NCBI RefSeq assembly: GCF_041435195.1 | Contig: NZ_CP108106.1 | Coordinates: 8,817,001 to 8,881,000, forward strand | Direction of reading: 5' to 3' | Length of the DNA stretch: 64,000 bases | From: Streptomyces sp. NBC_00224 | GTDB lineage: Bacteria; Actinomycetota; Actinomycetes; Streptomycetales; Streptomycetaceae | Shown: one piece after another, positions 1 through 64,000 of the stretch | How positions within the stretch are numbered: position 1 is the first letter of the stretch | Layout of the letters: every line of letters starts with the position of its first letter | Notes under the pieces: model-generated | What the model was told of the DNA's origin: nothing | What the model saw: only the letters and a program-made list of their open reading frames with translations | The model's database searches: none | Program-made: the position numbers and the translations under genes

Positions 1-2
1 TG

Positions 3-140
3 TGGGAGGAAGCCGAGGCTGCGATGCGGTGGTGGCAGAGCGCCGGAGAGCCCGTACGGACTCGCTTCGGCATCACCATCACGTCCACCGATCAGTGGAC
101 ATGGCTGGATACGCCGGACCTGCGCATGACAGCCGGATGA
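3..140 (+). CDS. Protein-isoaspartate-methyltransferase-like protein, C-terminal fragment
   Basis: The left edge cuts this gene; 45 residues remain, read in the frame opening with WEEAEAAMRWW and ending at TGA 138-140. The tail aligns by eye with the last 45 residues of the methyltransferase at 52005-53186: both have an acidic residue-rich start, then A-x-x-WW, then GEP, then a (F/L)G(I/L)T strand and a TWL end. It is therefore probably a second copy of the same family, the PIMT-like enzymes tied to short peptides in Streptomyces. The catalytic domain lies outside the window. Frame and homology are clear; the exact product is inferred. Confidence 0.6.
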   Translation, partial: WEEAEAAMRWWQSAGEPVRTRFGITITSTDQWTWLDTPDLRMTAG

Positions 141-438
141 CGGAACTGCCGACTGCCGGCCACCGGTCTGCGCGGGCAACAACCTCGGCGATTACGACCG
201 TCGCCATGCCCCGAGCCCGCCCCGATCTCCCGCTCAGTCCTGACACCCGCACCTTCTACCGGCTACGTGACACAGCACGAGCACGAGGCGGAACTGGGGG
301 CCGCGATGTCGGATCGATCGACCATGGGCGAGATCCCCGGGGACTCCTCACCCAGCTGATCAACCAGCGAGTGACGCCGGGGACAACCCGCGGACACACA
401 GCGGCTCCCGCTTTTGGGCGCGCCTGCAGCCGTGGGTC
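141..438. other. No gene recognised
   Basis: About 300 bp between the methyltransferase tail and the immunity-like gene. Reading frames here have no plausible start with a ribosome binding site and no recognisable protein. I see no RNA gene or clear hairpin. Confidence 0.5.
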
Positions 439-669
439 TCACAGGGCGATCGGTCGATACGCGAGAGCTGTATCGACCACCTCGTCGGCCGAGAGTTCCC
501 TTTCCGGCGGCCAGAAGATCAGGTCGCTGACGTAGCCGGTCGGGCACGCCAACGCCCGGTCCAGCATCTCCAGCCAACTGTCGGCTTCCGCCTCGGAGAC
601 GAAGTCCGCCTCCATGATCCGCTGTACCAGGGCAACCGCTGCTGTCCTGCTCATCTCCATGGCGCTCAT
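439..669 (-). CDS. Colicin/pyocin-immunity-like small protein
   Basis: Small acidic protein of 76 residues from ATG 669, preceded by an AGGCGGG ribosome binding site. An upstream in-frame GTG at 687 is less likely. The helical N-terminus with LVQRIMEADF, followed by P-x-G-x-x-SDLIFWPP, then ELSADEVVDTALAYR, matches the pattern of the colicin E/pyocin immunity family (P-x-G-x-DLI-(F/Y)-P then S-x-E-x-(I/V) and a final W/YR). Such proteins bind and block nuclease bacteriocins. No toxin gene is visible nearby. It starts 5 nt after the stop of the upstream minus-strand gene, so the two are probably co-translated. Family match is by motif; function as immunity is inferred. Confidence 0.7.
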   Translation of the reverse strand: MSAMEMSRTAAVALVQRIMEADFVSEAEADSWLEMLDRALACPTGYVSDLIFWPPERELSADEVVDTALAYRPIAL

Positions 670-674
670 CCCGC

Positions 675-1118
675 CTACAGGGCCCACCAGCAGTACAGGC
701 GCCGCCCATCGCTGGCACGGTTGGCCAGGCCCGACAGCAGGACCAGCACCTCGTACGCGGTGTCGGCGGTGATTCCGTACGCCTGGAGCTCATCCGTCAC
801 AGCCCACGCGCCGCCGGCTTCGGCCAGCCGCTCGTGCGAGGCTGAGGCCAGAGCCTCCTGCAGGGTGTCGGAGAGGCTGATGATCAACGCGCTCTCGTGA
901 TCGGGCGACGAGAGAATCTGGCCGGCGCGCGGCCGTGCTGATGCTTCGTCGTAGCTGCAGCGGGTGAGGATTGCTTCGAGGGAGGCCATCGTCACGCTCG
1001 GATCAATCCCTTTGAGGGAAATCACGTCGAATCCCGAAGCGTCGGGTCCACCGATCTGATCGAGAACGCCGACAGCCGCTTCGTCATCGGGAGCCGAGAA
1101 GTAGTCACACATAGGCAT
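675..1118 (-). CDS. Conserved Streptomyces protein, function unknown
   Basis: 147 residues starting at ATG 1118 (MPMCDYFSAPDD), with AAGGA about 9 nt upstream. It is acidic and probably cytoplasmic: no signal peptide or membrane segment. Notable runs are GFDVISLKGIDP, CSYDEASARPR and a C-terminal LYCWWAL. I know no function for this family. It sits immediately upstream of the immunity-like gene in the same orientation, with a 5-nt gap, so the pair looks like one transcription unit and may act together. Confidence 0.75.
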   Translation of the reverse strand: MPMCDYFSAPDDEAAVGVLDQIGGPDASGFDVISLKGIDPSVTMASLEAILTRCSYDEASARPRAGQILSSPDHESALIISLSDTLQEALASASHERLAEAGGAWAVTDELQAYGITADTAYEVLVLLSGLANRASDGRRLYCWWAL

Positions 1119-1454
1119 GCAACGATCCTTGCACCCGGCACTGACATTGAGCCGCCAGCAGCAGTGGGTACTCCAAGCGAACCACCATGCACGACGACAT
1201 CGGGCAGTACTTGCCACCACGCACAATCGCCCGACATCCGGCGGCCCTGGGGCGCCTGGAATTCAGGGCCGTCCCCGTCTCACCACATCTGGGGCTTCTC
1301 CCCACCAGGGCAGGGGCTTACCGGTGTATCTACCCGAGGGTGACCAGGGTGACGGGTGTTCGCAGCGGAAGCGGCCAACGCTTGCGGCGGTGACGTACGC
1401 AGCCGGTTCCGCGGTGGGCCTGCGCGGTAGGCACCGAGCCTCGGTCACTCAGCG
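1119..1454. other. Intergenic, no gene recognised
   Basis: Upstream region of the minus-strand pair; it must hold their promoter, but I cannot place one. Frames on both strands look like chance open frames in GC-rich DNA. Confidence 0.45.
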
Positions 1455-1515
1455 CCGCGGCAGGCGGGGCGGGAGCACCCTCGCCGACCGGGTGCTCCCG
1501 CCCCGCCTGCCGCGG
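1455..1515. terminator. Perfect 25-bp inverted repeat, strong hairpin
   Basis: The arms 1455-1479 and 1491-1515 are exactly complementary over 25 bp, with an 11-nt loop (1480-1490). The stem is almost all G:C. There is no U-run, which is usual for Streptomyces terminators. It lies beyond the end of the acetyltransferase gene (minus strand) and before the promoter region of the next minus-strand pair, so it would insulate the two units. Confidence 0.7.
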
Positions 1516-1570
1516 GCTAGGTTCTGTCTCTCCGATCACGCTGGTTGTCTCGTGGCTCCGCCACCACGAT

Positions 1571-1599
1571 GGGCCGTGGAGGCATCGCCTCCACGGCCC
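1571..1599 (-). terminator. Hairpin just after the acetyltransferase gene
   Basis: A perfect 13-bp stem (1571-1583 with 1587-1599) and 3-nt loop begins 7 nt past the stop codon of the minus-strand acetyltransferase gene. This is the position expected of an intrinsic terminator. A second, longer hairpin follows at 1455-1515. Confidence 0.7.
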
Positions 1600-1605
1600 C
1601 GGGGA

Positions 1606-2130
1606 TCATCGCCGTGAGCGGTCCGGACTCGTGATCCTGAACCGGGCCATGTTCTCCGCGTTCTCTTCGGTGGCCCACCGATGGAAGCCGGCCTTCTCCA
1701 GCACGCGGACCGAGGACGGGTTGGACAGTTCCACATCGGCGGACACGGTGTGGACCTCAGGTGCAGTGAGGGCGAACTCTGCCAGGGCCTGGGTGGCCTC
1801 AGGGGCATAGCCCCGGCCGCGGCGGGAGGCCACGATGCCGTATCCGATTTCGAGAACGCCTTCGCTGGGCGGCCAGAACAGGCCGATCGAGCCCACCACC
1901 AAGCCGCTCTCGCGCTCGATGATCAAACGGTGACCATATGCGTCGAGCCAGGCGGGGTGCTGGCCGAAGAGGCCCGCGACCACGCGATCGCCTTCGGCGG
2001 GAAAGTCGCCCGCCCAGTGCGTGGGCCTGGCGTCGTCGAGGACCGCAGTGGCCTCGTTCGTGGTCCAGGGCCGCAGGATCAGGCGCTTGGTAATCACGTC
2101 GGTGTGGGCGGGTGAAGAAGAGGAAGACAC
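1606..2130 (-). CDS. GNAT-family N-acetyltransferase (RimJ/RimL type)
   Basis: 174 residues from GTG 2130, chosen because AGGAGAG lies just upstream and the fold starts right after it (TKRLILRPW). An acetyl-CoA-dependent N-acetyltransferase. Visible features are the N-terminal strand RLILRPWT, the central GSIGLFW, the acetyl-CoA pyrophosphate loop RRGRGYAPEA, and the C-terminal NPSSVRVLEKAGF. These are the hallmarks of the RimJ/RimL branch (Acetyltransf_3). The substrate cannot be told. It is monocistronic, followed by two hairpins. Confidence 0.88.
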   Translation of the reverse strand: MSSSSSPAHTDVITKRLILRPWTTNEATAVLDDARPTHWAGDFPAEGDRVVAGLFGQHPAWLDAYGHRLIIERESGLVVGSIGLFWPPSEGVLEIGYGIVASRRGRGYAPEATQALAEFALTAPEVHTVSADVELSNPSSVRVLEKAGFHRWATEENAENMARFRITSPDRSRR

Positions 2131-2415
2131 GTGTCTCTCCTGGTCGTTGGAACGACCCGGGCCGCGCTCTGCTATTGCGCGGGCCGGACGAGGGCATGCT
2201 GAAGACGGCCGACGGCAGCCATATTCATCAACCTCCCTGTCCCGCTGATCACGTGTCTCTCGCGCCAGCGTGACCGTAACAACTGCTCCGCAGCCTGGGC
2301 AACTCACTGACAAGCCCGCACACGCGCGCGCCCTCGTCACAACGGCGGCCAGACGGCCTGCCGCCGGAAGGATATTCAGCTCCATGACAGCAGCGTCCAG
2401 TGACGCGGTCGAGCC

Positions 2416-3171
2416 TCAGTTGCCAGTCGCTCGGTGGTAGGCCTCACGGATGTCGGCCGGGACCCGCTTGGGGCCAATCCTGTCTACTGTGTAGCCCTGG
2501 GCTTGGGCCCAGCTCCGGATGGTGTCCAGGTCGGGGTCTGCCTGGGTGTTCATGCGCGGGGTCCCCCGGACTGCATAGGCGGGCAGGCGGGCTTCATTGA
2601 GGTAGGCAGGGGAGAGGGAGAGGCCGAACCGTGCCTCGACCACGGCGAGGCTGCGCCGATAGGTGATCTTGTAATGCTCATCCTCCGGCGCGCAGAACGT
2701 ATACCCGTCGGGCGCGAGCACCCCTGCTGCGACGAGCTCGGCCAGCAGCAGATCCGGCTCCGCACCCCAGCGGTGCCTCTCTTCCCTAATTCCGAAACCG
2801 CACACGTACCGGCCATCGCGGGCATAGCGGACGGTGGCAGGTGGACGTTCACCCATCGGTAGGTAATGGATGACTTCCACGCCGTTACGGGAGATCTCCA
2901 CCAGCAGCTCGCCGCCGGTGGAGTCGCCGTACTCCAGGGCGAACGACCAGCCAGCGCACGCCCCGACCCGCACCACGCCGTCGCCGTCCCCGTCCGGCCG
3001 GTATCCGATCATGCCGAGTTCATTGACCTCGGCGTCGGTGATCGGTTTGCTCGCCGCATCCGCAGCACCGCCCATCCGCACCGCCAGCTCCCGCGGGGAA
3101 ATCCCGCGCGCGAACACGACACTGGACATCCAATCGTCCAGGTCGACCAGCCACTGAATACCGTCCTCCAT
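2416..3171 (-). CDS. DUF6461-like protein with Lsr2-like C-terminal DNA-binding tail
   Basis: 251 residues from ATG 3171, with a G-rich site (AGGGGGCGG) about 10 nt upstream. Residues ~1-180 resemble the DUF6461 family (W-L-x-DLD near the start, ARGISPRELAVRMGG, GWSFALEYG, YVCGFGIREE, RWG-x-x-PD-L). The last ~38 residues (TIRSWAQAQGYTVDRIG to PADIREAYHRA) resemble the Lsr2 C-terminal domain (I-R-x-WA-x-x-x-GY then (V/I)PA-x-(I/V)-x-EAY), which binds the minor groove of AT-rich DNA. The Lsr2 R-G-R clamp is replaced by GPKR here. The fusion suggests a DNA-tethered accessory protein; function unknown. Confidence 0.7.
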   Translation of the reverse strand: MEDGIQWLVDLDDWMSSVVFARGISPRELAVRMGGAADAASKPITDAEVNELGMIGYRPDGDGDGVVRVGACAGWSFALEYGDSTGGELLVEISRNGVEVIHYLPMGERPPATVRYARDGRYVCGFGIREERHRWGAEPDLLLAELVAAGVLAPDGYTFCAPEDEHYKITYRRSLAVVEARFGLSLSPAYLNEARLPAYAVRGTPRMNTQADPDLDTIRSWAQAQGYTVDRIGPKRVPADIREAYHRATGN

Positions 3172-3642
3172 GACAACACCGCCCCCTGCCCGCTCAGCCA
3201 CCTGTTGCTTCCAGCCTCGACCCTAACCGCGCCCACTGACAGGCCAGTTGGTTCAAGGCGGTGCCGCTCCCAGCAAAGCAACCGTCACACTGGCGGCGGT
3301 GGCGTGCTTCCGGTCCAGCCAGGGTGCAGATACCACGTAGCCAGGGCCTGGAGACATTCTTGGAGGCGCCTGTTGGCCAAGCCGAAAGACGGGTCCTGGG
3401 AGTTGGCGGGAGCCCTCCGGCTTGTTCTTCTCAGGGAGATGGTGGAGAAAACGAGAGGATGTTGGCGGGTACGGCCGTTATCGTCAGAGCACGCCGATCT
3501 CCGGCAGCGGCATCTGGGGGTCGCCGCGCCCGGGTACGAGGGCCCACCGGCGCGGGCTGCGTGCCATGGGGAACCAGGGACCGCCCCGTCCGCGCAACCA
3601 TCAGCACCGCCCAGGGCGGCAGGATGACGGAAGGTGACGGCT
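3172..3642. other. Intergenic between divergent genes, no gene recognised
   Basis: About 470 bp separating the DUF6461-like gene (minus) from the HAD gene (plus). Both promoters must lie here. No protein family was recognised in any frame, and no RNA gene or strong hairpin was seen. Confidence 0.45.
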
Positions 3643-4248
3643 GTGGACGGTTCATCTGGCAGTCTGCTGTGCTTCCTCGACGTCGACGGGCCACTCAACC
3701 CCTATGCGGCCAAGCCCCACCGGCGCCCCGCCGGGTACACCACCCACCGGGTGATGCCGCCGAGCTGGGAGTTGAGGCAGACGCACAAGCCTCCCGGGCG
3801 CCGCAAGCCTTTGCGGGTATGGCTCAACCCCGACCACGGACCCGCTCTCCTGGCACTCGCCGACCGCTACACCCTCATCTGGGCAACAACCTGGAGGGAT
3901 GAGGCCAACGACTTCATCAGCCCGGTGCTGGGCCTGCCCATCCTCCCGTACATCGATTTCAGCGACGCGGCGGAGGCCCGGTCACGGCCTGACGGGCTGC
4001 ACTGGAAGACAGAACCTCTGGTGGCCTACGCCAACGGGAAGGCCTTCGCATGGGCGGACGACGAAATCACCAGTCAGGACCAGGCTTATGTCGCCTCCCA
4101 CCACGCCGGACCCGCCCTGCTGCGCCGGGTCGACCCGCAGATCGGGCTGCTGGACGGCGACTTCGCCGCGCTCAAGGCCTTCGCGGCAGTGGCCGGCGCA
4201 GCGGCAGGGACGGGAGACCAGGAGATGCCGCCCAGTTTGACGGCCTGA
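3643..4248 (+). CDS. HAD-like phosphatase-domain protein
   Basis: 201 residues from GTG 3643, which has GGAAGG 8 nt upstream; GTG 3634 would add three residues. HAD-fold signature: motif I FLDVDGPLNP near the N-terminus, a T-T-W motif II region (LIWATTWRDEAN), and an acidic FAWADDEI motif IV. The overall pattern, with a short cap and WATTW, is that of the HAD domain first named in RNA-repair 'Swiss army knife' proteins and also found alone in many Streptomyces. Substrate unknown. It converges on the YcxB-like gene. Confidence 0.78.
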   Translation: MDGSSGSLLCFLDVDGPLNPYAAKPHRRPAGYTTHRVMPPSWELRQTHKPPGRRKPLRVWLNPDHGPALLALADRYTLIWATTWRDEANDFISPVLGLPILPYIDFSDAAEARSRPDGLHWKTEPLVAYANGKAFAWADDEITSQDQAYVASHHAGPALLRRVDPQIGLLDGDFAALKAFAAVAGAAAGTGDQEMPPSLTA

Positions 4249-4364
4249 CGGATTCCTGAGCCGATCTTGCCTGCAGTCCGTCGGCCGACGAACCGCGGCC
4301 TTGGCAGTGAAATACGGTGGCCCCTGGAGACGGTTGCCGGGTAGCGGGGTGGGGGCGCCGCCGC

Positions 4365-4916
4365 TCAGCGGGCAGACGTAGCGGCGGCTGGGGGCAGCTG
4401 CTGGTGGAGGATCTGCCGCAGCCGGTCGGCGTCGCCGGGCTCGTGAAATGCCCGCTTGGGCAGGAGGGTCATGCACTTCTGGTCGGCGCTGAGCAGCACG
4501 AACAGGTTCGGTGTCTCCACGTAGCGGGAGAACATGGCCCAGGCGGTCCACTGGCGTTCGTGCTGGGTCGCGGCCGTCACTCCCCAGCCATCCACGGTGA
4601 TGTAGCGCTGTCCTTGGGCCTGGCCGTGCTGGTGAGCCTGCCGGGCCCGCATGCGTGGCACGATCACCAGGAAGAACGTCAGGAGTGTGGAGCCGAACAT
4701 CAGCGGGCCCAAGTCCACTTCGCTGCCCGGGTGGTCGACCCGCAGGCCCAGCGCGAGGAGCACCAGCCCCATCCCGGTAACGGCCCACTGGCTGCGCCGG
4801 CCAGCGGGAGAGGCTTTCATCAGGACGCGCATCGCCTCCTGGAACTCCGCGGCCGTCGCCTGGTAGGCCACATGGACGGGCGCGACCGTGCCCAGCTGAG
4901 CATTATCGGTACTCAA
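4365..4916 (-). CDS. YcxB-like membrane protein
   Basis: 183 residues. The start appears to be TTG 4916, supported by AGGAGA 7 nt upstream; no ATG or GTG fits better. N-terminal VHVAYQATAAEFQEAM, then two adjacent hydrophobic segments (~46-60 and ~72-87), then a soluble domain with ITVDGWGV, W-x-x-W-AMFSRYVETPNLFVLL and LPKRAF. This layout (two TM helices, then a beta domain ending in P-K-R-x-F) is that of the YcxB-like family. No function is known. Confidence 0.78.
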   Translation of the reverse strand: MSTDNAQLGTVAPVHVAYQATAAEFQEAMRVLMKASPAGRRSQWAVTGMGLVLLALGLRVDHPGSEVDLGPLMFGSTLLTFFLVIVPRMRARQAHQHGQAQGQRYITVDGWGVTAATQHERQWTAWAMFSRYVETPNLFVLLSADQKCMTLLPKRAFHEPGDADRLRQILHQQLPPAAATSAR

Positions 4917-5143
4917 GGTTTGTCTCCTGGCTTGATGGATCGCCAGCGAGCCGAGCCGGAGCGTGCTTTCTGCCGATGTTCCGGACCATTATGCGCGGCT
5001 CTTCGGCGGCCGCGATCGCCGCGAGGCGGTCCTTGGCCTCTTCGGGGACGGACAATGGCGCCAGGCATCATCATGCTTCTTCCCGCCCCACCAGGGCCGC
5101 CGCGGCCCGTTCTGAAGCACGGCCGAGTTGCCGGGGCGGTGGG

Positions 5144-5869
5144 TCACTTCTTGCGGGGGACGGTGAAGTAGTACCCGTTGGAGGCCGATGAGCTGAGGTA
5201 GAGGGCCAGGACGGTGCCGTAGCGGGCCCGCGCGGTCGCCACACTCATCGGGGCTTGGGGGGTGATCGAGCAGCGCTCGTAGATTTCGTCCTTGGGCGGG
5301 AAGCACGGGAGGGGTTCCTCGACCTGGCTCGGGAGCGGATCTGGCCGGTCCCATTCGATCCGTATTACTGCGGCTTCGAGGCCAGGCCAGCTCATCAGGG
5401 AGCCGTCGGGCATCCGTCCGTGTGCACGCTGGAAGTCGAGTGCGTACCTCACGCTGCTGGCCGCGACGGGCAGGTCGGCTGCTTCGAAGCGGGTGAGGAC
5501 ATCAGTGATGTCCCCCCGGACACCGAAGTAAGCATCAACCTCCATGCGGCACTCGAGGACGTACGGAGACGGATTGTTCTCGAAAACCGAGCGCTTGGCA
5601 GGCCTGGCGCAGGAGTCACGGAAGCGCGTGAGCACGTGCTCCAGGCCCTCGACAGCGGTCAGGCGCGCGAGCACGGCACGCATCCCTTGCTCCTCCACTG
5701 CTCTGCGGGACGCGGCCTGCGGCGACGTGTCCTGCGTCCGCAGGTCCTTTGCTGCCGGCTCACGCGAGCACGCCGCCGTCAGCCCCACCAGAGGGAACGC
5801 CACCAGTAGCCCGCCCGCTCGGGCGCACCACCGGCAACCTTGGCGCCACCGAGCCGCGATGCTCTCCAT
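5144..5869 (-). CDS. Predicted lipoprotein, function unknown
   Basis: 241 residues from ATG 5869, with GGAGG 8-9 nt upstream. The N-terminus is a lipoprotein signal: basic MESIAARWRQGCRW, a hydrophobic stretch (GGLLVAFPLVGL) and a lipobox LTAAC, so it should be anchored outside the membrane. The mature part is soluble with several Cys. No recognised domain. Single gene; the downstream 226 bp before the YcxB-like gene hold nothing I can name. Confidence 0.75.
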   Translation of the reverse strand: MESIAARWRQGCRWCARAGGLLVAFPLVGLTAACSREPAAKDLRTQDTSPQAASRRAVEEQGMRAVLARLTAVEGLEHVLTRFRDSCARPAKRSVFENNPSPYVLECRMEVDAYFGVRGDITDVLTRFEAADLPVAASSVRYALDFQRAHGRMPDGSLMSWPGLEAAVIRIEWDRPDPLPSQVEEPLPCFPPKDEIYERCSITPQAPMSVATARARYGTVLALYLSSSASNGYYFTVPRKK

Positions 5870-6438
5870 GTCCGCACCTCCGCCCCCACCGTGAGGGAAG
5901 GCGGGGGCTCGCACATGAGTACGCATTCTCAGGTGCTGCCCGGCAGCTGGGCGGCGCTGCGGCGCAGTGTGTCGGACGGTCCAACTCCCCATCGGCTGCA
6001 CGCGGACCCGGCCCAAGGCGTTGACCTCCCTTCATCCTGTCGGGTGCGGTGGTGCGGGCGACCGCAGCGAGCGAAACCAACGGACGGGGTGACCGTCGGG
6101 GCCGTCGGTGAGCCAGGAACCAACGCCCAGGGGCACCAGCTCGTACGGGTTAGACAACGATGAACATCAAGAGCGCTACATAACTGGTGCTGAGTGAACG
6201 GGACGAGCCATGGAGGCCATCGTCACGGCGGAGCAGATCCGCTCCCTGTGCAACAGTCCGGAACCAGGGCGTCATCGACTGCGGCGAGGACTTCGAGCCC
6301 GTCGCCAAAGGGGCTGTTCACGAGTGGGCCTGGGCTGGGGGAATGGAGGGCCGTGCAGATCGTTTCCCGCGAGCGTGCTGATCGCTTCCCGTGATTCAGG
6401 CGGGCGGGTGCGGCCAGGACGGTGTGGATGATGGTCCG
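5870..6438. other. Intergenic, no intact gene
   Basis: About 570 bp between divergent genes. A short frame starting near 6210 (MEAIVTAEQIRSL) and a continuation in another frame (GVIDCGEDFEPVAKGAVHEW) could be a frameshifted remnant, but I cannot identify it. Confidence 0.4.
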
Positions 6439-6927
6439 GTGACGAGCATCAGCGATGACCACGTGAAGGTCTGCTTCCGGATGCAAATAGATGAGGACGG
6501 CTGGCCGCCGTCGAGCGTGGAGAGCCTGTGGGCGGTGGACCTTGGCGATGGCACGGTGCGGCTGGACAATACGCCTTGGTTCGTACGCGGGGTCGCCAGC
6601 GGCGACGTCATCCGTGTGGAGGCCGACGATGAAGGCGTCCGTTGGGCTGGCGAGACGGTGCGGGCGTCGGAGAACTGCACGATCCGGTTGATCGTGCTGA
6701 AGGACGGCGGCTCGGCTGCTGCCCGGCAGAGTGTGCTCGAGATCTTCCACAAGCTCGGGACGACCGGTGAGGGGATCGAGCAGTTCCGGATGGTTGCGCT
6801 GGATGTTCCGCCGGACGCGGACCTGCCGCGGATCCGCAAGCTCCTGGAGCACGGTGAGGCCAAGGGGTGGTGGCACTGGGAGGAGGGCTGCGTCACCGCA
6901 GCGTGGGAGGCCACAGCCGCTCGGTGA
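6439..6927 (+). CDS. DUF4265 family protein
   Basis: 162 residues if started at GTG 6439; GTG 6424 is an alternative with AGGACGG nearby. It opens with a DHVKVCFRMQIDEDGWPP strand and WPPSSVESLWA, followed by RLDNTPWFVRGVASGDVI and a later glycine/tryptophan-rich GWWHWEEG. These runs match DUF4265, a small all-soluble family common in actinomycetes and defence or toxin neighbourhoods, with no proven function. Converges on the DUF4240 gene. Confidence 0.75.
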   Translation: MTSISDDHVKVCFRMQIDEDGWPPSSVESLWAVDLGDGTVRLDNTPWFVRGVASGDVIRVEADDEGVRWAGETVRASENCTIRLIVLKDGGSAAARQSVLEIFHKLGTTGEGIEQFRMVALDVPPDADLPRIRKLLEHGEAKGWWHWEEGCVTAAWEATAAR

Positions 6928-7068
6928 CGTGTGGGTGCTGGCTGGTTGCGCGGGAAGTGTCTGTGTCGGCCCCCGAGGCGTGTTCACGGCCTGTGGAGGT
7001 GACGGACAGTGATGTCCGGGCGTCTCGCTCTCTGCTGTTTGACCTCGTCTTGTGACTGCGAGCTTCCG

Positions 7069-7605
7069 TTACTCCAGATAGAGAGCTGCCAAGCGGGGCA
7101 GTCGGCGAGTCATTTCGTCGTGGTCATCGAAATCGAAGTTCCAGGTGGGGTCCAGCTCCCGGTAGCGGATGATGGGTGGGCTCGCGGGGAGCTGATCACC
7201 GGTCGCCGAGATGTGTGTGTTCCAGGCGATACCCAGCATGTCCTCGCCCTCCAGGTCGACGCTGTCGGCTGCGGAGGCTTGAACGATGGGCAGTTCTGCC
7301 AGGGCATCGGGATCAGCGACTACGCGCTCGAAGACTTCACGGCCCTGAGCGATCAGCCAGCCGCGGAAGTAGTCGAAGCCGTCGTCAGAGCACCCGCCGT
7401 TGGCAACGTAAGCAGCGGCCCACAGAGGATTGGTGTAGGAGTCAACCATCAGGTCCCACAGCGCCTGCTCAGCTGCGAGGATCTCCTCGGCCGGCCGGGA
7501 GGCCAGCAGCGAGGCCGCCTCGCGAGCGACCGCTTCGCCGTCGTTCGGATTGGTCGCCTGATTGCGGGCCGCCTCAATGAGCTGCCAGAACTGCTGCTTG
7601 TTCAT
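7069..7605 (-). CDS. DUF4240 family protein
   Basis: 178 residues from ATG 7605. It has N-terminal FWQLIEAAR, then LWAAAYVANGGCSDDGFDYF and RGWLIAQGREVFERV, the characteristic core of DUF4240. The family is cytoplasmic and uncharacterised, sometimes annotated as a molybdate-metabolism regulator-like protein. Convergent with the DUF4265 gene; both are small stand-alone units. Confidence 0.85.
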   Translation of the reverse strand: MNKQQFWQLIEAARNQATNPNDGEAVAREAASLLASRPAEEILAAEQALWDLMVDSYTNPLWAAAYVANGGCSDDGFDYFRGWLIAQGREVFERVVADPDALAELPIVQASAADSVDLEGEDMLGIAWNTHISATGDQLPASPPIIRYRELDPTWNFDFDDHDEMTRRLPRLAALYLE

Positions 7606-7662
7606 GGAGGCAGAGCCTGCCAGCTGGTACTGACATCGGGCTGGTCGCGGGAGCTTGGCCCA

Positions 7663-8250
7663 TCAGAGCAGCCACGTTGCTCCCGTCAGCGTGTGTGGTC
7701 GCCGGGTGCATATCGGCCTCCAGGCTCCTCCTGCTTCGGTGACCAGGCGAGTGGCTGTCTTGTCGTGGTAGCCGAGGGCCTTCGCGATGACGGGGGCCGG
7801 GGTCTGGAGGACGAGTTGGCGGATCGCGGAGGTCCGGCCGCGTTGCGGTGGAACGCCGATCTCTCGCAGGTGGACTTGGAGGCTCACCGGGTTCATCGGC
7901 TGTCCGGGCTGGCGACCAGGGAAGAGCCACTGTGAGCTTCTGCTGCTGGCGTAGGGCAGGTGCTGGCAGGACTGGATGTAAGCCCGCATGAGGTCAGCGA
8001 CGGGCCCTGGCAGCGGGGACGGCGGATCTCCCAATCGGACGGCGACGGTGGCCCCGCCGTCGAGGACGTCGTCGACCCTGAGGCGGACGATGCGGGTGAC
8101 GGGTTGCGCGTAGAGGAGAACCAGCGCCGCGGCACCCCGGGCTCGCAGGGGCAGGGAGTCGTCGTTGAGAGCCCGCCGGAGAAGGGCGAGTGGCGGTGCT
8201 GGTGCAGCGGCGGTGCGGTGAAGCCCTGCGGGTGGAGGTCTGGCCTTCGA
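7663..8250 (-). pseudogene. Tyrosine-recombinase-like remnant (C-terminal half)
   Basis: An open frame without a start codon reads [66 protein letters not shown], and RQLVLQTPAPVIAKALGYHDKTATRL. This is the layout of the Streptomyces recombinase-like family: a variant of the first arginine box, a P-G-P-V-A-D spacer, and an A-L-G-(Y/F)-H box near the C-terminus. The N-terminal half is absent or out of frame past ~8250 (traces reach 8356 in another frame). No catalytic tyrosine is evident. Treated as a decayed gene. Confidence 0.65.
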
Positions 8251-8486
8251 GGGCGAGATGGCGATCGACCGGCTGATCGCGCGGCGTGAGGTGCACCTGG
8301 AGCAGGCGGGGCAGCAGCCGGGCGGTGCCAGCGTCCCAGTAGACGGGCTCCATCACGAAGTCCTCGCGGCCGGCGCCGCGGCGGCACGGTGCGCTGCTGT
8401 GGGCCCGGGGAGAAATATTCGCGGGGACGACGCGCTCCCACCCCGCTCCTGGATAGCCTCAGACCCCCGACAGACAAGGACACTCC

Positions 8487-8948
8487 ATGCGCCTGCGACA
8501 GACCGCAGCCCTCACCGCGGCCACCGCCCTCGCCGTCCTCATCCCCACCGCCGACGCCCACGCCGCCGCCGTCGCCTGCGGCGGCTCCGTCTCCACCCAG
8601 GGCATCGCCGCCAACGGCTGCATCAGCGCCGAGAAGTTCAAGGAAGGAAAGGTCTTCTTCCGCGACATCAAGGCCCACACCGTCATCACCAACACCCGCG
8701 CCCACGCCTCCTACGTGGAGTACGAAGCCTTCCTCCACGTCGCCGGCGACGGCGACGACTGGACCAAGATGGGCAGCGGCCGCACCCTCGTCCAGCGCCG
8801 CTCGACCGTCGGCCCCATCGAAATCGCCAGCTCCACCCGCGTCTGCTTCGTCGTCAACGCGAAGATCACGGTCCGCGTCCACGTCCGGCCGGCGGGCGGC
8901 GCCTGGAGCAACTGGTCCAGCGCCGCCACCTCCCAGTGCCAGACCTGA
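8487..8948 (+). CDS. Small secreted protein, function unknown
   Basis: 153 residues from ATG 8487, with AAGGA 9 nt upstream. Residues 1-27 form a Sec signal peptide (MRLRQTAAL, hydrophobic core, cleavage near DAHAAA). The mature protein has four cysteines (two early, two near the end) that could form disulfides, and beta-rich segments ending in AWSNWSSAATSQC. No recognised domain. Single transcription unit flanked on both sides by decayed genes. Confidence 0.78.
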   Translation: MRLRQTAALTAATALAVLIPTADAHAAAVACGGSVSTQGIAANGCISAEKFKEGKVFFRDIKAHTVITNTRAHASYVEYEAFLHVAGDGDDWTKMGSGRTLVQRRSTVGPIEIASSTRVCFVVNAKITVRVHVRPAGGAWSNWSSAATSQCQT

Positions 8949-9120
8949 CCTGCCGTGCCAGCGCCCGGCCCTCCACGGCGCCGCTGGGGGAGCGGGGGCG
9001 TTCGGCGTTTTCGCAGGGTTAATCCGCCGTCGTGTCGGCCAGCGCCTGAACGAGGCGCCAGACGGCTTCGATCGCGCCCCGCGCGCTCGCCGTGGTCATC
9101 CTCGGCTAGGAGGACGAGCG

Positions 9121-9245
9121 TGTGGTCCGCTGCCCGGTGTGCGGGACCCGCTTCGCGCTGGGGGCACGGGCACCGCCGTGACGCGGTCTTCGACCACCCC
9201 GCCTGCCGCCAGAAGGCGCACCGTGCCCGGCGCCGGGAGGCCGGC
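9121..9245 (+). pseudogene. Zinc-ribbon fragment (C-P-x-C ... ACRQ-x-AHRAR)
   Basis: One frame reads [16 protein letters not shown]; after a frameshift near 9165 a second frame continues [21 protein letters not shown]. Together they match the tail zinc finger C-x-x-C-G ... ACRQ-x-AHRAR often found in Streptomyces plasmid and regulatory proteins. One expected cysteine is lost. It is only a fragment, directly followed by the lexA remnant. Confidence 0.4.
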
Positions 9246-9489
9246 CGGGTCCGCGAAGCCGTAACGCCATCGACGGGCCTGGCAGCTCCCGTACCCCTCT
9301 CCGGAGCTCTGGCCAGCGCGGACGCCTTGGTCGGGTTGGTGACGGCCCCCAGGGGAGGCGCCTGCGCGATCAACGCCCGTGTGGCGACGCCCCGTTGGCC
9401 ACGGCGCGCCCCGGCCGGGGGCGGGCGATACCCGGCATCGCCGAGTCCCCAAAAAATTGCAGCGCCTGTTCCGACCTCGTCCGACGCGC

Positions 9490-9904
9490 ACCTGGCCGCG
9501 CGGGTCGTCCAGGCCGAGCACGTGGCCGGCGTGGTCCAGGTCCCGCTGGTCGGCCGGATCGCGGCAGGAGAACCGATGCTTGCCGAGCAAGACGTCCAGG
9601 ATGTGCTCCCGATGCCAGTTGCACTGGTTGGCCACGGTGACCTGTTTGCACTGAAACTGGCCAGTGCATGATCGACGCAGGTATCCGGGACGGCGACATC
9701 GTCGTCATCAGGCGTCAACGTGCTGCCGAGCTCGGCGACATCGTGGCCGCGCTGCTGGGCACCGGGGAGGCCACGGTCAAGAAACTCCGGATCGCGGACG
9801 ACGGAGTGTGGCTGATGCCCTGCAACCCGGCCTTTTCCCCCATCAGCCTCGACGACGACGGCATGATCCTCGGCCGGGTCGTCGCCGTTCTCCGGTCGCT
9901 GTAG
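9490..9904 (+). pseudogene. Decayed lexA: S24 peptidase domain with frameshift
   Basis: The first frame has [17 protein letters not shown] followed by [17 protein letters not shown]. The second frame, from ATG 9668, continues [46 protein letters not shown] and GRVVAVLRSL. This is the LexA C-terminal self-cleaving domain. The frames change at about 9656-9662. The codon before M-I-D-A, which encodes the catalytic serine in LexA, is TGC (Cys) here. The lysine of ATVK is kept. The N-terminal winged-helix DNA-binding domain is missing. It cannot make a working repressor; a chromosomal lexA elsewhere is expected. Confidence 0.75.
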
Positions 9905-10137
9905 CTCACCCGGCCGCAAGCTGCGGCGCAGAACAGTCCAAGCCAGGAACAGCCCGCAGCAGGGCGTGCCACATGCGGGTCGGACCATCCCCCCCACCGG
10001 CGTGCGGGTGTGGCCGCGCACAGGGTGACGGGCCGTACGCCACCGGCGATCGTCATCCAGGGCTCATGGAGACCACCAGCGTTGCGCTCCCGGGTCGCGC
10101 GAACTTCCGTGGAAAGAGTCCAGCAGATCTACGCAGG

Positions 10138-10169
10138 GCGCCAGGACACCTGGAGAGGTGTCCTGGCGC
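10138..10169 (-). terminator. Hairpin downstream of the FG-GAP protein gene
   Basis: A perfect 14-bp inverted repeat (10138-10151 with 10156-10169) and 4-nt loop, 39 bp beyond the stop codon of the minus-strand secreted protein gene. No U-tract. Position and strength fit an intrinsic terminator. Confidence 0.7.
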
Positions 10170-10207
10170 GTCACCGGCGCCGGCCCGGTCCGGTCTGTGG
10201 CGTTCGG

Positions 10208-11155
10208 TCAGATGAGGTTAAGGGAGTTGTAGCCCCAGCCGATCTTGACGCGGTTGTCGAAGGGGTCGCGGGAGTCGCCGTTGCCGGAGTAGCGCCACAG
10301 CGTGCCGTCGTTGCCGCGCGCGACAAGGTCGCTGCGGCCGTCGCCGTCGAGGTCACCCACCGAGAGGAGGCGGTTGTAGGTGTTCCAGCCGCCACCGATC
10401 TTGACGCGGTTGTTGAACGGGTCCTTGCGGTCGCCGTTGCCGGCGTAGAGCCACAGCACGCCGGCCCTGTCGCGGGCGACGATGTCCGTGAACCCGTCGC
10501 CGTTCAGGTCGCCCTGGCCGGCGATCTCGGTGTACTGGCCCCAGCCGCCGCCGACCTTGGTGCGGGCGGTGACCCGGCCGTCGTTGTAGCCGAGGTAGAG
10601 CCACAGCACGCCCGCCTTGTCCACGGCGAGCAGGTCCGACTCGCGGGCTCCGGCGAGGTTGCCGGGGGAGAGCACCTTGTTGTAGATCTGCCAGCCCCCG
10701 CCGATCGCCTTCGTGGACGCCGTCTGGTTGGGCTTGGCCGTGGTGTACAGAAGCTGGCCGTCCTTCAGGACACTCCAGGCACCGTCCTTCTGTCCGTCCT
10801 TGTCCTGGTCGACCTGGATGTAGTGCTTGAAGGCGCTGAAGTCGGCGGCCGTGGGCCACGACGCCTCGAAGCCACCCCGGCCGTCCGGGAAGTACCAGTT
10901 CAACCACCCGTCCCGCTCCACAGCCGCCATCGGGAAGGTGGCCGTCCGCTCCCCGCCGACCGCCGCACGCGGAGCGGCCAGCTTGCCCTTCGCGGACGGG
11001 GCACGGTGCTGCTCGGCGGCCTGGGCGCCCTTGGTGGCGTCATCGGCCGGGTTCCCGGCCGCGAACGCGTTACCGGCGGTGGCGGCCATCGCTGCGGCGA
11101 TGGCGGTGGCGGCGAGCGCGCTCTTGACGGCGCGGCCACGCTGGATGAAACGCAT
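10208..11155 (-). CDS. Secreted FG-GAP/VCBS-repeat protein
   Basis: 315 residues from ATG 11155 (MRFIQRGRAVKSAL), with a GGGGGA site upstream. The N-terminus is a Sec signal peptide ending near GNAFAA. The C-terminal ~170 residues hold repeats of the FG-GAP/VCBS kind: GDLNGDGFTDIVARD and GDLDGDGRSDLVARG, each with D-x-(D/N)-x-DG calcium-binding geometry and a following (V/T)LW-x-Y strand, plus a third degenerate copy (GNLAGARESDLLAVD). A WNTYN/WGQYT motif recurs between them. An exported beta-propeller-like protein, common in Streptomyces; substrate unknown. Confidence 0.85.
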   Translation of the reverse strand: MRFIQRGRAVKSALAATAIAAAMAATAGNAFAAGNPADDATKGAQAAEQHRAPSAKGKLAAPRAAVGGERTATFPMAAVERDGWLNWYFPDGRGGFEASWPTAADFSAFKHYIQVDQDKDGQKDGAWSVLKDGQLLYTTAKPNQTASTKAIGGGWQIYNKVLSPGNLAGARESDLLAVDKAGVLWLYLGYNDGRVTARTKVGGGWGQYTEIAGQGDLNGDGFTDIVARDRAGVLWLYAGNGDRKDPFNNRVKIGGGWNTYNRLLSVGDLDGDGRSDLVARGNDGTLWRYSGNGDSRDPFDNRVKIGWGYNSLNLI

Positions 11156-11347
11156 GGTTTTTCCCCCAGGAAAAAGGTCATAGGGGCGCGATTGGTCCGG
11201 ACCGTGCCATAGTTCTTCCGCACCATACACAGAGCCTTGACCGGCCTGCATGGTGGGGGCAGGGGCTCGGGTTCACGACGGCGAACGATGCCTGAAGTGA
11301 TCAAGCAGGATGCGCATCGGCGCATGCATTTCCAGGGGGTGGGTTCC

Positions 11348-11842
11348 ATGAGCAAGCGGTAGGTGGCGGTCGGCATGACGGCCGCGATCGTCCTGGCGGG
11401 GTTGACGGCCTGCTCGGCCCAGCAGGCCAAGGAGACCGCGAAGTCGGTGGCGGACACGGCCGACAAGGCCAATGGCGCGGTGATGGCCGCGCTCGCGCGG
11501 ACCAGCGACACGACGGAGCGGGCCCAGTCGGCGGTCATCACGGCCACGATCACGGGGGTGGGCTAGCCGGCGCCGATGGAGGCGACCGGCACGTACACGT
11601 GGGGAACCCAGACCGCGTTCGACACGCAGATCAACACCACCAGCGCGGGCATCAAGAACCTGCGCTCGGCGCCGACCACCCGGATGCTGTTCGTGAAAGG
11701 GGCCCGCCACTACCAGATCGCCCCGCAGGACAGCGGCCAGTTCAAGGACAAGCGCTGGATGCGGGTCGACGCGAGCGCTGGCCTCGGCGAGCAGGGCGCC
11801 ACAGGTGCGGAGGGACACGCCATGGCTAGCGCCGAACGATGA
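11348..11842 (+). pseudogene. Lipoprotein gene with two in-frame TAG codons
   Basis: From ATG 11348 a single reading frame runs to TGA 11840-11842 but is broken by TAG at 11360-11362 (codon 5) and TAG at 11564-11566. Otherwise it reads as a Streptomyces lipoprotein: lipobox LAGLTAC, an A/D-rich helix, MEATGTYTWG, TRMLFVKGARHYQIAP and KDKRWMRVDASAG. That pattern is of a LppX/LprAFG-like family that is normally longer, so the 3' end is also lost. Either a pseudogene or, less likely, a gene restarting at GTG 11363 and ATG 11576 as two peptides. Confidence 0.65.
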
Positions 11843-11920
11843 GGTCCCGGTGGGGGGAATGGGTTCTGTGGGCCGCTGAGGTCGACGCCCAGCAATGCTC
11901 TCTCACGAGGGTCGCGGTCC

Positions 11921-13360
11921 TCACGTGCGATAGGTGCGGCCGCCGCGTCGGGGCAGGGTGGCCGGGTTGTCATCGGCGGTGGCGAGTGTTTCGGCGGCCA
12001 GGTGGAGTTCGGCCCGCACGGCGGCCGACGCCAGGTCCAGCCCGAGAGCCTCGCTGCACCGGGCTAGCCACTGCGTCAGGGTGCTGCGGCTCAGGTTCAG
12101 CTCGGCGGCCGCCGGGGCGGTGCGGCCGCGGTGGGCCAGCCAGCAGCGCAACGCGATGCGCAAGGGACGGTCCAGGGGCTCCAGTAGCTGTGATGCCCAG
12201 CGGCGGGCGCGTTCGGGCCGCAGAAGCTCGGGTGGCACACACGGCTGGCTTGGCAGCCGCCGGGTAGCCGAGGGAGGTGGGTGCGAGGCGGGTGCCCGGA
12301 CGGCTAGCAGGAGCAGTGCTTGGGTCCCGGGATCGTCGAGTTCCACGGCGAGGGCGGTGCTGGCATTGCGTAGACGCAGGCGCACCGTGCCTTCCGCGAC
12401 CGCGAGAGCCGATGCGGCGCCGGCCGCAGAGCCAGCGCGCAGGTAGGCCTCTAGGGTTTTGCGCTGCTCGCGGGTCAGCGGGTGGAGGACTTGCGCGGAC
12501 CAGACGGCCAGCCGGTCGGGCGGTATCACATGGAGCAGTTCGTAGGCGCCCAAGCCGGTGGCAGGCGCCAGGCAGCCCCCGGCCGCACTGCTGCGCGCCG
12601 TCGCGGCCTCTGCCCAGGCCGTGGGGAGCATGTCCAGCGGCACCGGCTCCGCAGTGCCGCCCGCCAGGCGGTGCTGGTCAGCGATCCGCGCCATGAGGGC
12701 GAACCGCTGGTGGGAGTCGCCGTGGCGGTCGTGCAGGGCGATGACGGTGAGTTCTGTGCCCTGCAGGCACACCAGGGTGCGGGGCGAGGCGGGGGGACCG
12801 GGAGGGTGCACGGTGCGCCACAGGTCGCGGTAGGCGGTCTCGGCGGCTTCCCCGGTAAGCCGGTAGACCGTCGCGTGGGTGAGGGCGTTGCAGCCCAGTA
12901 CCTCGGCAGCGAGCCGGGCCTGGCCCGCCAGGAGCAGCGCCAGTACCGCCCGGTGCTGGCGCTGCTCAAGGCGGTGGCTCTCCTCCACCTGGCGGGTGGT
13001 TGCGCGCAGCCTTAGCAGGTCGACTGCGGTCGACTGGATCAGCGCGACGCGTTTGCGCGGGGTGGCGGAGCCGGGCTTGATGACGAGGGTGGAGTCGGTC
13101 ATTTTGCGGACGATGAGGTGGCGGTAGGCCAACGGGCGCTCCGCCGCGCGGATTCCCTCCGCGGCGGCGTCGGGCGGGCTGCTGTGCACCGCGCGGCCGC
13201 CGCGGTTGACCAGGACCGCCCAGCCTTCGGCCACGGCGGCAACTTCCGCAATCAGCTGCGCATCTGAGTGGGCGGCCGCCCTTTGAAGCCGCCGCACCAG
13301 CTGGTACGGCGTCGCCTTCCCCAGCGGGGAGGGCGGGAGTGCCCCACCACCTGTGGTCAC
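11921..13360 (-). CDS. PucR/CdaR-like transcriptional regulator
   Basis: 479 residues. The start GTG 13360 overlaps the stop of the upstream methyltransferase by 4 nt (GTGA); longer starts would run through that gene in another frame. The C-terminus has two repeated regulatory units, each with an R-A-x-x-WA-x-x-LL-x-PL segment and a helix-turn-helix: ALAVAEGTVRLRLRNAS and LNLSRSTLTQWLARCSEALG. The N-terminal half is a sensor-like region without a named domain. Its layout is very like the divergent gene at 15654-17555, so the two are paralogues. Last gene of the three-gene minus-strand operon. Confidence 0.75.
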   Translation of the reverse strand: MTTGGGALPPSPLGKATPYQLVRRLQRAAAHSDAQLIAEVAAVAEGWAVLVNRGGRAVHSSPPDAAAEGIRAAERPLAYRHLIVRKMTDSTLVIKPGSATPRKRVALIQSTAVDLLRLRATTRQVEESHRLEQRQHRAVLALLLAGQARLAAEVLGCNALTHATVYRLTGEAAETAYRDLWRTVHPPGPPASPRTLVCLQGTELTVIALHDRHGDSHQRFALMARIADQHRLAGGTAEPVPLDMLPTAWAEAATARSSAAGGCLAPATGLGAYELLHVIPPDRLAVWSAQVLHPLTREQRKTLEAYLRAGSAAGAASALAVAEGTVRLRLRNASTALAVELDDPGTQALLLLAVRAPASHPPPSATRRLPSQPCVPPELLRPERARRWASQLLEPLDRPLRIALRCWLAHRGRTAPAAAELNLSRSTLTQWLARCSEALGLDLASAAVRAELHLAAETLATADDNPATLPRRGGRTYRT

Positions 13361-14154
13361 CGGATCCGGGCCACGCCGCCCCACCCCGCGCGGTCGGTGA
13401 GGGTGCCGGTGGTGGGGTCCGGACGCCACCGGGGCCAGCTGGTGAAACCGGGCTCGACCAGGTCCGTGCCGTCGAACAGCTGCACCGTGACGGAGGGTTC
13501 GCGGAGAATATAGGGGATCGCGCCGCTGGTGTTGTACTCCTCCTGGACCTTGCGGTGAAGGTCGTCGGCGGCCGTGGAGTGGCTCAGTGCGAGGTAGCTG
13601 CCAGCGGGCAGCTGGTCCACCAAGCGGCGTACCAGGCCCAGGGCCGACTGCCAGTCCACGATGTGGCCGAGGACGTCGTTGATGACCAGGGCGATGGGCT
13701 GTGTCATGTCGAGTGTCTTGGCTGCCCCGGCCAGCACCTCTTCGGTGTTGCGCATGTCGGTCTGGACGTACGCGGTGGCTCCCTCCTTGGTGCTGGTGCG
13801 TAACGCGTGGACGTGTAACAGCACGATCGGGTCGTGGTCGACGTAGACCACTCGGCACTCAGGCGCGATCCGCTGTGCCACCTCGTGCGTGTTGTTGCTG
13901 GTCGGCAGCCCGGCCCCCAGGTCGATGAACTGGCGTATCCCCGCTTCCTTCGTGAGGTAGGTGACCGTGCGGCGCAGGAAGGCGCGTGATTCCCCGGCGA
14001 ACGGGACGATGTTGGGGTACTTGCTGCTGTAGGCGTCTCCGGCCGCCTGGTCGGCAGGGTAGTGGTCCTTGCCGCCGAGCCAGTAGTTCCACACCCGCGC
14101 GCTGTGCGCGACGGACGTGTCGATTGTGGTCGACTTGGGGGTGGGCTCTGTCAT
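13357..14154 (-). CDS. SAM-dependent methyltransferase, Methyltransf_19 (SAV2177) family
   Basis: 265 residues from ATG 14154, with GGAGG 9 nt upstream; ATGA overlap with the preceding regulator gene. Family signatures: the N-terminal SVAHSARVWNYWLGGKDHYPAD, then FLRRTVTYLTKEAGIRQFIDLGAGLPT (SAM motif I, D-x-G-x-G), VVYVDHDPIVL (acidic loop), and GSYLALSHSTA. The family is found by the dozen in Streptomyces and usually sits beside XRE or PucR regulators, as here. The substrate is unknown; a regulatory small-molecule or protein methylation role is often assumed without proof. Confidence 0.9.
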   Translation of the reverse strand: MTEPTPKSTTIDTSVAHSARVWNYWLGGKDHYPADQAAGDAYSSKYPNIVPFAGESRAFLRRTVTYLTKEAGIRQFIDLGAGLPTSNNTHEVAQRIAPECRVVYVDHDPIVLLHVHALRTSTKEGATAYVQTDMRNTEEVLAGAAKTLDMTQPIALVINDVLGHIVDWQSALGLVRRLVDQLPAGSYLALSHSTAADDLHRKVQEEYNTSGAIPYILREPSVTVQLFDGTDLVEPGFTSWPRWRPDPTTGTLTDRAGWGGVARIR

Positions 14155-15017
14155 CTCAGTGCCTCCATCGATGTGTTGGGGTGCGGGGCGAGCACGCAGG
14201 CGTGGTCCCACCGCACCTGATACGCCGTGACGGTAGTGAGTTCGTCCGAGACCTCGGCGGTTCCCGGCAGTCCGCCGTCGCGGACGACGTGGTCAGGGAC
14301 TTCGGGCACGTTGACCCGGTAGAGCAGCAGCGTGGGCTGCCCGGCCAGGGCATGCAGGGGGCCGTCGAGGGGATAGATCTGCAAGGTGATGTCGCCGCGT
14401 TGCGCGGCGGCGGACAGTTCCCGATGCTGTTCGGCCATCACGGCCGGGCTGCCAACCTGTGTGTGCAGGGCCGTCGCCGACATGAGCGCCCAGATCCTGG
14501 TGTGCGCCTCGCGCAGGCGCCTCTGGCGCTCCAGTAGCAGTTCGGTCCGTGCCTGCCTGACCGCGGCGGACAGGTCGGACCGGCGGATGTCTTCCACGGC
14601 GCGTGCGTAGGCGGGTGTGCGCAGCAGAGCCGGAACCAAGGCTGGCTCCCAGACGCGGATCATTTCGGCGGCGGACTCGATACCCATGAGGTCCTGCTGC
14701 CAGGGTTCCATCGCCGAACGCCACGGGTGCCACCAGCCCGGCAGGTTGGCGCAGGCCATGTCGCTGAGGAACTCGTCGATCTCGGCGGGCCCGGCTCCGT
14801 AGGCCTTGAGGAGGGTGTGGACCTGGCCCTCGTCGAGTGAGGTCGCGGCCAACTCGATACGCCGGATGGTCGCTTGGTGGGCACCCAGGGCGTCGGCCGC
14901 CTGTGCCCGCGAGAACCCGGCGGCCTCCCGAAGGGTCTGGAGCCGGTTGGCCAGCACGCGGTGCGCGATGGTCCGGCCAGACCTTTCCCGTGCCACGAAC
15001 TCCCCTTTCGGCGACAC
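14151..15017 (-). CDS. XRE-family regulator with DUF5753
   Basis: 288 residues if started at GTG 15017; GTG 14996 is an alternative 7 codons later with AAAGGGGAG just upstream. Residues ~20-75 are a helix-turn-helix of the XRE type (LANRLQTLREAAGFSRAQAADALGAHQATIRRIE). The rest is the DUF5753 effector region: EIDEFL, MEPWQQDLMGIESAAEMIRVWEP, LVPALLRTPAYARA, LLLERQRRL, LQIYPLDG. WhiJ-like proteins of this class often partner with a DUF397 peptide; none is seen here, and the downstream partner is instead the methyltransferase. It is the first gene of the overlapping three-gene operon. Confidence 0.88.
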   Translation of the reverse strand: MSPKGEFVARERSGRTIAHRVLANRLQTLREAAGFSRAQAADALGAHQATIRRIELAATSLDEGQVHTLLKAYGAGPAEIDEFLSDMACANLPGWWHPWRSAMEPWQQDLMGIESAAEMIRVWEPALVPALLRTPAYARAVEDIRRSDLSAAVRQARTELLLERQRRLREAHTRIWALMSATALHTQVGSPAVMAEQHRELSAAAQRGDITLQIYPLDGPLHALAGQPTLLLYRVNVPEVPDHVVRDGGLPGTAEVSDELTTVTAYQVRWDHACVLAPHPNTSMEALR

Positions 15018-15653
15018 TTTGCACAACCTGCGGGTAGTGCCCACCTTGTACCTTGCATACTCTGCGCGCAACCCCACAGGATGTCTAACCTGCCGCAGCT
15101 ACTGAGTAGTTGGGGGCCCGTTGTGGACCAGCGGTGGGCCTTCGGTCGGACCAGGTAGAGCCCGGGTGCACCCCGGTGCCGAGCGCTGGCCCGCTGTGCT
15201 CGTCCGCTGCGATCGACCCGGCCAGCCAGACCACGGGGGGACGTGATGGAACGGATTGTTAGGGGCTATCGGGCAGGGAAACAGCCGAGTCGGGCTAGAG
15301 CTGCACCCACATGTGTGCCCGGGTGGTCCGCCGCTGGCGCGTTCAACGCAGGCATTGTTCACCAGGGGGGTGACACCCTGGCCCCGCCCGGATCCTGGGC
15401 GCCACAGCCGGCCGCGCCTCAGTGGATCACGCCTGTGAGACCCGGCGCCCGGGAACCGGCGCATGCTGCGTCCACGCGCACGGTCCACTCGAGGCGCGTT
15501 CCGCCCTTCGCCGGCGCTCTCTCATCCAGCCGCCCGTTCACGCGCACTTCGGCACGTACAGCGCACGGGGACCATCGGCACGTGGAGGGACTCTCACCCG
15601 TTTCTGCCTGCCCGACCGACCCGCCGAGACGGGCCCCTACCGAGGAGTGCCGC
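15018..15653. other. Divergent promoter region of the two regulator units
   Basis: About 640 bp between the XRE operon (minus) and the PucR-like gene (plus). No protein family was recognised. The region must carry promoters for both units and probably the operators of the three regulators. I cannot assign individual -10/-35 boxes with confidence. Confidence 0.45.
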
Positions 15654-17555
15654 ATGCCGACTCTCGGCTCCCTCTCCACCAATCACCCGGAAGCACGGCT
15701 CGCATTCCTGATCCCTGGCGGCAGTAAGCCCTACCACGACGTGCCGGTCACGGGCCTGGTTGTCCTGCCGCTCGCCCGGCTCCTCGAGGGGCGCCCGCTG
15801 CAGCCTGTTCCCGCCGGGAGCATCGTTGTCCTGACCGGAGCTCCCGGGCGCTTTTACAGTCGCGACCTGGCGGCGGTGGACCGGCTGCTGCGGCACATGT
15901 CCGCACACGACGCCGTCGCGCTCGTCTTCACCATCAGCCGCGACTCGCGTCTGGTACTCCCGCGCGCGGTCCGTGACCTCGCGGACGAGCTGGCCATCGT
16001 ACTGATGGTCTCCACCGCCCCGGCTTACCCGTGGCGCCGGGTACACGAGACCATCCAGCAGGGCAGAGTGGCTGCCGCCGAGCGTACGGCCTCCCAGATG
16101 ACGGCGCTCGTCAGGCAACTCCCCGCACAGCTGGCCGACCGCCAGGCCATGCAGCGCATTGTCGACTGGCTCGCCACGAGCCTGCGCGCACAGGTGATGG
16201 TCAGCGATCCGGAACGCGTCCATGCGGCATCGCCAGCCAGCGCCGCCGAATACCTCGCTCCGCTGGTCATCCGTCAGACGTTCACCGGCACCGCGCCGAC
16301 ATCCCCAGCCCGCCACAGCCAGCTGGTCCCGCTCGGCGTGGTGCGCGGCCGCGAACCCGTTCTCGCCGTCGCCCGAGACACCCCCTTCGCCAGCCACGAG
16401 ATGCAGATGCTGCGCCATGCCGCCAAGCTCCTCGGCCTGGTCGACCAGGCCCAACGGGAATACGGGCGGGTCGCCGACGCCACCCGGGCCGCGCGCGCAG
16501 CCGTGGCGGAACTCCTGTTCCAGTCCGAGGTCGCCACGGCCCGCCGCATCATTGACGGGCTCACCCCGGGACTGCTCGACCCCGAGACCGCCCGGGTCTT
16601 CGTCCTCGAGTCTGACCCGGCCGACAACGACAGGGTCAGACGGCGCTGCGAGGGGTTGACGGCCAGCAAGGCGCTCGTGGTACCCGACCCCCGCACGGCC
16701 TGCCGGACTCTGATCGTCCATCCCGTCCGGCCCGACGCCGATACGGGTGACGCACTGTCTGAGCAACTCATTGAGCTTGTGCGAGAGTTAGGCCCTTCAG
16801 TCTGCCTTGGGGGCAGTGGCGTCTACTCAATGGGACTGCTCGCCGACGCACTCCAGGAAGCCATCGGCGCCCTGGCTCTGGCCCGCCACCTGCCGGACTC
16901 TGTCGCCTTGTCCGCGCAGGAGACCAAACTGATCGACCTCCTGCCGCAGCCCGAGGCCTACGCCTGGGCGTGCTGCCTGCTGCGCCCGTTGATGCGCGCG
17001 GAAGCTGATTGGGAGCAGCTCCGGGACACGCTTCCCCTTGCCCTTGCCTACTCTCACTCCGAGGCAGCCCGAAGACTCGGTCTGCACCGCAACACCGTCA
17101 CACGCCACCTAGGGAAGGCGAGTGAGCTGCTGCACATGGATCTTGCCACGCTGACGACGCGCATCGCCCTCGCCCTGGCCCTGGAGGTCGTCACCCGGCG
17201 CCAGCAGTCCGTACCGGACCACGTCTGCGCAACACCGCCCAGCCTGCTGTCGCTCCTGGCCGCCCCCGAAGTCGCGGCGTGGGCCGCGTCGTTGCTGCGC
17301 CCCGCGCAGCAGGACCGGCGCCCCTTGCTCCTCACGGCCGAGGCCTGGCTGACCCACGATGCTCACACCGAGCTCACCGCACGGACACTGGGAATCTCCC
17401 AGGCCACTGTCCGCTCCCGGCTGCGGGCTCTGGAGCACCTCATCAGCCGTGACCTGACGTCGCCCTGCGGCATGCGCGATCTGCTCTACGCCCTCCACCT
17501 GGTCAACGGAACCCCCGTCGTTGCGCCTGGCACACGCGTCTCCTGCGCCGCGTAA
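15654..17555 (+). CDS. PucR/CdaR-like transcriptional regulator with a TTA codon
   Basis: 633 residues from ATG 15654, with GAGGAG 7 nt upstream. N-terminal sensor-like domain (~1-190), a central GGDEF-like/CdaR linker region, and two C-terminal helix-turn-helix units: YSHSEAARRLGLHRNTVTRHLG, the classic PucR HTH_30 core, and a second, TLGISQATVRSRLRALEH. Both HTHs follow an 'L-x-PL' type segment (SLLRPAQQ, CLLRPLMR). A TTA leucine codon (16788-16790, inside RELGP) makes translation depend on the bldA tRNA in Streptomyces. Paralogue of the gene at 11921-13360. Monocistronic. Confidence 0.8.
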   Translation: MPTLGSLSTNHPEARLAFLIPGGSKPYHDVPVTGLVVLPLARLLEGRPLQPVPAGSIVVLTGAPGRFYSRDLAAVDRLLRHMSAHDAVALVFTISRDSRLVLPRAVRDLADELAIVLMVSTAPAYPWRRVHETIQQGRVAAAERTASQMTALVRQLPAQLADRQAMQRIVDWLATSLRAQVMVSDPERVHAASPASAAEYLAPLVIRQTFTGTAPTSPARHSQLVPLGVVRGREPVLAVARDTPFASHEMQMLRHAAKLLGLVDQAQREYGRVADATRAARAAVAELLFQSEVATARRIIDGLTPGLLDPETARVFVLESDPADNDRVRRRCEGLTASKALVVPDPRTACRTLIVHPVRPDADTGDALSEQLIELVRELGPSVCLGGSGVYSMGLLADALQEAIGALALARHLPDSVALSAQETKLIDLLPQPEAYAWACCLLRPLMRAEADWEQLRDTLPLALAYSHSEAARRLGLHRNTVTRHLGKASELLHMDLATLTTRIALALALEVVTRRQQSVPDHVCATPPSLLSLLAAPEVAAWAASLLRPAQQDRRPLLLTAEAWLTHDAHTELTARTLGISQATVRSRLRALEHLISRDLTSPCGMRDLLYALHLVNGTPVVAPGTRVSCAA

Positions 17556-17658
17556 CAACCCAACACCGGCCACTGTTGCTCTTGCAATCCCTCACTAAAT
17601 GATCTTCGAGGCGGTTGGATCACTCCGGGGCTGTTGATCCTGGGGGTGGGGGTGGGGG

Positions 17659-17872
17659 GTGGCTCGGCCGGAGCCGTGGGATGTCGACGACGAGATGTGG
17701 GCGGTGGTCGAACCGCTGCTGCCCAAGGTTGAGCGGCGAGCCCGTCATGCCGGGCGAAAGCGGCATCCGGACCGGCTGGTGTTCCAGGGGACCCTGTTCG
17801 AGCTGCATGCCGGGATCGCCTGGGAACACCTGCTGCACAAGCTCGGCTTCGGCTCGAGGATGACGTGTGTGG
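17659..17872 (+). pseudogene. IS5-family transposase, N-terminal remnant
   Basis: Reads VDDEMWAVVEPLLPKVERR, DRLVFQGTLFELHAGIAWEHL and LHKLGFGSRMTC, the DUF4096-type N-terminus of IS5-family transposases. The intact element at 57873-58758 has the same blocks (LWSLVEPLLP, LCGILFVLHTGIQWEYLPQELGFGSGMTC). Homology stops at MTC, after which unrelated sequence follows. No DDE domain remains, so it is dead. Confidence 0.8.
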
Positions 17873-17972
17873 ACGATCGCGTTATTCGGCTCTGTCGCAG
17901 ATCTTGTGACGCGGCCTGTTTGGGCCCACGTGCCTGGGTAGGTGGGCAGGTAGCACCGTGCGGTTCGGTGGA

Positions 17973-18734
17973 TCAGTAGCGGTGGCCGGGCCAGTGCGGG
18001 TCCTCCCAGCGGTCGGGTCCGGTGACGCCGAGCAGGCGTATCCGGTGAAGTAGATCCTCGGATGCGCCACAGGCACGAAGCCGGGCAGGCGTGTGGCGGA
18101 CAAGCCAGGCAGTCAGCTCGGCGCGCATCTCTTCCTCGTTCTCCCAAGCCCGCCAGGGAAGTTGGTCGCCGAGCAGTTCGTACTCCCAGTGCGCTGCCGC
18201 TTCGGCCAGGTGTCGGTCGGCTACAGGGTCACTCAGCGCTTGCCAGGTGTTGAGCCACGGGCTCAGCGTGCCCGTGGCCTCGGCACTGAGGGCGAGGAGG
18301 TCATGCGCAGGTATGGAGGGATCCGGATCGGTGAGGGTGCAGGCCCACCAGGCCTGCAGGAATTCCTCCACTGCAGTGGCCTGCTCGGCAGGCCACTGCT
18401 GCCAGTGGCCGAGAGCGAATGAACGCCCGACCTCCTCCATGCCGAAGAGGGGCTCGATGAGGCCGCTGACGAGGGCCGAGGCGAACTGGGGCAGGATCCG
18501 GCGCAGCACGGAGGCGTGATCGCTCCAGTCGATGGCCTGCCATGTGCGCTGGAGGAGATCGGGGTCCAGCTCCGAGTCCGCCACCTTGAGCTGCGCGAGG
18601 TCTTCCGCGCTGCCCCAGTGGCACTCGCAGTTGGACTCGTCGGGGTGAGCGGTCATCCCGCGGAAGGTGACGGCCAGTCCGTCCAGCGCGGCGTCGAGGC
18701 GAATTCGTGCGCGGGGCTGATCGAGGTTCATCAT
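17973..18734 (-). CDS. Conserved Streptomyces protein, function unknown
   Basis: 253 residues from ATG 18734 (second ATG directly after); AAAGG ~10 nt upstream. A C-x-C-HWGSAEDLA motif near residue 36, several tryptophan-containing helices (WQAIDWSDHASVLRRILPQF, GLIEPLFGMEEVGRSFALG, W-x-QWPAEQATAVEEFL-x-AWW) and an LLGDQLPW motif. The dense aromatic helical pattern recalls HEAT/ARM-like or immunity-type proteins, but I do not recognise the family. It abuts the IS5 remnant, whose insertion may have cut its downstream neighbour. Confidence 0.7.
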   Translation of the reverse strand: MMNLDQPRARIRLDAALDGLAVTFRGMTAHPDESNCECHWGSAEDLAQLKVADSELDPDLLQRTWQAIDWSDHASVLRRILPQFASALVSGLIEPLFGMEEVGRSFALGHWQQWPAEQATAVEEFLQAWWACTLTDPDPSIPAHDLLALSAEATGTLSPWLNTWQALSDPVADRHLAEAAAHWEYELLGDQLPWRAWENEEEMRAELTAWLVRHTPARLRACGASEDLLHRIRLLGVTGPDRWEDPHWPGHRY

Positions 18735-19026
18735 GGGCGTTTGCCTTTGGGGACTCCGGGAGCTTGCGCCAGCCGAAGATCGCTAATTTACCGGGTCAGG
18801 ATCCCGACTGTCATCAGCATGACGGCGTCTCGACTCCCGCAGTGCTCGCGATTGCCCAGAGCCGGGTCACAAGATCAGCGACAGAGCCCCGTTATTCCCC
18901 GGGGGTAGGTTCACGTAATTACTCCAGCCGTAGATCGTGATCTCGATGGTGAGGGGCGCCGAGGCGACAGTCGGACAGCGTCGACCGTCTGGCCGAGACC
19001 GCCCACGCCGTCGGCTCCTTCTCCCT

Positions 19027-19431
19027 CTACCCGAGTTCACCGAGACGGAGGGCGTTCCTTATCTCGCTGAGCTTCGCGGTCGTCGCCGGGGTCTGCTCCT
19101 GCGCTTGTTCAGCGAGTCGGAGGGCGTTCTCAATCTCGCTGAGCTTCGCGGAGGACAGGACGGCCGCTCGCTCGATCAGGTCGTCCCGGGACACGGTGGT
19201 CAGCCACGTGCAAGGGGTGAAGCCCGGACGCGGCAACGCGAGCCGCAGCACGCCTTCGAACGGCAGCCCTTCACCGGCGCCCACCATCACTTCGATACCC
19301 AGACCGCTAATGTCGACGCCCGCCGGAGCGACGACCTGCATCACCTGGATCCCGGACGCGTCGTCTCCCGACAGCAGCACGACCGGCCGCCGCTCGTCGA
19401 ACTGGACCCACCAGACTTCGCCACGTTGCAC
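19027..19431 (-). CDS. MazF-like (PemK/CcdB-fold) toxin candidate
   Basis: 134 residues from GTG 19431, with a perfect AGGAGG 5 nt upstream. Opens VQRGEVWWVQFDERRPVVLL, the MazF signature (R-G-(E/D)-(V/I)-W-W/Y-V ... RP-x-(L/V)-(L/V)), then VVAPAGVDI, EGVLRLALPRPGF and TWLTTVSRDDLIERAA, which follow the MazF strand order. MazF enzymes are mRNA-cleaving toxins of type II systems. No antitoxin gene is seen on either side. The C-terminus holds a tandem duplication: AKLSEIENALRL then AKLSEIRNALRL. Confidence 0.72.
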   Translation of the reverse strand: MQRGEVWWVQFDERRPVVLLSGDDASGIQVMQVVAPAGVDISGLGIEVMVGAGEGLPFEGVLRLALPRPGFTPCTWLTTVSRDDLIERAAVLSSAKLSEIENALRLAEQAQEQTPATTAKLSEIRNALRLGELG

Positions 19432-19579
19432 AAGTCCTCCTGACACAGGAACGGCAGACAGACGCTGCGCGAGCCTGACGCGCTGTGGAGACGGGTGTGG
19501 CCACCCGTTGATCATCGGTGTGTGAAGACAAACGATCACGCGGTGGCCGCAGGTCACAGCGTAAACCCTGCCCACTGGC

Positions 19580-20235
19580 AGGAGGCGTTCGAGGGCCTGA
19601 TGAGCCGGATAGCGGGACGGTTCACACGGTCGAACCCCGGTTCTGAGTCCGGAAGTTGGTGCTTGGACTGCTGTCGGACCTGCCCGCAAGAACTGCTGGA
19701 CCATCGCCGAATGGGCCGGGGACAAGACCCCGGACGGCATGCAGCACCTGCTCGGCCGGGCCAAGTGGGATGCCGACCAGGTCCGCGACGACGTGGTGGC
19801 CCACCTGCACGACGACCAGGCGGTACTGGCGGTCGACGAGACCGGCGACGTGAAGAAGGGCACCGACACGGTCGGCGTCCAGCGCCAGTACACCGGCACC
19901 GCCGGACGCGTCGAGAACAGCCAGGTAGCCGTTTACCTCGCCTACTCGACCCCGCGAGGACACGCGGCGATCGACCGGGAACTCTATGTTCCGCGTTCCT
20001 GGAACTCCGACCCCGACCGCTGCTGAGCCGCCGGACTCGGTGACAAGACGGAGTTCGCGACAAAGCCAGAGCTGGCCGCCCGCATGGTCACGCGATTCCT
20101 GGACGCCGGCCACCGGGCCGCATGGGCCGCCGGCGACGAGGTCTACGGCGGCAACCCGAGGCTGCGCGCCGCGCTGGAGGAACGCGGCAACGGCTACGTC
20201 CTAGATTGCCGGCTGCCGCTATCGGCGACGGATCT
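19580..20235 (+). pseudogene. IS701-family transposase remnant
   Basis: Four blocks of one protein lie in three frames: FEGLMSRIAGRFTR, LVLGLLSDLPA, then KNCWTIAEWAGDKTPDGMQH running into DDQAVLAVDETGDVKKG (first catalytic Asp), TVGVQRQYTGTAGRVEN and YVPRSWNSDPDRC. A TGA at 20024-20026 interrupts it, and the same frame continues ELAARMVTRFLDAGH and AAGDEVYGGNP (second Asp) to about 20235. Two frameshifts, a nonsense codon and a missing C-terminus make it dead. The family is IS701 (DDE_5). Confidence 0.82.
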
Positions 20236-21124
20236 CGTGGGGATGATCACGTACCAGGAAAGCCGCCCCCCCCGCGCATACGCCCCGCCTTCCCATTCAC
20301 CGGCGGGCCAGCGCCGAAGTGTGTCGCGGAAAGGTCAGCCTGAGCCACTGGCCAGCCGCCCGCGCCGGCCTGCCATAGACCGTGCAGCCGGGATGCCCCT
20401 CATCTGGGCCAACTGGGGATCCCCCTGGTAGATGTGACCGATGGCCTGGAGATACCAGGCGGCGGCTGAGTGATCGCCGACGCGGCATAGCTTGCCTTTC
20501 GCTCCGCGCCGAAGGCCCCGACCGGCCAGGTGCCCGAGTGGCCCACGCCTGCCCGCAGGGCACGGAGGAAGGGACTCGTCAGGCTCCGCATTCCCCTTCC
20601 TGCCTAGCGCTGACGTGCCCAGAAGTAACCACGTTGGCGCGGCGGATGGGCAGGCCTGGCGCCACGTCACTGAGTTTGTTCAGTGGGCAGTTCTGGAACC
20701 TCCCGAGCGACGGCAGTGCACCTCAGTAAGCCCACAGGGGCCCGTAGTGCAGAACTGGCAGGTGGCGGCTCGCAGATGGTGCACTCAGTCAATGGCGGCA
20801 CGCGGTGTCTGCCGCCTAAGTTCCTTTACAAGTCAGCCGACCGCCGATGGCCAGGATGCGGGCGAAGCGGTGGCTGAGTACCTCGAGCCACGGCAATCCC
20901 CGCATCCGTCGGTTTGTCGCCGGGATCCAAGGATCCGAGCACACCGCCGTTCAGCCACGTCACTACCAGCACTACCGGATGTCCACTGAGGCGTTGACCG
21001 CCTGTGGAGTCGACCCGCTGCTGCGGCGGGCCCGCGCCGTGCCCTGTGGACTGGGCACTGTCTGCGCCCGCTCGCCGCGCCGTCGGCCCTACCTCTCCTC
21101 TCACCCATCATGGAGTGTTTTGCT
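20236..21124. other. No gene recognised (~890 bp)
   Basis: After the IS701 remnant no frame on either strand gives a recognisable protein. A minus-strand stretch reading AWYLQAIGHIYQGDPQLAQMRG (20335-20670) looks protein-like but has no supported start and matches nothing I know. Probably decayed DNA. The last ~100 bp must hold the promoter of the SH3 protein gene. Confidence 0.4.
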
Positions 21125-21466
21125 GTGAAGCCGTTAAGCCGCACTGCTGCCGCGTTCACCCTGACGGTGGCCGTCACGGGAGCTGCTGCCGTGACCGCCA
21201 CGTCCGCTCACGCCGTCGACAATCGCTGCTACATCACCGCGTCCGCGGCCAATGTCCGCGCGAAGGCAACTACCCGCGCTGTCGCGGTGGGTGTCGCTTA
21301 CAAGGGCTGGTCGTGTGCCGCCCTGGACTACTCCTACCCGGGCGACACGCAATGGGCGAAGATCCGGGTGAACCGCACGGGCGTCGTCGGGTGGGTGCGC
21401 GGCGACCTGCTGCACTCGCCCGGGGAAGGCGGGCACACCTGTATCCCCGAGAACTGCCCCCGATAG
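21125..21466 (+). CDS. Small secreted SH3-domain protein
   Basis: 113 residues from GTG 21125, chosen because GGAG lies 9 nt upstream; ATG 21110 would place extra residues before the signal peptide. Signal peptide through about TSAHAVDN. The mature part has the bacterial SH3 pattern: ITASAANVRAKATTRA (the N-V-R-x-x-x-S/T block), GVAYKGWSC, WAKIRVN and VVGWVRGDLL. Cysteines near both ends suggest a disulfide. Such domains bind cell-wall peptides. Similar, broken gene at 33816-34049. Confidence 0.8.
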   Translation: MKPLSRTAAAFTLTVAVTGAAAVTATSAHAVDNRCYITASAANVRAKATTRAVAVGVAYKGWSCAALDYSYPGDTQWAKIRVNRTGVVGWVRGDLLHSPGEGGHTCIPENCPR

Positions 21467-21618
21467 ACCACGAGCCCTGCGGGACCTGACCTTCCTGGGT
21501 TCCCGGCGCGCTGAGCCACAGGCGCCTTGGTGGTCTTCATGCCGCAGCTCCGTCCAGTTCGCCCCCGAACAGCGACCACGCTGATCTCCCCTCGCGCGGT
21601 CGCACGGACGGGGCTGCC

Positions 21619-21648
21619 GGGGTGCCGCTCGCCCCCGAGCGGCACCCC
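21619..21648 (+). terminator. Intergenic hairpin
   Basis: Perfect 13-bp stem (21619-21631 with 21636-21648) and a CCCC loop, about 150 bp past the SH3 gene and 180 bp before the ATP-grasp gene. It would separate the two transcription units. Confidence 0.6.
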
Positions 21649-21827
21649 ACCCCGCCGGCCCCGGCAGCCAGTTGGGACCGGTCGGCCTCGGGATGACACC
21701 AACGGCGCTGCCCGCCTACCGAAGTGCTCGCGCGCGCCCGGACAACATCACTCTTCTGTGCCCCCTCCACCACGACTCAGGGACCCGGCGTCGCCCGGCC
21801 CTGTCCGCCTCACGTCAGGACGCCTCT

Positions 21828-23081
21828 GTGTTCTCCGATGACACCCGCCCCGGCCCGCCGCTCCTCGTCGTCTTGGGCGCCGGTGACCGCGTCTACTGCG
21901 GATACGCGCTCCAGCACATTGCTGCCCGCTATCCGATTGCCTTGCTCGATAAGAAACCGGGGCAGTGGGCGTGTGACGTCAGCGCTGTGACGGTCGAGGT
22001 AGACCTGGCCTCTGACGAGGACGCCATCCGGGCCGTAGAGGCAATCGCCACGGGCCGCGGGGTCGCTGGGGTCCTTACCTACCAGGACCAGCACGTTGAA
22101 CTCGCAGCCTGGCTGGCCCACCTCTTCCCCGGGCCCGGGAACACTCCCACCTCGGCGACCGCCTGCCGCGACCAGCACCTTGCCCAGTCCTTGCTCACAG
22201 GCGTCGACATCCCTTCTACCACCCCCGCCCTTGCCGGTGACGCCGACGCCGCCGTCGAGCACGCGAGCGCGCTCGACGGACCGGTCGTCCTCAAACCCCG
22301 CATTCTCAGCGGCTATGCGGGGGGTCACCGTGCCCAGAGCCCTCGCGAGATACGCGAGGCCTTCGTAACCGTCCGGGATTCCTACCAGCCGGGAGGGCAG
22401 TGCGCCGGTAGAGGCGGGGCGCTGATCGAGGCGTACATGGACGGCCCCGAGATCGGCGTGGAGTGCGTGGTCTTCGACCGCGACACCGTGCACGTGGCAG
22501 CCGTCAGCCGCACCTTCACGGAGGATCAGCCCTCAGTCCTGGAAACCGGACATCTCGTGGACGCCACCGACCCCGTCCTCCGCGATCCCCGGATCGGCCA
22601 GCTCGCCGCGTCGGCCGTGGCCGTGGTGGGCCTCTCACGCGGCGTGGTCCACGTCCAGATGCGGCTGACCCACCAGGGGCCGCGCATCACGGAGATCGGC
22701 GCCACTCTCGCCAGCGATCTCATTCCCCACCTTGTGTACCTGGCCACGGGCCTTAACCTGCCGCAGATCGCAGCCGATCTTGCCACGGGCGCCGACCTCG
22801 ATCTGGTGCCCCGCCAGAGCCGATGCGCCGCCGTACGGTTCTTTTACCCCTGCGTCACCGGTCAGGTCACCGCGGTGCACTGCGGGATTCAGGCTGCGTG
22901 GCTGGAACGGCTCGTGTGGACCGCGCTGCCTGGCGAACACGTCTGCGCGCCGCCCCACGCCAGCATCCGAGACCGCACCGCCCTGGCTGTCGTCACCGGT
23001 GGCGACCCCTCCTCCTGCCGCAAGCGACTCCAGCTCGTCGAAGAGCGCACCGGTATCCACATCCAGCCCGGCACGGCCTGA
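21828..23081 (+). CDS. ATP-grasp domain protein (carboxylate-amine ligase-like)
   Basis: 417 residues from GTG 21828, with AGGA 7 nt upstream and the fold starting soon after (PLLVVLGAGD). ATP-grasp layout: N-terminal Rossmann-like domain, then GPVVLKPRILSGYAGG (ATP-binding lysine loop), ALIEAYMDGPEIGVECVVF (adenine pocket), HVQMRLTHQGPRITEIG and SDLIPHLV. It belongs with the carnosine-synthase/BL00235-like ligases that join an amine to an acyl-phosphate. The Mg-binding E-x-N-x-R end motif is EIGAT here, so activity is uncertain. First gene of a five-gene plus-strand block. Confidence 0.82.
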   Translation: MFSDDTRPGPPLLVVLGAGDRVYCGYALQHIAARYPIALLDKKPGQWACDVSAVTVEVDLASDEDAIRAVEAIATGRGVAGVLTYQDQHVELAAWLAHLFPGPGNTPTSATACRDQHLAQSLLTGVDIPSTTPALAGDADAAVEHASALDGPVVLKPRILSGYAGGHRAQSPREIREAFVTVRDSYQPGGQCAGRGGALIEAYMDGPEIGVECVVFDRDTVHVAAVSRTFTEDQPSVLETGHLVDATDPVLRDPRIGQLAASAVAVVGLSRGVVHVQMRLTHQGPRITEIGATLASDLIPHLVYLATGLNLPQIAADLATGADLDLVPRQSRCAAVRFFYPCVTGQVTAVHCGIQAAWLERLVWTALPGEHVCAPPHASIRDRTALAVVTGGDPSSCRKRLQLVEERTGIHIQPGTA

Positions 23082-23102
23082 CCACCCACCAGGAGTCTCG
23101 CC

Positions 23103-24347
23103 ATGATTCTCAGCCCCACCCGCACCAGCGCCACAGGACCGGACGCCCCCACCGCCGCGGGAGTCGCCGCCGTGATCGCCCCCGCCGACACCGGCACCCC
23201 CTACGCACCCGCCCTGGCCCGGCACGGCTGGTCCTGCATCCCCGTCACCCTGCCCGGGACGCTCCAGGCCGGCGCCGCTCCGTCGCGCCTCATCAACCAG
23301 ATCACCCACACCGGCAGCCTGCGCCGGACGGCACGTGACCTCGCCCACGCGGGCACCACAGCCGTCGTGGCAGGCTCACCGGCAGGATGCGAGCTGGCCG
23401 ACCGTCTCGCCGCCCGCCTCGGGCTGCCCGGCAACGCCCCCGCCACCGCCGACCTGCGCCGCGACACCGCCTGGACCAGCGCGACCCTGCGCGATGCCGG
23501 GCTCAGCGCCCCACGCCTCATCCGCACGGCCAGCCTCGGCGAGGCCCTGCGCTGGACCCGGTTCACCCGCCTGCCCCAGCTCGTCGTGGAACACCCTGAC
23601 CCCGCCCGGACACACCCCGGGGCGCTCTGCCGCACACCCGCCGACATCCGTGCCGCCTGGCATCGCCAGCAACACCGCGACAGCCAGCCGCTCGTCCTGC
23701 GCGAGCACCACCCCGGCACCCAGTTCCGTATCCACACCATGAGCGGACCTTCCCACGACGGCAACGACGCCCACACCGTCACCGCCATCTGGTGCGAGAG
23801 CCACACGCGCGAACGGCAGATTGACCGAGCCGACCTGGTCAGCCGCCGAGGCATCCTGGCCCGCGCGCTCACCCGCTACACCCAGCGCGCCCTCACCATC
23901 TTGGGCGTGCGCTACGGCCCCGCCCAGGTCACCGTCGTCTACACACCCGACCGAGGCCCCACCCTCACCGCCCTGCGCACCGATGCTGGCACGGAATTCG
24001 CGCCCGAGGCGCTCCGCGCGGCGACCGGCCACGACCCGGTCGCCGACACCGTGCACCTGATTCTCACCGGCCGGCGCGAAGAGGCCCGCCCGGTCCGCCA
24101 GGCACACACGACTAAGGTCGCGCTGCTGCCCCGCCAGGACGGCGTGGTGAACCCGGAGCTGCTGCACACCCTCACCAGCCTTCCGACCGTGGCCGCCCAC
24201 ACCCCGCTGATCGCAGGCACCGCCGTGAGCGCCGGTCAGGTGGCGGGCTGGTTCCTGCTCGCCGCCGAGGACATGCGGGCCATCAACCGTGACTACCAGG
24301 CGATCCGGGCCGCCGAGGACTTCGGCCTGTACGGGCGAACCGCATGA
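23103..24347 (+). CDS. Second ATP-grasp-like protein
   Basis: 414 residues from ATG 23103, with AGGAG 8 nt upstream and a 21-nt gap after the first ATP-grasp gene. It follows the same plan (N-terminal APALARHGWSCIPVTLPG domain, AVVAGSPAGCELADRLAARLGLPGN, TAWTSATLRDAGLSAPRLI, QLVVEHPDP, PLVLREHHPGTQFRIH), but the ATP-binding lysines and the metal motif are weak or lost. Probably a degenerate paralogue or a partner subunit. It overlaps the next gene by 4 nt (ATGA), which argues for coupled translation. Confidence 0.7.
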   Translation: MILSPTRTSATGPDAPTAAGVAAVIAPADTGTPYAPALARHGWSCIPVTLPGTLQAGAAPSRLINQITHTGSLRRTARDLAHAGTTAVVAGSPAGCELADRLAARLGLPGNAPATADLRRDTAWTSATLRDAGLSAPRLIRTASLGEALRWTRFTRLPQLVVEHPDPARTHPGALCRTPADIRAAWHRQQHRDSQPLVLREHHPGTQFRIHTMSGPSHDGNDAHTVTAIWCESHTRERQIDRADLVSRRGILARALTRYTQRALTILGVRYGPAQVTVVYTPDRGPTLTALRTDAGTEFAPEALRAATGHDPVADTVHLILTGRREEARPVRQAHTTKVALLPRQDGVVNPELLHTLTSLPTVAAHTPLIAGTAVSAGQVAGWFLLAAEDMRAINRDYQAIRAAEDFGLYGRTA

Positions 24348-25591
24348 CATCGCCACCCGATCCCATATGTGCCAACAAACCGGCCGCACCGGGAATGCCG
24401 GAGCGCAGGACGACTTGGACGCCGGTATGCCCGGCTGAAACCGCACTGTACGTCGGTGAACTCCCCTCGGACCCGCTCGACGACGCTGTCCAAGTCCTCG
24501 CTCTGATCGCTGCACTGCGTGCCAAGACACCGCGCATCCCTGGCTTCGCCGGCAACCGTGCCTTCGCTTCCCCCGACCTCGGCTCCGCCACGGGCGCGCT
24601 GTTCAACAGCGTGGTTGATCCGATCAACAACGATGCCTGCACCATCGACACCAGGGCCTACGAGCAGGCCGTGGTCCGCTTCATCGCCCAGACCGCCCAA
24701 GCGCGCCCCAAGGACACCTTCGGCTACGTCACGCCCAGTGACAGCGAGGGACTCCTGTTCGGCCTCGCCACCGCCCGCCGTCGGCTGCCCGACGCCGCCG
24801 TCTACGCCTCCGACCAGGCCCACGACAGCGTCGCCACAGCCGCGGACCTCCTCGGCATGAAGCTCGTGACCATACCCACCACGCGTGACGGGGCAATGGA
24901 CCCACAGGCCCTGAAGAGCGCGGCGCTCCTCCAGCGCCGCATCCGTCCCCACGCCGGGCGCGGCCCAGGAGCCATCGTGGTCGCAACGATCGGAACGGTC
25001 ATGCGCGGCGCGTACGACGACGTCACCGAACTCCGTCAATCGGCTGCAACGGCGGGGGGTGTCCATGTCCATGCCGACGCCGCCTGCGGCGGGCTGATCG
25101 CCGCCCACGCGCCTTCCGCACCCCGCTGGAACTTTGCCCACGGCGTCGACTCCCTCTCCATCAGCGGCCACGAAATCCTCGACGCCCTCATCCCGTGCGG
25201 CGTCGTCCTGACCCGCCGACACCACGTCGCGGCGCCCCTGCTGGCCAGCACCTACGGCCAGGCCACCAGCCAGAAGCACGGCCACTCCCGCAGCGGCCTG
25301 GCCGCCCTGCTCCTCTGGTGTGTGCTGCGGCGCATCGGGCACTCCGGCCTACGCGCCCACGTTCTTGGCTGCCTGGCAACCGTCCAGTACGCCGTCGAGC
25401 AGCTCACCCTGGCCGGCGTTCACCCCACCCGCACCACCGACTCCCTCACCGTCTGCTTCGACCGGCCCGCCGAACGGGTCGCCCGCAAGTGGCACCTCGT
25501 CTGCGAAGGCCAGCTGGCCCGCCTGGTCACCGCCGGCCACGTCACACGGACTTCGATCGATGCCCTCCGCCGCGACCTGCGCACCCCCTGA
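24344..25591 (+). CDS. Group II PLP-decarboxylase-like protein lacking the catalytic lysine
   Basis: 415 residues from ATG 24344 (ATGA overlap). It resembles histidine/aromatic amino-acid decarboxylases: SDSEGLLFGLATARR, YASDQAHDSVATAADLLGMK (His160 stacks on PLP in the family), ATIGTVMRGAYDDVTEL, HVHADAACGG (Asp245 binds the pyridine nitrogen) and SLSISGHEILDALIPCGVVL. In known enzymes the last motif is SGHK, and that Lys forms the Schiff base; here residue 277 is Glu. Either the protein no longer decarboxylates, or it does different chemistry. Third gene of the block. Confidence 0.8.
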   Translation: MTSPPDPICANKPAAPGMPERRTTWTPVCPAETALYVGELPSDPLDDAVQVLALIAALRAKTPRIPGFAGNRAFASPDLGSATGALFNSVVDPINNDACTIDTRAYEQAVVRFIAQTAQARPKDTFGYVTPSDSEGLLFGLATARRRLPDAAVYASDQAHDSVATAADLLGMKLVTIPTTRDGAMDPQALKSAALLQRRIRPHAGRGPGAIVVATIGTVMRGAYDDVTELRQSAATAGGVHVHADAACGGLIAAHAPSAPRWNFAHGVDSLSISGHEILDALIPCGVVLTRRHHVAAPLLASTYGQATSQKHGHSRSGLAALLLWCVLRRIGHSGLRAHVLGCLATVQYAVEQLTLAGVHPTRTTDSLTVCFDRPAERVARKWHLVCEGQLARLVTAGHVTRTSIDALRRDLRTP

Positions 25592-25624
25592 CACGAGGCC
25601 GAACCACGCGACAGGAACATCCCT

Positions 25625-26266
25625 ATGCAACGCATCCTTCTCACTCGCCCAGCCACCGCCCAGCGCACCATGATCGACACCTGGCTCGACAGTTACATCA
25701 TGCGCGCCCATCCCCTCCTCGGACGCAGTGGCGCCGTCTGCCCCTACGTCACCGCAGCCCGCCGCCACGGCGTCATCCGCGTACGGGCCGCCACCGACAC
25801 CCCGACCGGAGACCTGGTACCCCGCGACCGCCAGCACACCAGCCTCGCCCAGGCCCGGACTTGGCTCCACGCAGTCCTGCGCACCGCGGTCGACGATTTC
25901 GAACACCACCCCTGGCCTCCCCACGCACGCCAACTGCACTGCCTCGTCGTGCTGCTCCAGGGCCTTGCCCCCGATCACTGGGGCGAACTCGACCGCGTCC
26001 ACGCCGAGGTCAAGGCAGACGTGATGCGGCGAGGCCTGATGATCAGCCGCTTCCACCCGCGCTGCCCGGCCACGGCCGTGCACAACGCTTTCTTCGCCGT
26101 GAACCGGTCGCCGGCCCCGCTTATCGTCATCCGCCGCATGGCCCGCGATGACCACCTCTTCGCCGACGACGACCAGCAGCTGGGGGCCTACCAGCGCCAC
26201 TTCCCGGACAGCGAGCGATGGGACACACCATCCAGCTGCGCAGCAGCCCACCCGCAAACCCTGTGA
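25625..26266 (+). CDS. DUF6875-like protein
   Basis: 213 residues from ATG 25625; AGGA upstream. Soluble. Core blocks: HPLLGRSGAVCPYV, a middle W-L-x-AVLRTA helix, FHPRCPATAVHNAFFAVNRSPAPLIVIRRM and LFADDDQQLGAYQRHF. This is the pattern of DUF6875, an uncharacterised family. In actinomycetes it sits in biosynthetic clusters, as it does here with ATP-grasp and PLP genes. The Cys-Pro-(Y/F) and F-H-P-x-C motifs could hold a metal or be catalytic. Fourth gene; a 180-nt gap then separates the acyltransferase. Confidence 0.68.
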   Translation: MQRILLTRPATAQRTMIDTWLDSYIMRAHPLLGRSGAVCPYVTAARRHGVIRVRAATDTPTGDLVPRDRQHTSLAQARTWLHAVLRTAVDDFEHHPWPPHARQLHCLVVLLQGLAPDHWGELDRVHAEVKADVMRRGLMISRFHPRCPATAVHNAFFAVNRSPAPLIVIRRMARDDHLFADDDQQLGAYQRHFPDSERWDTPSSCAAAHPQTL

Positions 26267-26462
26267 CCACGGGCTGACACCGCCTGTGTGACACGGCGGC
26301 GTCACCGCGGACCTCATCCCTTGGATTCGTGCGCTGGCAGCGCCTCTGGCCTACACCAGCGACTCCAACGCCACCGCTGCGCTCACTGCCCCCGACCGCA
26401 CGCCGAAGGCCGCGCTGCGGGGGCGCATCCTCCCCCCAGCCGCCTCCATGGAGTCCAACGCC

Positions 26463-27539
26463 ATGACCACTGCCGTCCCCGACACCGACACCTCGAGCAG
26501 AGCCGATCACCAGGGCATCCGCACTACTGTGCTGAGTGACCGGCGCGCCCTCGCTTTCCTCGACCGCTGCTGGCCCACCCTCTACACCCGCGACCCGCAC
26601 AGCACGCCGTACCAGTCCAGGGCCTGGCTGGGAGGCTGGGCACGGCACTTGCCCCTCACGGCCGCCCCAGTCATGGTGATCGCCCATGACAGCGGTGGAC
26701 CTGTCGCGGCGATGGCCATGACATACGAGGTGACGGACGACGGCCATGACCGGATGCGGCCACTGTCCGCACCCGCCGCCGAATGCATTCGCGCCGTCGG
26801 CCCCGGAAGTGAACACCTGGCCGTCGCGAACGCACTGGTGCGATGCCTGGTCGGACTGGCCCGCGACGGAACGCAGGTTGAGCTTTCGGACGTTCCGGCC
26901 GACAGTGCTCTCGCTCACCAGCTGGCCGTGCAATGGAACGGCTCCCTGGACCAGACGCCCTACGCCATGATCGCCCTGCCGGTCGGCTATGGAGGCCTCT
27001 CCCGGACAACGCAGCGCGGCCACCGGCGCCGCCAGCGCGTCTGGGACAACTTGGCCGAGCACGGCCACCGCGTCCGCTACCGCCGCACCCAGAGCACCGC
27101 CGAACTGCTGGAGACCCTTCCCACCCTTGAATACTTGCACCGGCTGAGGCGGCCAAACCAGCCGGAAGGCCTACTCCATCAGGGCCTTCAGCCGTGGCGC
27201 ACCGTCCTCGAACGCTGCAGCACCGCAGCCTTCATCGCCACACTGACTCTCGATGAGGACGTAGTCGCGACCCAGCTGTGCCTGCACCGCGGACACCGTG
27301 TCCACTCCGCCCTCGCCGCCATGAACCCCACCGCCTGCGCCCTGGCGCCTGGACACGCCCTCCTGCGGCATCTCACCGCCGACCTGGAACGCTCTGGATA
27401 CCAGACGCTGGATCTCGGCAGAACGCGACCAGAACCCGGCCAGATCCACTACAAGGCCCAGTACGCCGCAACATGGACACGAACACTGGCGATCGCCAGC
27501 CAACCACTGGCTACGGTCGACTCCCCGGGTCTATCATGA
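26463..27539 (+). CDS. BioF2/FemAB-like GNAT acyltransferase
   Basis: 358 residues from ATG 26463 (GGAG 9 nt upstream; ATG 26448 is an alternative). It has the double-GNAT plan of the BioF2-like family: N-terminal SRAWLGGWARHL, a first half-domain with VMVIAHDSGGPVAAM, then GGLSRTTQRGHRRRQRVWDNL, a 'HRLRRPNQP' linker, and a second GNAT core AAFIATLTLDEDVVATQLCLHRG, DLERSGYQTLDLGRT and PGQIHYKAQYAATW. Members transfer aminoacyl or acyl groups in peptide-like natural products and cell-wall precursors. Last gene of the block. Confidence 0.78.
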   Translation: MTTAVPDTDTSSRADHQGIRTTVLSDRRALAFLDRCWPTLYTRDPHSTPYQSRAWLGGWARHLPLTAAPVMVIAHDSGGPVAAMAMTYEVTDDGHDRMRPLSAPAAECIRAVGPGSEHLAVANALVRCLVGLARDGTQVELSDVPADSALAHQLAVQWNGSLDQTPYAMIALPVGYGGLSRTTQRGHRRRQRVWDNLAEHGHRVRYRRTQSTAELLETLPTLEYLHRLRRPNQPEGLLHQGLQPWRTVLERCSTAAFIATLTLDEDVVATQLCLHRGHRVHSALAAMNPTACALAPGHALLRHLTADLERSGYQTLDLGRTRPEPGQIHYKAQYAATWTRTLAIASQPLATVDSPGLS

Positions 27540-27840
27540 TTTAGGTGTTTCTCGCTGGTTTGGCCTAGTAGTTCTCTTGTGGGTTGTTACCCGTCCGGCC
27601 GTAAGGCGGCCGTCGAAGAGCCGGTCGAACTCGTTCAACGCGGTCTTCCACTTGTTGTTCCACCGCTGACGTCCGCGTCCGGTGGGGACCAGGGCGAGTG
27701 TGGTGAGGTAGAGGCGTTTGAGGGCGGCCCGCACATGGCGGCTCCGTCCCAGGCCGCTGGGCCAGCCCCACCACGATCTTGTCGACGGTCACCGCGCGGG
27801 CGTTCTGCTCTTCCACCGTCCATGCCCCCGTTCCGGGGGC
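27534..27840 (-). pseudogene. Transposase C-terminal remnant (IS630-like)
   Basis: Minus-strand frames read VTVDKIVVGLAQRPGTEPP and then, after a frameshift, MRAALKRLYLTTLALVPTGRG followed by RWNNKWKTALNEFDRLFDGRLTAGR. This is the tail of a common Streptomyces transposase (K-x-ALNEFD-x-x-F-x-GRL). Only the last ~80 residues survive. It marks a past insertion at the end of the biosynthetic block. Confidence 0.6.
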
Positions 27841-28068
27841 CGGGTGGTTGTGCCCTACAAGCCTCGCGGGACAGAGGAGTGGGTTACTTGACTAAGTTGA
27901 GGCGGATGTGACGCCTGGGACGGCGAGTCCGCCGTTGACGGAGCCGTACGGGCGGCAGCCGCAGAAACCAGAACCGGGGGATTCGGAAACCGCAGGTGCG
28001 CGGTCAGACCGGCTGAGATCATGGCGAGAGGGTCAGCGCATGATCATGGCACAGCAGTGGGGGCGGCG

Positions 28069-29319
28069 ATGGACGAGACGAGCACGGTGCGGGCGGTCGT
28101 GATCGACTACAAGGCGGTCCTGCGCTCGCCTGGGCACGCCCACAACGGGATCGCCGACTTCCTTCAGTGGCTCGACGAACACGGCATCTCTTTCGTACTG
28201 CTCACGACCGACTCCCTCGACGCCGAAGCCGCCCTGACGGCTGCTGGTCTGCCCGCGCCTGCCCTCCACCTGTGCCGCGACGACATCCCCGGCAGGCCGG
28301 CCCGTGGAAGCGGTGCCTGGCTGCTGACGGTCGCCGACCGCCTAAAGCTGCGCGCGAATCAGATCGTCCTGGTGGGAACCTCGGAGTGGGACTGGCGCAC
28401 CGGCATCAACGCCGGCGTCGTTCACGTCCACGCCCGCTGGGCCAGCCACGTCCGCGACAACAAGGGCATGCTCACCTTGTTGGCTGACGAGCCGGCGGAC
28501 GTCGGTGAGCTCCTGGAGCACTTCCTCCTGGATGAACCCCGCTGGGCCTTCAGCCACGACGACGACGCCCGCTCCTTCAAGATCCGCTCGCTGCTGCCTC
28601 CCAACGTGCGGTTCCCCCGGGAAGCCGGCCGGACCTTCGAGCTCCAAGACGTCTTCACACGCGGCCGCACGATCACCGTCGGCAGCCAGGACGCCCGCGA
28701 CATCCTGATGCTGCGCCTGCTCTCCTCCGCATACCTCGACGGCACCCTGCCCCACCGCAGCCTCTTCTGCGTTTACCCCAGCAGCTCCCCAGGCCGGGTC
28801 AGCCAGCAACTCGCCGGCTTCCTCACCAAGGCCAAGGTGATGGTTGGCTCCTACTACCGCGAGGACCTCCTCGAGCGCACCGGCCAGGCCCCGGACACCA
28901 GCCTGGAACGGTGGAAGCGGAGCCGGGGCGAGGCGAGCACGGCGGACATCTCGATCGGCGCCCAGGCCCGCACCGTCCGGATCAACCCCAAGTACAAGGG
29001 CAAGCTCAAGGGCAAGATGGTGATCGTCTTCGACGACTTCACCACCGAGGGCAAGTCCATCGAGTGGGCCCGCACCCTCCTGACCAGCGCCAACGCGGCA
29101 CAGGTCATCGCCCTGACCATCGGCAAGTACGGCGCCTCCCGCCACACCGCCTACCAGCTGCGCCCCGGAACGACGATCGACCCCTACCAGGTCAGCTACC
29201 ACCTGGCAGCCAGGAACTTTGTGACGACGCCCGTCACCGGAGACTCAGGCCCGGGCCCCGACAGCGCCCTGCAGGCCACGATGTCCCACTTCATCGCCGC
29301 CGCGCAGAACTCCGAGTGA
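28069..29319 (+). CDS. HAD-like / phosphoribosyltransferase fusion protein
   Basis: 416 residues from ATG 28069 (GGGGGCGG upstream). Residues ~1-150 are a HAD-like domain: AVVIDYKAVLRS (motif I with Asp13; the second Asp is Lys), FVLLTTDSLD (motif II), and VGTSEWDWRTGINAG (motif IV). Residues ~170-400 are a PRTase domain: SLFCVYPSSSPGR, then KGKMVIVFDDFTTEGKSIEWAR, the PRPP-binding loop of type I phosphoribosyltransferases. HAD-PRTase fusions occur in Ter- and DNA-processing-linked actinobacterial operons. First gene of a unit with dprA- and comF-like genes, 180 nt apart. Confidence 0.82.
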   Translation: MDETSTVRAVVIDYKAVLRSPGHAHNGIADFLQWLDEHGISFVLLTTDSLDAEAALTAAGLPAPALHLCRDDIPGRPARGSGAWLLTVADRLKLRANQIVLVGTSEWDWRTGINAGVVHVHARWASHVRDNKGMLTLLADEPADVGELLEHFLLDEPRWAFSHDDDARSFKIRSLLPPNVRFPREAGRTFELQDVFTRGRTITVGSQDARDILMLRLLSSAYLDGTLPHRSLFCVYPSSSPGRVSQQLAGFLTKAKVMVGSYYREDLLERTGQAPDTSLERWKRSRGEASTADISIGAQARTVRINPKYKGKLKGKMVIVFDDFTTEGKSIEWARTLLTSANAAQVIALTIGKYGASRHTAYQLRPGTTIDPYQVSYHLAARNFVTTPVTGDSGPGPDSALQATMSHFIAAAQNSE

Positions 29320-29499
29320 CTGTGCCCATCATCCGGCCCTCGGACGAGCCGACGCGGCTCGGGGAGAACCTGAGCCGAACGATCGACCCGACCACACCCT
29401 TCCCTCCCGTACGGGGTCCGCGTACGCCATGATGGAGGTGGCCCGAGAACCTTGCTTCATCCTTCGAACATCCCGGGGCCACGAGTAGAAGGACACCCG

Positions 29500-30465
29500 A
29501 TGGACCTCAATATCACCGCTGAGCAGCACGATCTGCTGACCCTGTGCGCGCTGCGCATCGGCGACACCTCCCTGGACTGGAGCCTGCTCGCCCGCAGCGC
29601 CCAGAGCCCCGAGGGCCTGGCCGCGCTCATGGACGGACAGCTGCACGAGGACTCGCGTGCCGCGACGAAGAACCGCCCCCTGCTGCAGCAGGCCCTGGCC
29701 GCCGGCCTGGACGAAGCCCGTGCCCGCGTCGACGACGAGCTCGCCGCGGCCAGCAACGCCGACGCGCGCCTGGTCACGGTCCTCGACAAGGACTACCCGG
29801 CGAACCTGAGGCTGATCGGCAACCTGCCGCCATTCCTCTTCTACCACGGCGAGCTCGATCAGCGCGACGCCCGCTCCATCGCCGTCGTCGGCACCCGCCA
29901 GGCCTCCGAGGACGGGCTGCGCCGAGCCGGCCGGATGGCCCGCGAGCTCGTCGAACACGACGTCGTGATCGCCAGCGGTCTGGCCAAGGGCATCGACGCG
30001 GCAGCCCACCGGGCCACGCTCGCTGCGGGCGGCCGTACCTTCGCCGTCATGGGCACCGGCATCGCCGCCCCGATCTACCCGGCCGAGAACCGGCCCCTCG
30101 CGAAGGCGATCCTCACGGCTGACGGAGCGCTGCTGAGCCAGTTCTGGCCCACGAGCCCCCCGGCGAAGTACACCTTCCCGCGCCGCAACGTCGTCACCTC
30201 CGGTACCACCCTGGGCAGCGTCGTCATCGAGGCTTCCAGCACGTCGGGCGCCAAGATGCAGGCCCGCCTGGCCGCCGAGCACGGCAAACTCGTCTTCCTG
30301 ATCCGCTCCCTCGCCGACACCCAGCCCTGGGCCAAAAAGATGCTCGATGAGGACCGGGCGATCCTGGTCACCGCCTCCAGCGACATCACCAACCGCCTCG
30401 GCCAGGCCACGGACATCCAGGCCGCCGGCCAGCAGCGCCAGCAGCTCGCCCTGGCCGGCCTGTGA
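29500..30465 (+). CDS. DprA-like DNA-processing protein (SLOG/Rossmann fold)
   Basis: 321 residues from ATG 29500, with AAGGA 7 nt upstream. N-terminal helical part, then the DprA/Smf core: DYPANLRLIGNLPPFLFYHG (the family's YP-x-x-L ... P-P-x-L-(F/Y)-x-G), SIAVVGTRQASEDG (residues ~126-139), VVIASGLAKGIDAAAHR (~153-169), PAENRPLA and FPRRN. DprA loads RecA on ssDNA; the isolated fold also appears as a nucleotide sensor (SLOG) in defence operons. The C-terminal winged helix of housekeeping DprA is lacking, so this is an accessory variant. GTGA overlap with the comF-like gene. Confidence 0.85.
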   Translation: MDLNITAEQHDLLTLCALRIGDTSLDWSLLARSAQSPEGLAALMDGQLHEDSRAATKNRPLLQQALAAGLDEARARVDDELAAASNADARLVTVLDKDYPANLRLIGNLPPFLFYHGELDQRDARSIAVVGTRQASEDGLRRAGRMARELVEHDVVIASGLAKGIDAAAHRATLAAGGRTFAVMGTGIAAPIYPAENRPLAKAILTADGALLSQFWPTSPPAKYTFPRRNVVTSGTTLGSVVIEASSTSGAKMQARLAAEHGKLVFLIRSLADTQPWAKKMLDEDRAILVTASSDITNRLGQATDIQAAGQQRQQLALAGL

Positions 30466-31205
30466 CGGCAGGCCTCCCGGATCCGGCAGGCTTCCCCGAC
30501 TGCCCCGTATGCGCCTACCGCATCACCGGCACCGCCCGCCTGTGCTCCGACTGCGCCGGCCGCACCCTCCAGCCGGTCGCCGAGCCCCACTGCCCGGTTT
30601 GCTCCCAGGTGGTCGCGCCCGGCAGGCAGTGCAGCAACCGGGTGTGCGCGCTATCGGAAGCCGAGCGGGGGTTCTCCCGAGTCGACGCAGTGGCCATGTA
30701 CTCCGGAGCCCTGCGCGACAAGATCCACAAGCTGAAGTACGACGGGAAGGCCGGCTGGGCGATGATCTTCGGGCGGCTCCTTGTCGGCTGGATGGAAAGC
30801 CACCCCGAGGAGATGCGGGGCGTCGACCACGTCGTCGGCAACCCCACCCACACCGGCCGCCAGCCGATCCAGCACATCGAGGCGATCATGGACGCCGCCT
30901 ACACTGAGGACGTGACCCGAGCCTTCCCACTCAGCCCGCCGGGCGCACACCGGCTGGTGAAGCAGGCCGAGACGGCCCGGTCCGCGAACCGCACGCTGGA
31001 CGAGAAGCGCACGGCCGCCACCGCGCATGCCGCCGCCCTGACCTGGACCGGAGACACCAGCGACATCAAAGGAGCCACCATCCTGCTCGTCGATGACGTG
31101 TTCACCAGCGGATCGCAGCTCCAGCACGTCGCGCTCCGGCTCCGGGCGACCGGCGCCGCCGACATCCGGGGACTGGTTCTCGCCCGAGTCCCCTGGAGCG
31201 GATGA
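30462..31205 (+). CDS. ComF-like phosphoribosyltransferase with zinc fingers
   Basis: 247 residues from GTG 30462, overlapping the dprA-like stop by 4 nt. N-terminus has two zinc knuckles (CPVCAYR ... CSDCAGR and CPVCSQ ... CSNRVC). The PRTase domain contains ALRDKIHKLKYDGKAGWA, where ComF proteins have their conserved K-Y motif, HVVGNPTHTGR and ILLVDDVFTSGSQL, the PRPP-binding D-D-x-x-T-(T/S)-G motif. ComF homologues act with DprA in DNA uptake or repair. With the HAD-PRTase upstream, this operon has two PRTase domains around one SLOG protein. Confidence 0.85.
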   Translation: MTAGLPDPAGFPDCPVCAYRITGTARLCSDCAGRTLQPVAEPHCPVCSQVVAPGRQCSNRVCALSEAERGFSRVDAVAMYSGALRDKIHKLKYDGKAGWAMIFGRLLVGWMESHPEEMRGVDHVVGNPTHTGRQPIQHIEAIMDAAYTEDVTRAFPLSPPGAHRLVKQAETARSANRTLDEKRTAATAHAAALTWTGDTSDIKGATILLVDDVFTSGSQLQHVALRLRATGAADIRGLVLARVPWSG

Positions 31206-31310
31206 CTCCGCCCCCGAGACCCCAGGAGTGAGCCTGGCGGCTGGTTCAGGTCGGTGGGTCAGTGCCGGATACGCCGCACCGAACTCACGCGGCCTGCCCA
31301 GGGGCCGTGG

Positions 31311-32309
31311 TCATGCGCCACCGGCCCGGGCCGGTGATGCCGTGGTCGGGGCGTCCGCGTCGGGGATCACGACGATCCCGCCGAGGTGGTCAGTGACCCA
31401 TGCCGGAGGAGTCCGGCCTTCCAGGACGTCGCGCACGTAGTCGGGGGCCTCCGCCCGCAGACCGCGGAGCGCGTGCGCGAGGTAAGGCACGGAGAAGTGC
31501 CCGAAGTCGTTGGGGACGTTCTCGAAAAGGGCGCCGGTGACAGGAGCGGCGCGGTCCATGACCGCCGCACCGGCGAACTGGCCGTACCTGATCTGCTGAA
31601 CCGGCCGGAGAAGCTCTTTTGCCACCCGGCGAGACCCCCGCTGCGGCTGCCGCAAAAAGCGGTCGAGGCCTTCGTCCAGGCTGCGCACGAGAGGCACGAT
31701 CGGCGCGTCCAGGTGGTCGGGGCTGGCGATGTCTTCGACAGGGGTCGCGTCGTGGAAGGCCATCACGCCCGCACTTCTCCCGCCCAGACCGACTGCGGTC
31801 TCCGCCACCAGGGCAGAGACGATGGACACCCCGGCCCGGTCGCGTTCCTTGCAAAGAGCGTCATCATGGGTGCGATCGCAGTTCAGCGTCGACCTGTACT
31901 GCGAGTCACCGCAGTACAGGATGTAGGCCGCAGGGACCTGGAAGCGATTTGCCGCCCCGATCAGCTTGGAGAGCTGCGTCCTGTTGTCGCCGGGCGTCTT
32001 GTAGGTGAAATCGATGCTCCAGCGCGTGCCGTGCACCTTCAAGATCTTTGCCTGGACGAGGAGCCCGTAGCAGGTGCCGTCCCGGTCCACCCACCACCAC
32101 AGCCAGTCGGCTCCGTTCTCCTTCTCCTGGCCAGCCGTCTCGACGAATTGGATGCGTGGGCTCGCGGTGGACAGCAGCACCTGGGTTGCCGCCACCTCAT
32201 GGAACATTCCGCCAGCGTCCAGCATGCGCGTCATCAGACGATCCGCCGCCGTCCGGCCCTGCCGGAGTGCCTCGTACGGGCTGGTCTCATGATCGGAAAA
32301 GTCGTTCAA
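31311..32309 (-). CDS. DUF6615-like protein, probable PD-(D/E)XK-type nuclease fold
   Basis: 332 residues from the minus-strand start at 32309. The N-terminal ~140 residues hold FHEVAATQVLL (Glu38), NGADWLWWWVDRDG (Asp68), then GLLVQAKIL (Gln86/Lys88), followed by a strand pair and PAAYILYCGD. E ... D-x(n)-Q-x-K is the active-site pattern of restriction-endonuclease-like folds. NGADW(E/L)WW ... (L/V)QAK is typical of the DUF6615 family seen in defence islands. The C-terminal ~190 residues are unassigned. Convergent with the ComF-like gene, 105 bp apart. Confidence 0.68.
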   Translation of the reverse strand: MNDFSDHETSPYEALRQGRTAADRLMTRMLDAGGMFHEVAATQVLLSTASPRIQFVETAGQEKENGADWLWWWVDRDGTCYGLLVQAKILKVHGTRWSIDFTYKTPGDNRTQLSKLIGAANRFQVPAAYILYCGDSQYRSTLNCDRTHDDALCKERDRAGVSIVSALVAETAVGLGGRSAGVMAFHDATPVEDIASPDHLDAPIVPLVRSLDEGLDRFLRQPQRGSRRVAKELLRPVQQIRYGQFAGAAVMDRAAPVTGALFENVPNDFGHFSVPYLAHALRGLRAEAPDYVRDVLEGRTPPAWVTDHLGGIVVIPDADAPTTASPARAGGA

Positions 32310-32512
32310 CGCGACAGCCCCTCTCGGAGACTTGGGAATCGCACCTCCCCATCATCCTCCTCCGCCGCCGCCGCGGCCGCTGCTGGAGCGATCGTGAAGT
32401 TCGGAAGGCTCCAACGAAGGGAGGCCGGAGCGCCTCGGTATCGGCCGAGGCCCGATTGTCCGTGCATGTCGCTGCGTTCTGGCCGGACGGCAGCTTCGCA
32501 TACTGGTACGCC

Positions 32513-33139
32513 ATGACGACGGAAACGACGGACGTGATCCGCAAGTGGGACGACATGGCCCCCACGGCGGTGCCGTGCCCGGACTGCGGCGCCGACGAAG
32601 GAGAGCCCTGCCCGGGCGGTGTCGTGCACATGAACCGGTGGGCACTGATCATGTCGCGCGTGGACCCAATCATCTTCAGCCAATTCCGCCCCAGGCTGAC
32701 GGCGGAACATGCGGATGGGTCCCGGTGCCCGCGAACGGGGAAGGGTAAGCACGTTCAACGCCCGCTCGACTCACGCTGTCCAGGCCGTGCGTTCTACGTG
32801 ACGCACTGCCCGAACTGCGGTTGGGCATGCCAGAAGCCGAAGCGCAAGGACGCCGAAAACGCCGCGCAGTTGCATGTGCGGTTCTGCGCCGACCAGGAGA
32901 TCCGGGACCGTAGCCTGACGCCCGCGGAGCGCCAGGAACGGCAGCGCCGGAAACAGGAGCAAAGGCGCCGCGAGGCCCTGACCTTCCCGTGTCCGCAGTG
33001 CGGCGTGCAGGCAGGAGAGTTGTGCCTGAACCGCCGCAAGAAGTATCCGCAGCCCGATCCCCGGCTTGTACACCTCAAGCGCTACGGACGCCCGGCCGTT
33101 AGTGTCCGACCGACTGATACAACAGAGGTCTCCAATTAA
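32513..33139 (+). CDS. Protein with multiple actinophage-type zinc fingers
   Basis: 208 residues from ATG 32513; no strong ribosome binding site. Finger 1: CPDCGADEGEPCPGGVVHMNR. Finger 2 in the middle: C-P-x-x-G ... CPGRAF with HCPNCGWACQK. Finger 3: CPQCGVQAGELCLNRRKK ending VHLKR. The C-x-x-CGA-x-x-G-x-x-C ... H-x-x-R layout is widespread in actinophages and Streptomyces accessory DNA, where it probably binds nucleic acid. A lysine/arginine-rich helix (RQERQRRKQEQRRR) lies between fingers 2 and 3. Confidence 0.7.
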   Translation: MTTETTDVIRKWDDMAPTAVPCPDCGADEGEPCPGGVVHMNRWALIMSRVDPIIFSQFRPRLTAEHADGSRCPRTGKGKHVQRPLDSRCPGRAFYVTHCPNCGWACQKPKRKDAENAAQLHVRFCADQEIRDRSLTPAERQERQRRKQEQRRREALTFPCPQCGVQAGELCLNRRKKYPQPDPRLVHLKRYGRPAVSVRPTDTTEVSN

Positions 33140-33211
33140 CCCTGGCCACGGGGTGGCTACCACGCAACTCGGCCCGTGGCAAGGCTCCCTGGCGCCGTTC
33201 GGCGTCGGCCG

Positions 33212-33418
33212 CTACCTGGTGGCGATCCAGAACCCGTCGTGCTGCTCACACAGCGGGTCTGGACAGAGCCAGGTGACCAGGACGTCCGGGTCCAGATCAG
33301 GCTGCAGGCTCGGGAGTTCTGAGATGCGAGGATGGCTCATCGTCCGGCAGGCGGGGCAGGGGTGAGCGCGCAGGCGGCGCGCCTCGGACCGGGGGTACAT
33401 CTGCTTCGGCTGGCTCAT
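33212..33418 (-). CDS. Small zinc-finger-like protein, hypothetical
   Basis: 68 residues from ATG 33418, with a GTGGGA site just upstream. Basic N-terminus, then HPCPACRTMSH and a C-terminal LVTWLCPDPLCEQHDGFWI. The paired Cys motifs could bind zinc. No family recognised. It converges on the zinc-finger gene at 32513-33139 and may serve the same element. Confidence 0.5.
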   Translation of the reverse strand: MSQPKQMYPRSEARRLRAHPCPACRTMSHPRISELPSLQPDLDPDVLVTWLCPDPLCEQHDGFWIATR

Positions 33419-33545
33419 GTTTCCCACGCTGACACAGAACGTGCCCGTCCATTCCCCCGGCTCCGTTGTAGCAGTGCCCTCACGGTCACCACGAAGCCAA
33501 CGAGGACTCAGTCAAAGACGCGTTCTAACCGTCGAGGGGAAGGCC

Positions 33546-33871
33546 ATGACAGGATTCGATGTTTTTCTCACCTGGCAGTTCCCTGCCGCGCTGATGGCGG
33601 CTGCGGCTGCGGGCGGGCTCGTGCGATGGCGGTCGGCGGGCATAGGGGTGATGAGCCCTGTGCTGGACTATTCCTGAACTCTGCGGGCGTGATTCTCGGC
33701 CTGGGCCTCCCCACCGTCGCGGCCTGGGCCGACGGAAGCCACTTTCCCTCTGCGTCGTCCGCATTCGGCTTTTTCGGCGGCGCCGCCGTGGGGGTCCTGG
33801 TGGGCGCGGCTGTCGTCATTCCACTGACCGCGCGCTGGGCATCCGGGGAGGATCCCGGCACGGAGGCGTGA
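33546..33871 (+). pseudogene. Small membrane protein gene, probably frameshifted
   Basis: ATG 33546 has a fine GGGGAAGG site and starts a hydrophobic protein (MTGFDVFLTWQFPAALMAAA) that stops at 33675-33677. The neighbouring frame continues with two more hydrophobic segments (SAGVILGLGLPTVAAWADG and FGGAAVGVLVGAAVVIPLTA) to TGA 33869-33871. The three segments look like one protein of ~107 residues with a frameshift around 33640-33665. Could also be two separate short frames. Confidence 0.4.
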
Positions 33872-34049
33872 GATACCGCGTGCCCGGCCCGGACCGCAGG
33901 TGCACCGGGCCCGTCGGGTAGTAGCCGCACGAGTGGAAATCCGCGGTGACCCGGGTAGCCGGCGGCCTGCCGGAGGTGGCGAGGGCGGCGGCCGGGCCCG
34001 CGAGAGCGGCGACTGCCGCAACGGCAGTGATGGTGATCAAGGTACGCAT
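33816..34049 (-). CDS. Truncated secreted SH3-like peptide
   Basis: 77 residues from ATG 34049. Signal peptide MRTLITITAVAAVAALAGPAA, then DFHSCGYYPTGPVHLRSGPGTRYL, the V-x-(V/L)-R-SGP-(G/S)-T-x-Y block of bacterial SH3 domains. After this the expected second half of the domain is missing, so it is probably a truncated copy. The 3' end overlaps the frameshifted membrane gene on the other strand. Confidence 0.45.
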   Translation of the reverse strand: MRTLITITAVAAVAALAGPAAALATSGRPPATRVTADFHSCGYYPTGPVHLRSGPGTRYLTPPCRDPPRMPSARSVE

Positions 34050-34154
34050 GACTGCCCAACAGCCCTCATGATCTGGCTCCGAACATGATCCGAGAAACAG
34101 TGCCTAACAGTCTGCCGTTTGACGGCTGGGCAGCCTAGGGAACCAGGAGGCGTT

Positions 34155-35006
34155 CTACCGGCGGACGGCCGAGATCAGTCCGCCGGGGCGCTCCTCGCTC
34201 TGCGGCGGGGTGGTGATCGGGCGGCCGTAGGCGGCGGCGCGCTCGCGCAGGGTGTGGCTGGTGGCCTCCCAGCCGTGCCCGGCCAGCCAGTCCACCGGGT
34301 CGTCGGGCATCTCCGAGAGCCACATGGACGCCGCCGATCCCGGCTCGGCGTCCGCGCGGAAGCGCTCGATCACGCCGCGCGGGCTCAGCGTCAGCCCCAT
34401 CCGGCTGCCCGGCGCCGAGTGCGCGCTGATCCGGGCCAGCAGCAGTTCCACCGCTTCCTCGGGGAGGTAGATCAGCAGTCCTTCGGCGATCCATACGGTC
34501 GGCACCGCAGGGTCGTGTCCTGCGGCGGCCAGCGCGGCTGCCCAGTCCTCGCGCAGATCCACCGCGACGGTGATCCGCTCGCAGCGTGCGACGGCCTGCT
34601 CCTGGCGCAGTATCGAAGCCTTGAAGTCGAGTGGGGCGGCGGTGTCGACCTCGAACAGCCGGGTGCCCTTGGGCCAGTCCATCCGGAAGGCCCGGCTGTC
34701 CATGCCGGCGCCGAGCAGCACGACCTGGCGGACCCCGGACGCACAGGCCTGCTGCAACAGGTCGTCGAGGAACTTCGTCCTGATGACGATGGAGTGCGAC
34801 ACGGCCAGTCGGCGCAGGTGCGCGGCCTCGTCGGGCAGCGGCGGCGAGGAGGGCCCCAGGCCGCCGGCGGTGGCGAAGGCCTGTGCCAGCGGGTCGCGGA
34901 ACAGCGCGTTCTCCCGCTCGCTCTCCAAAGCCCGCACCCTGGCCACCCCCACCGCCGTGGCCCACACTCCCGACGGCTGCACCCGCTCCTGCTCATCAGT
35001 CACCAC
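34155..35006 (-). CDS. SAM-dependent methyltransferase, LCM-like (PF04072) family
   Basis: 283 residues from GTG 35006 (GTG 35003 also possible). Blocks: ARVRALESERENALFRDPLA, VSHSIVIRTKFLDDLL, VRQVVLLGAGMDSRAFRM (SAM motif I), RLFEVDTAAPLDFKASIL, WIAEGLLIYLPEEAVELLL. This is the family of putative mycobacterial/streptomycete methyltransferases related to leucine carboxyl methyltransferase. It is usually tied to small-molecule O-methylation; substrate unknown. Stands alone. Confidence 0.88.
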   Translation of the reverse strand: MVTDEQERVQPSGVWATAVGVARVRALESERENALFRDPLAQAFATAGGLGPSSPPLPDEAAHLRRLAVSHSIVIRTKFLDDLLQQACASGVRQVVLLGAGMDSRAFRMDWPKGTRLFEVDTAAPLDFKASILRQEQAVARCERITVAVDLREDWAAALAAAGHDPAVPTVWIAEGLLIYLPEEAVELLLARISAHSAPGSRMGLTLSPRGVIERFRADAEPGSAASMWLSEMPDDPVDWLAGHGWEATSHTLRERAAAYGRPITTPPQSEERPGGLISAVRR

Positions 35007-35533
35007 GCCAGACTAGATGAGATTCCCAGGGGGCCTGATGAGTGGAGCCAGATTCATGCGCGGCCAACCAGTCATGCGCGCGGTGACCGGCTACGACCAC
35101 CAAAACCACCATTAGGCGAAGACCAACAGTCACCCCTGTGTACGCGACCACACGAAGTGGACCAGAGCCCGTTCTCGCGAACAAAGCCAGTACGTCACGG
35201 ACTGGGTGGCCGACAAGATCCGCTGGGGGACTGAGCATCGACCCGACCGCGCAAGCCGCTCTGAGTGAGACGCTGGCGGGTTGTCCCGACGAGCAGATCA
35301 GCGTGGTCCGGGCCCGCTGACGTCCGTAGTTGACCCACCGTCTCCCTCTGGTGTGCCCAGGCTGCGGCGAGGGTATCCAGTCGCACGGCCTTGCACCGAG
35401 GCGGTGGTCAGTGCCATCCGTTCTCCCCCGACAGACCGGCAGCGCCCGCGAGGAAGGCGGTGACTGCGGCTGAGCTGGGCAGCGGCGTGTGTGCGGCCGC
35501 CAATCTTGTGCTGGCAGCGGCCCAGCAAGGTGC
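35007..35533. other. Intergenic (~530 bp), no gene recognised
   Basis: Open frames here lack starts with ribosome binding sites and match no family. No RNA gene or strong hairpin was seen. It separates the methyltransferase promoter from the RelE-like toxin gene. Confidence 0.4.
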
Positions 35534-35800
35534 CTACACCTCGTTGAAGCCACGCGAGGCGTCGTAGATGTCCGCCTCGATGACCACTATGTAAAAGGCG
35601 GTCACGACGTAGTTGACCATCACATGGTCTTCCCACAATGAGCGCGTCACAGAGTCGGTTGTGTAAGCAAGGTGACTGGCAGCGGCTTCAGGCTCCGCTG
35701 CGATCCTGTCGACAAGACGTACCAACTTCTTGCGATCTTCGGCTGGCAGGTAGTCACGGAACCGCCCGGCCTGCTCAGTAAACTGCACGCGTCTCTTCAT
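35534..35800 (-). CDS. RelE/ParE-like toxin candidate
   Basis: 88 residues from ATG 35800. MKRRVQFTEQAGRFRDYLPAEDRKKLVRLVDRI, then DSVTRSLWEDHVMVNYVVTAFYIVVIEADIYDA, has the ParE/RelE fold order (basic N-terminus, two helices, then strands), with an R-x-LWEDH motif in place of the usual R-x-x-x-x-x-YR. No antitoxin frame is found next to it. It sits just downstream of the conjugation operon, in the same orientation, possibly a maintenance module. The assignment is by pattern only. Confidence 0.58.
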   Translation of the reverse strand: MKRRVQFTEQAGRFRDYLPAEDRKKLVRLVDRIAAEPEAAASHLAYTTDSVTRSLWEDHVMVNYVVTAFYIVVIEADIYDASRGFNEV

Positions 35801-36061
35801 CGAGGCAGAACTATAGGAACACCAAGCAGGGCTCTGCCAGGCATATCGGGACGATGATGTCGTCGCCGCAGCAGACTGGGCGGGCTTTGGGCGGATACCT
35901 CGACCAGGGTGAGAGGGGAGTGGCTCCCATCGGTGACGTTCCAGTCCGAGCCTTGCCCGCCCACTGCCGTGCGTACCGCATGCCGAAACCGCAGGCGCGC
36001 AGCGCGGTTCGGGAGCCTTTCCGGGGCCTGCTGCGCCCCCGCTGTTGCCCGGGCGGCTGCG

Positions 36062-36973
36062 TCACAACTCGGTCCACGGCCGTGCTTTGCCCCCGGCGAG
36101 AGGCTTCCAGACGTTGCCGGTGGGGCCTGGGTTTTCGAGGTCGTCGAGGATGGCTGCGCCCATGGGTACCTGCCGGGCGAGTGCGGCGACGAGGGGGTGT
36201 TCGGCCGCCATGGCCTGCAGGTCGCTGATGCGGTTGCCGAGGACGGTACGGGAGGCCCCGGTCAGGACGAACAGGATGCGGGGGAAGACGGGGTACCAGC
36301 GCAGCCATATCGGCCCCGGGGTGGGCTGGCGTGTGCGGGGCCGGCCGACGAGTTGCGGTTCGTACGTCCACAGGCGGGCGTATTCGATGAGTTTGGTGGC
36401 GAGGCGCTCGCTGCTCATGGTCGCCCGGTCGACTTCGATGAACGCGCGGAGCTGGGTGCGCTGGTGGTCTGTGGTGAGGGTGTAGTGCATGAGGGCGTCG
36501 GCGATGAGGCGCTCGCCGTCGCCGAGGGGGTGGGAGACCTCGGGGGTCCAGTCCCAGGGGCCGTGCTCGTCGCCGCGCTGTCGGGCGTCGGTGACGAAGG
36601 CGAGGTGGGTGCGCAGGACGGTGAGGGTGTGCGGGGTTTTGAGCGAGGCGGCTGTCGCCGTGGTGATGGGGTAGGGGGGCCGGCCGCGCAGGGCGGGGAA
36701 GTCGCGGGTGAGGCGGGCGCCTTCGCGGGTGAGGAACCACAGGCGGGACCGGTTGGAGGCGGGCAGCACCGCGGCATCCACCAGGCCTTCGTGGCGCAGT
36801 TTGTTCAGCGGCGCGGAGAGGGTCTGCAGCCGTGCGTGGGGACGGAGGAGTTCATGGAGCTGAGAGGTGGTCGCGATGCGGTGCTGGGCGAGCGCAGCCA
36901 GGAGCTGATGCGCCAGCGTCTCGCCGGGACTCGGCCGACCTCCAGTGGGCGGGGACTCGAAGGGGGTGCTCAC
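36062..36973 (-). CDS. Replication-relaxation family protein (Replic_Relax)
   Basis: 303 residues from GTG 36973, with AAGAGG 8 nt upstream; overlaps the VirD4-like stop by 4 nt. Two N-terminal winged helices (LLAALAQHRIATTSQLHELL, RLQTLSAPLNKLRHEGLVD), then SRLWFLTREGARLT, HTLTVLRTHLAFVTDAR and a restriction-like ADALMHYTL ... RAFIEVDRATMSSERLATKLIEYARL core. The family (PF13814) is found in actinobacterial conjugative elements and helps plasmid DNA processing or transfer. Last gene of the conjugation operon. Confidence 0.85.
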   Translation of the reverse strand: MSTPFESPPTGGRPSPGETLAHQLLAALAQHRIATTSQLHELLRPHARLQTLSAPLNKLRHEGLVDAAVLPASNRSRLWFLTREGARLTRDFPALRGRPPYPITTATAASLKTPHTLTVLRTHLAFVTDARQRGDEHGPWDWTPEVSHPLGDGERLIADALMHYTLTTDHQRTQLRAFIEVDRATMSSERLATKLIEYARLWTYEPQLVGRPRTRQPTPGPIWLRWYPVFPRILFVLTGASRTVLGNRISDLQAMAAEHPLVAALARQVPMGAAILDDLENPGPTGNVWKPLAGGKARPWTEL

Positions 36974-39600
36974 GGCTGATACCTCTTCTTCTTGCCCGGC
37001 CGGGTACGCGGGCCGGTCGCGGCGGCGTGGCGGGTGACGAAGCGGGTCACACGGGTCAGCTGCTTTTCGGCCCGGTCGGTGAGCTGCGGAAGGGGTGCGG
37101 CGCCCGCCGCGGCCTGGGCGGCGCGCTCCACTGCCGCCGCCTCGTGGGGGCGGGCGTAGTCGGCGAAGACGTCATCGAGGTGCGGGCCGGTGATGCGGAC
37201 GGGGCCGACACGGCGGCCTTCGACGGTCAGTGACATGTAGTGCTCGAACCGGTCCAGAGAAGCGACGACTTCGGGGCTGGGGTGGTCGCCCCATTCGGCG
37301 GTGATCGGGGTGATGGCGGACTGCGAGCCCGCGGTCGAGGCCAGAGTCGAGGCGTTCTGCACCAGCGACAGCTTCACCGGCATAGGAAGGCGGCCCAGGA
37401 GCTGGGTCATGCCGTGGACGTGAACGCGGTATTTGCGGAAGTCCTCGAACATCGCGGCGATCGTCTCGGGGGCCGCGCCGGTCAGCGTGATCAGTTCGTC
37501 GAAGTAGGAGCGGAACGGCACCCGCTGGTCTTCGGGGGTGTCGCGGCGCGAGCGGACGGCGCGCAACAGGTCGCGGGCGAGGAGCGCGGTGATGAGCCGG
37601 TCGGTGGGCCCGTTGCCGCCCGGGCACACCCACACGATCATCTTCGTGTCCATGGCGGCGCGGATGTTGTAGACGCCGGCGGGCTGTCCGAGGAAGGCGC
37701 GGGTCACCGGGTTCGCGGCGAGGCGGGCGATCGGGTTGAGGACCACGGCGAACGCGTCGGCGGGAAGCGTGGGGAACACCGTGTGCCACCAGGAGCGGGT
37801 CTCCTCGTCCAGGCACCCCTCCACCGCCGTGAGGGCTGCGGCACGGAAGGCGGGGTCGGTGAGCAGGGAGCGGGTGTGGAAGATCGTGGCCTGGTCCTCG
37901 GGCTTCCCGGCGTGGCAGGCGGCCTCGTTGACGGCCACCAGCACCGCCAGTGCCGCGGTGAAGATGGTCAGTGCCCGCGGTGCTGTGGCATCGTCCCAGC
38001 CCAGCACGGACGCGTACGCGTCGGCGGTCGCTTCGACGACCTCGTGGGCGACCTGTCCCTGGTGCATGCCGATCGGGTTCCAGCAGCTGATCTGCGGAGT
38101 CGGCCCGTGTGCGTTGAGGTCGATGAGCGCGATCCGTTCCATCAGATGGTCGTGGGCCAAGAAGGGCAGCGCGCGCGGCCACGAGTCGCGGTGGGGGTCG
38201 ACGAACATGAGTCCGCCGCCGGCGTGGGCCCAGCCGATGGCCTGGGCCAAGGCGCGTTCGGTCTTGCCGCCGCCTGCTTTGCCGACGCCGACCTCGAAGA
38301 GCGTCTCGCGCGCGTAGGTGGCGACCAGGCGACGGCGGCCGTCCGGCCCGCGGTAGATCCCCTGCAACAGCAGGTCGGGATTGCCGTGTGCGAAGGTCGG
38401 CAGGTCGCCGGCCAGTAGGGGCAGGCGGCAGTGCACGGTGGGAGGCTTGAGCAGACCGGTCAGTTCGTCCAGCTGGACCCAGTTGGCGCGCGGCGGCTGG
38501 CAGTGCCCCAGATTCCAGCGGCGTTCGAAGGCGCGGCGGCTGGGCCAGCGGTCCGCGCCGATCCGCCAGGGACCCACCCGCAGCCCGCGCATCGCCCACC
38601 GTGACCCGCCGCCGAACACATCCAGCGCCGCCTGGAGCTGAGCGAGCCGGGCCTCGGCCCGGCCTTTGGTGTGGGAGGCGCACATCACCAGCAACTGCAC
38701 CCGCACCAGGTGGTCGTCGTCGGCGAGTTTGCCCAGCGCGTCGGCCGGATCGATGCGGCGGGGGACCGGCGGCATCACCAGCCGCCGCCCGCCACCGCTG
38801 TTCTTTCCGGTCACCAGCTGCTGCACCTGCCAGGCCAGCGAGTCCTCGATCCCCAAGGCGTCCTGCCGTATCCACCGGGCGGCCCGCTGGGCCTCGCGCC
38901 GTTCCATGCGGCGCGCCTGCGTCATCAGTTGCAGACGTCGCGCGCGCAGCGACGTTTTGGGGGCGCGCTGGATGTCGAGCCGTATCTCGGCCAGGTCACC
39001 CAGGTCGGCCCGCAGGTCGGACACAGCATCGACGAGCGGCTGGAGCGGGTCGGGGGAGAGGGGTACTTCGCGCAGCGGCGCGGTGGGCCTGCCGCGCAGG
39101 ATGAACTCCGCCCGCACCACATGGGTGCGCGGCTTGTCCGTCAGCGAGCCGGCCCTGTTCACTGTCACCCCGGGGCCGAACGGGGTGATCGACAACAGGC
39201 GTTCACCGCCTGCCGGTCCTTCGATCCGGTAGCGCAGCGGGCTGGAGCCGTCTGCGCGCAGCCGGATCTGCACCGTCTTTGAGCGCCGCGGCGCCCACCA
39301 CGGCATGGAGGTCGAGGCCCGGGCGAGCTGGACACCCCGGCGGAAAATCTCCTCGATACCAGGATCGAAATGCCGCGACGGCACGAGCTCCAGCGCCATC
39401 CGCTGCGCCGAGGCCTTACGCGCCAGACGGCGCACCACCACCTCACCCGCCACCCACAGGCTGATGGCGGCCGCGGCCACCACCCACCAATAAGTGATCA
39501 CCCAGCCCACGGCATGCACGACGCCCAGCACGAGCCCGAGGAACGGCGCGGACGCCGCCTCGCCTGCCGGTCCGGTCACGTACGGGGCCGCGGTATCCAC
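36970..39600 (-). CDS. VirD4/TraG-like conjugative coupling ATPase
   Basis: 876 residues from GTG 39600. N-terminal membrane anchor (GLVLGVVHAVGWVITYWWVVAAAAI), a large linker, then an ATPase domain: GVGKAGGGKTERALAQA (Walker A, residues ~435-450), MFVDPHRDSWPR, and FRSYFDELITLTGAAPETIAAMFEDFRKYRVHVHGMTQLLGR (Walker B and the coupling-protein helix). Such hexameric pumps deliver relaxosome DNA to the type IV channel. It overlaps the previous gene by 25 nt and the next by 4 nt. The tail is basic (GKKKRYQP). Confidence 0.88.
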   Translation of the reverse strand: MDTAAPYVTGPAGEAASAPFLGLVLGVVHAVGWVITYWWVVAAAAISLWVAGEVVVRRLARKASAQRMALELVPSRHFDPGIEEIFRRGVQLARASTSMPWWAPRRSKTVQIRLRADGSSPLRYRIEGPAGGERLLSITPFGPGVTVNRAGSLTDKPRTHVVRAEFILRGRPTAPLREVPLSPDPLQPLVDAVSDLRADLGDLAEIRLDIQRAPKTSLRARRLQLMTQARRMERREAQRAARWIRQDALGIEDSLAWQVQQLVTGKNSGGGRRLVMPPVPRRIDPADALGKLADDDHLVRVQLLVMCASHTKGRAEARLAQLQAALDVFGGGSRWAMRGLRVGPWRIGADRWPSRRAFERRWNLGHCQPPRANWVQLDELTGLLKPPTVHCRLPLLAGDLPTFAHGNPDLLLQGIYRGPDGRRRLVATYARETLFEVGVGKAGGGKTERALAQAIGWAHAGGGLMFVDPHRDSWPRALPFLAHDHLMERIALIDLNAHGPTPQISCWNPIGMHQGQVAHEVVEATADAYASVLGWDDATAPRALTIFTAALAVLVAVNEAACHAGKPEDQATIFHTRSLLTDPAFRAAALTAVEGCLDEETRSWWHTVFPTLPADAFAVVLNPIARLAANPVTRAFLGQPAGVYNIRAAMDTKMIVWVCPGGNGPTDRLITALLARDLLRAVRSRRDTPEDQRVPFRSYFDELITLTGAAPETIAAMFEDFRKYRVHVHGMTQLLGRLPMPVKLSLVQNASTLASTAGSQSAITPITAEWGDHPSPEVVASLDRFEHYMSLTVEGRRVGPVRITGPHLDDVFADYARPHEAAAVERAAQAAAGAAPLPQLTDRAEKQLTRVTRFVTRHAAATGPRTRPGKKKRYQP

Positions 39601-40223
39601 GTGATGCCCTCCTTCTTCGACAGGGTGCGGGCGAAGTGCCAGTCGGTGATGCGGCCTTCCGCGTAGGCGCCGCCCCGATCAGCGCCCGCCCACACCAGAT
39701 GCACCACCGCCCGGTCAGCAGCCCCCTCCCGGCGGGCGACCGCGGCCTGGACGCGCCAACGCGCGGCAGAGAACGCCGGGGCCAGCGCCTGGCCCGAGGT
39801 GGGGAAGACGGTGGGCCACTGCGCGCGGCCGACGCCGGTGGCATCCGCCCGCAGTAGCGCGCGGCCGGCGTCGAGCAATACCCGCTCATCAGCGGGCGCA
39901 AGGTCGGCGGGCCAGGCCGCCTCCAGGCTCCGTTGAATGACCGCGTCGCCGCCCAGGCCGTCGCCGCGCGGGGGCAGAGCGGAGGTGGTGGCCGTGGGCG
40001 ACGACTGGGGTGGCGTCGCGGCGCCAGACGTGTCGGGGGCCAGTGGGGTCGAGGGAGAAGCACTGTGGACCGGTGGCTGACGGGTGGTGGGGTGCTCGGT
40101 CGGCGCTGGCGTCGGGGATGAAGGCTCCTGCCGGTCGGGCACGCCCAGCAGGGCAACTCCGCCGACGGCCAACATGACGGTGCTCAGCAACAGCAGACGT
40201 GGGGAGCGCGGTGTGGTGGTCAC
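39576..40223 (-). CDS. Membrane-anchored protein of the conjugation operon
   Basis: 215 residues from GTG 40223. One N-terminal hydrophobic segment (LLLLSTVMLAVGGVALLGV), a long Pro/Ser/Thr-rich stalk (~30-85), then a compact domain with AWPADLAPADERVLLDAGRALL, RADATGVGRAQWPTVFPTSG and a final ITDWHFARTLSK. The plan is that of an exported anchored conjugation accessory protein. No family name. Shares a 4-nt overlap with the upstream hydrolase gene. Confidence 0.75.
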   Translation of the reverse strand: MTTTPRSPRLLLLSTVMLAVGGVALLGVPDRQEPSSPTPAPTEHPTTRQPPVHSASPSTPLAPDTSGAATPPQSSPTATTSALPPRGDGLGGDAVIQRSLEAAWPADLAPADERVLLDAGRALLRADATGVGRAQWPTVFPTSGQALAPAFSAARWRVQAAVARREGAADRAVVHLVWAGADRGGAYAEGRITDWHFARTLSKKEGITWIPRPRT

Positions 40224-41374
40224 AGCAGCCTGGCTCCCCCCGCGTAGCCGGACATGGCGGTGACGGCGTCGAGGCGCACGACAGTCCCTGGGCGGGCGGC
40301 GTTGACCATCTGCCCGCCGCCCACATAGATCCCGACGTGGTAGATCGTCGCGTCGCGCCCGGGAGCGTAGGCGTAGAAGGTCAGGTCCCCGGGGCGCAGA
40401 GCGCTGGTGCCGAGGCCGGCCGGGATCCGCTTTCCCACCCCAGCCTGTTCGGCTGCGGTGCGCGGCAGGCGCACCCCGGCCTTGGCGTACGCGTACGCGG
40501 TGAGCCCGGAGCAGTCGAAGCCCTTAATGCTGGTGCCGCTCTTGCCGCTGGGGGTGCAGCAGATCCCGTAGGTGGGGCCGCTGGCATCGCCGCCGCCCCA
40601 GGAGTACGGCACCCCCTTCTGGGCGAGGGCGGCCTGGATGACGGTGCGGACCGTGCCGGTCAAGTGGTTCGTCGCCGGGCCGGCGGCGGCCGCCGCCGTG
40701 TACTGGTCGATCCAGCCCAGCACCTCCGCCACGTACGCGGTGGAGTGGTTGTACTGCCAGATCGCCGCTTCGAGCTGTGAACGCTGCGCCAGATCACGGC
40801 CGTTCCCACAGAGGTAGAGAGCGGCGCCGAGGGCGGCGTCGTCCGCGTTGTGCGGATCGGCTATTCCGTCATCGTTGGCGTCCTTGCCTGTCGACTCCCA
40901 AGTGGAGGGCAGGAACTGGAAAGGACCGACCGCACGTTCACCTTGAGAGGTGCCGTCCCACTTGCCGCCGTCGGTGTCGGTAACTGTCGTGGTGTTGCCG
41001 CCCTGCCCGGAGCCGTTGAGCAAGACCCCATAGATCCGGGGGCGGATGTCGCCGTTGGCGGCGATGGTCCGGCCGACGGCGTGGTTGGACTCGACCTTCG
41101 AGATCCCCGCCAGGACGGGCCAGCGCATCCCCCGGCACTTCGGTACGTACGCGCCGACGTGCTCGGCAGCGTTCTTGTAGGCGGTGAGCATCCGGGCCGG
41201 GATGTCCGCCGCGCTGCCGCCCTCAACGAGGCCACCGTCGTCCTGCGCCCGTGTTCTGAGCGTTACGTATGCGCTGATCGCGTTGGATACGGGGGCCGCG
41301 CAGCACGTGGCGGCGAACACCAGCAGCGCCAGCAGGCATCTCCACCGCCGGACGCGGCGTCCAGAACGCGTCAT
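40220..41374 (-). CDS. Cell-wall hydrolase: SLT + NlpC/P60 (VirB1-like)
   Basis: 384 residues from ATG 41374 (ATGA overlap). N-terminal signal/anchor (CLLALLVFAATCCAA). Residues ~80-220 form a lytic transglycosylase: GISKVESNHAV with catalytic Glu95, GERAVGPFQFLPSTW, ALYLCGNGRD and AIWQYNHSTAYVAEVL. Residues ~245-380 form a C40 NlpC/P60 endopeptidase: VPYSWGGGDA, KGFDCSGLTAYAYAKAG (Cys288), RPGDLTFYA and YHVGIYVGGG (His346). It should open peptidoglycan for the transfer channel. Confidence 0.92.
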   Translation of the reverse strand: MTRSGRRVRRWRCLLALLVFAATCCAAPVSNAISAYVTLRTRAQDDGGLVEGGSAADIPARMLTAYKNAAEHVGAYVPKCRGMRWPVLAGISKVESNHAVGRTIAANGDIRPRIYGVLLNGSGQGGNTTTVTDTDGGKWDGTSQGERAVGPFQFLPSTWESTGKDANDDGIADPHNADDAALGAALYLCGNGRDLAQRSQLEAAIWQYNHSTAYVAEVLGWIDQYTAAAAAGPATNHLTGTVRTVIQAALAQKGVPYSWGGGDASGPTYGICCTPSGKSGTSIKGFDCSGLTAYAYAKAGVRLPRTAAEQAGVGKRIPAGLGTSALRPGDLTFYAYAPGRDATIYHVGIYVGGGQMVNAARPGTVVRLDAVTAMSGYAGGARLL

Positions 41375-44106
41375 TCTTGCTCGCCGCCCTTGTTCCGCCG
41401 GCGGGCCCGTTGCTGGCGCAGGCGTTCGGCTTCGGGGGCGGTCCTGCGCATCAACTCCTGCATCCGGGCCCGCGCCTCCTGGCGCGCCTGCCCGCGGGCG
41501 CTCCCGCCGCCGGGAAGCACGGCCTGGTGAAGATCGGGGCGAGCGCGGCGCCCAGGACCGTCCGGGTGCGACGGCTGTGCCGGGGGCGTGGTTGTAGAGG
41601 GGGCACCCGTTGCTTGGGCGGTCCGTCCGGCGGGGGCCGGAGGGCCCGCAGGACGTCCGGGGGACGCTGGCCGAGCCGGGGTTACCGGGCGGGAGGTGAC
41701 TGTCGATGTGCCTGTGGTCGGTAGGCGGCGGCTGGGGAACGGGCCGGGGCCGCCGCGGTCGGTGTTCTCCCGCACGTCATGGGAGGCGTGCCGTGCGGTG
41801 TCGTGCCAGGCGCGGCCGTCCTCGCGCCAGGTGTTGCCCCACACCCGCACCTGCTGGCGGGCGTCGCGGGTGTAGCGCGAGGCGACGGTGTCGCCCGCGC
41901 GGGTCCGGCGGACGTTGGCCGGGAGCCCGACGGTCGCCCCGTAAGCGGTCCGGCCGCCACGGTGCAGGATGCGGTAACCGCGGTAGCGGACCAGCCGGTT
42001 GTGTGCCCGGGTGGAGAGCAGGGTGCGGTCGGTGTGCTGGTCGTGCAGCACCGTGTCGCTGTTGCGGTCGATGATCTGGCCGTCGGCGTCGCGGTAGCGG
42101 TCCGGTGGCCCACCGGGCCGACGCGGACCGGTGCCGCCCGAGCCATCGCTCCCGCCACCCGACGGTCCGCCACCGTTGGTGTCCGTGTCGGCGGTGGGTT
42201 TGCGCCACTTGGCCAGCTGCTCCTTGTCCGGCCGTCGTCCGATCAGCAGCCAGTGCCCGCCCCTGACGCCGAGCCGCGCCCCGAGCCCGCCGATTGCGGC
42301 GGCCGCGGTGAGGGGGGCGAGTCCGCGTCCGACTTCGGCACTGGCGTCGGCCAGCATCGCGCCGGTGTCCACCGGCATCCCCGTCCCGTCGGCCAGGGAG
42401 CTCAGCGCGCCCAGCAGGCGCTGGCGGGTGCCGAGCATCCCGTACCGGCCGCCGGTGCCGGTGAACAGGCGCAGCCCACCGCCGTATCCGCCCAGCGCTG
42501 CGGGGGAGTTCATGGCGAGCGCGGCCCCGAGTTCGGAGGTGTCGCCCGGCAGGTGGGTGCCGCCGATCTTGGCGTAGCGCATCCGCATCGCCATCCGCCG
42601 CCCGAACGAGCTGATGCCGCCAAGCAGGCGGCGGTGCCCGGCCGTACCGGCGATGGCCAGGACGTCGATGAGCAGGATCCGCTCCACCATCAGGTCCGGG
42701 CCGTTCGTGACGGTGGCATCTATGGCGATCCCGAAGAACGGGATGAACGCGCAGATCCCGACCACCGCGACGATCGCGATGCCCCACAGGGACAGCCACT
42801 TCCACACCGACTGCCGGGCCGGTCCCGGGAGCATGCCCGCGACGAAGGTGATGCCGCCGGCGGCCGCGGCCGCCACGCACACGCCCTGCGTGCCCAGCAG
42901 CACGACCGCGGAGGACAGGAGCATGCCGCAGATGAACAGTGCGGCGACCAGGAGGAGCCCGGCGCCGCCGACCCGCCACCAGGTGGGCCGTTCCGCGTAG
43001 GCGGCGCAGGCCTTGCCGACCGGCCCCGTCTTCTTGAGATCCGTGAGGAAGGCGGCGAACTCCTGGTCGTCCTCGCCCAGCACCGGATGGGGCGAATCGA
43101 GTAGGTCACCGGCCGCGGTCAGGGACGGCAGGACGTCGCGGCGGTCGGGTGCCGCGCCGCCTTGTCCGGCCAGGCAGTACTGCTTGGCGGGGCCCTTGAT
43201 CAGGCTGCACGGCCCGCCCGGCACATCGTCCCTGGGCTTGTAGCCGCCGGTGACCCACTTCAGATGCACCGCATACGCGGCACGGTCGGATGCCTTGCCG
43301 GGGTCGAGGATGCGCCCGTACTGCAGCAGCATGAAGGGCTTGACGATCAGAGCGTTGGTGAGCGAGTCCTGGAGCGGGCGGGCCACCGCCACGGCAGCGG
43401 CAGGCTCGTGCCCTGGTTGGGCGAGGCAGGTTCGTTCGCCGTTGCCCGTCATGGCATCGCAGGGGCCGCGGCTGGCGAGCTTGCCGCCCCAGTCATAGGC
43501 GCCGACGCTCTGCTGGGCGACCTCGGCACCGACCTGCTGGGCCTGCCCCAGCGGCCCGGACTCGGCGAGCAGGGTGTCGGGGCGGATGAGCGCAGAGGCG
43601 GCGATCGCCCCGATCAGCAGGGTGAGGAAGATTTCCCCCAGCCCCCGGCCGACCCGGCCGCGCACCAGCATGAAGGCGGCGAAGACGAATGCCCACGCCA
43701 GCAGCAGCCCCTTCAACCCCAGGGTGTCGACCACGACGTTGTCGTAGGTGTCGGCCGCCTTCTGCGCGGGGCGGGTGAGGATCTTGAGCAGCGGGAAGCG
43801 GAAGGCCACCTCGACTGCCCATCCGGCGAGGCCGACCAGCAGCCGGACCAGGGTGAACAGACCGGACAGGGCGAAGGCGAGGGCCTGGCTCTTGAAGGCG
43901 ACGATGGAGCCGCCGGAGGCGTTCAGCTCGTACCCGTCGATCGGCACCCCCTCGGACGAGGCGATGTTCAGCGGCGCGAGCAGATCCCCGGTCTCAGCAT
44001 TGCTGCTGGCGGCGTAGACGACCTGGGTGTTCACCACGACGAACACCCAGGTGAGCAGCACGACGAAGCCGAGTGAACGCCACGTCGCACGGTGGGGACG
44101 CAGCAT
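41371..44106 (-). CDS. VirB6/TrbL-like polytopic membrane channel protein
   Basis: 911 residues from ATG 44106, 1 nt after the previous stop. N-terminal signal-like helix, then several transmembrane helices, grouped at ~60-100, ~130-170 (GLLLAWAFVFAAFMLV, IFLTLLIGAIAASALI) and ~375-490 (GLLLVAALFICGML, VVLLGTQGVCVAAAAAGGITFVAG, IAIVAVVGICAFIPFFG, LIDVLAIAGTAG). A long extracytoplasmic loop with paired cysteines lies between. From ~655 the tail is Pro/Gly/Arg-rich and disordered. Size and topology fit the VirB6-like component of actinobacterial type IV systems. Confidence 0.82.
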   Translation of the reverse strand: MLRPHRATWRSLGFVVLLTWVFVVVNTQVVYAASSNAETGDLLAPLNIASSEGVPIDGYELNASGGSIVAFKSQALAFALSGLFTLVRLLVGLAGWAVEVAFRFPLLKILTRPAQKAADTYDNVVVDTLGLKGLLLAWAFVFAAFMLVRGRVGRGLGEIFLTLLIGAIAASALIRPDTLLAESGPLGQAQQVGAEVAQQSVGAYDWGGKLASRGPCDAMTGNGERTCLAQPGHEPAAAVAVARPLQDSLTNALIVKPFMLLQYGRILDPGKASDRAAYAVHLKWVTGGYKPRDDVPGGPCSLIKGPAKQYCLAGQGGAAPDRRDVLPSLTAAGDLLDSPHPVLGEDDQEFAAFLTDLKKTGPVGKACAAYAERPTWWRVGGAGLLLVAALFICGMLLSSAVVLLGTQGVCVAAAAAGGITFVAGMLPGPARQSVWKWLSLWGIAIVAVVGICAFIPFFGIAIDATVTNGPDLMVERILLIDVLAIAGTAGHRRLLGGISSFGRRMAMRMRYAKIGGTHLPGDTSELGAALAMNSPAALGGYGGGLRLFTGTGGRYGMLGTRQRLLGALSSLADGTGMPVDTGAMLADASAEVGRGLAPLTAAAAIGGLGARLGVRGGHWLLIGRRPDKEQLAKWRKPTADTDTNGGGPSGGGSDGSGGTGPRRPGGPPDRYRDADGQIIDRNSDTVLHDQHTDRTLLSTRAHNRLVRYRGYRILHRGGRTAYGATVGLPANVRRTRAGDTVASRYTRDARQQVRVWGNTWREDGRAWHDTARHASHDVRENTDRGGPGPFPSRRLPTTGTSTVTSRPVTPARPASPGRPAGPPAPAGRTAQATGAPSTTTPPAQPSHPDGPGRRARPDLHQAVLPGGGSARGQARQEARARMQELMRRTAPEAERLRQQRARRRNKGGEQE

Positions 44107-44107
44107 C

Positions 44108-44413
44108 TCAGCCCCGCCCCGGCCCAGGCAGGCACCCCACCTGCCACACCACCAGGCCGATCACACCCACACCCGCCACACCCACACCGGCCGAGTCCAA
44201 CGCGTCGGCCAGGCCGACGTTCACCGCACACGGGCCTTGCTGAACAAGATCCGGGGCGGGGTCAAAGGCCCGCCCGGTGCGGGGCCACCATCCCGCTGGC
44301 ACGCCCCCTGCGACCGTGAGGGCGATGACACCACAGGCGATGGTGATCAGAGCGAAGGCCACACTCGCGGCCACTGCGCCCTCCCGGATGCGGCTCCAGG
44401 GCGACGCGATCAT
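44108..44413 (-). CDS. Small two-helix membrane protein of the conjugation operon
   Basis: 101 residues from ATG 44413, overlapping the VirB4-like stop by 4 nt. Two hydrophobic segments (AAVASVAFALITIACGVIALTV-type helix near 15-35, and VGVAGVGVIGLVVWQVGCL near the end) with a Cys-containing loop. No family name. Its conserved place between VirB4 and VirB6 suggests a channel subunit. Confidence 0.68.
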   Translation of the reverse strand: MIASPWSRIREGAVAASVAFALITIACGVIALTVAGGVPAGWWPRTGRAFDPAPDLVQQGPCAVNVGLADALDSAGVGVAGVGVIGLVVWQVGCLPGPGRG

Positions 44414-47109
44414 TGGAAGGCCGCCTTCGGATGGGGGCCGGTCGCCTGGGGGTCGGGTGGCTGCGGCGTTGACGGCGCGGCAGGCCCCGGGCGGTGGTCG
44501 CCGGGTGTGGTGGTGATGGAGGAGGTGATGCGGGCGATGCGGGGAATGACGGCTTTGACGCGGCCGGTGTTCTGCCTTGGGCAGGCCAGCAGGAACTCGC
44601 CTTCGCGGCCCTGATGGCCGACGGGGGACAGGCCGGTGGTGACCAGCCGCAGCAGCGCATCGTCGTTGGGGTCGAGCCCAACGAACTCGAGGCCCCGGCG
44701 GGCCCGCTCGCGATCCGCGGTGCGGGCGAGAGCCCGGTAGGCCATCAGGCCACGGTCGGGGCCCAGTTCGAGGGCGTCGTGGGAGGCGCCGAGCAGGCCG
44801 GCGCCGTGTTTGCGGCCGTCGTGGAGGATCTCGTGCACCAGGGCGGTGCCTTCGGCGGAGGAGGTGAGCCAGTACAGCTCGTCCAGCACCACCGCGGTGA
44901 ACCGATCAGGGTCCGCGAACGCGGTCTGGCGGGCGAGGGCTGCGATCAGGTAGAGCACCGCGCGGCCGATCAGCGCCTCCAGCGGCTGCTGGTGCAGAAC
45001 CTCGGGCTTGTCGAACGCCGCCTTGGGGGGAAGCGTCAGACCGGCCGTAGTGATCACGATCATGTCGGTGGTGCTGGACGCGTCCAGGCGCACCGGCGCC
45101 AACGTCGGATCGAAGACCATCCGCGCCAGCGGGTTGGTGGCGACGACCCGGATCAGCCCGGCGAGCGTGGCGGCCGCGTCCTGCCGCTTACCGGACCCCG
45201 TGGTGGCCATCTGTTCCAGGACGCCCACGACCTGCTGCATGCAGGGGGTGTCGCTGGCGGCGGCCTGCTCGACGGCGTGGTGGAGGACTTCACCGCTGGT
45301 GCTCATGGGACCGATGCCGAGCTGGAGAGTGAGGTAGGACAAGGCGTAGTGGCGGCCCTCGGGCCCGCCGAAGATCCGCAGCGGGTCGATGGACACCTCT
45401 GCTTCGGCGGCGTCGATGATCTGGGCACGGCCGTCGGTGGCGGTGCGCGCGAAGGTAGCCCACTCGCGTACGGGGGTGCGGTCGATGCAGATGGCGCAGC
45501 CACCGCGCGCCCACACCGCCTCCGCGATCAGTTTCTGCAGCACGGACTTGCCCGCGCCCAGGTCCCCGACGATGCCCATCGAGGCGGACGCGTCGACCTT
45601 GGGCGCATCCGCCACATTGATCATGACGGGGCGGGTGGTGCCGCAGTCCAGGTCGATGCCGAGGAACATCCCGTTCGGGTCGCCGACCTCGCTCACAGTG
45701 AGGGCCCCGTTCAAGGCCCAGTCCTCCGAGACCTGGTGCTGGGTGAACTCCCGTACCAGGCCCGGCCGGGCGGTGCCCGGCAGGCCGAGCGTGAACAGGG
45801 CTTCTTGCAGGCCGGCTGGGCGCACGGCCCGGTAGTCGGCACCCCCGAGCAGGGCAGCCAGGGCTCGCGCGCGGGCGTCGCAGACGGCGGCGGTGGGCCC
45901 CCACACGCTCAGCACGGTGACCGACTGCACCTCCACCTCGACCGACGTGCGGGACAGACGCGCATCGAGCTCACCCAGGTCGCGGGCCGCATCCGGCAGG
46001 GAAGCGGGCATGCCGGTCGGGCGGACGTCGTACTGCTCGGCCTGGTCGATCAACTCCGTCTTCTTACGGCGCACCTGCTGACGCGCCTTCTCCGCGGACA
46101 CGAGCGTGAGGTCGACGGTGTAGTCGATAGGGAAGTCGAGGCTCTCCAGCTGGGCGAACAGATCCGCGGCACCCTGGCTGACCGCGGGCGGGCACTCGGC
46201 CAGCGCGAGGTGCGCCTGATAGCCCACCCCCGTCTCGGACTCGACCTGCAGCCACCGCCGCCTCAGCGGCGAACTCGTCTTCAGCCGCCACCAGGACCCA
46301 CGGCCAGAGCGGGTGACCTGGCCGCCCGCGTTCGTGAGCTTGCTGGCGTCGTCGAGCACCGGGTCGATGCCGCCCTCGTGCAGGCGGACCTGGCCAAGGT
46401 CGGCATAACTGGGCGACCGCAGCACGCCATCGCGGATCTGCCCGTTGCACAGATCGCTGCTCTCGGCCTCGGCCAGCAGCGGCTCCGGCAGGCCGCGGTG
46501 CAGGGCGTGCTGGATCATCCACACGACCTCCGCCGGACGGGCCGGACGCAACGCGATCCCACCGGCGAGCGCTGACTCCACCCGGGAGGCCTGCTCGCGA
46601 TACGCCATCACCTCGCGCCGCGCCACCGGCACCGGGCGCAGGCCCAGCTTCGGAGAAATCTCCGCCCACACCGCGCCCAGCTGCGCCGACACCTGCAGCC
46701 GGGCGGCGTCGGTGCGCAGGGGCACGGCCAGCCACAGGGTGCGGCGGTGCATCTCCTCCTGGTCCAGCAGGTCCAGCGTGGCCTCGATGGTCTCCACCCA
46801 CGGATGCGGCCCGGCATCGGGGCCTTGCCCGGAGGGTTCGATGCCCTCGATCATCTTGTGGGCGACCTCCCCCGGGTCCACCTGAGCGCACAGCCCGAAC
46901 AGACGCGGGCTGCCGGACAGCGAGCGGACCAAGTGGGTGACGTGGGCCAGCTGTTCGTCGCGGACCGCGGCGGGAACGTAGGTGCCCTGGACGCTCTCGG
47001 CGTGCTGGCCTTGCGTGTCGGGACCGGGGCGCAGGCGGTAGAGGGCCCAGACGCTGCCCTGTGTCGACCACACCAGGTGCCCGGCGATGTGACGGATCGG
47101 CACCCTCAC
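44410..47109 (-). CDS. VirB4-like type IV secretion ATPase
   Basis: 899 residues. Start GTG 47109 overlaps the previous stop (GTGA) and begins RVPIRHIAGHLVWSTQGSV, the usual opening of actinobacterial VirB4-like proteins; longer frames upstream are chance. Residues ~1-480 are the N-terminal domain; the ATPase domain has GIVGDLGAGKSVLQKLI (Walker A, ~510-525), ICIDRTPVREWATFA, TAVVLDELYWLTSS (Walker B, ~737-750) and GLLGASHDALELG. It powers assembly of the transfer channel. Central gene of the operon. Confidence 0.9.
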   Translation of the reverse strand: MRVPIRHIAGHLVWSTQGSVWALYRLRPGPDTQGQHAESVQGTYVPAAVRDEQLAHVTHLVRSLSGSPRLFGLCAQVDPGEVAHKMIEGIEPSGQGPDAGPHPWVETIEATLDLLDQEEMHRRTLWLAVPLRTDAARLQVSAQLGAVWAEISPKLGLRPVPVARREVMAYREQASRVESALAGGIALRPARPAEVVWMIQHALHRGLPEPLLAEAESSDLCNGQIRDGVLRSPSYADLGQVRLHEGGIDPVLDDASKLTNAGGQVTRSGRGSWWRLKTSSPLRRRWLQVESETGVGYQAHLALAECPPAVSQGAADLFAQLESLDFPIDYTVDLTLVSAEKARQQVRRKKTELIDQAEQYDVRPTGMPASLPDAARDLGELDARLSRTSVEVEVQSVTVLSVWGPTAAVCDARARALAALLGGADYRAVRPAGLQEALFTLGLPGTARPGLVREFTQHQVSEDWALNGALTVSEVGDPNGMFLGIDLDCGTTRPVMINVADAPKVDASASMGIVGDLGAGKSVLQKLIAEAVWARGGCAICIDRTPVREWATFARTATDGRAQIIDAAEAEVSIDPLRIFGGPEGRHYALSYLTLQLGIGPMSTSGEVLHHAVEQAAASDTPCMQQVVGVLEQMATTGSGKRQDAAATLAGLIRVVATNPLARMVFDPTLAPVRLDASSTTDMIVITTAGLTLPPKAAFDKPEVLHQQPLEALIGRAVLYLIAALARQTAFADPDRFTAVVLDELYWLTSSAEGTALVHEILHDGRKHGAGLLGASHDALELGPDRGLMAYRALARTADRERARRGLEFVGLDPNDDALLRLVTTGLSPVGHQGREGEFLLACPRQNTGRVKAVIPRIARITSSITTTPGDHRPGPAAPSTPQPPDPQATGPHPKAAFQ

Positions 47110-47684
47110 CGCACACCCCCGCTCTCGGAGAGTGCGAGCAACTGCTGCACAGCCGACACCGGCCGCACCGGAGCTGGAGAACCCGCAGAAGCGGTCCGGA
47201 CCGGAGAGTGGGGCGAAGACGGAGGTTGTGCGGACCTGCTCCGGCGGGGCGCCCGCGCGGACGGCGGAGCCGCCCCCAGCGACGCGGCCGATGCGACCGG
47301 GGCGCACCCGGCCTCGATGCTGAAGCCGCCGAGCAGCGCTCGTGGCACGCGGTCGCGGGCGGCCCGCCCGCCGATCCGCCCGCCCCGCGGCTGCCAGCCG
47401 AGCAGCATCCATCCCACGGCGGCCTGGAGCGGGGCGCGCCCCCTCATCTTCGGCCGGCGTACGGTCCAGACGGCCAGGACCCAGGCCGCAATCGGCACCG
47501 GCCCCATCCACGACCACCAGCTGATGGTCTTGACCAGGAGCAGGCCGCCGCCGACGGCGACCGTGATCTGCGCCGGGGTGTACGGCCCGAGGGGGATTCG
47601 CCAGTCGGCGACCTTGCCCAGCACCCAGGGGTGGCGGCGTGCCGTGGTGTAGAAGCGACCCACCCGCCCGGCGGTCGCGCTCAC
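47106..47684 (-). CDS. PrgI/SCO6880-like conjugation membrane protein
   Basis: 192 residues. GTG 47684 overlaps the previous stop (GTGA). It has RFYTTARRHPWVLGKVADWRIPLGPYTPAQ and two close hydrophobic segments (ITVAVGGGLLLVKTISWWS, PVPIAAWVLAVWTV), then RGRAPLQAAVGWMLLGWQPRGG. This matches the SCO6880/PrgI-like inner-membrane partner that always precedes VirB4 in these operons. The last ~80 residues are Ala/Pro/Ser-rich. Confidence 0.75.
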   Translation of the reverse strand: MSATAGRVGRFYTTARRHPWVLGKVADWRIPLGPYTPAQITVAVGGGLLLVKTISWWSWMGPVPIAAWVLAVWTVRRPKMRGRAPLQAAVGWMLLGWQPRGGRIGGRAARDRVPRALLGGFSIEAGCAPVASAASLGAAPPSARAPRRSRSAQPPSSPHSPVRTASAGSPAPVRPVSAVQQLLALSESGGVR

Positions 47685-48022
47685 AACGAGCCTCCGTCGC
47701 TCGGCGCATGTGCGCGGGACGCTGTGGGGTCGACCTGTTGGACGAGGCCGGGGAAGGGGGCGCCCTTGGAGGGGTTGTTCACCTCGTCCTCGAACATCTT
47801 CGCCAGGCTGTCGCGCGAGTTGTACAGCCCGAGCGCGATGATCATCAGCAGCAGGGCGCCGATCCCGGCCTTGAGACTGAATTTCTGGATCATGATGACG
47901 ACCACCAGGCAGACCAGGCCGGCCTGCAGGCCCTTGGTCGCCCACTCCTTGAACATGTTGATCCAGCTGTCACCGAGATCGTTGAGCTCTCCCGCGAGCA
48001 TCAGACTGTGCACCGTGTTCAC
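47681..48022 (-). CDS. Small membrane protein (VirB2-like position)
   Basis: 113 residues from ATG 48022 (ATGA overlap). Amphipathic N-terminus (GDSWINMFKEWATKGLQAG), then two hydrophobic stretches (LVCLVVVIMIQKF and AGIGALLLMIIALGLYN), then a polar tail. In this operon type such a protein lies between the VirB8-like and PrgI-like genes and is a pilin-like or channel subunit. No sequence proof of VirB2. Confidence 0.7.
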   Translation of the reverse strand: MNTVHSLMLAGELNDLGDSWINMFKEWATKGLQAGLVCLVVVIMIQKFSLKAGIGALLLMIIALGLYNSRDSLAKMFEDEVNNPSKGAPFPGLVQQVDPTASRAHAPSDGGSL

Positions 48023-48957
48023 CGGGCACCCCCGTCCTGGGCGGTCCCGGAGTCCAATGCCGTGATCTCCCAGCGGCCAGAGCGGGCCTTGAGGGCCAGT
48101 TCGTACGCCAGCGGCCAGCGGCCGACGCGGTCGCGGGCCTCCACCGCCGCCAGGACCCGGACCGTGGTGCCGTCCGCCGGAACACGCTCAGCTGCCGCTA
48201 CCGTCTCGGCGGCGGATATCCGCTGCACCGTTGCCCCTTGGAACGGGGCAGGGGAGACAGCGCTCAACTTCACGCCCGGTGCGAGGTAACGCTCGACCTC
48301 GCCGGCCCCGGTGAGGTAGGCGCCGAGGAACTGCCCGATGGCGGAAGTCAGATCACCGGCCGGGACTGACACGCCGTACGGCGACTTCGCCATCGCGGCC
48401 CGGCCCGGTCCGGCCACCACACCCGGCGCACCGGTCACGGCGAACGAGGAGCCTGAGGCATCGGCGGCAACCGGGACCGCGTAGTAGCGCACCGTGCCGT
48501 CGGCGTACTGCGCGGCCACCGTCACCGACCACATGCCCCTGGCGCGCTGCGCACTGCGCAGCGCGGTCACCGACGCGGGCGCCGACTGCGCACCCGCCGA
48601 CTCGGGCAAGTCGACGCCGGGCGCCATGGACTGCGCAAGCCGCGCCTGTGCACTCGACGGATCACTCGTCGTGCTGCGCAGCCACGCGCCGACGAACAGC
48701 TGCGCAAAGCCCGCTGGGGCCGCGTAAGCGGCGGTCGTCGTGCTGCGCGACGGCGCGGGGCTCGCCGGGGTGGCCGTCTTCACCGTGGGTGCGCTGGAGG
48801 CGACGGCGACCGCCAGGGCGACGGGACCGGAGGCTATAACGCCCCACAGGGCGAGGCGCGAGAGGCGGACACGCCGCCGCATCGCCTCCAGCCGCGCGCC
48901 CCCCGCCATCGGAGCAGCAGCCGCGCTCAGCGGGGCCTGCTGCATGCCAGAGGACAT
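48019..48957 (-). CDS. TcpC/VirB8-like conjugative transfer protein
   Basis: 312 residues from ATG 48957, with GGGAG 8 nt upstream. A basic stretch and one transmembrane helix (RLALWGVIASGPVALAVAVA), a Ser/Thr/Pro linker, then two NTF2-like lobes: FAQLFVGAWLRSTTS ... RGMWSVTVAAQYADGTVRYYAVPV and SAIGQFLGAYLTGAGEVERYLAPG ... VRVLAAVEARDRVGRWPLAYELAL. This bilobed VirB8-like plan is that of TcpC of Gram-positive plasmids. First gene of the operon; its promoter must lie in the repeat region upstream. Confidence 0.82.
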   Translation of the reverse strand: MSSGMQQAPLSAAAAPMAGGARLEAMRRRVRLSRLALWGVIASGPVALAVAVASSAPTVKTATPASPAPSRSTTTAAYAAPAGFAQLFVGAWLRSTTSDPSSAQARLAQSMAPGVDLPESAGAQSAPASVTALRSAQRARGMWSVTVAAQYADGTVRYYAVPVAADASGSSFAVTGAPGVVAGPGRAAMAKSPYGVSVPAGDLTSAIGQFLGAYLTGAGEVERYLAPGVKLSAVSPAPFQGATVQRISAAETVAAAERVPADGTTVRVLAAVEARDRVGRWPLAYELALKARSGRWEITALDSGTAQDGGAR

Positions 48958-49010
48958 GTTCGAACTCCCAGGTCAGAATGGGTGATTACTGACCTCGAGA
49001 AAACCTGCCG

Positions 49011-49321
49011 ACCCCCACCACACCACCCACCACCAGACCCCCACCACAGTCACGAACAGGACACAAAAGCCGTGGTGGGGCTCATGGGGGCCCACCCATG
49101 CCCCCACCACGCCGCGCGGGCTTCGTCCGGCGGGGGCAACAAGTGCTGTGGCGGCAGTGATGCGAGAAGAGAGCCGTGCGCAGTTGCTGGGCGGACCGTG
49201 GCTCCGACTGCGCATTCGGTCACACGTGCCAAGCGCCGTCGCCGTTGCGCAGTCCGGATGGGGCCGAGCCTCACAGGGGCGTGGTGGGGGTCATGGTGGG
49301 GCGCACCATGACCCCCACCAC
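49011..49321. repeat. Cluster of ACCCCCACCAC repeats in both orientations
   Basis: The 11-mer ACCCCCACCAC occurs at 49011-49021, 49037-49047 and 49311-49321, and with one change at 49100-49110. Its reverse complement core GTGGTGGGG lies at 49072-49080 and 49281-49290. Two palindromes result: an imperfect one at 49072-49110 and a perfect one at 49281-49321. The cluster begins 54 bp upstream of the first conjugation gene. Arrays like this are typical of transfer origins, replication iterons or operators of a transfer repressor. Confidence 0.75.
49281..49321. promoter_or_regulatory. Perfect 18-bp palindrome in the repeat cluster
   Basis: Arms 49281-49298 and 49304-49321 are exact reverse complements with a 5-nt loop. 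The arm begins GTGGTGGGGGTCATGG. Candidate protein-binding site, nicking region or terminator. A similar, imperfect palindrome at 49072-49110 shares the core, so a sequence-specific binding role is more likely than simple termination. Confidence 0.6.
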
Positions 49322-49384
49322 GGCAGATGGTCGGCTCTGGCCGGTCTGCGTTGCGCCGTCGCTGCCGCGTCCTGGCTGCGCAGA

Positions 49385-49715
49385 CCTCCACAGGCTCAGG
49401 AGTACCACGGTAGACAGCACCGACCGCGCCCACCTGATCGACTGGTCATGGGCAGCGGTCGGGCCGCCGTGGGTGGATGGCGCGCTGTGGGCCATGCGGC
49501 TCATCTCCGACGGCGGCCACAGCCCCGAACAAGCTCGCCACCAGGCCCAGCGCATCCCGGCGTTCGCCGCCGCCTCACCCCAGGCCGCGCATCTCCTGGC
49601 CGACGCCGAAGCCCGCCGCTGGCAGGATCTCAACGACGACGGCGTGCCCGGTGTCGAGTCGGTCACCGAAGGCTCCCGGCTCTGGGCTGACTTCTGGGCT
49701 TCGGCGCAGGGGTGA
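49385..49715 (+). pseudogene. Aminoglycoside-phosphotransferase-like kinase, C-terminal fragment
   Basis: The frame reads ADLHRLRSTTVDSTDRAHLIDWSWAAVG and PPWVDGALWAMRLISDGGHSP, then an A/E-rich helical tail to TGA at 49713-49715. In APH-type kinases the order is H-G-D-L-H-x-x-N ... LIDW-x-x-A-x-x-G-x-P-x-x-D-x-A. The metal-binding DW motif is kept, but the catalytic loop is degenerate and the whole N-lobe is missing. No start codon with a ribosome binding site. Remnant next to the repeat cluster. Confidence 0.55.
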
Positions 49716-49829
49716 AGGCGCCGGCCGGATTCCGCAGGAGCGTCGCTCGGGAGGCATGGATGTTCGAGGACTGGTCGAACTCCTGGGCCGTGTATCGGAA
49801 GTGAATCTTGCACGTAGGGTGTCGGCATG

Positions 49830-51321
49830 GTGCGTCCTGAAAGCTCCATCAGACCTGCGGGTGCGAGTCCCGCCCGGGTAGGCACCGGAGCGCCCGGTAG
49901 CAGGCCCCAGCTCGTCGGAGAGATCCGGCGGGCCGAGCGGGGTGTCAAGAGCCTCTTCGGAGGGAGCAAGAACACGGGCCGCAGCGTCAAGCGAATCCTG
50001 CAGCCTCGTCACACTCACGATGGAGAAGCCGAGCCGCTCATGTCACGGCGAAGGCCATGTCCGGCGGGCCCTGTTCCGGGGTCAGCCCGTCGGGTTCTCC
50101 CGGGGTAAGGGGAGTGGCACGTGTTCATGGCCTGGTGGGGAACAGGAGAGACCCGTCTGTGCGCGCCCGTCGTCAGGGCAGAGACCGGAGATATAAGCCG
50201 ATGGTGAAGTTCTCCGGAGTGCAGCGGGAGTCCGAGGGGGTCGTAGTACCGCCGATCGGCGTGCAACATAACGCGCCGGGAGGGAAGGGCCCTCACTTTG
50301 ATCGCGCTGGCGAAGAGGGTAAGCGCAAGGGCATGACCGGGACCGCCCGGTCCAACCACCCCGACGACGGGCACCCGCAGTGTGCACGAGGACCCGTCCG
50401 AGACAACGTGCGAGAACTTCAACGCAAGCTATGGGCTGCTGCAAAGCAGTCTCCGGGCAGACGCTTCCATGCCTTGTTCGACCGTATCCACCGGGGTGAC
50501 GTCCTGTGGCGGGCATGGGTGCGTGTGCGTGAGAACCGTGGGGCCGCCGGGGTGGATCGGGTAACCCTGGAGGAAGTGGAGCGATACGGAGTACACCGGT
50601 TCCTCGACGAACTCCGTGACGCCCTGCAAAACGGCTCCTATCGCCCCGCGCCGGCCAGGCGCGTGGAGATCCCCAAACCCGATGGAGGCAGGCGCCCCCA
50701 AGGCGGCGCTGGAGACGGCCCGCGAGATCTTAAGCGGTCTCGGACTGCAACTGCATCCGGACAAGACCCAGGTGATCGATCTCAGGGAGGGCCGGGAAGG
50801 TTTCGACTTCCTCGGATGTCATTTTCGCGCCCGCATGTCGGGAAAGCTGTGGGAGCAGAAGCGTGTTCGGCGCTACTACCTGCACCGATGGCCGTCCCAG
50901 CGGGCGATGAAACGCATCCGGGAGAAGGTCCGGGACCGAACCGGCCGCAACCGATGCGGGACGGACATCCGTGACGTGATCGCGGACATCAACCCCGTCC
51001 TGCGCGGCTGGGGCGGCTACTTCCGGACCGGCAACGCAGCCACCAAGTTCCGCCAGGTTGACGCCTACGTGGAGAAGCGGCTTCTCGGCCTGATGGTCAA
51101 GAAGAGAGGTCGCAACCTCCGCGCCGGACAGATCAGGCAATGGACTGGGGACTGGTTCCGCGGGCATGGGCTGTACCGCCTTCGCGGCACGGTCCGATAC
51201 CCGAAGACCGCGTAACACAACCAAGAAGATCATCGGTAAGCCGTGTGCGGGAAAACCGCACGCACGGATTGAAAGGGGACGGAGGAAACGGGCCCGCAAG
51301 GAGCACCGCGCCTCCAACTAC
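49830..51321 (+). mobile_element. Group II intron, internally deleted
   Basis: The 5' end GTGCG at 49830 fits the group II consensus GUGYG and is followed by domain I-like structure (CTGAAAGCTCCATCAGACC). Domain V is at 51239-51270: AGC, then a CCGTG/CACGG stem with a 2-nt bulge and a GAAA loop. Domain VI follows (51271-51321), ending in CTCCAACTAC. Between lies an intron-encoded protein with a large internal deletion. The intron sits just 2 nt upstream of the start codon of the gene at 51324. It could splice only if a maturase is supplied in trans. Confidence 0.82.
50201..51215 (+). pseudogene. Group II intron reverse transcriptase/maturase, deleted
   Basis: The 5' part (50201 to ~50695) reads RPVRDNVRELQRKLW, WRAWVRVRENRGAAGVDRVTLEEVE and FLDELRDALQNGSYRP then RRVEIPKPDGG, the RT0-RT2 region. 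After a junction near 50700 another frame gives AALETAREILSGLGLQLHPDKT, EGFDFLGCHF, then VLRGWGGYFRTGNAATKF and the YPKTA end: RT7, domain X and the GIIM maturase tail. The palm motif with YADD and most of RT3-RT6 are gone, plus a frame change. No reverse transcriptase activity is possible. Confidence 0.85.
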
Positions 51322-51323
51322 CA

Positions 51324-51755
51324 ATGTCGCTGAGCCACATAGCCCTCTCGTCCGGACGCTCAATCGAGCTCACCGAGCTGGGCATGTCCTCGACGTACGG
51401 AGGGTTGCTGGAGGGCTACCCGTGCAAGCCCATCAATGACATGAAGGTCAGAGGCCTCCAGTGGCAGGCTGAGCGGGCGTTTCCCTCCACACCGGTCCAT
51501 CTGGTTGCCCCCTCCCGCGAGTACCCGGACGAGACCGCCAGGGCCTTCGGCCCCGTTGAGGTACTGCCTTCCGTGGCCTGCATCGGGGCCTTCCGCTCGA
51601 CAGCGGTCGCCCCTGAACTCGACCCGGTGCTGCACCGTTCCGCTCTCACCATGGTCTGGTTCCAGTCCAGCTTGGAGGTTCCGTCGGGCGAGGACGCCGA
51701 CCTTGTGCTGCGCAGCATTCGCTGGGAGGAGCTGGCGCAGGACTACGAGCTCTAG
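51324..51755 (+). CDS. Conserved hypothetical protein next to the intron
   Basis: 143 residues from ATG 51324, only 2 nt past the intron end. Runs: RSIELTELGMSSTYGGLLEGYPCK, NDMKVRGLQWQAERAFPSTPVHLV, SREYPDETARAFGPVEVLPSVACIGAF and ALTMVWFQSSLEVPSGEDAD with RSIRWEELAQDYEL at the end. It is an intact, conserved-looking Streptomyces protein with no known function. The intron separates the coding part from its own 5' leader and ribosome binding site, so translation may now need splicing or a site inside the intron. Confidence 0.72.
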   Translation: MSLSHIALSSGRSIELTELGMSSTYGGLLEGYPCKPINDMKVRGLQWQAERAFPSTPVHLVAPSREYPDETARAFGPVEVLPSVACIGAFRSTAVAPELDPVLHRSALTMVWFQSSLEVPSGEDADLVLRSIRWEELAQDYEL

Positions 51756-51879
51756 CGACGGGTGCCAATCCATGGTCAGCCGCTGGCCAGGCTCGCGGTC
51801 ATGGCCTGAACGTGGTCTGTCCCGAGCAGTCGCCTGCCAATATGGTGACGGGCCTTGTAGGTCGGCATGGGGAGTTGCT

Positions 51880-52008
51880 GTGGGCGATCACGAGAAGCCG
51901 GACGACGGTCAGGGCGACAAGCTGCCGGGGCAGCCGTGGACCCCGCCGCAAGAGCCGCCCACCACGGATGGTGGTGCCCCGGGTGGCGGCGGGAAACACG
52001 GCAAGTGA
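51880..52008 (+). CDS. 42-residue peptide, candidate RiPP precursor
   Basis: GTG 51880 has GGGGAG 7 nt upstream. The peptide is rich in Gly, Pro, Asp and Lys: an acidic leader with GDHEKPDDGQGDKLPG, then WTPPQEPP, TTDGGAPGGGG and KHGK at the end. It has no signal peptide. Asp-Gly pairs at residues 9-10 and 30-31 are the classic sites of aspartimide formation. Its stop overlaps the start of the isoaspartate-methyltransferase homologue by 4 nt (GTGA), so the two are co-translated. The pair fits the minimal precursor plus PIMT arrangement of imiditide-like RiPPs. Confidence 0.68.
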   Translation: MGDHEKPDDGQGDKLPGQPWTPPQEPPTTDGGAPGGGGKHGK

Positions 52009-53186
52009 GCTGGCGGGAGCTGGTTGCACGCCTCGCCGGGGATGGTGCGCTGTCGCCAGGATGGCGACCGGTGTTCGAGGAACTGCCGCGGGAGGGGTTC
52101 CTGCCCGATGTGGTGTGGCAGCACCACGTGGCCACGGGCACGGTCACGGCGGTCGACCGGAGCGTGGAGCCGGCACGGTGGACTGCTGCGGCCGACTCCG
52201 CTGACCCGCTGGTGACGCAGTGGGACGACGGCACACACCAGGGGCTGGAGCAGGGGAGGACGGCGTCGTCATCGGCGTCCGCCCCCTCCGTCGTCGCCGC
52301 GATGCTGAAGGATCTCGATGTGCGGCCCGGCCAGCGAGTCCTGGAGGTCGGTACCGGCACGGGCTGGAATGCCGCACTCCTGGCGCAACGGCTCGGCGCC
52401 GGGGCGGTGACCACGATTGAGGTGGACCCGGCTCTCGCCGACATGGCCCGCATGTCGTTGGAGCGGCATGGTCTGGGTGGGGTGAGCGTGGTGCGCGGGG
52501 ACGGCTTTGCCGGATACCGGCCCGGGGCACCGTATGACCGGATCGTCGCCACCTGCGGTGTACGGACCGTCCCGGCCGCCTGGCTGGAGCAGTGCCGGCC
52601 GGGCGGGCGGATCGTGGTGCCCTGGGGCACCCCCTTCACCCGCCTGGAGGCCACCGCCCAGCTAACCCTCTCCCAGGACGGCCAGAGCGCGAGCGGGCTG
52701 TTCACCGGCCTGGTGCAGTTCATGAGCCTGCGAGCCCAGCGCCAGACCGAACCCGCCTACGGGGACTATGTCACCGCCGAATCCCGGGAGAAGGCAGAAC
52801 AGAGCACCACCACGCTCACGCTGAACGAGAGCTTCGGAGCAGAGTGGGACATCGGCCGGTTCGTCCTCGGCCTCCTCATCCCCTCCTGCACGGTCCTCTT
52901 CGACTCACCGCAAGACGGCCGCCGTCCGGTATGGCTGTGCGGACTCGGCGCGGACCGGTCGTGGGCCTGTGTCCTCTTCCGCGACGACGGCGACGAAGCA
53001 CCGTCCACGGTCTACCAGTACGGCGACCGCCGGCTGTGGGATGAGGCCGAGCGCGCTCATGCCTGGTGGCGCGACCACGGCGAGCCGGGCCTCGGCCAGC
53101 TCGGCCTGACCGTTGACTGCCACGGCCAGCACACGTGGCTGCGAGCCCCGAGTGAGCCTCTGCCCGCCTTCGCTGGCCGTCCCTGA
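52005..53186 (+). CDS. Protein-L-isoaspartate O-methyltransferase homologue (RiPP type)
   Basis: 393 residues from GTG 52005. Residues ~1-90 are WRELVARLAGDGALSPGW and FEELPREGFLPDVVW, the N-terminus of peptide-linked PIMT homologues. SAM-binding core: DVRPGQRVLEVGTGTGWNAALL (~105-126), GAVTTIEVDPALADMA, GDGFAGYRPGAPYDRIVATCG, LEQCRPGGRIVVPWGT. The ~170-residue C-terminal extension (to LWDEAERAHAWWRDHGEPG) is absent from housekeeping PIMT (~210 aa) but typical of the RiPP-associated enzymes that esterify Asp. A paralogous tail opens the window at 3-140. Confidence 0.85.
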   Translation: MSWRELVARLAGDGALSPGWRPVFEELPREGFLPDVVWQHHVATGTVTAVDRSVEPARWTAAADSADPLVTQWDDGTHQGLEQGRTASSSASAPSVVAAMLKDLDVRPGQRVLEVGTGTGWNAALLAQRLGAGAVTTIEVDPALADMARMSLERHGLGGVSVVRGDGFAGYRPGAPYDRIVATCGVRTVPAAWLEQCRPGGRIVVPWGTPFTRLEATAQLTLSQDGQSASGLFTGLVQFMSLRAQRQTEPAYGDYVTAESREKAEQSTTTLTLNESFGAEWDIGRFVLGLLIPSCTVLFDSPQDGRRPVWLCGLGADRSWACVLFRDDGDEAPSTVYQYGDRRLWDEAERAHAWWRDHGEPGLGQLGLTVDCHGQHTWLRAPSEPLPAFAGRP

Positions 53187-53227
53187 CCGGGGACGGCGGC
53201 TAGAAGAGGCTGTGTGTCACGCTCTGC

Positions 53228-53247
53228 TTGACCTGTGGGGAGGTCAA
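53228..53247. terminator. Possible bidirectional terminator
   Basis: A 7-bp stem (53228-53234, TTGACCT, with 53241-53247) and GTGGGG loop between the convergent methyltransferase and S1-domain genes. The stem is short, so this is tentative. Confidence 0.35.
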
Positions 53248-53261
53248 CTGGCCGCGGCCTG

Positions 53262-53651
53262 TCAGAGCGAAAACGCGGACTGCAGCTCGTCGAGGGTCGG
53301 AGGTCCCGGATCGCGAACGGGCTGGCCTACGTCGGATGACCAACTGGGACGCCACCCTTCGACGAAATTCGTGAAGTCGTTCCGCAGATACCGGGCATCG
53401 GTCGGCTTCAGCCGGATCTGTTGACGGCTGTCAGCCCACCAGATTTCGAAATCGGCAACGGTGCCTTCCACCGGCCATGCCTCGCTCTCCTCCGGTAGCA
53501 GCAAGACGTCGACGAAGCCTCCGACGCTCAGGCCGATATCCACGAAGATCCCGATCGCACCAGGTCGGGGAACCTTCACCACCGTTCCCTCGAAGACCTG
53601 TCCGAAGCGCAGGTTCTTCCGAATCCGAGCCCACTCGTCATCTGTCACCAC
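53262..53651 (-). CDS. S1 RNA-binding-like (OB-fold) protein
   Basis: 129 residues from GTG 53651. WARIRKNLRFGQVFEGTVVKVPRPGAIGIFVDIG, then GGFVDVLLLP, EGTVADFEIWW and RQQIRLKP are the five strands of an S1/OB domain (G-x-V-x-x-G-x-V ... G-x-FVD-x-G ... G-(F/L)-V). The rest is a short polar tail. A small stand-alone S1 protein with no proven role. Converges on the PIMT-like gene. Confidence 0.75.
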   Translation of the reverse strand: MVTDDEWARIRKNLRFGQVFEGTVVKVPRPGAIGIFVDIGLSVGGFVDVLLLPEESEAWPVEGTVADFEIWWADSRQQIRLKPTDARYLRNDFTNFVEGWRPSWSSDVGQPVRDPGPPTLDELQSAFSL

Positions 53652-53996
53652 GAACGAATCATCGCACCCCTGGCGCTTCCTGATCTGTTCGCGCCTGACT
53701 ATGACCAGCGACCTAAGGCCGCTCGTCAGCGGCTTCGGCCGGAGGACTGACCGAGCGGTCTGGACTCCTCACCTGGCCGCAGCCGGTTCCGGCTTGTATA
53801 AGGTCCCGTCGCGGAGCATCGCGAAGGGGACGTCGGCATTGCGGAGCCACGAGAAAGGTAACTCGGGGGGCGCAGCCTCCCGTGCCGCGTGTCCCTTCGG
53901 CCTTTGACCCGTTGTATGCGACGGCGCGACCATCTGGCGCGTCACCGCGTGCGGCACGGCGAGCTTGCGTCGCATCAACGAACCGGAAGGCCTGCG
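53652..53996. other. Intergenic, no gene recognised
   Basis: 345 bp between divergent genes; holds both promoters. No recognisable protein or RNA gene. Confidence 0.4.
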
Positions 53997-54725
53997 ATGA
54001 CCGAGCAGCCCTGCGCCGAAGGTGATCACCTCCGTACCGTCGCGATGGGACTCGTGGCGGCCTTCGAGAGTCTGGGGGCCGAGCACCAGGCCCTGACGGC
54101 AGAGGAGAAGGAGACCACCGCCAAAGAGCGCCAGGGCACCGTGCGCCGCATGGTCCAGTCCATCACGGACGCGAGCCGCACGCTGGTCCACGCGGTCAAC
54201 CTGCTGGCCCAGGTCCACGGAATGCGGGCCCTGGGCATCGGCAATCAGATGGCGAAGGACGCGGATGGCCGTGCCTACAGCCCCCTCTTCGCCCTCGGCA
54301 ACCCCGACGAGTTGCTCTACGAGACGGCCTCCTGCGTCCAAGTCGTCGCACGGCGCCTGAGCGAGGCGTACCAGCCGACGAAGAAGTACCCGAGCCTGGC
54401 CACCGCCAGGAAGCCGCAGGAGATGAAAACAGTCCTGTCGAGCCTGCGTACAGCGCTCACCGGTCTGTGCGTCGAACTGACTGCCCGCAACCTGACGCAG
54501 GACGCTGCCGAATCCGATGAACCGACTGACCCTGACCTGACGGAGGGCATTGTCGAATTCGATGAGTGCATCGCCTTCCTCGATGAGCTGGAGAGCCGGA
54601 CGTGCGTCGTCCTGCCGGCCCAGGCGGCCGGGCCCACAGCCGACGACGTGACCGCGGCGATCCTCGCCAGTCCGGACATCGCCCGTGCGGCTGCCGCCGC
54701 GCTGGAGCGCGCAAGCGCCCGATGA
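53997..54725 (+). CDS. Hypothetical helical protein
   Basis: 242 residues from ATG 53997, with GGAAGG 6 nt upstream. Almost entirely alpha-helical: GLVAAFESLGAEHQALTAEE, GTVRRMVQSITDASRTLVHAVNLLAQVHGM and a C-terminal DDVTAAILASPDIARAAAAALERA. Acidic, no signal or membrane segment. No family recognised. It is followed by a hairpin. Confidence 0.72.
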   Translation: MTEQPCAEGDHLRTVAMGLVAAFESLGAEHQALTAEEKETTAKERQGTVRRMVQSITDASRTLVHAVNLLAQVHGMRALGIGNQMAKDADGRAYSPLFALGNPDELLYETASCVQVVARRLSEAYQPTKKYPSLATARKPQEMKTVLSSLRTALTGLCVELTARNLTQDAAESDEPTDPDLTEGIVEFDECIAFLDELESRTCVVLPAQAAGPTADDVTAAILASPDIARAAAAALERASAR

Positions 54726-54735
54726 CCTAATGCCT

Positions 54736-54766
54736 CGCCAGCAGTGGCGCCATGTCGCTGCTGGCG
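54736..54766 (+). terminator. Hairpin after the helical protein gene
   Basis: 9-bp perfect stem (54736-54744 with 54758-54766), extended by a T-G and two C-G pairs, 13-nt loop. It begins 11 nt after the stop codon. Confidence 0.5.
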
Positions 54767-55233
54767 GGTGCCGGAGCTCGTGCGGATTCCATGAGGTCGC
54801 GGAACTTCTTCTCGGATCCGCAAAGGTGGGCGGCTGGCTCATCCCGTACGTGCCCCACTCGTCTGCATAACGCCAGATATCCGGCAGGCGCGGACACCTG
54901 GGGGGCACTCGCCTGACAGGCCTGACGCACGTTCGGCATCCGAGATCAAAGAGGCCGGTGTGGGCACCGGACGCCGGGTGCGGGCGACGGGGGAACGTCC
55001 GCACCCGGCACACCCCACGCTAGCCGGGCCACGGCGGTGAGCTGAGCGGAAGCACGGCCCACTGACTGAAATCCACCGTCAGCGAGGGGGATGGCCGGTC
55101 CGCAGCAGCCGGGGCTGCTGCGGGGCGTGGTGGCGAGCCGCGCCGTGCCGGCCATCGTGCGGCATCCGGCCCGCAAGGGACCAACGGCCCGTAACCGGGT
55201 GCCGCGTCTAGGGGGGAGTGGGCACAGATGTGC
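54767..55233. other. Intergenic, no gene recognised
   Basis: About 470 bp between two convergent units. Frames here have no supported start and match no family. Confidence 0.4.
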
Positions 55234-55938
55234 TCACTGCTGGGTTCTGCCCCGTCGCTGGGCGTCCTGCGCGAGGAGCCGCTTGCGTTTCCACTGACGG
55301 CGCCCGCCCTTGTCGGTGATCGCGTCGGGGGTTTCCAGCAGGGGCAGGTTGCCCTGGGAGAGGCTGCTGGAGAAGGAGTTGACGCTCTTGAATCCCAGCA
55401 GTGCCGCGGCTTGCGTCGCTCCCAGGAGCTCGTTGGGGTCGCCGTCGCGGGGGACGTCGGGCAGTGCGGGTGCGGTGCGCTGGGCGCCGGTGCGCTTGCC
55501 GCGGCCGGGCCGGGTGGCCATCCAGTCCAGGAGGGTCTGCACGCGCCACCACTGTCGGAGGTAGGGGTGTTCGGGGGTGCCGAGTTCTTCGACGACGTCC
55601 GGGTCGGGGAAGTAGCCGGGGTGGTCGCGGACGAAGGTGGTGACCTGGTTGGGGTTCTTGTAGCCCAGGAACCTTGAGGAATCGGCGGCGTTCAGCAGGT
55701 CCTGCGGGTCATGGGCGGGCGGGGTGTGCTTGCGCAGTCGTGCCTGCGGCCGCTTGGTGAACCAGTCGGTGACCTGTGCGTGGTCCCAAAGGCGGGCGCG
55801 CCCGCGCATGCCGGCGATCTCGGGGAAGCCGTTTTCAGCGCGGTCGTTGTAGAGGCTGCTGATCCGTGCGGGGGTGAGGCCCTGTTCGGCCGCGATCTCG
55901 GCAGCGTCGGCCAGGCGAGGCGCGCGGCGCGAGGTCAT
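55234..55938 (-). CDS. Excisionase/MerR-like DNA-binding protein with repeated modules
   Basis: 234 residues from ATG 55938, with GGAAG 8 nt upstream. Three similar helix-turn-helix modules, each ending in a recognised-helix and a Trp-bearing segment: ADAAEIAAEQGLTPARISSLYN with ARLWDHAQVTDWF, then LLNAADSSRFLGYKNPNQVTTFV with WWRVQTLLDWM, then LLGATQAAALLGFKSVNSFSSSL with RRQWKRKRLL. The pattern is that of multi-wHTH excisionase-like regulators in Streptomyces mobile DNA. Last of a four-gene minus-strand group. Confidence 0.72.
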   Translation of the reverse strand: MTSRRAPRLADAAEIAAEQGLTPARISSLYNDRAENGFPEIAGMRGRARLWDHAQVTDWFTKRPQARLRKHTPPAHDPQDLLNAADSSRFLGYKNPNQVTTFVRDHPGYFPDPDVVEELGTPEHPYLRQWWRVQTLLDWMATRPGRGKRTGAQRTAPALPDVPRDGDPNELLGATQAAALLGFKSVNSFSSSLSQGNLPLLETPDAITDKGGRRQWKRKRLLAQDAQRRGRTQQ

Positions 55939-56061
55939 GGCACGGCTTCCGTCCGGTCGGAGGCGGGCCGGCCCGTCCGGCTCACAACTCACATAATGGC
56001 AGGAGTGAAGGTGGGGGTCCAGTGCGCTGCCCAGGTTTTCCCAGGCAGCCTCGGGAGGGCG

Positions 56062-56403
56062 CTATGGCTCGGGGATCAGGCACACACCGCGGCGGGCCGC
56101 GTCTTCGGCCATCTGCGTATAGGCCAGGGCCGCCGGCGTCATCGCCCACTCGGCCAGGGCGAGCAGCAGGATCAGCTCGTCGCGGTCCTGGTCCGCGTCG
56201 CACGGCATGCCAGCCGCCGTCGCGGTTGCCAGCAGATCACGGCCGGGCGTCTTGGCGAAGCGGGCCGTCAAGCGGTCGCGCAGGTCGGCGAAGCCCTGCT
56301 CGTACAGCCCGCTCGCTTCGCGCAGGAGCAGCTCCAGGTCCTCGCCGTGGCGGGCCGGTGCGGCTGCGGCGAGGTCGAGAATGCGCTGCGTGGTCGTCGT
56401 CAT
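56062..56403 (-). CDS. Hypothetical protein
   Basis: 113 residues from ATG 56403. Helical: TQRILDLAAAAPARHGEDLELLLREASGLY, FADLRDRLTARFAKTPG and ELILLLALAEWAMTPAALAYTQMA. No family recognised. It starts 17 nt after the PAPS-reductase-like gene and is probably in the same operon. Confidence 0.65.
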   Translation of the reverse strand: MTTTTQRILDLAAAAPARHGEDLELLLREASGLYEQGFADLRDRLTARFAKTPGRDLLATATAAGMPCDADQDRDELILLLALAEWAMTPAALAYTQMAEDAARRGVCLIPEP

Positions 56404-56420
56404 CGACAGCAGTATGCCTT

Positions 56421-57479
56421 TCACCCCGGAGTGCGGGGGATTGCGGGAGGTCGCCTGGGGGAGCAGCCGTCGCATGGCGTGTGCTGGGTGTGCCGGGCCA
56501 GGTCGGGCTGTTTGCGGGGCGTGCTGTTGAGTGCGGTGCGGACCTGCTGCTGGAGGGAGGTGAACTCTGGTCCGTCGTCCGGGCAGACGACGCCGGGTTC
56601 GGGGGCCTCGCAGGTTCGGGCGTGGCGGATGAGGTCGGTGATGCGCCAGTCGGGCCGGAAGCTGTCCCCCCGTGCTTGCTCGACTTCGGCGTACAGGTCG
56701 GCCAGCCGCGGCCGCCGGGCGACAGCCAGCAGCACGTCGCGGCGGGCAGCGAAGACGCAGAGTGAGCAGGAGCAGCGGGAGGTGCCGGACCAGTCGCCCG
56801 CGCCGGGCACCGAGTCGTAGGTCCAGCTATAGGGCACGTTCGCGTCGCTGTGCCAGGCCTTGACCGCGGCGGTCGGCCAGTCCTTGATGGGCAGCCACTC
56901 GTCCACGACGCGTGCGCCGTTGGCCTGCACGGTGCGCCAGGCCGCACGCTTCCTTCGGTCGGGCCCCTCGTCGCTGCGCAGCCCCATGACCTTGAGAATC
57001 CGCACCGGTCGGCCGAGCTCGCGCCGCAGGCGGCGGACGATCGGTGTCCAGGCGCTGGAGACCACGCTCTCCTTGGCGCTCTTGCGGCAGTACGGGCTGC
57101 CCAGGCGTGGGAAGCGCCCGTACGCCGCGATCTCGGTCAGCAGTGCGCGCGGCATCCGCGTGCCGTCGGGGCCGGCCATCGTGCGGGTGACCTCCAGGTG
57201 CCGGTCGGGAGGTAGCCCGAAGGCGGCGCTGTGCAGGGCGGCGAGCTCGGACACGCCCGGGTAGCGGGTGCCGTCGAAGACGACGGGGGGCCATTCCAGG
57301 GCGCCGAGGCTGGAGTGGTAGGAGATCACCCGGGTTTCCACCCCGGCGGCCTGGGCGGCGTCCATGAACACGGCCATCATGGCCGCGCTGTCCTTGCCGC
57401 CGGACAGCTGGGGAGCGAGCAGGTCATAGGACGAGAGATCGGGTGTGCTGGAGGGGTGGTTGACGGGGCGCGCAGGCAT
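56421..57479 (-). CDS. PAPS-reductase/DndC-like ATP pyrophosphatase
   Basis: 352 residues from ATG 57479. LLAPQLSGGKDSAAMMAVFM has the PP-loop SGGKDS at residues 26-31. Further blocks: TRVISYHSSLGALEWPPV, GSPYCRKSAKESVVSSAW, RILKVMGLRSDEGPDRR and SRCSCSLCVFAARRDVLLAVA with a C-x-C-x-x-C set that could ligate a cluster. This is the PAPS-reductase-like (PF01507) group that includes DndC and many phage-borne variants of unknown role. No dnd partners are seen. Confidence 0.8.
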   Translation of the reverse strand: MPARPVNHPSSTPDLSSYDLLAPQLSGGKDSAAMMAVFMDAAQAAGVETRVISYHSSLGALEWPPVVFDGTRYPGVSELAALHSAAFGLPPDRHLEVTRTMAGPDGTRMPRALLTEIAAYGRFPRLGSPYCRKSAKESVVSSAWTPIVRRLRRELGRPVRILKVMGLRSDEGPDRRKRAAWRTVQANGARVVDEWLPIKDWPTAAVKAWHSDANVPYSWTYDSVPGAGDWSGTSRCSCSLCVFAARRDVLLAVARRPRLADLYAEVEQARGDSFRPDWRITDLIRHARTCEAPEPGVVCPDDGPEFTSLQQQVRTALNSTPRKQPDLARHTQHTPCDGCSPRRPPAIPRTPG

Positions 57480-57535
57480 GTCGGCTCCATGGTGGCCATG
57501 GGTGGCTGGTGAGAGGGGAGGGGAAGGGCGGCGGC

Positions 57536-57664
57536 TCACATTGCTGGTGGTTGGGAGTCGGCCCGCTTGGGGTACGGCCGCACGACGGGCAGACCGATGC
57601 CGATCTCCTCCCGTTCGCGGCGGGCCCGGCCGAGCCGGAACACGAAGCGGTGTTCTGTGGACAT
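57536..57664 (-). CDS. Small basic protein, hypothetical
   Basis: 42 residues from ATG 57664, with GAGGCA about 10 nt upstream. Sequence begins MSTEHRFVFRLGRARREREE and ends in a polar PKRADSQPP tail. It lies 57 nt before the PAPS-reductase-like gene, in the same direction. Short and without homology I can name, so tentative. Confidence 0.4.
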   Translation of the reverse strand: MSTEHRFVFRLGRARREREEIGIGLPVVRPYPKRADSQPPAM

Positions 57665-57934
57665 ACGCTGTGTTGCCTCATGTCGTGTTGCGGCTGAGGG
57701 AGTCAAGTGGCGTACGAATGGGGGCTTTTCTGGGTTGGTGACGGGGGCGATCCTGTCGGAGGCCGACCCGTCCCTGGCTGGGAGGACTTGGAGGCGCGGG
57801 AGCGGGTGCTCGGGCTGCGCGAGCGGCAGCCGATCCTCGTCTCGCCGGATGGCCGGGTGGATCCTCGACTTACTGGCCCTAACAAAAGGCCGTTGATCAT
57901 GTGACTGTTGGCTTGTCGGCTCGTTGGTTTGGTC

Positions 57935-58752
57935 ATGGTGAACCGTCGGTCGCGGCCGTGGGTGGTGTCGGACGAACTGTGGTCGCTCGTCGAGCCGTTG
58001 CTGCCCGTGCCAGGTCCCAAGCAGGTCGAGGGCAGGCCTCGGGTGCCGGACCGGCAGGCGTTGTGCGGGATCCTTTTCGTCCTGCACACCGGGATCCAGT
58101 GGGAGTACCTGCCCCAGGAGCTGGGTTTCGGTTCGGGCATGACCTGCTGGCGGCGCCTGGCCGCGTGGAACGAGGCTGGTGTCTGGGACCGTCTGCACGC
58201 AGTACTGCTGCGGGAGTTGCGGTCGAAGAACCAGCTGGACTGGTCGCGGGCGGTGATCGATTCCTCCCATGTCCGGGCGGCTCGGCGGGGCCCAAAAGCG
58301 GTCCCAGCCCGGTCGACCGGGCACGGCCGGGCAGTAAACACCACCTCATCGTCGACGGCCAGGGCATCCCGCTCGCGGTCTCGCTGACCGGTGGAAATCG
58401 CAACGATGTCACGCAGTTGCTGCCCCTGCTCGACAAGATCCCGTCTGTGGCCGGCACGGTCGGACGTCCCCGGCACCGGCCCGACATGCTGTTCGCCGAC
58501 CGCGGCTACGACCACGACAAGTACCGTCGTCTGCTGTGGGCACGCGGCATCCGGCCCGTGATCGCCAGACGAGGTGAGCCGCACGGCAGCGGCCTGGGTG
58601 TTTTCCGCTGGGTCGTTGAGCGCACGATCTCCTGGCTGCACGGCTACCGCCGCCTACGGATCCGCTGGGAACGCCGCGACGACATCCACGAAGCCTTCCT
58701 CAGCCTCGCCGCCTGCCTGATCACCCACCGCCACGTCCAACGCCTTTGTTAG
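57935..58752 (+). CDS. IS5-family transposase made by -1 frameshift
   Basis: Frame A from ATG 57935 (RSRPWVVSDELWSLVEPLLP, CGILFVLHTGIQWEYLPQEL) reaches DSSHVRAARRGPKAV (first Asp box) and would stop at 58385-58387. Frame B, one base back, holds GSKHHLIVDGQGIPLAVSLT, MLFADRGYDHDKYRRLL (second Asp) and VVERTISWLHGYRRLRIRWE (Glu box) to TAG 58750-58752. The heptamer CCCAAAA at 58291-58297, phased C_CCA_AAA, lies in the overlap and is a textbook -1 site. Fusion gives the complete DDE transposase. Confidence 0.88.
58291..58297 (+). promoter_or_regulatory. Slippery heptamer C_CCA_AAA for -1 frameshifting
   Basis: In frame A the codons are GGC CCA AAA GCG; slipping one base back gives CCC AAA AGC, which is frame B. 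The site lies just before the two frames' conserved halves must be joined. Downstream GC-rich sequence could form a stimulatory structure. Confidence 0.75.
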
Positions 58753-60004
58753 CACCTCTTAGTGAGTGCCTGCGCCGCTCGGCGTTCTCGGCCAAGGCGC
58801 AGGGAACGCAGGTCACGTACGCCCCGCTTTACCGGCTGTTCTTCACGTTCCTGTGGCAGCGCGGGCTGGACTGGGACGAGGCGTCGGAGGATGACGTCGA
58901 GGACTGGGAGGACTGGCGTCGACGAGGGGCGGCGAATCCGGCGCCGGTCGACGGCGGCACGTGGGCGAAGGAGCAGGCGGCGTTGAAGCTGCTGTACGGC
59001 ATCGCGGCCCAGCGCGGTCTCGTTCCGTCGAACCCGGTGACGCTCGCCTCGCCGTCGGACGTGAAGACCTCGGACGTGAAGTGGTTGTCGCCTCGGGCCT
59101 TTCGGCTGTGGCGCAACGTCGGGCTCGGTGGCATGCTGCCGGACGGCCTGGAGGACGAGGCGTGGCGCGGTCGGTCGGCTGGCCGGGATACGGCGTACGC
59201 CGACCTGATGTACTCCAGCGGCCTGCGGCGCCGCGAGGGAGGCACCGTGCTGCTCTGCGAGCTCCCGGCGCTTGGGCGACGGAACTACTACGCGGGGCGG
59301 GTGGGCCAGGCCGTGGCCAAGCGGGCCGGCTACACCTTCTACGTCGGTCATCCGGCGCTTCAGCGTGTCGAGGGCTACCGGGTGAGCACGCGCGCCTTGG
59401 CGGTGGCCCGCGCCCGGCGGCGTGGCGTCTACGACCGGTTGCCCGGCCTGCGCATCATCCAGGGGGTCAGCCGGGCGGGCCGTGTGCAGTGGAAGGGGCG
59501 GGACGGGCGTGCGGGCGAGAGCGCGCTGGGGCGGCTGACGGCCGCTGAGCGGATGCGGTTGTTCGTCGAGGGTGAGGACGGCTTGGAGCCGGCGATGCTG
59601 TGGCTGACCGAGAGCGGGCTGCCGCTGCGGTACACGAGTTGGACGAAGGTCTTCGAGCGGGCGAGCGACCGGTGCGCGGCCGCGGGGCTCGACGTTTTCG
59701 CGACGCCGAAGATGCTGCGGCACTCCATGGCTCTGCGGACGCTGATCGCGCTGCACAACGCGCTGGACCGTCGGCTCGGGCTGACGCCCGCCGAGCGCCT
59801 GCACTACGAGGAGGTGTACGGGCAGGTCTGGCTGATGGTCAAGGACATGCTCGGGCACCGCAGCGAGCAGGTGACGCGGGACGTGTACCTGGAGCCGGTG
59901 CGTGGGCTGCAGCTGGAGTCGCTGCTCGGCGACGACGACAATCCCGTGAACGCGGAGAGGATCGCGGAGCTGGCGGCCCGTACGGGTCTGATCTTGGACG
60001 TGGC

Positions 60005-61804
60005 GTGAGCGGGCGGGGGCGCCGGGCGGCGCTGCCGCCGACGGACTACCGCAAGGCGCCGGTGCTGGATGCGGACGGCCTGGTCATCCGCCCCGTCAGC
60101 GGTGCCGGGAAGCCGCTGGGTGTGTGGGACTTCCGGGACAGCCCCGGCCCCGTCGACTTCCGGCAGGCGCTGGTGGCCGGGCTGGCCGGGCAGGGACGGG
60201 GCTGGGGCAGCCAGGACACCTACCAGACGAACGCCAGCACGCTGAGGCTGCTGTTCAAGGACGCGGCGGCGGCCGAGCCACCCGTCGCCGCGACCAGTCA
60301 GATCACGGTCGAGTGGTGGAAGCAGTGGACCGGTGACATCCACGTCCGCCGGGTCTTGGCCGCGGTCGTCCGGCGGGCGCCCGGGGTGCCAGAGGCGACC
60401 CGGGTGTTCCTGCAGACGCCGCGGCGCCGGCCGCCGGCCCGGCGAGGACGGCCGCGCAAGCAGGCGCACACCAGGGAGGAACTGCGCCGGATCAGGGACG
60501 CGGCCGCCGCGACGGTACGTGCAGGGCGGTTGCGGATCGCGGCGAACACCGCGGTCCTCCAGCGGTGGCGGGCCGGGGCGATCGAGCGCTGGGACGGCGA
60601 CTGGCCCCTCGGGGAGGTGCTGGACGTGCTGGCCCGCACCGGCGACCTTCCGCGCTACCCCAACAGTGCCGACCGCGCGGTGACCGCGTACGCGGATCGC
60701 GCGTGCGGCTTCGAGGGCAACGCCGCCTCGCTGAGCCGACTCTTTCCGACGCCGGCGGAGATCGGGGCGGCGGCCGTGCTGCTGATCGCGCACGGGGCGT
60801 GGAACCAGTCGGTGCTCAAGAAGATGGATGTGCCTACTTGGTGGCCGAACGCGGACCGCGAAGACCCCGCCGTGCACCAGGTCGACACGGATAAGGCCCG
60901 GCGCGGACGGCGCCGGCACGCGAGCAACATGCTCGTCGACGTCGGGGAGGGGTCCAGCGGCCGGGCCCTGCGGCACGTGTTGGAGCTGACCGCGCCGGCC
61001 CGGGTCACCCTGGAGGCGCTGGGCCGGCCCGCGACGAAGCTGCTGGTCGGCCACCGCGGCTTGGGTGGAGCTGAGAATCTGCGGGACCACGAGGTCGGCA
61101 AGGCCCTGGAGGGCGCGATCCGGCGCTGGCAGCAGCAGGTCCGCGACGGCGGCGTCGACCTGCCCGCTCGGGTGCACGCCCAGGCGCTGCGCCACAGCGC
61201 GCAGGCGCACCACGGCCGTGCCCGCAACAACACCCAGGCCACCCACGAGCGGGATTACCAGCTGGAGGACGAGGACGTCCGTACCGCCTCGCGCGGCGCG
61301 GTGGAGCTCGGACTGGCCCAGGCTCTGGCCTCCGCCCGGCAGACGGTCGCCATGCGCCTGGTCGAGGAGGTCGACGCCGCTGGCGAGGTGAGCGCCGAGC
61401 TCGTGGCCAAGGAGGCCGGGATCGACCTGGAGGTGGCGCGCCGGATCCTGGCCGGCCGGCTGCGCACCCCGGTCGCCTCATGCGCGGACTTCCTCAACTC
61501 CGACCACACCACGGCCGGGATGCCGTGCGCGGTGTCGTTCCTGCTGTGTTTCGCCTGCCGCAACGCGGTGGCCACCGGCCGCGACCTGCCCCGCATCGCC
61601 TACCTGCACCAGGCGCTGGAGTCCCTGCGCTCGGCCGTGACGCCGACGGTGTGGGCCGCGGACTGGGCGACACACCACGCGCGGATTGGCGACTTCCTCA
61701 CCACCTACACCACCACCGACGCGCGGCCCCAGCTGGTCGCCGCCGTGGCCGACAGCGAGCGGGAGCTGATCCACGCGATGCTGGAACGGAGGCTCGACCC
61801 GTGA
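60005..61804 (+). CDS. Tyrosine-recombinase-like protein, second of three
   Basis: 599 residues from GTG 60005, overlapping the first recombinase's stop by 4 nt. N-terminal core-binding-like part (WDFRDSPGPVDFRQALVAG, STLRLLFKDAA); catalytic part with LFPTPAEIGAAAVLLIAHGAWNQSVLKKMDV, HAQALRHSAQAHHGRARNNTQATHERDYQ (Arg, His and Tyr region). The first Arg box is weak. C-terminal ~170 residues hold CFACRNAV and helical segments. Middle member of RIT/Tn554-like trios often departs from the canonical catalytic set. Confidence 0.78.
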   Translation: MSGRGRRAALPPTDYRKAPVLDADGLVIRPVSGAGKPLGVWDFRDSPGPVDFRQALVAGLAGQGRGWGSQDTYQTNASTLRLLFKDAAAAEPPVAATSQITVEWWKQWTGDIHVRRVLAAVVRRAPGVPEATRVFLQTPRRRPPARRGRPRKQAHTREELRRIRDAAAATVRAGRLRIAANTAVLQRWRAGAIERWDGDWPLGEVLDVLARTGDLPRYPNSADRAVTAYADRACGFEGNAASLSRLFPTPAEIGAAAVLLIAHGAWNQSVLKKMDVPTWWPNADREDPAVHQVDTDKARRGRRRHASNMLVDVGEGSSGRALRHVLELTAPARVTLEALGRPATKLLVGHRGLGGAENLRDHEVGKALEGAIRRWQQQVRDGGVDLPARVHAQALRHSAQAHHGRARNNTQATHERDYQLEDEDVRTASRGAVELGLAQALASARQTVAMRLVEEVDAAGEVSAELVAKEAGIDLEVARRILAGRLRTPVASCADFLNSDHTTAGMPCAVSFLLCFACRNAVATGRDLPRIAYLHQALESLRSAVTPTVWAADWATHHARIGDFLTTYTTTDARPQLVAAVADSERELIHAMLERRLDP

Positions 61805-63987
61805 ACGCTTCCTCGCCCCTGCCCGCTGGCCCGGAGGTCGTCGACCCGGCCCCGGACGCCTTCGTCTTGCCGTTCAACCGGCTGCGGCCCGGCTTCGACC
61901 CCGAGCAGCTGCCGCGCTTTCGCGATCTGGCCTGGCGCCTGGCGCTGATCAGCCCCAGGGAGTCGAACCGCTCACTGGTCATCGACTGGAGCCGCTGCCC
62001 CGCCGGGCTGCGGCCCGGCGTGATGCGCGCGGCCTTCGCCGAGCTGAACGTCCCAACCCCGGCGGTGCTGCTCCAGCAGCGGGCCTCGCGCTCCACCACC
62101 CAACCGGGCACCCTGCGCCACAACTTCCAGATCTGGATCCGTCTCGCCTCCTGGCTCGACGGGCGCGGCATCACCGAACTCGCACAGGTCACGACCGGCG
62201 ACCTGGAGGCCTACGCCGAGCAGCTGCGCCCGCTCGGCCGCCGGTGGCGCACCGACGCCAAGGCCCTTTGGGTGATCTCACGGCTATGGGCATACGCCCC
62301 CTACCTGCCCGAGAGCGACCGCCTGGTCATGCCGCCTTGGGAGGACCCGGGCGCGGTCATGTCCGACTTCCTCGGCACCAATGACGACACCCCGGACGGC
62401 GAGAACAGCGTCGCGATCGTGCACCCGGCAGTCATGGCCCCACTGCTGGTGTGGGCGCTTCGCACGGTCCTGGACCTGGCACCGGACATCCTGACCGCCG
62501 CCCGCGAGCACCGTCGGCTGCTCGCCGCCATTCCCGCCCGCGCCCCGCTCGGCGGCACCGAGACCACGGTGGCCTACCTGCGCGGCCTGCTCGCGGCCAG
62601 CGAGAAGCTGCCCTCCAGCGGTGCGCCCGGCGCCACCGCCGTACGCGCCCGCTACGGCGGTGCGTTGCCACCGATGGCCAACACCTTCCTGGCCGGCACC
62701 CTCGGCGTGACCACCTCCCAGGTCGCGCGCGCCCGCGGCATCCTGTCCGGCGAGCTGACCCCGAACGACTTCGGCCCCGCACCGCGCCTCGACGTTCAGC
62801 TCGCCGCCCGGATCGGCGCAGTCCCGTGGCGAGAGGCGATCGGCTTCGATGACGTGGACGTGCTGGTGCTGCACCTGTCCACCGCCGCCCTGATCTGCTG
62901 CGCTTACCTTTCCGGCATGCGGCCCGAGGAAGTCTTGGCCCTGCGCCGGGGCTGCTGCACGCGCGTGGAGCGCGATGACGGCACCGTACGGTTCGAGGTC
63001 CGCGGCCGGCACTTCAAGGGCGTGCTGGACGAGGACGGCAACGCGATCGGCGAAGGCGAAGTGCGAGCGGACCCGTGGATCGTGCTGGAGCCCGTCGCGC
63101 GCGCCATCGCCGTCGTCGAGGAACTCGAAGACGGCGAGCAGCTGTTCACCCGCACCCTCTACCGGTACGCCAAGGGCACCTGCATGCCCCGCACCGGCCT
63201 GTCCTCCGACACAGCCGTGGAACGGATCCGAGCCTTCACCGCCTGGGCCAACCAGCTCGCCGCCGCCCACGACCGCCCCCACGAGCTGATCCCGGACGAC
63301 CCGGACGGCGCCGTCGCCCTGCGCCGCTTCCGCCGCACCATCGCCTGGTTCATCTACCGCCAGCCCGGTGGCCGGATTGCGCTCGCGGTGCAGTACGGGC
63401 ACGCGGCCACCGCCATGTCGGAGTCCTACGCCGGCCGCTCGAAGGCCGACATGCTCGAGGTACTGGACCAGGAGAAGGGTCTGGCCCTGGCCGAGACCCT
63501 CACCGAGGCCAGCGAACGCCTCGCCGCCGGCGAGAAGGTCAGCGGCCCGGCCGCCGACCGCTACCGCGCTGCGGCCGCCGAGTTCTCCGACTGCTACGCC
63601 GGGACCTACCTCGGACGACGCGAACTGCGCGCGCTGGTCGCCAACCCCCGCCTCCAGGTCTACGAGGACCCGAAGGCGTTCCTGACCTGCAACCACGACG
63701 CGTTCACCGCGCTGTGCAACCCCGACCGCGACCGGGCGGGCGACGGCGGTCGCAGCACCCCCGACCACTCCCGCTGCCACCCGGCGTGCGCAAACATCAG
63801 CCGCACCGACAGCCAAATCACCGCCCTGCGCACCGAGGTCGCGCGGATCGACGCGGACGCCGACGCTGGCCTCGACCCCTACCCCATCGCCGCCCGCGAA
63901 CAGCAGCGCAAGGATCACCTCACCGCCATCATCCGCCGCCACGACGCGCAGCAGCCCGCCGGCAACCACGCCCAGGAGCGACGATGA
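61801..63987 (+). CDS. Tyrosine-recombinase-like protein, third of three
   Basis: 728 residues from GTG 61801, overlapping the second gene by 4 nt. Large N-terminal domain (FRDLAWRLALISPRESN, TLRHNFQIWIRLASWLDG). Catalytic domain: LICCAYLSGMRPEEVLALRRGCC (first Arg), RRFRRTIAWFIYRQPGGRIALAVQYGHAA (second Arg and His), TAMSESYAGRSKADM (Tyr). C-terminal end has FLTCNHDAFTALC and SRCHPACANI, a cysteine-rich piece seen in the largest member of such trios. Its stop overlaps the next gene's ATG. Confidence 0.85.
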   Translation: MNASSPLPAGPEVVDPAPDAFVLPFNRLRPGFDPEQLPRFRDLAWRLALISPRESNRSLVIDWSRCPAGLRPGVMRAAFAELNVPTPAVLLQQRASRSTTQPGTLRHNFQIWIRLASWLDGRGITELAQVTTGDLEAYAEQLRPLGRRWRTDAKALWVISRLWAYAPYLPESDRLVMPPWEDPGAVMSDFLGTNDDTPDGENSVAIVHPAVMAPLLVWALRTVLDLAPDILTAAREHRRLLAAIPARAPLGGTETTVAYLRGLLAASEKLPSSGAPGATAVRARYGGALPPMANTFLAGTLGVTTSQVARARGILSGELTPNDFGPAPRLDVQLAARIGAVPWREAIGFDDVDVLVLHLSTAALICCAYLSGMRPEEVLALRRGCCTRVERDDGTVRFEVRGRHFKGVLDEDGNAIGEGEVRADPWIVLEPVARAIAVVEELEDGEQLFTRTLYRYAKGTCMPRTGLSSDTAVERIRAFTAWANQLAAAHDRPHELIPDDPDGAVALRRFRRTIAWFIYRQPGGRIALAVQYGHAATAMSESYAGRSKADMLEVLDQEKGLALAETLTEASERLAAGEKVSGPAADRYRAAAAEFSDCYAGTYLGRRELRALVANPRLQVYEDPKAFLTCNHDAFTALCNPDRDRAGDGGRSTPDHSRCHPACANISRTDSQITALRTEVARIDADADAGLDPYPIAAREQQRKDHLTAIIRRHDAQQPAGNHAQERR

Positions 63988-64000
63988 ACACCCCCACCGC
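63984..64000 (+). CDS. Fourth gene of the recombinase operon, start only
   Basis: ATG 63984 overlaps the third recombinase's stop by 4 nt, preceded by AGGAG 7 nt upstream. Only M-N-T-P-T are visible before the window ends. By position it would be the small accessory gene that follows trios of this kind (TnpC-like in Tn554 relatives). Confidence 0.55.

Follow-up and report, generated by a model that had tools for sequence, protein, structure and literature searches.

What do three plus-strand genes of Streptomyces sp. NBC_00224, which combine phosphoribosyltransferase (PRTase), HAD-like, DprA-type and ComF-type domains, do beside a nuclease-like gene that faces them, and do all four belong to one system? 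They lie in a window (the whole stretch of DNA analysed) of 64,000 nucleotides from contig NZ_CP108106.1, and an earlier note had proposed them as a candidate defence or stress module. The genes, in window coordinates, are:

28069-29319, plus strand: gene 1, ShosT-like HAD-PRTase gene (putative toxin), 416 aa
29500-30465, plus strand: gene 2, DprA gene (candidate ShosA-like antitoxin/sensor), 321 aa
30462-31205, plus strand: gene 3, ComFC-type gene, 247 aa
31311-32309, minus strand: gene 4, facing DUF6615-like gene (probable PD-(D/E)XK-fold nuclease)

Gene 1 has alternative in-frame starts at 28021 and 28057. The DprA and ComF genes overlap by GTGA, which makes translational coupling probable, and 105 bp separate ComF from the convergent facing gene; this layout, like the four genes with their coordinates and strands, was as the earlier note had described it. 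A scan of the locus for terminators and for promoters, with the sigma-70 consensus as the only promoter model, found none.

The gene 1 product was assigned to ShosT by PADLOC (E 9.8e-25), and its matches to HAD (PF00702) and PRTase (PF00156) both fell below the cut-off. A profile of 29 relatives matched ShosT chains in the PDB (E 6.4e-34) over profile positions 18-402 of 408. Three ShosT entries were the best Foldseek matches of the AF2 model (pLDDT 92), with TM scores of 0.66-0.72 by query length and E values of 1e-21 or lower; the top score of 0.72 belonged to ShosT structure 8zvc, and the next-best matches were HAD enzymes at E 2.5e-5. Judged by profile and predicted fold, gene 1 is related along almost its full length to ShosT, a toxin of solved structure. 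Its PRPP loop, FDDFTTEG, was conserved, with D322, T326 and G328 in 29 of 29 relatives and D323 in 28 of 29. At the positions that correspond in HAD enzymes to the motif I nucleophile, the +2 acid and the leading acidic residue of motif IV, aspartate was found in 27 of 28, 0 of 28 and 4 of 29 aligned sequences, respectively, and by these alignments the HAD domain is degenerate. The ShosT of a P2-like phage has serine at the residue aligned to the nucleophile. Toxin C-termini carried zero, one or about three copies of an unnamed repeat of about 90 residues, giving proteins of 416, about 540 and about 750 aa, and a scan of two of the long forms matched the repeat to no Pfam family.

Gene 2 was identified as ShosA by PADLOC (E 1.7e-63) and matched DNA_processg_A (PF02481) at 193 bits. 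No winged-helix family was among its domain matches, which bears out its earlier description as an accessory DprA lacking that domain; the sole additional DprA match in the genome was 32% identical to it. The ShosT and ShosA identities of genes 1 and 2 point to a ShosTA-type system and not to a new signalling pathway. The idea that the genes make a Ter-linked, nucleoside-like signal was left with a single sub-threshold match to ATPgrasp_Ter (21828-23078, about 5 kb from the trio); the scan covered 16 of the 50 proteins called in the window and showed no further Ter family. ATP-grasp, PLP-decarboxylase and GNAT genes lie left of the trio, and relatives of the four genes immediately to its left were not found near the other fetched loci.

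A review describes ShosT as an enzyme with PRTase and pyrophosphatase activity that unbalances the purine pool, ShosA as a DNA-binding protein and T7 Gp0.7 as a trigger of ShosTA (PMC12593503). A DprA-PRTase pair from a hotspot of P2-like phages is reported to give phage defence (Rousset 2022, PMC9122126), the same text citing Kimelman 2012 for ShosTA, and ShosTA is described as often carried on plasmids in actinobacteria (PMC10482375). The trio shares with ShosTA a HAD-PRTase protein and an adjacent DprA-family partner, but DprA comes first in two-gene ShosTA loci whereas the toxin gene comes first here, and the trio adds a ComFC-type gene to the two-gene make-up and has a DprA of separate lineage. 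The annotated genes of the P2-like phage locus are just DprA and then ShosT, and the passages describing ShosTA that were found among open-licence full texts make no mention of a ComF-type third gene. Because of this third gene, the trio is a variant of ShosTA and not a plain member. PsyrTA/RqlHI likewise has a DprA-family antitoxin that holds a PRTase-domain toxin, and the toxicity of RqlH is reported to require the PRTase site (PMC4670107), but its toxin is a RecQ helicase-PRTase, whereas domain and profile scans of gene 1 found no helicase match.

Gene 3 scored just under the curated cut-offs for DZR_2 (24.4 of 27) and PRTase (25.1 of 26.3) and reached 36.9 with the comF profile, whose cut-off is 233.55. 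An alignment of 14 sequences revealed the ComFC plan of paired cysteines (a zinc ribbon) followed by an intact PRPP loop of the LLVDDVFTSG kind, so that both marks of ComFC, a cysteine zinc finger and a PRTase domain with a PRPP loop, were present. Named ComF relatives at E 1e-15 were actinobacterial among the matches listed, and a search of the strain's own genome for a canonical ComF returned no good match. ComFC is reported to combine a zinc finger with a site for PRPP and to interact with DprA in Campylobacter and pneumococcus, and Helicobacter ComFC to bind PRPP and single-stranded DNA (PMC9005727). Genes 2 and 3 thus resemble the competence pair in setting a zinc-ribbon, PRPP-loop PRTase alongside DprA, but differ from it in sitting with a toxin gene, on plasmids and at a chromosome end. 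Two sequences that looked like DprA-ComF fusions (P0271 and P0278) were deletion/frameshift remnants.

The trio is probably a tripartite, ShosTA-type toxin-antitoxin system directed against phages, in which DprA and ComFC together restrain and trigger a PRPP-using toxin. The earlier proposal is best read in its defence half, with the addition that the system is a recognisable relative of ShosTA, which had gone unnamed. The gene 1 product, whose PRTase would use PRPP and whose HAD domain is degenerate, would, by analogy with the reported action of ShosT, unbalance the purine/nucleotide pool and halt growth. DprA would restrain this toxin and sense abnormal DNA, and the ComFC-type protein would join DprA as the second antitoxin/sensor part, one that is mostly retained and that, by analogy with its competence relatives, probably binds single-stranded DNA and PRPP or nucleotides. 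The ComF gene, its retention and the parallel with competence are what is new here; the rest is known biology.

Retention of the three genes was followed in 74 fetched sequences (8 exact duplicates) and then 13 more, from which L190-L192 (repeats of earlier contigs) and L200 and L202 (repeats of the DprA of L164 and L170) were dropped. ComF fragments (L114, L118, L120 and L121) and a lone ComF (L117) entered no count, and DprA-only matches in G011, G069 and G279, another five plasmids of S. cellulosae, and NBC_01724, were kept outside the locus counts. A gene was called open when a single tblastn match covered at least 85% of the query with no stop, a criterion that small N-terminal frame changes pass, as in the DprA of L108, which was counted open with a frame change near its start. 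Thirty-three loci, the window included, had an open toxin gene with a ComF-type DprA; their DprA genes all differ at the DNA level (33 sequences), with three pairs 98.8-99.6% alike. DprA was open in all 33 and ComF in 31, the two loci without a whole ComF being L022 (absent) and that of Streptomyces sp. P9-2B-2 (L194, a remnant). The anticipated linkage of the HAD-PRTase, DprA and ComF genes beyond close relatives was found, with one trio (L189) in another genus of the family.

In the first classing, each of the 31 open-toxin loci outside the window had a DprA-family gene nearby, which was ComF-associated in 26 (about 12 kb off in one) and a two-gene ShosA reading frame of 382-468 aa in five. 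These five actinobacterial loci (L023, L025, L026, L027 and L093), and a viral contig like them, had ShosA upstream of the toxin gene and no ComF match. Toxin fragments without DprA or ComF occurred in L028 and L030. L020, which holds a third such fragment, was rejected as an orphan toxin locus, its contig ending where DprA would be. Eight loci had a close DprA and no open toxin gene (L029, L105, L106, L108, L109, L110, L170 and L198); DprA was broken in three and ComF in four; both partners were open in three and at least one was broken in five. Fisher tests of partner intactness between open-toxin and toxin-less loci gave p 0.005 for DprA and 0.009 for ComF, values that are descriptive only; the decay counts are post hoc and combine related loci, several queries and partly draft assemblies. 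Among the examined loci the toxin gene was never open without a DprA-family gene, and DprA-ComF pairs did occur with no toxin gene, which fits toxin-antitoxin logic.

Matches to gene 1 (E 1e-20) were found in 10 of 392 genomes of the genus, to DprA (E 1e-60) in 22, to ComF (E 1e-10) in 24 and to the facing gene (E 1e-10) in 12, own genome included each time, and a GTDB genome scan yielded 26 loci. Gene 1 was present in 26 of 72,556 plasmid records, 23 of them actinobacterial (six being near-identical S. cellulosae records). A ComF-type DprA accompanied it in 22 of the 23 and ComF in 21; the two records without ComF were S. cadmiisoli, of the two-gene type, and P9-2B-2 with its remnant. The toxin gene was broken in two (NBC_00053 and NBC_01243).

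A DprA tree (n = 28) separated two-gene ShosA (five actinobacterial, one phage) from ComF-associated DprA together with the genome's other DprA at 99/98 support, and a toxin tree (n = 24) recovered this division less firmly (91/79). Between the window and L016, dS was 0.58 for the toxin gene and 0.19 for DprA, an inequality within one operon which suggests that the toxin gene was probably exchanged by recombination. Pairwise dN/dS was below 0.5 for all four genes, a mark of purifying selection.

Open DprA-ComF pairs also occurred with no toxin gene in the fetched stretch, seven in the sister group (L107, L111, L112, L113, L115, L116 and L199) and one in the close group (L198), and the pair may therefore have a function of its own. 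One tentative elaboration of the tripartite reading makes the competence-type DprA-ComFC pair a two-part guard, in which ComFC gauges PRPP/nucleotides and single-stranded DNA, DprA gauges DNA, and only their joint state frees the toxin; on this view the stand-alone pairs would provide immunity or anti-defence against such toxins. The ComFC-type part, kept in nearly all open-toxin loci with this DprA, offers a handle on ComFC sensing and on antitoxin release by DprA.

It is rather unlikely that ComF is instead a second, separate effector, a PRTase toxin kept in check by DprA, with a single DprA serving both PRTase toxins and the stand-alone pairs as two-gene toxin-antitoxin systems. The intact PRPP loop of ComF, its weak similarity to ShosT/PsyrT in PADLOC and the pairs without gene 1 are compatible with such a role, and in L105 and L119 ComF was broken while DprA was open, as one would expect if ComF were the toxin. 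However, the reverse was seen in L106, where DprA was broken and ComF open, and in L117, where an open ComF had no DprA in the fetched stretch (the DprA match of that genome lay on another contig). In addition, dN/dS was lower for ComF (0.12-0.21, nine pairs) than for gene 1 (0.22-0.49). A search for an alternative toxin common to the stand-alone pairs, based on crude gene calling and clustering by blastp over up to about 8 kb on each side (less at contig ends), found none, shared clusters being few and inconstant.

It is still less probable that DprA and ComF are a DNA-processing or uptake helper of linear replicons and gene 1 a mere frequent neighbour. The eight toxin-less pairs would suit a helper, as would a CoiA-like gene within 3 kb of the pair on two plasmids, but these two were the only such cases in 16 genomes or records searched, CoiA being on another contig in four and not found in ten. 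Homology to ShosT and ShosA predicts partnership, and in the 31 loci that keep all three genes four arrangements were seen: collinear, convergent (L021), divergent (an Embleya plasmid) and about 12 kb apart (a Kitasatospora plasmid). Both observations argue against a mere neighbour and for the tripartite system.

The facing gene matched DUF6615 (PF20320) at 15.7 bits against a cut-off of 23.8; some of its relatives bear the Pfam label, and the Pfam entry states no function. The E..D..Q-x-K pattern noted earlier is real, with E62, D68, Q86 and K88 present in every one of the 41 relatives aligned and E38 in 39 of them. Fold similarity was weak; the gene probably encodes a nuclease of the PD-(D/E)XK-like type. 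It is very improbable that it serves as the effector of a single four-gene system: it kept an identical convergent place wherever a trio locus held it, whole or as a remnant (11 loci), and met gene 1 in two of the 392 genomes, the strain's own and one fragment, where 0.3 would be expected (p 0.03), but it lies on the opposite strand, was open beside just 8 of 31 complete trios (a remnant in 3, none in 20), had no gene 1 match in 10 of its 12 genomes and no adjoining trio on 14 of its 19 plasmids. The predicted nuclease thus stands as plausible and its constant partnership does not; it is probably an independent defence gene, loosely linked to the trio and not part of its core.

To the right lie a replication-relaxation protein gene (PF13814, 36065-36973) and an AAA_10 ATPase gene (44413-47109), presumably VirB4-like, which are consistent with the mobile, perhaps conjugative, element previously placed there. 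The genome carries the locus stretch twice at 100% identity, at C1:61379-69379 (minus) and 8843000-8851000 (plus). A test stretch at the window end was mirrored too (31379-40379 and 8872000-8881000), its coordinate sum equalling that of the first pair. Two such mirror-position copies on the main contig are the pattern to be expected of a linear chromosome that ends in terminal inverted repeats.

Seven DprA-ComF pairs (the related loci L107, L111, L112, L113, L115, L116, and L199) stand alone, with no HAD-PRTase detected nearby within the fetched stretches. Six of these share 63-68% (DprA) and 47-54% (ComF) identity with the window proteins; the L199 pair was scored against L111. No neighboring gene was found to be constant across the seven pairs. 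A CoiA-like competence gene lies less than 3 kb from DprA-ComF on two plasmids:

L172 6719-8023, CoiA-like competence gene, Embleya plasmid
L199 958-2523, CoiA-like competence gene, S. venezuelae plasmid

The CoiA-like gene is not constantly found beside DprA-ComF.

The ShosT-like toxins vary in the copy number of an unnamed C-terminal repeat of ~90 residues (RxRHLxEQL...WWI...GIxWEP), which is absent from the window toxin and present in one or about three copies in others. Toxins in the C-terminal-repeat comparison were:

L173 4421-6682, ShosT-like toxin
L021 from 8001, ShosT-like toxin
P0031 413-543, ShosT-like toxin

Left of the system, ATP-grasp (a weak ATPgrasp_Ter match), PLP-dependent decarboxylase and GNAT genes lie in a row (21828-27539), perhaps a small biosynthetic cluster. 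The region 36065-47109 looks like a mobile element, perhaps conjugative, and encodes a replication-relaxation protein (PF13814) and an AAA_10 ATPase; the large proteins between them had no Pfam match.

Window stretches 26000-34000 and 55000-64000 each occur twice in the genome (100%), at mirror positions of the main contig C1 with equal coordinate sums, the pattern that a long terminal inverted repeat would produce. Because of this duplication, the system is present twice in this strain.
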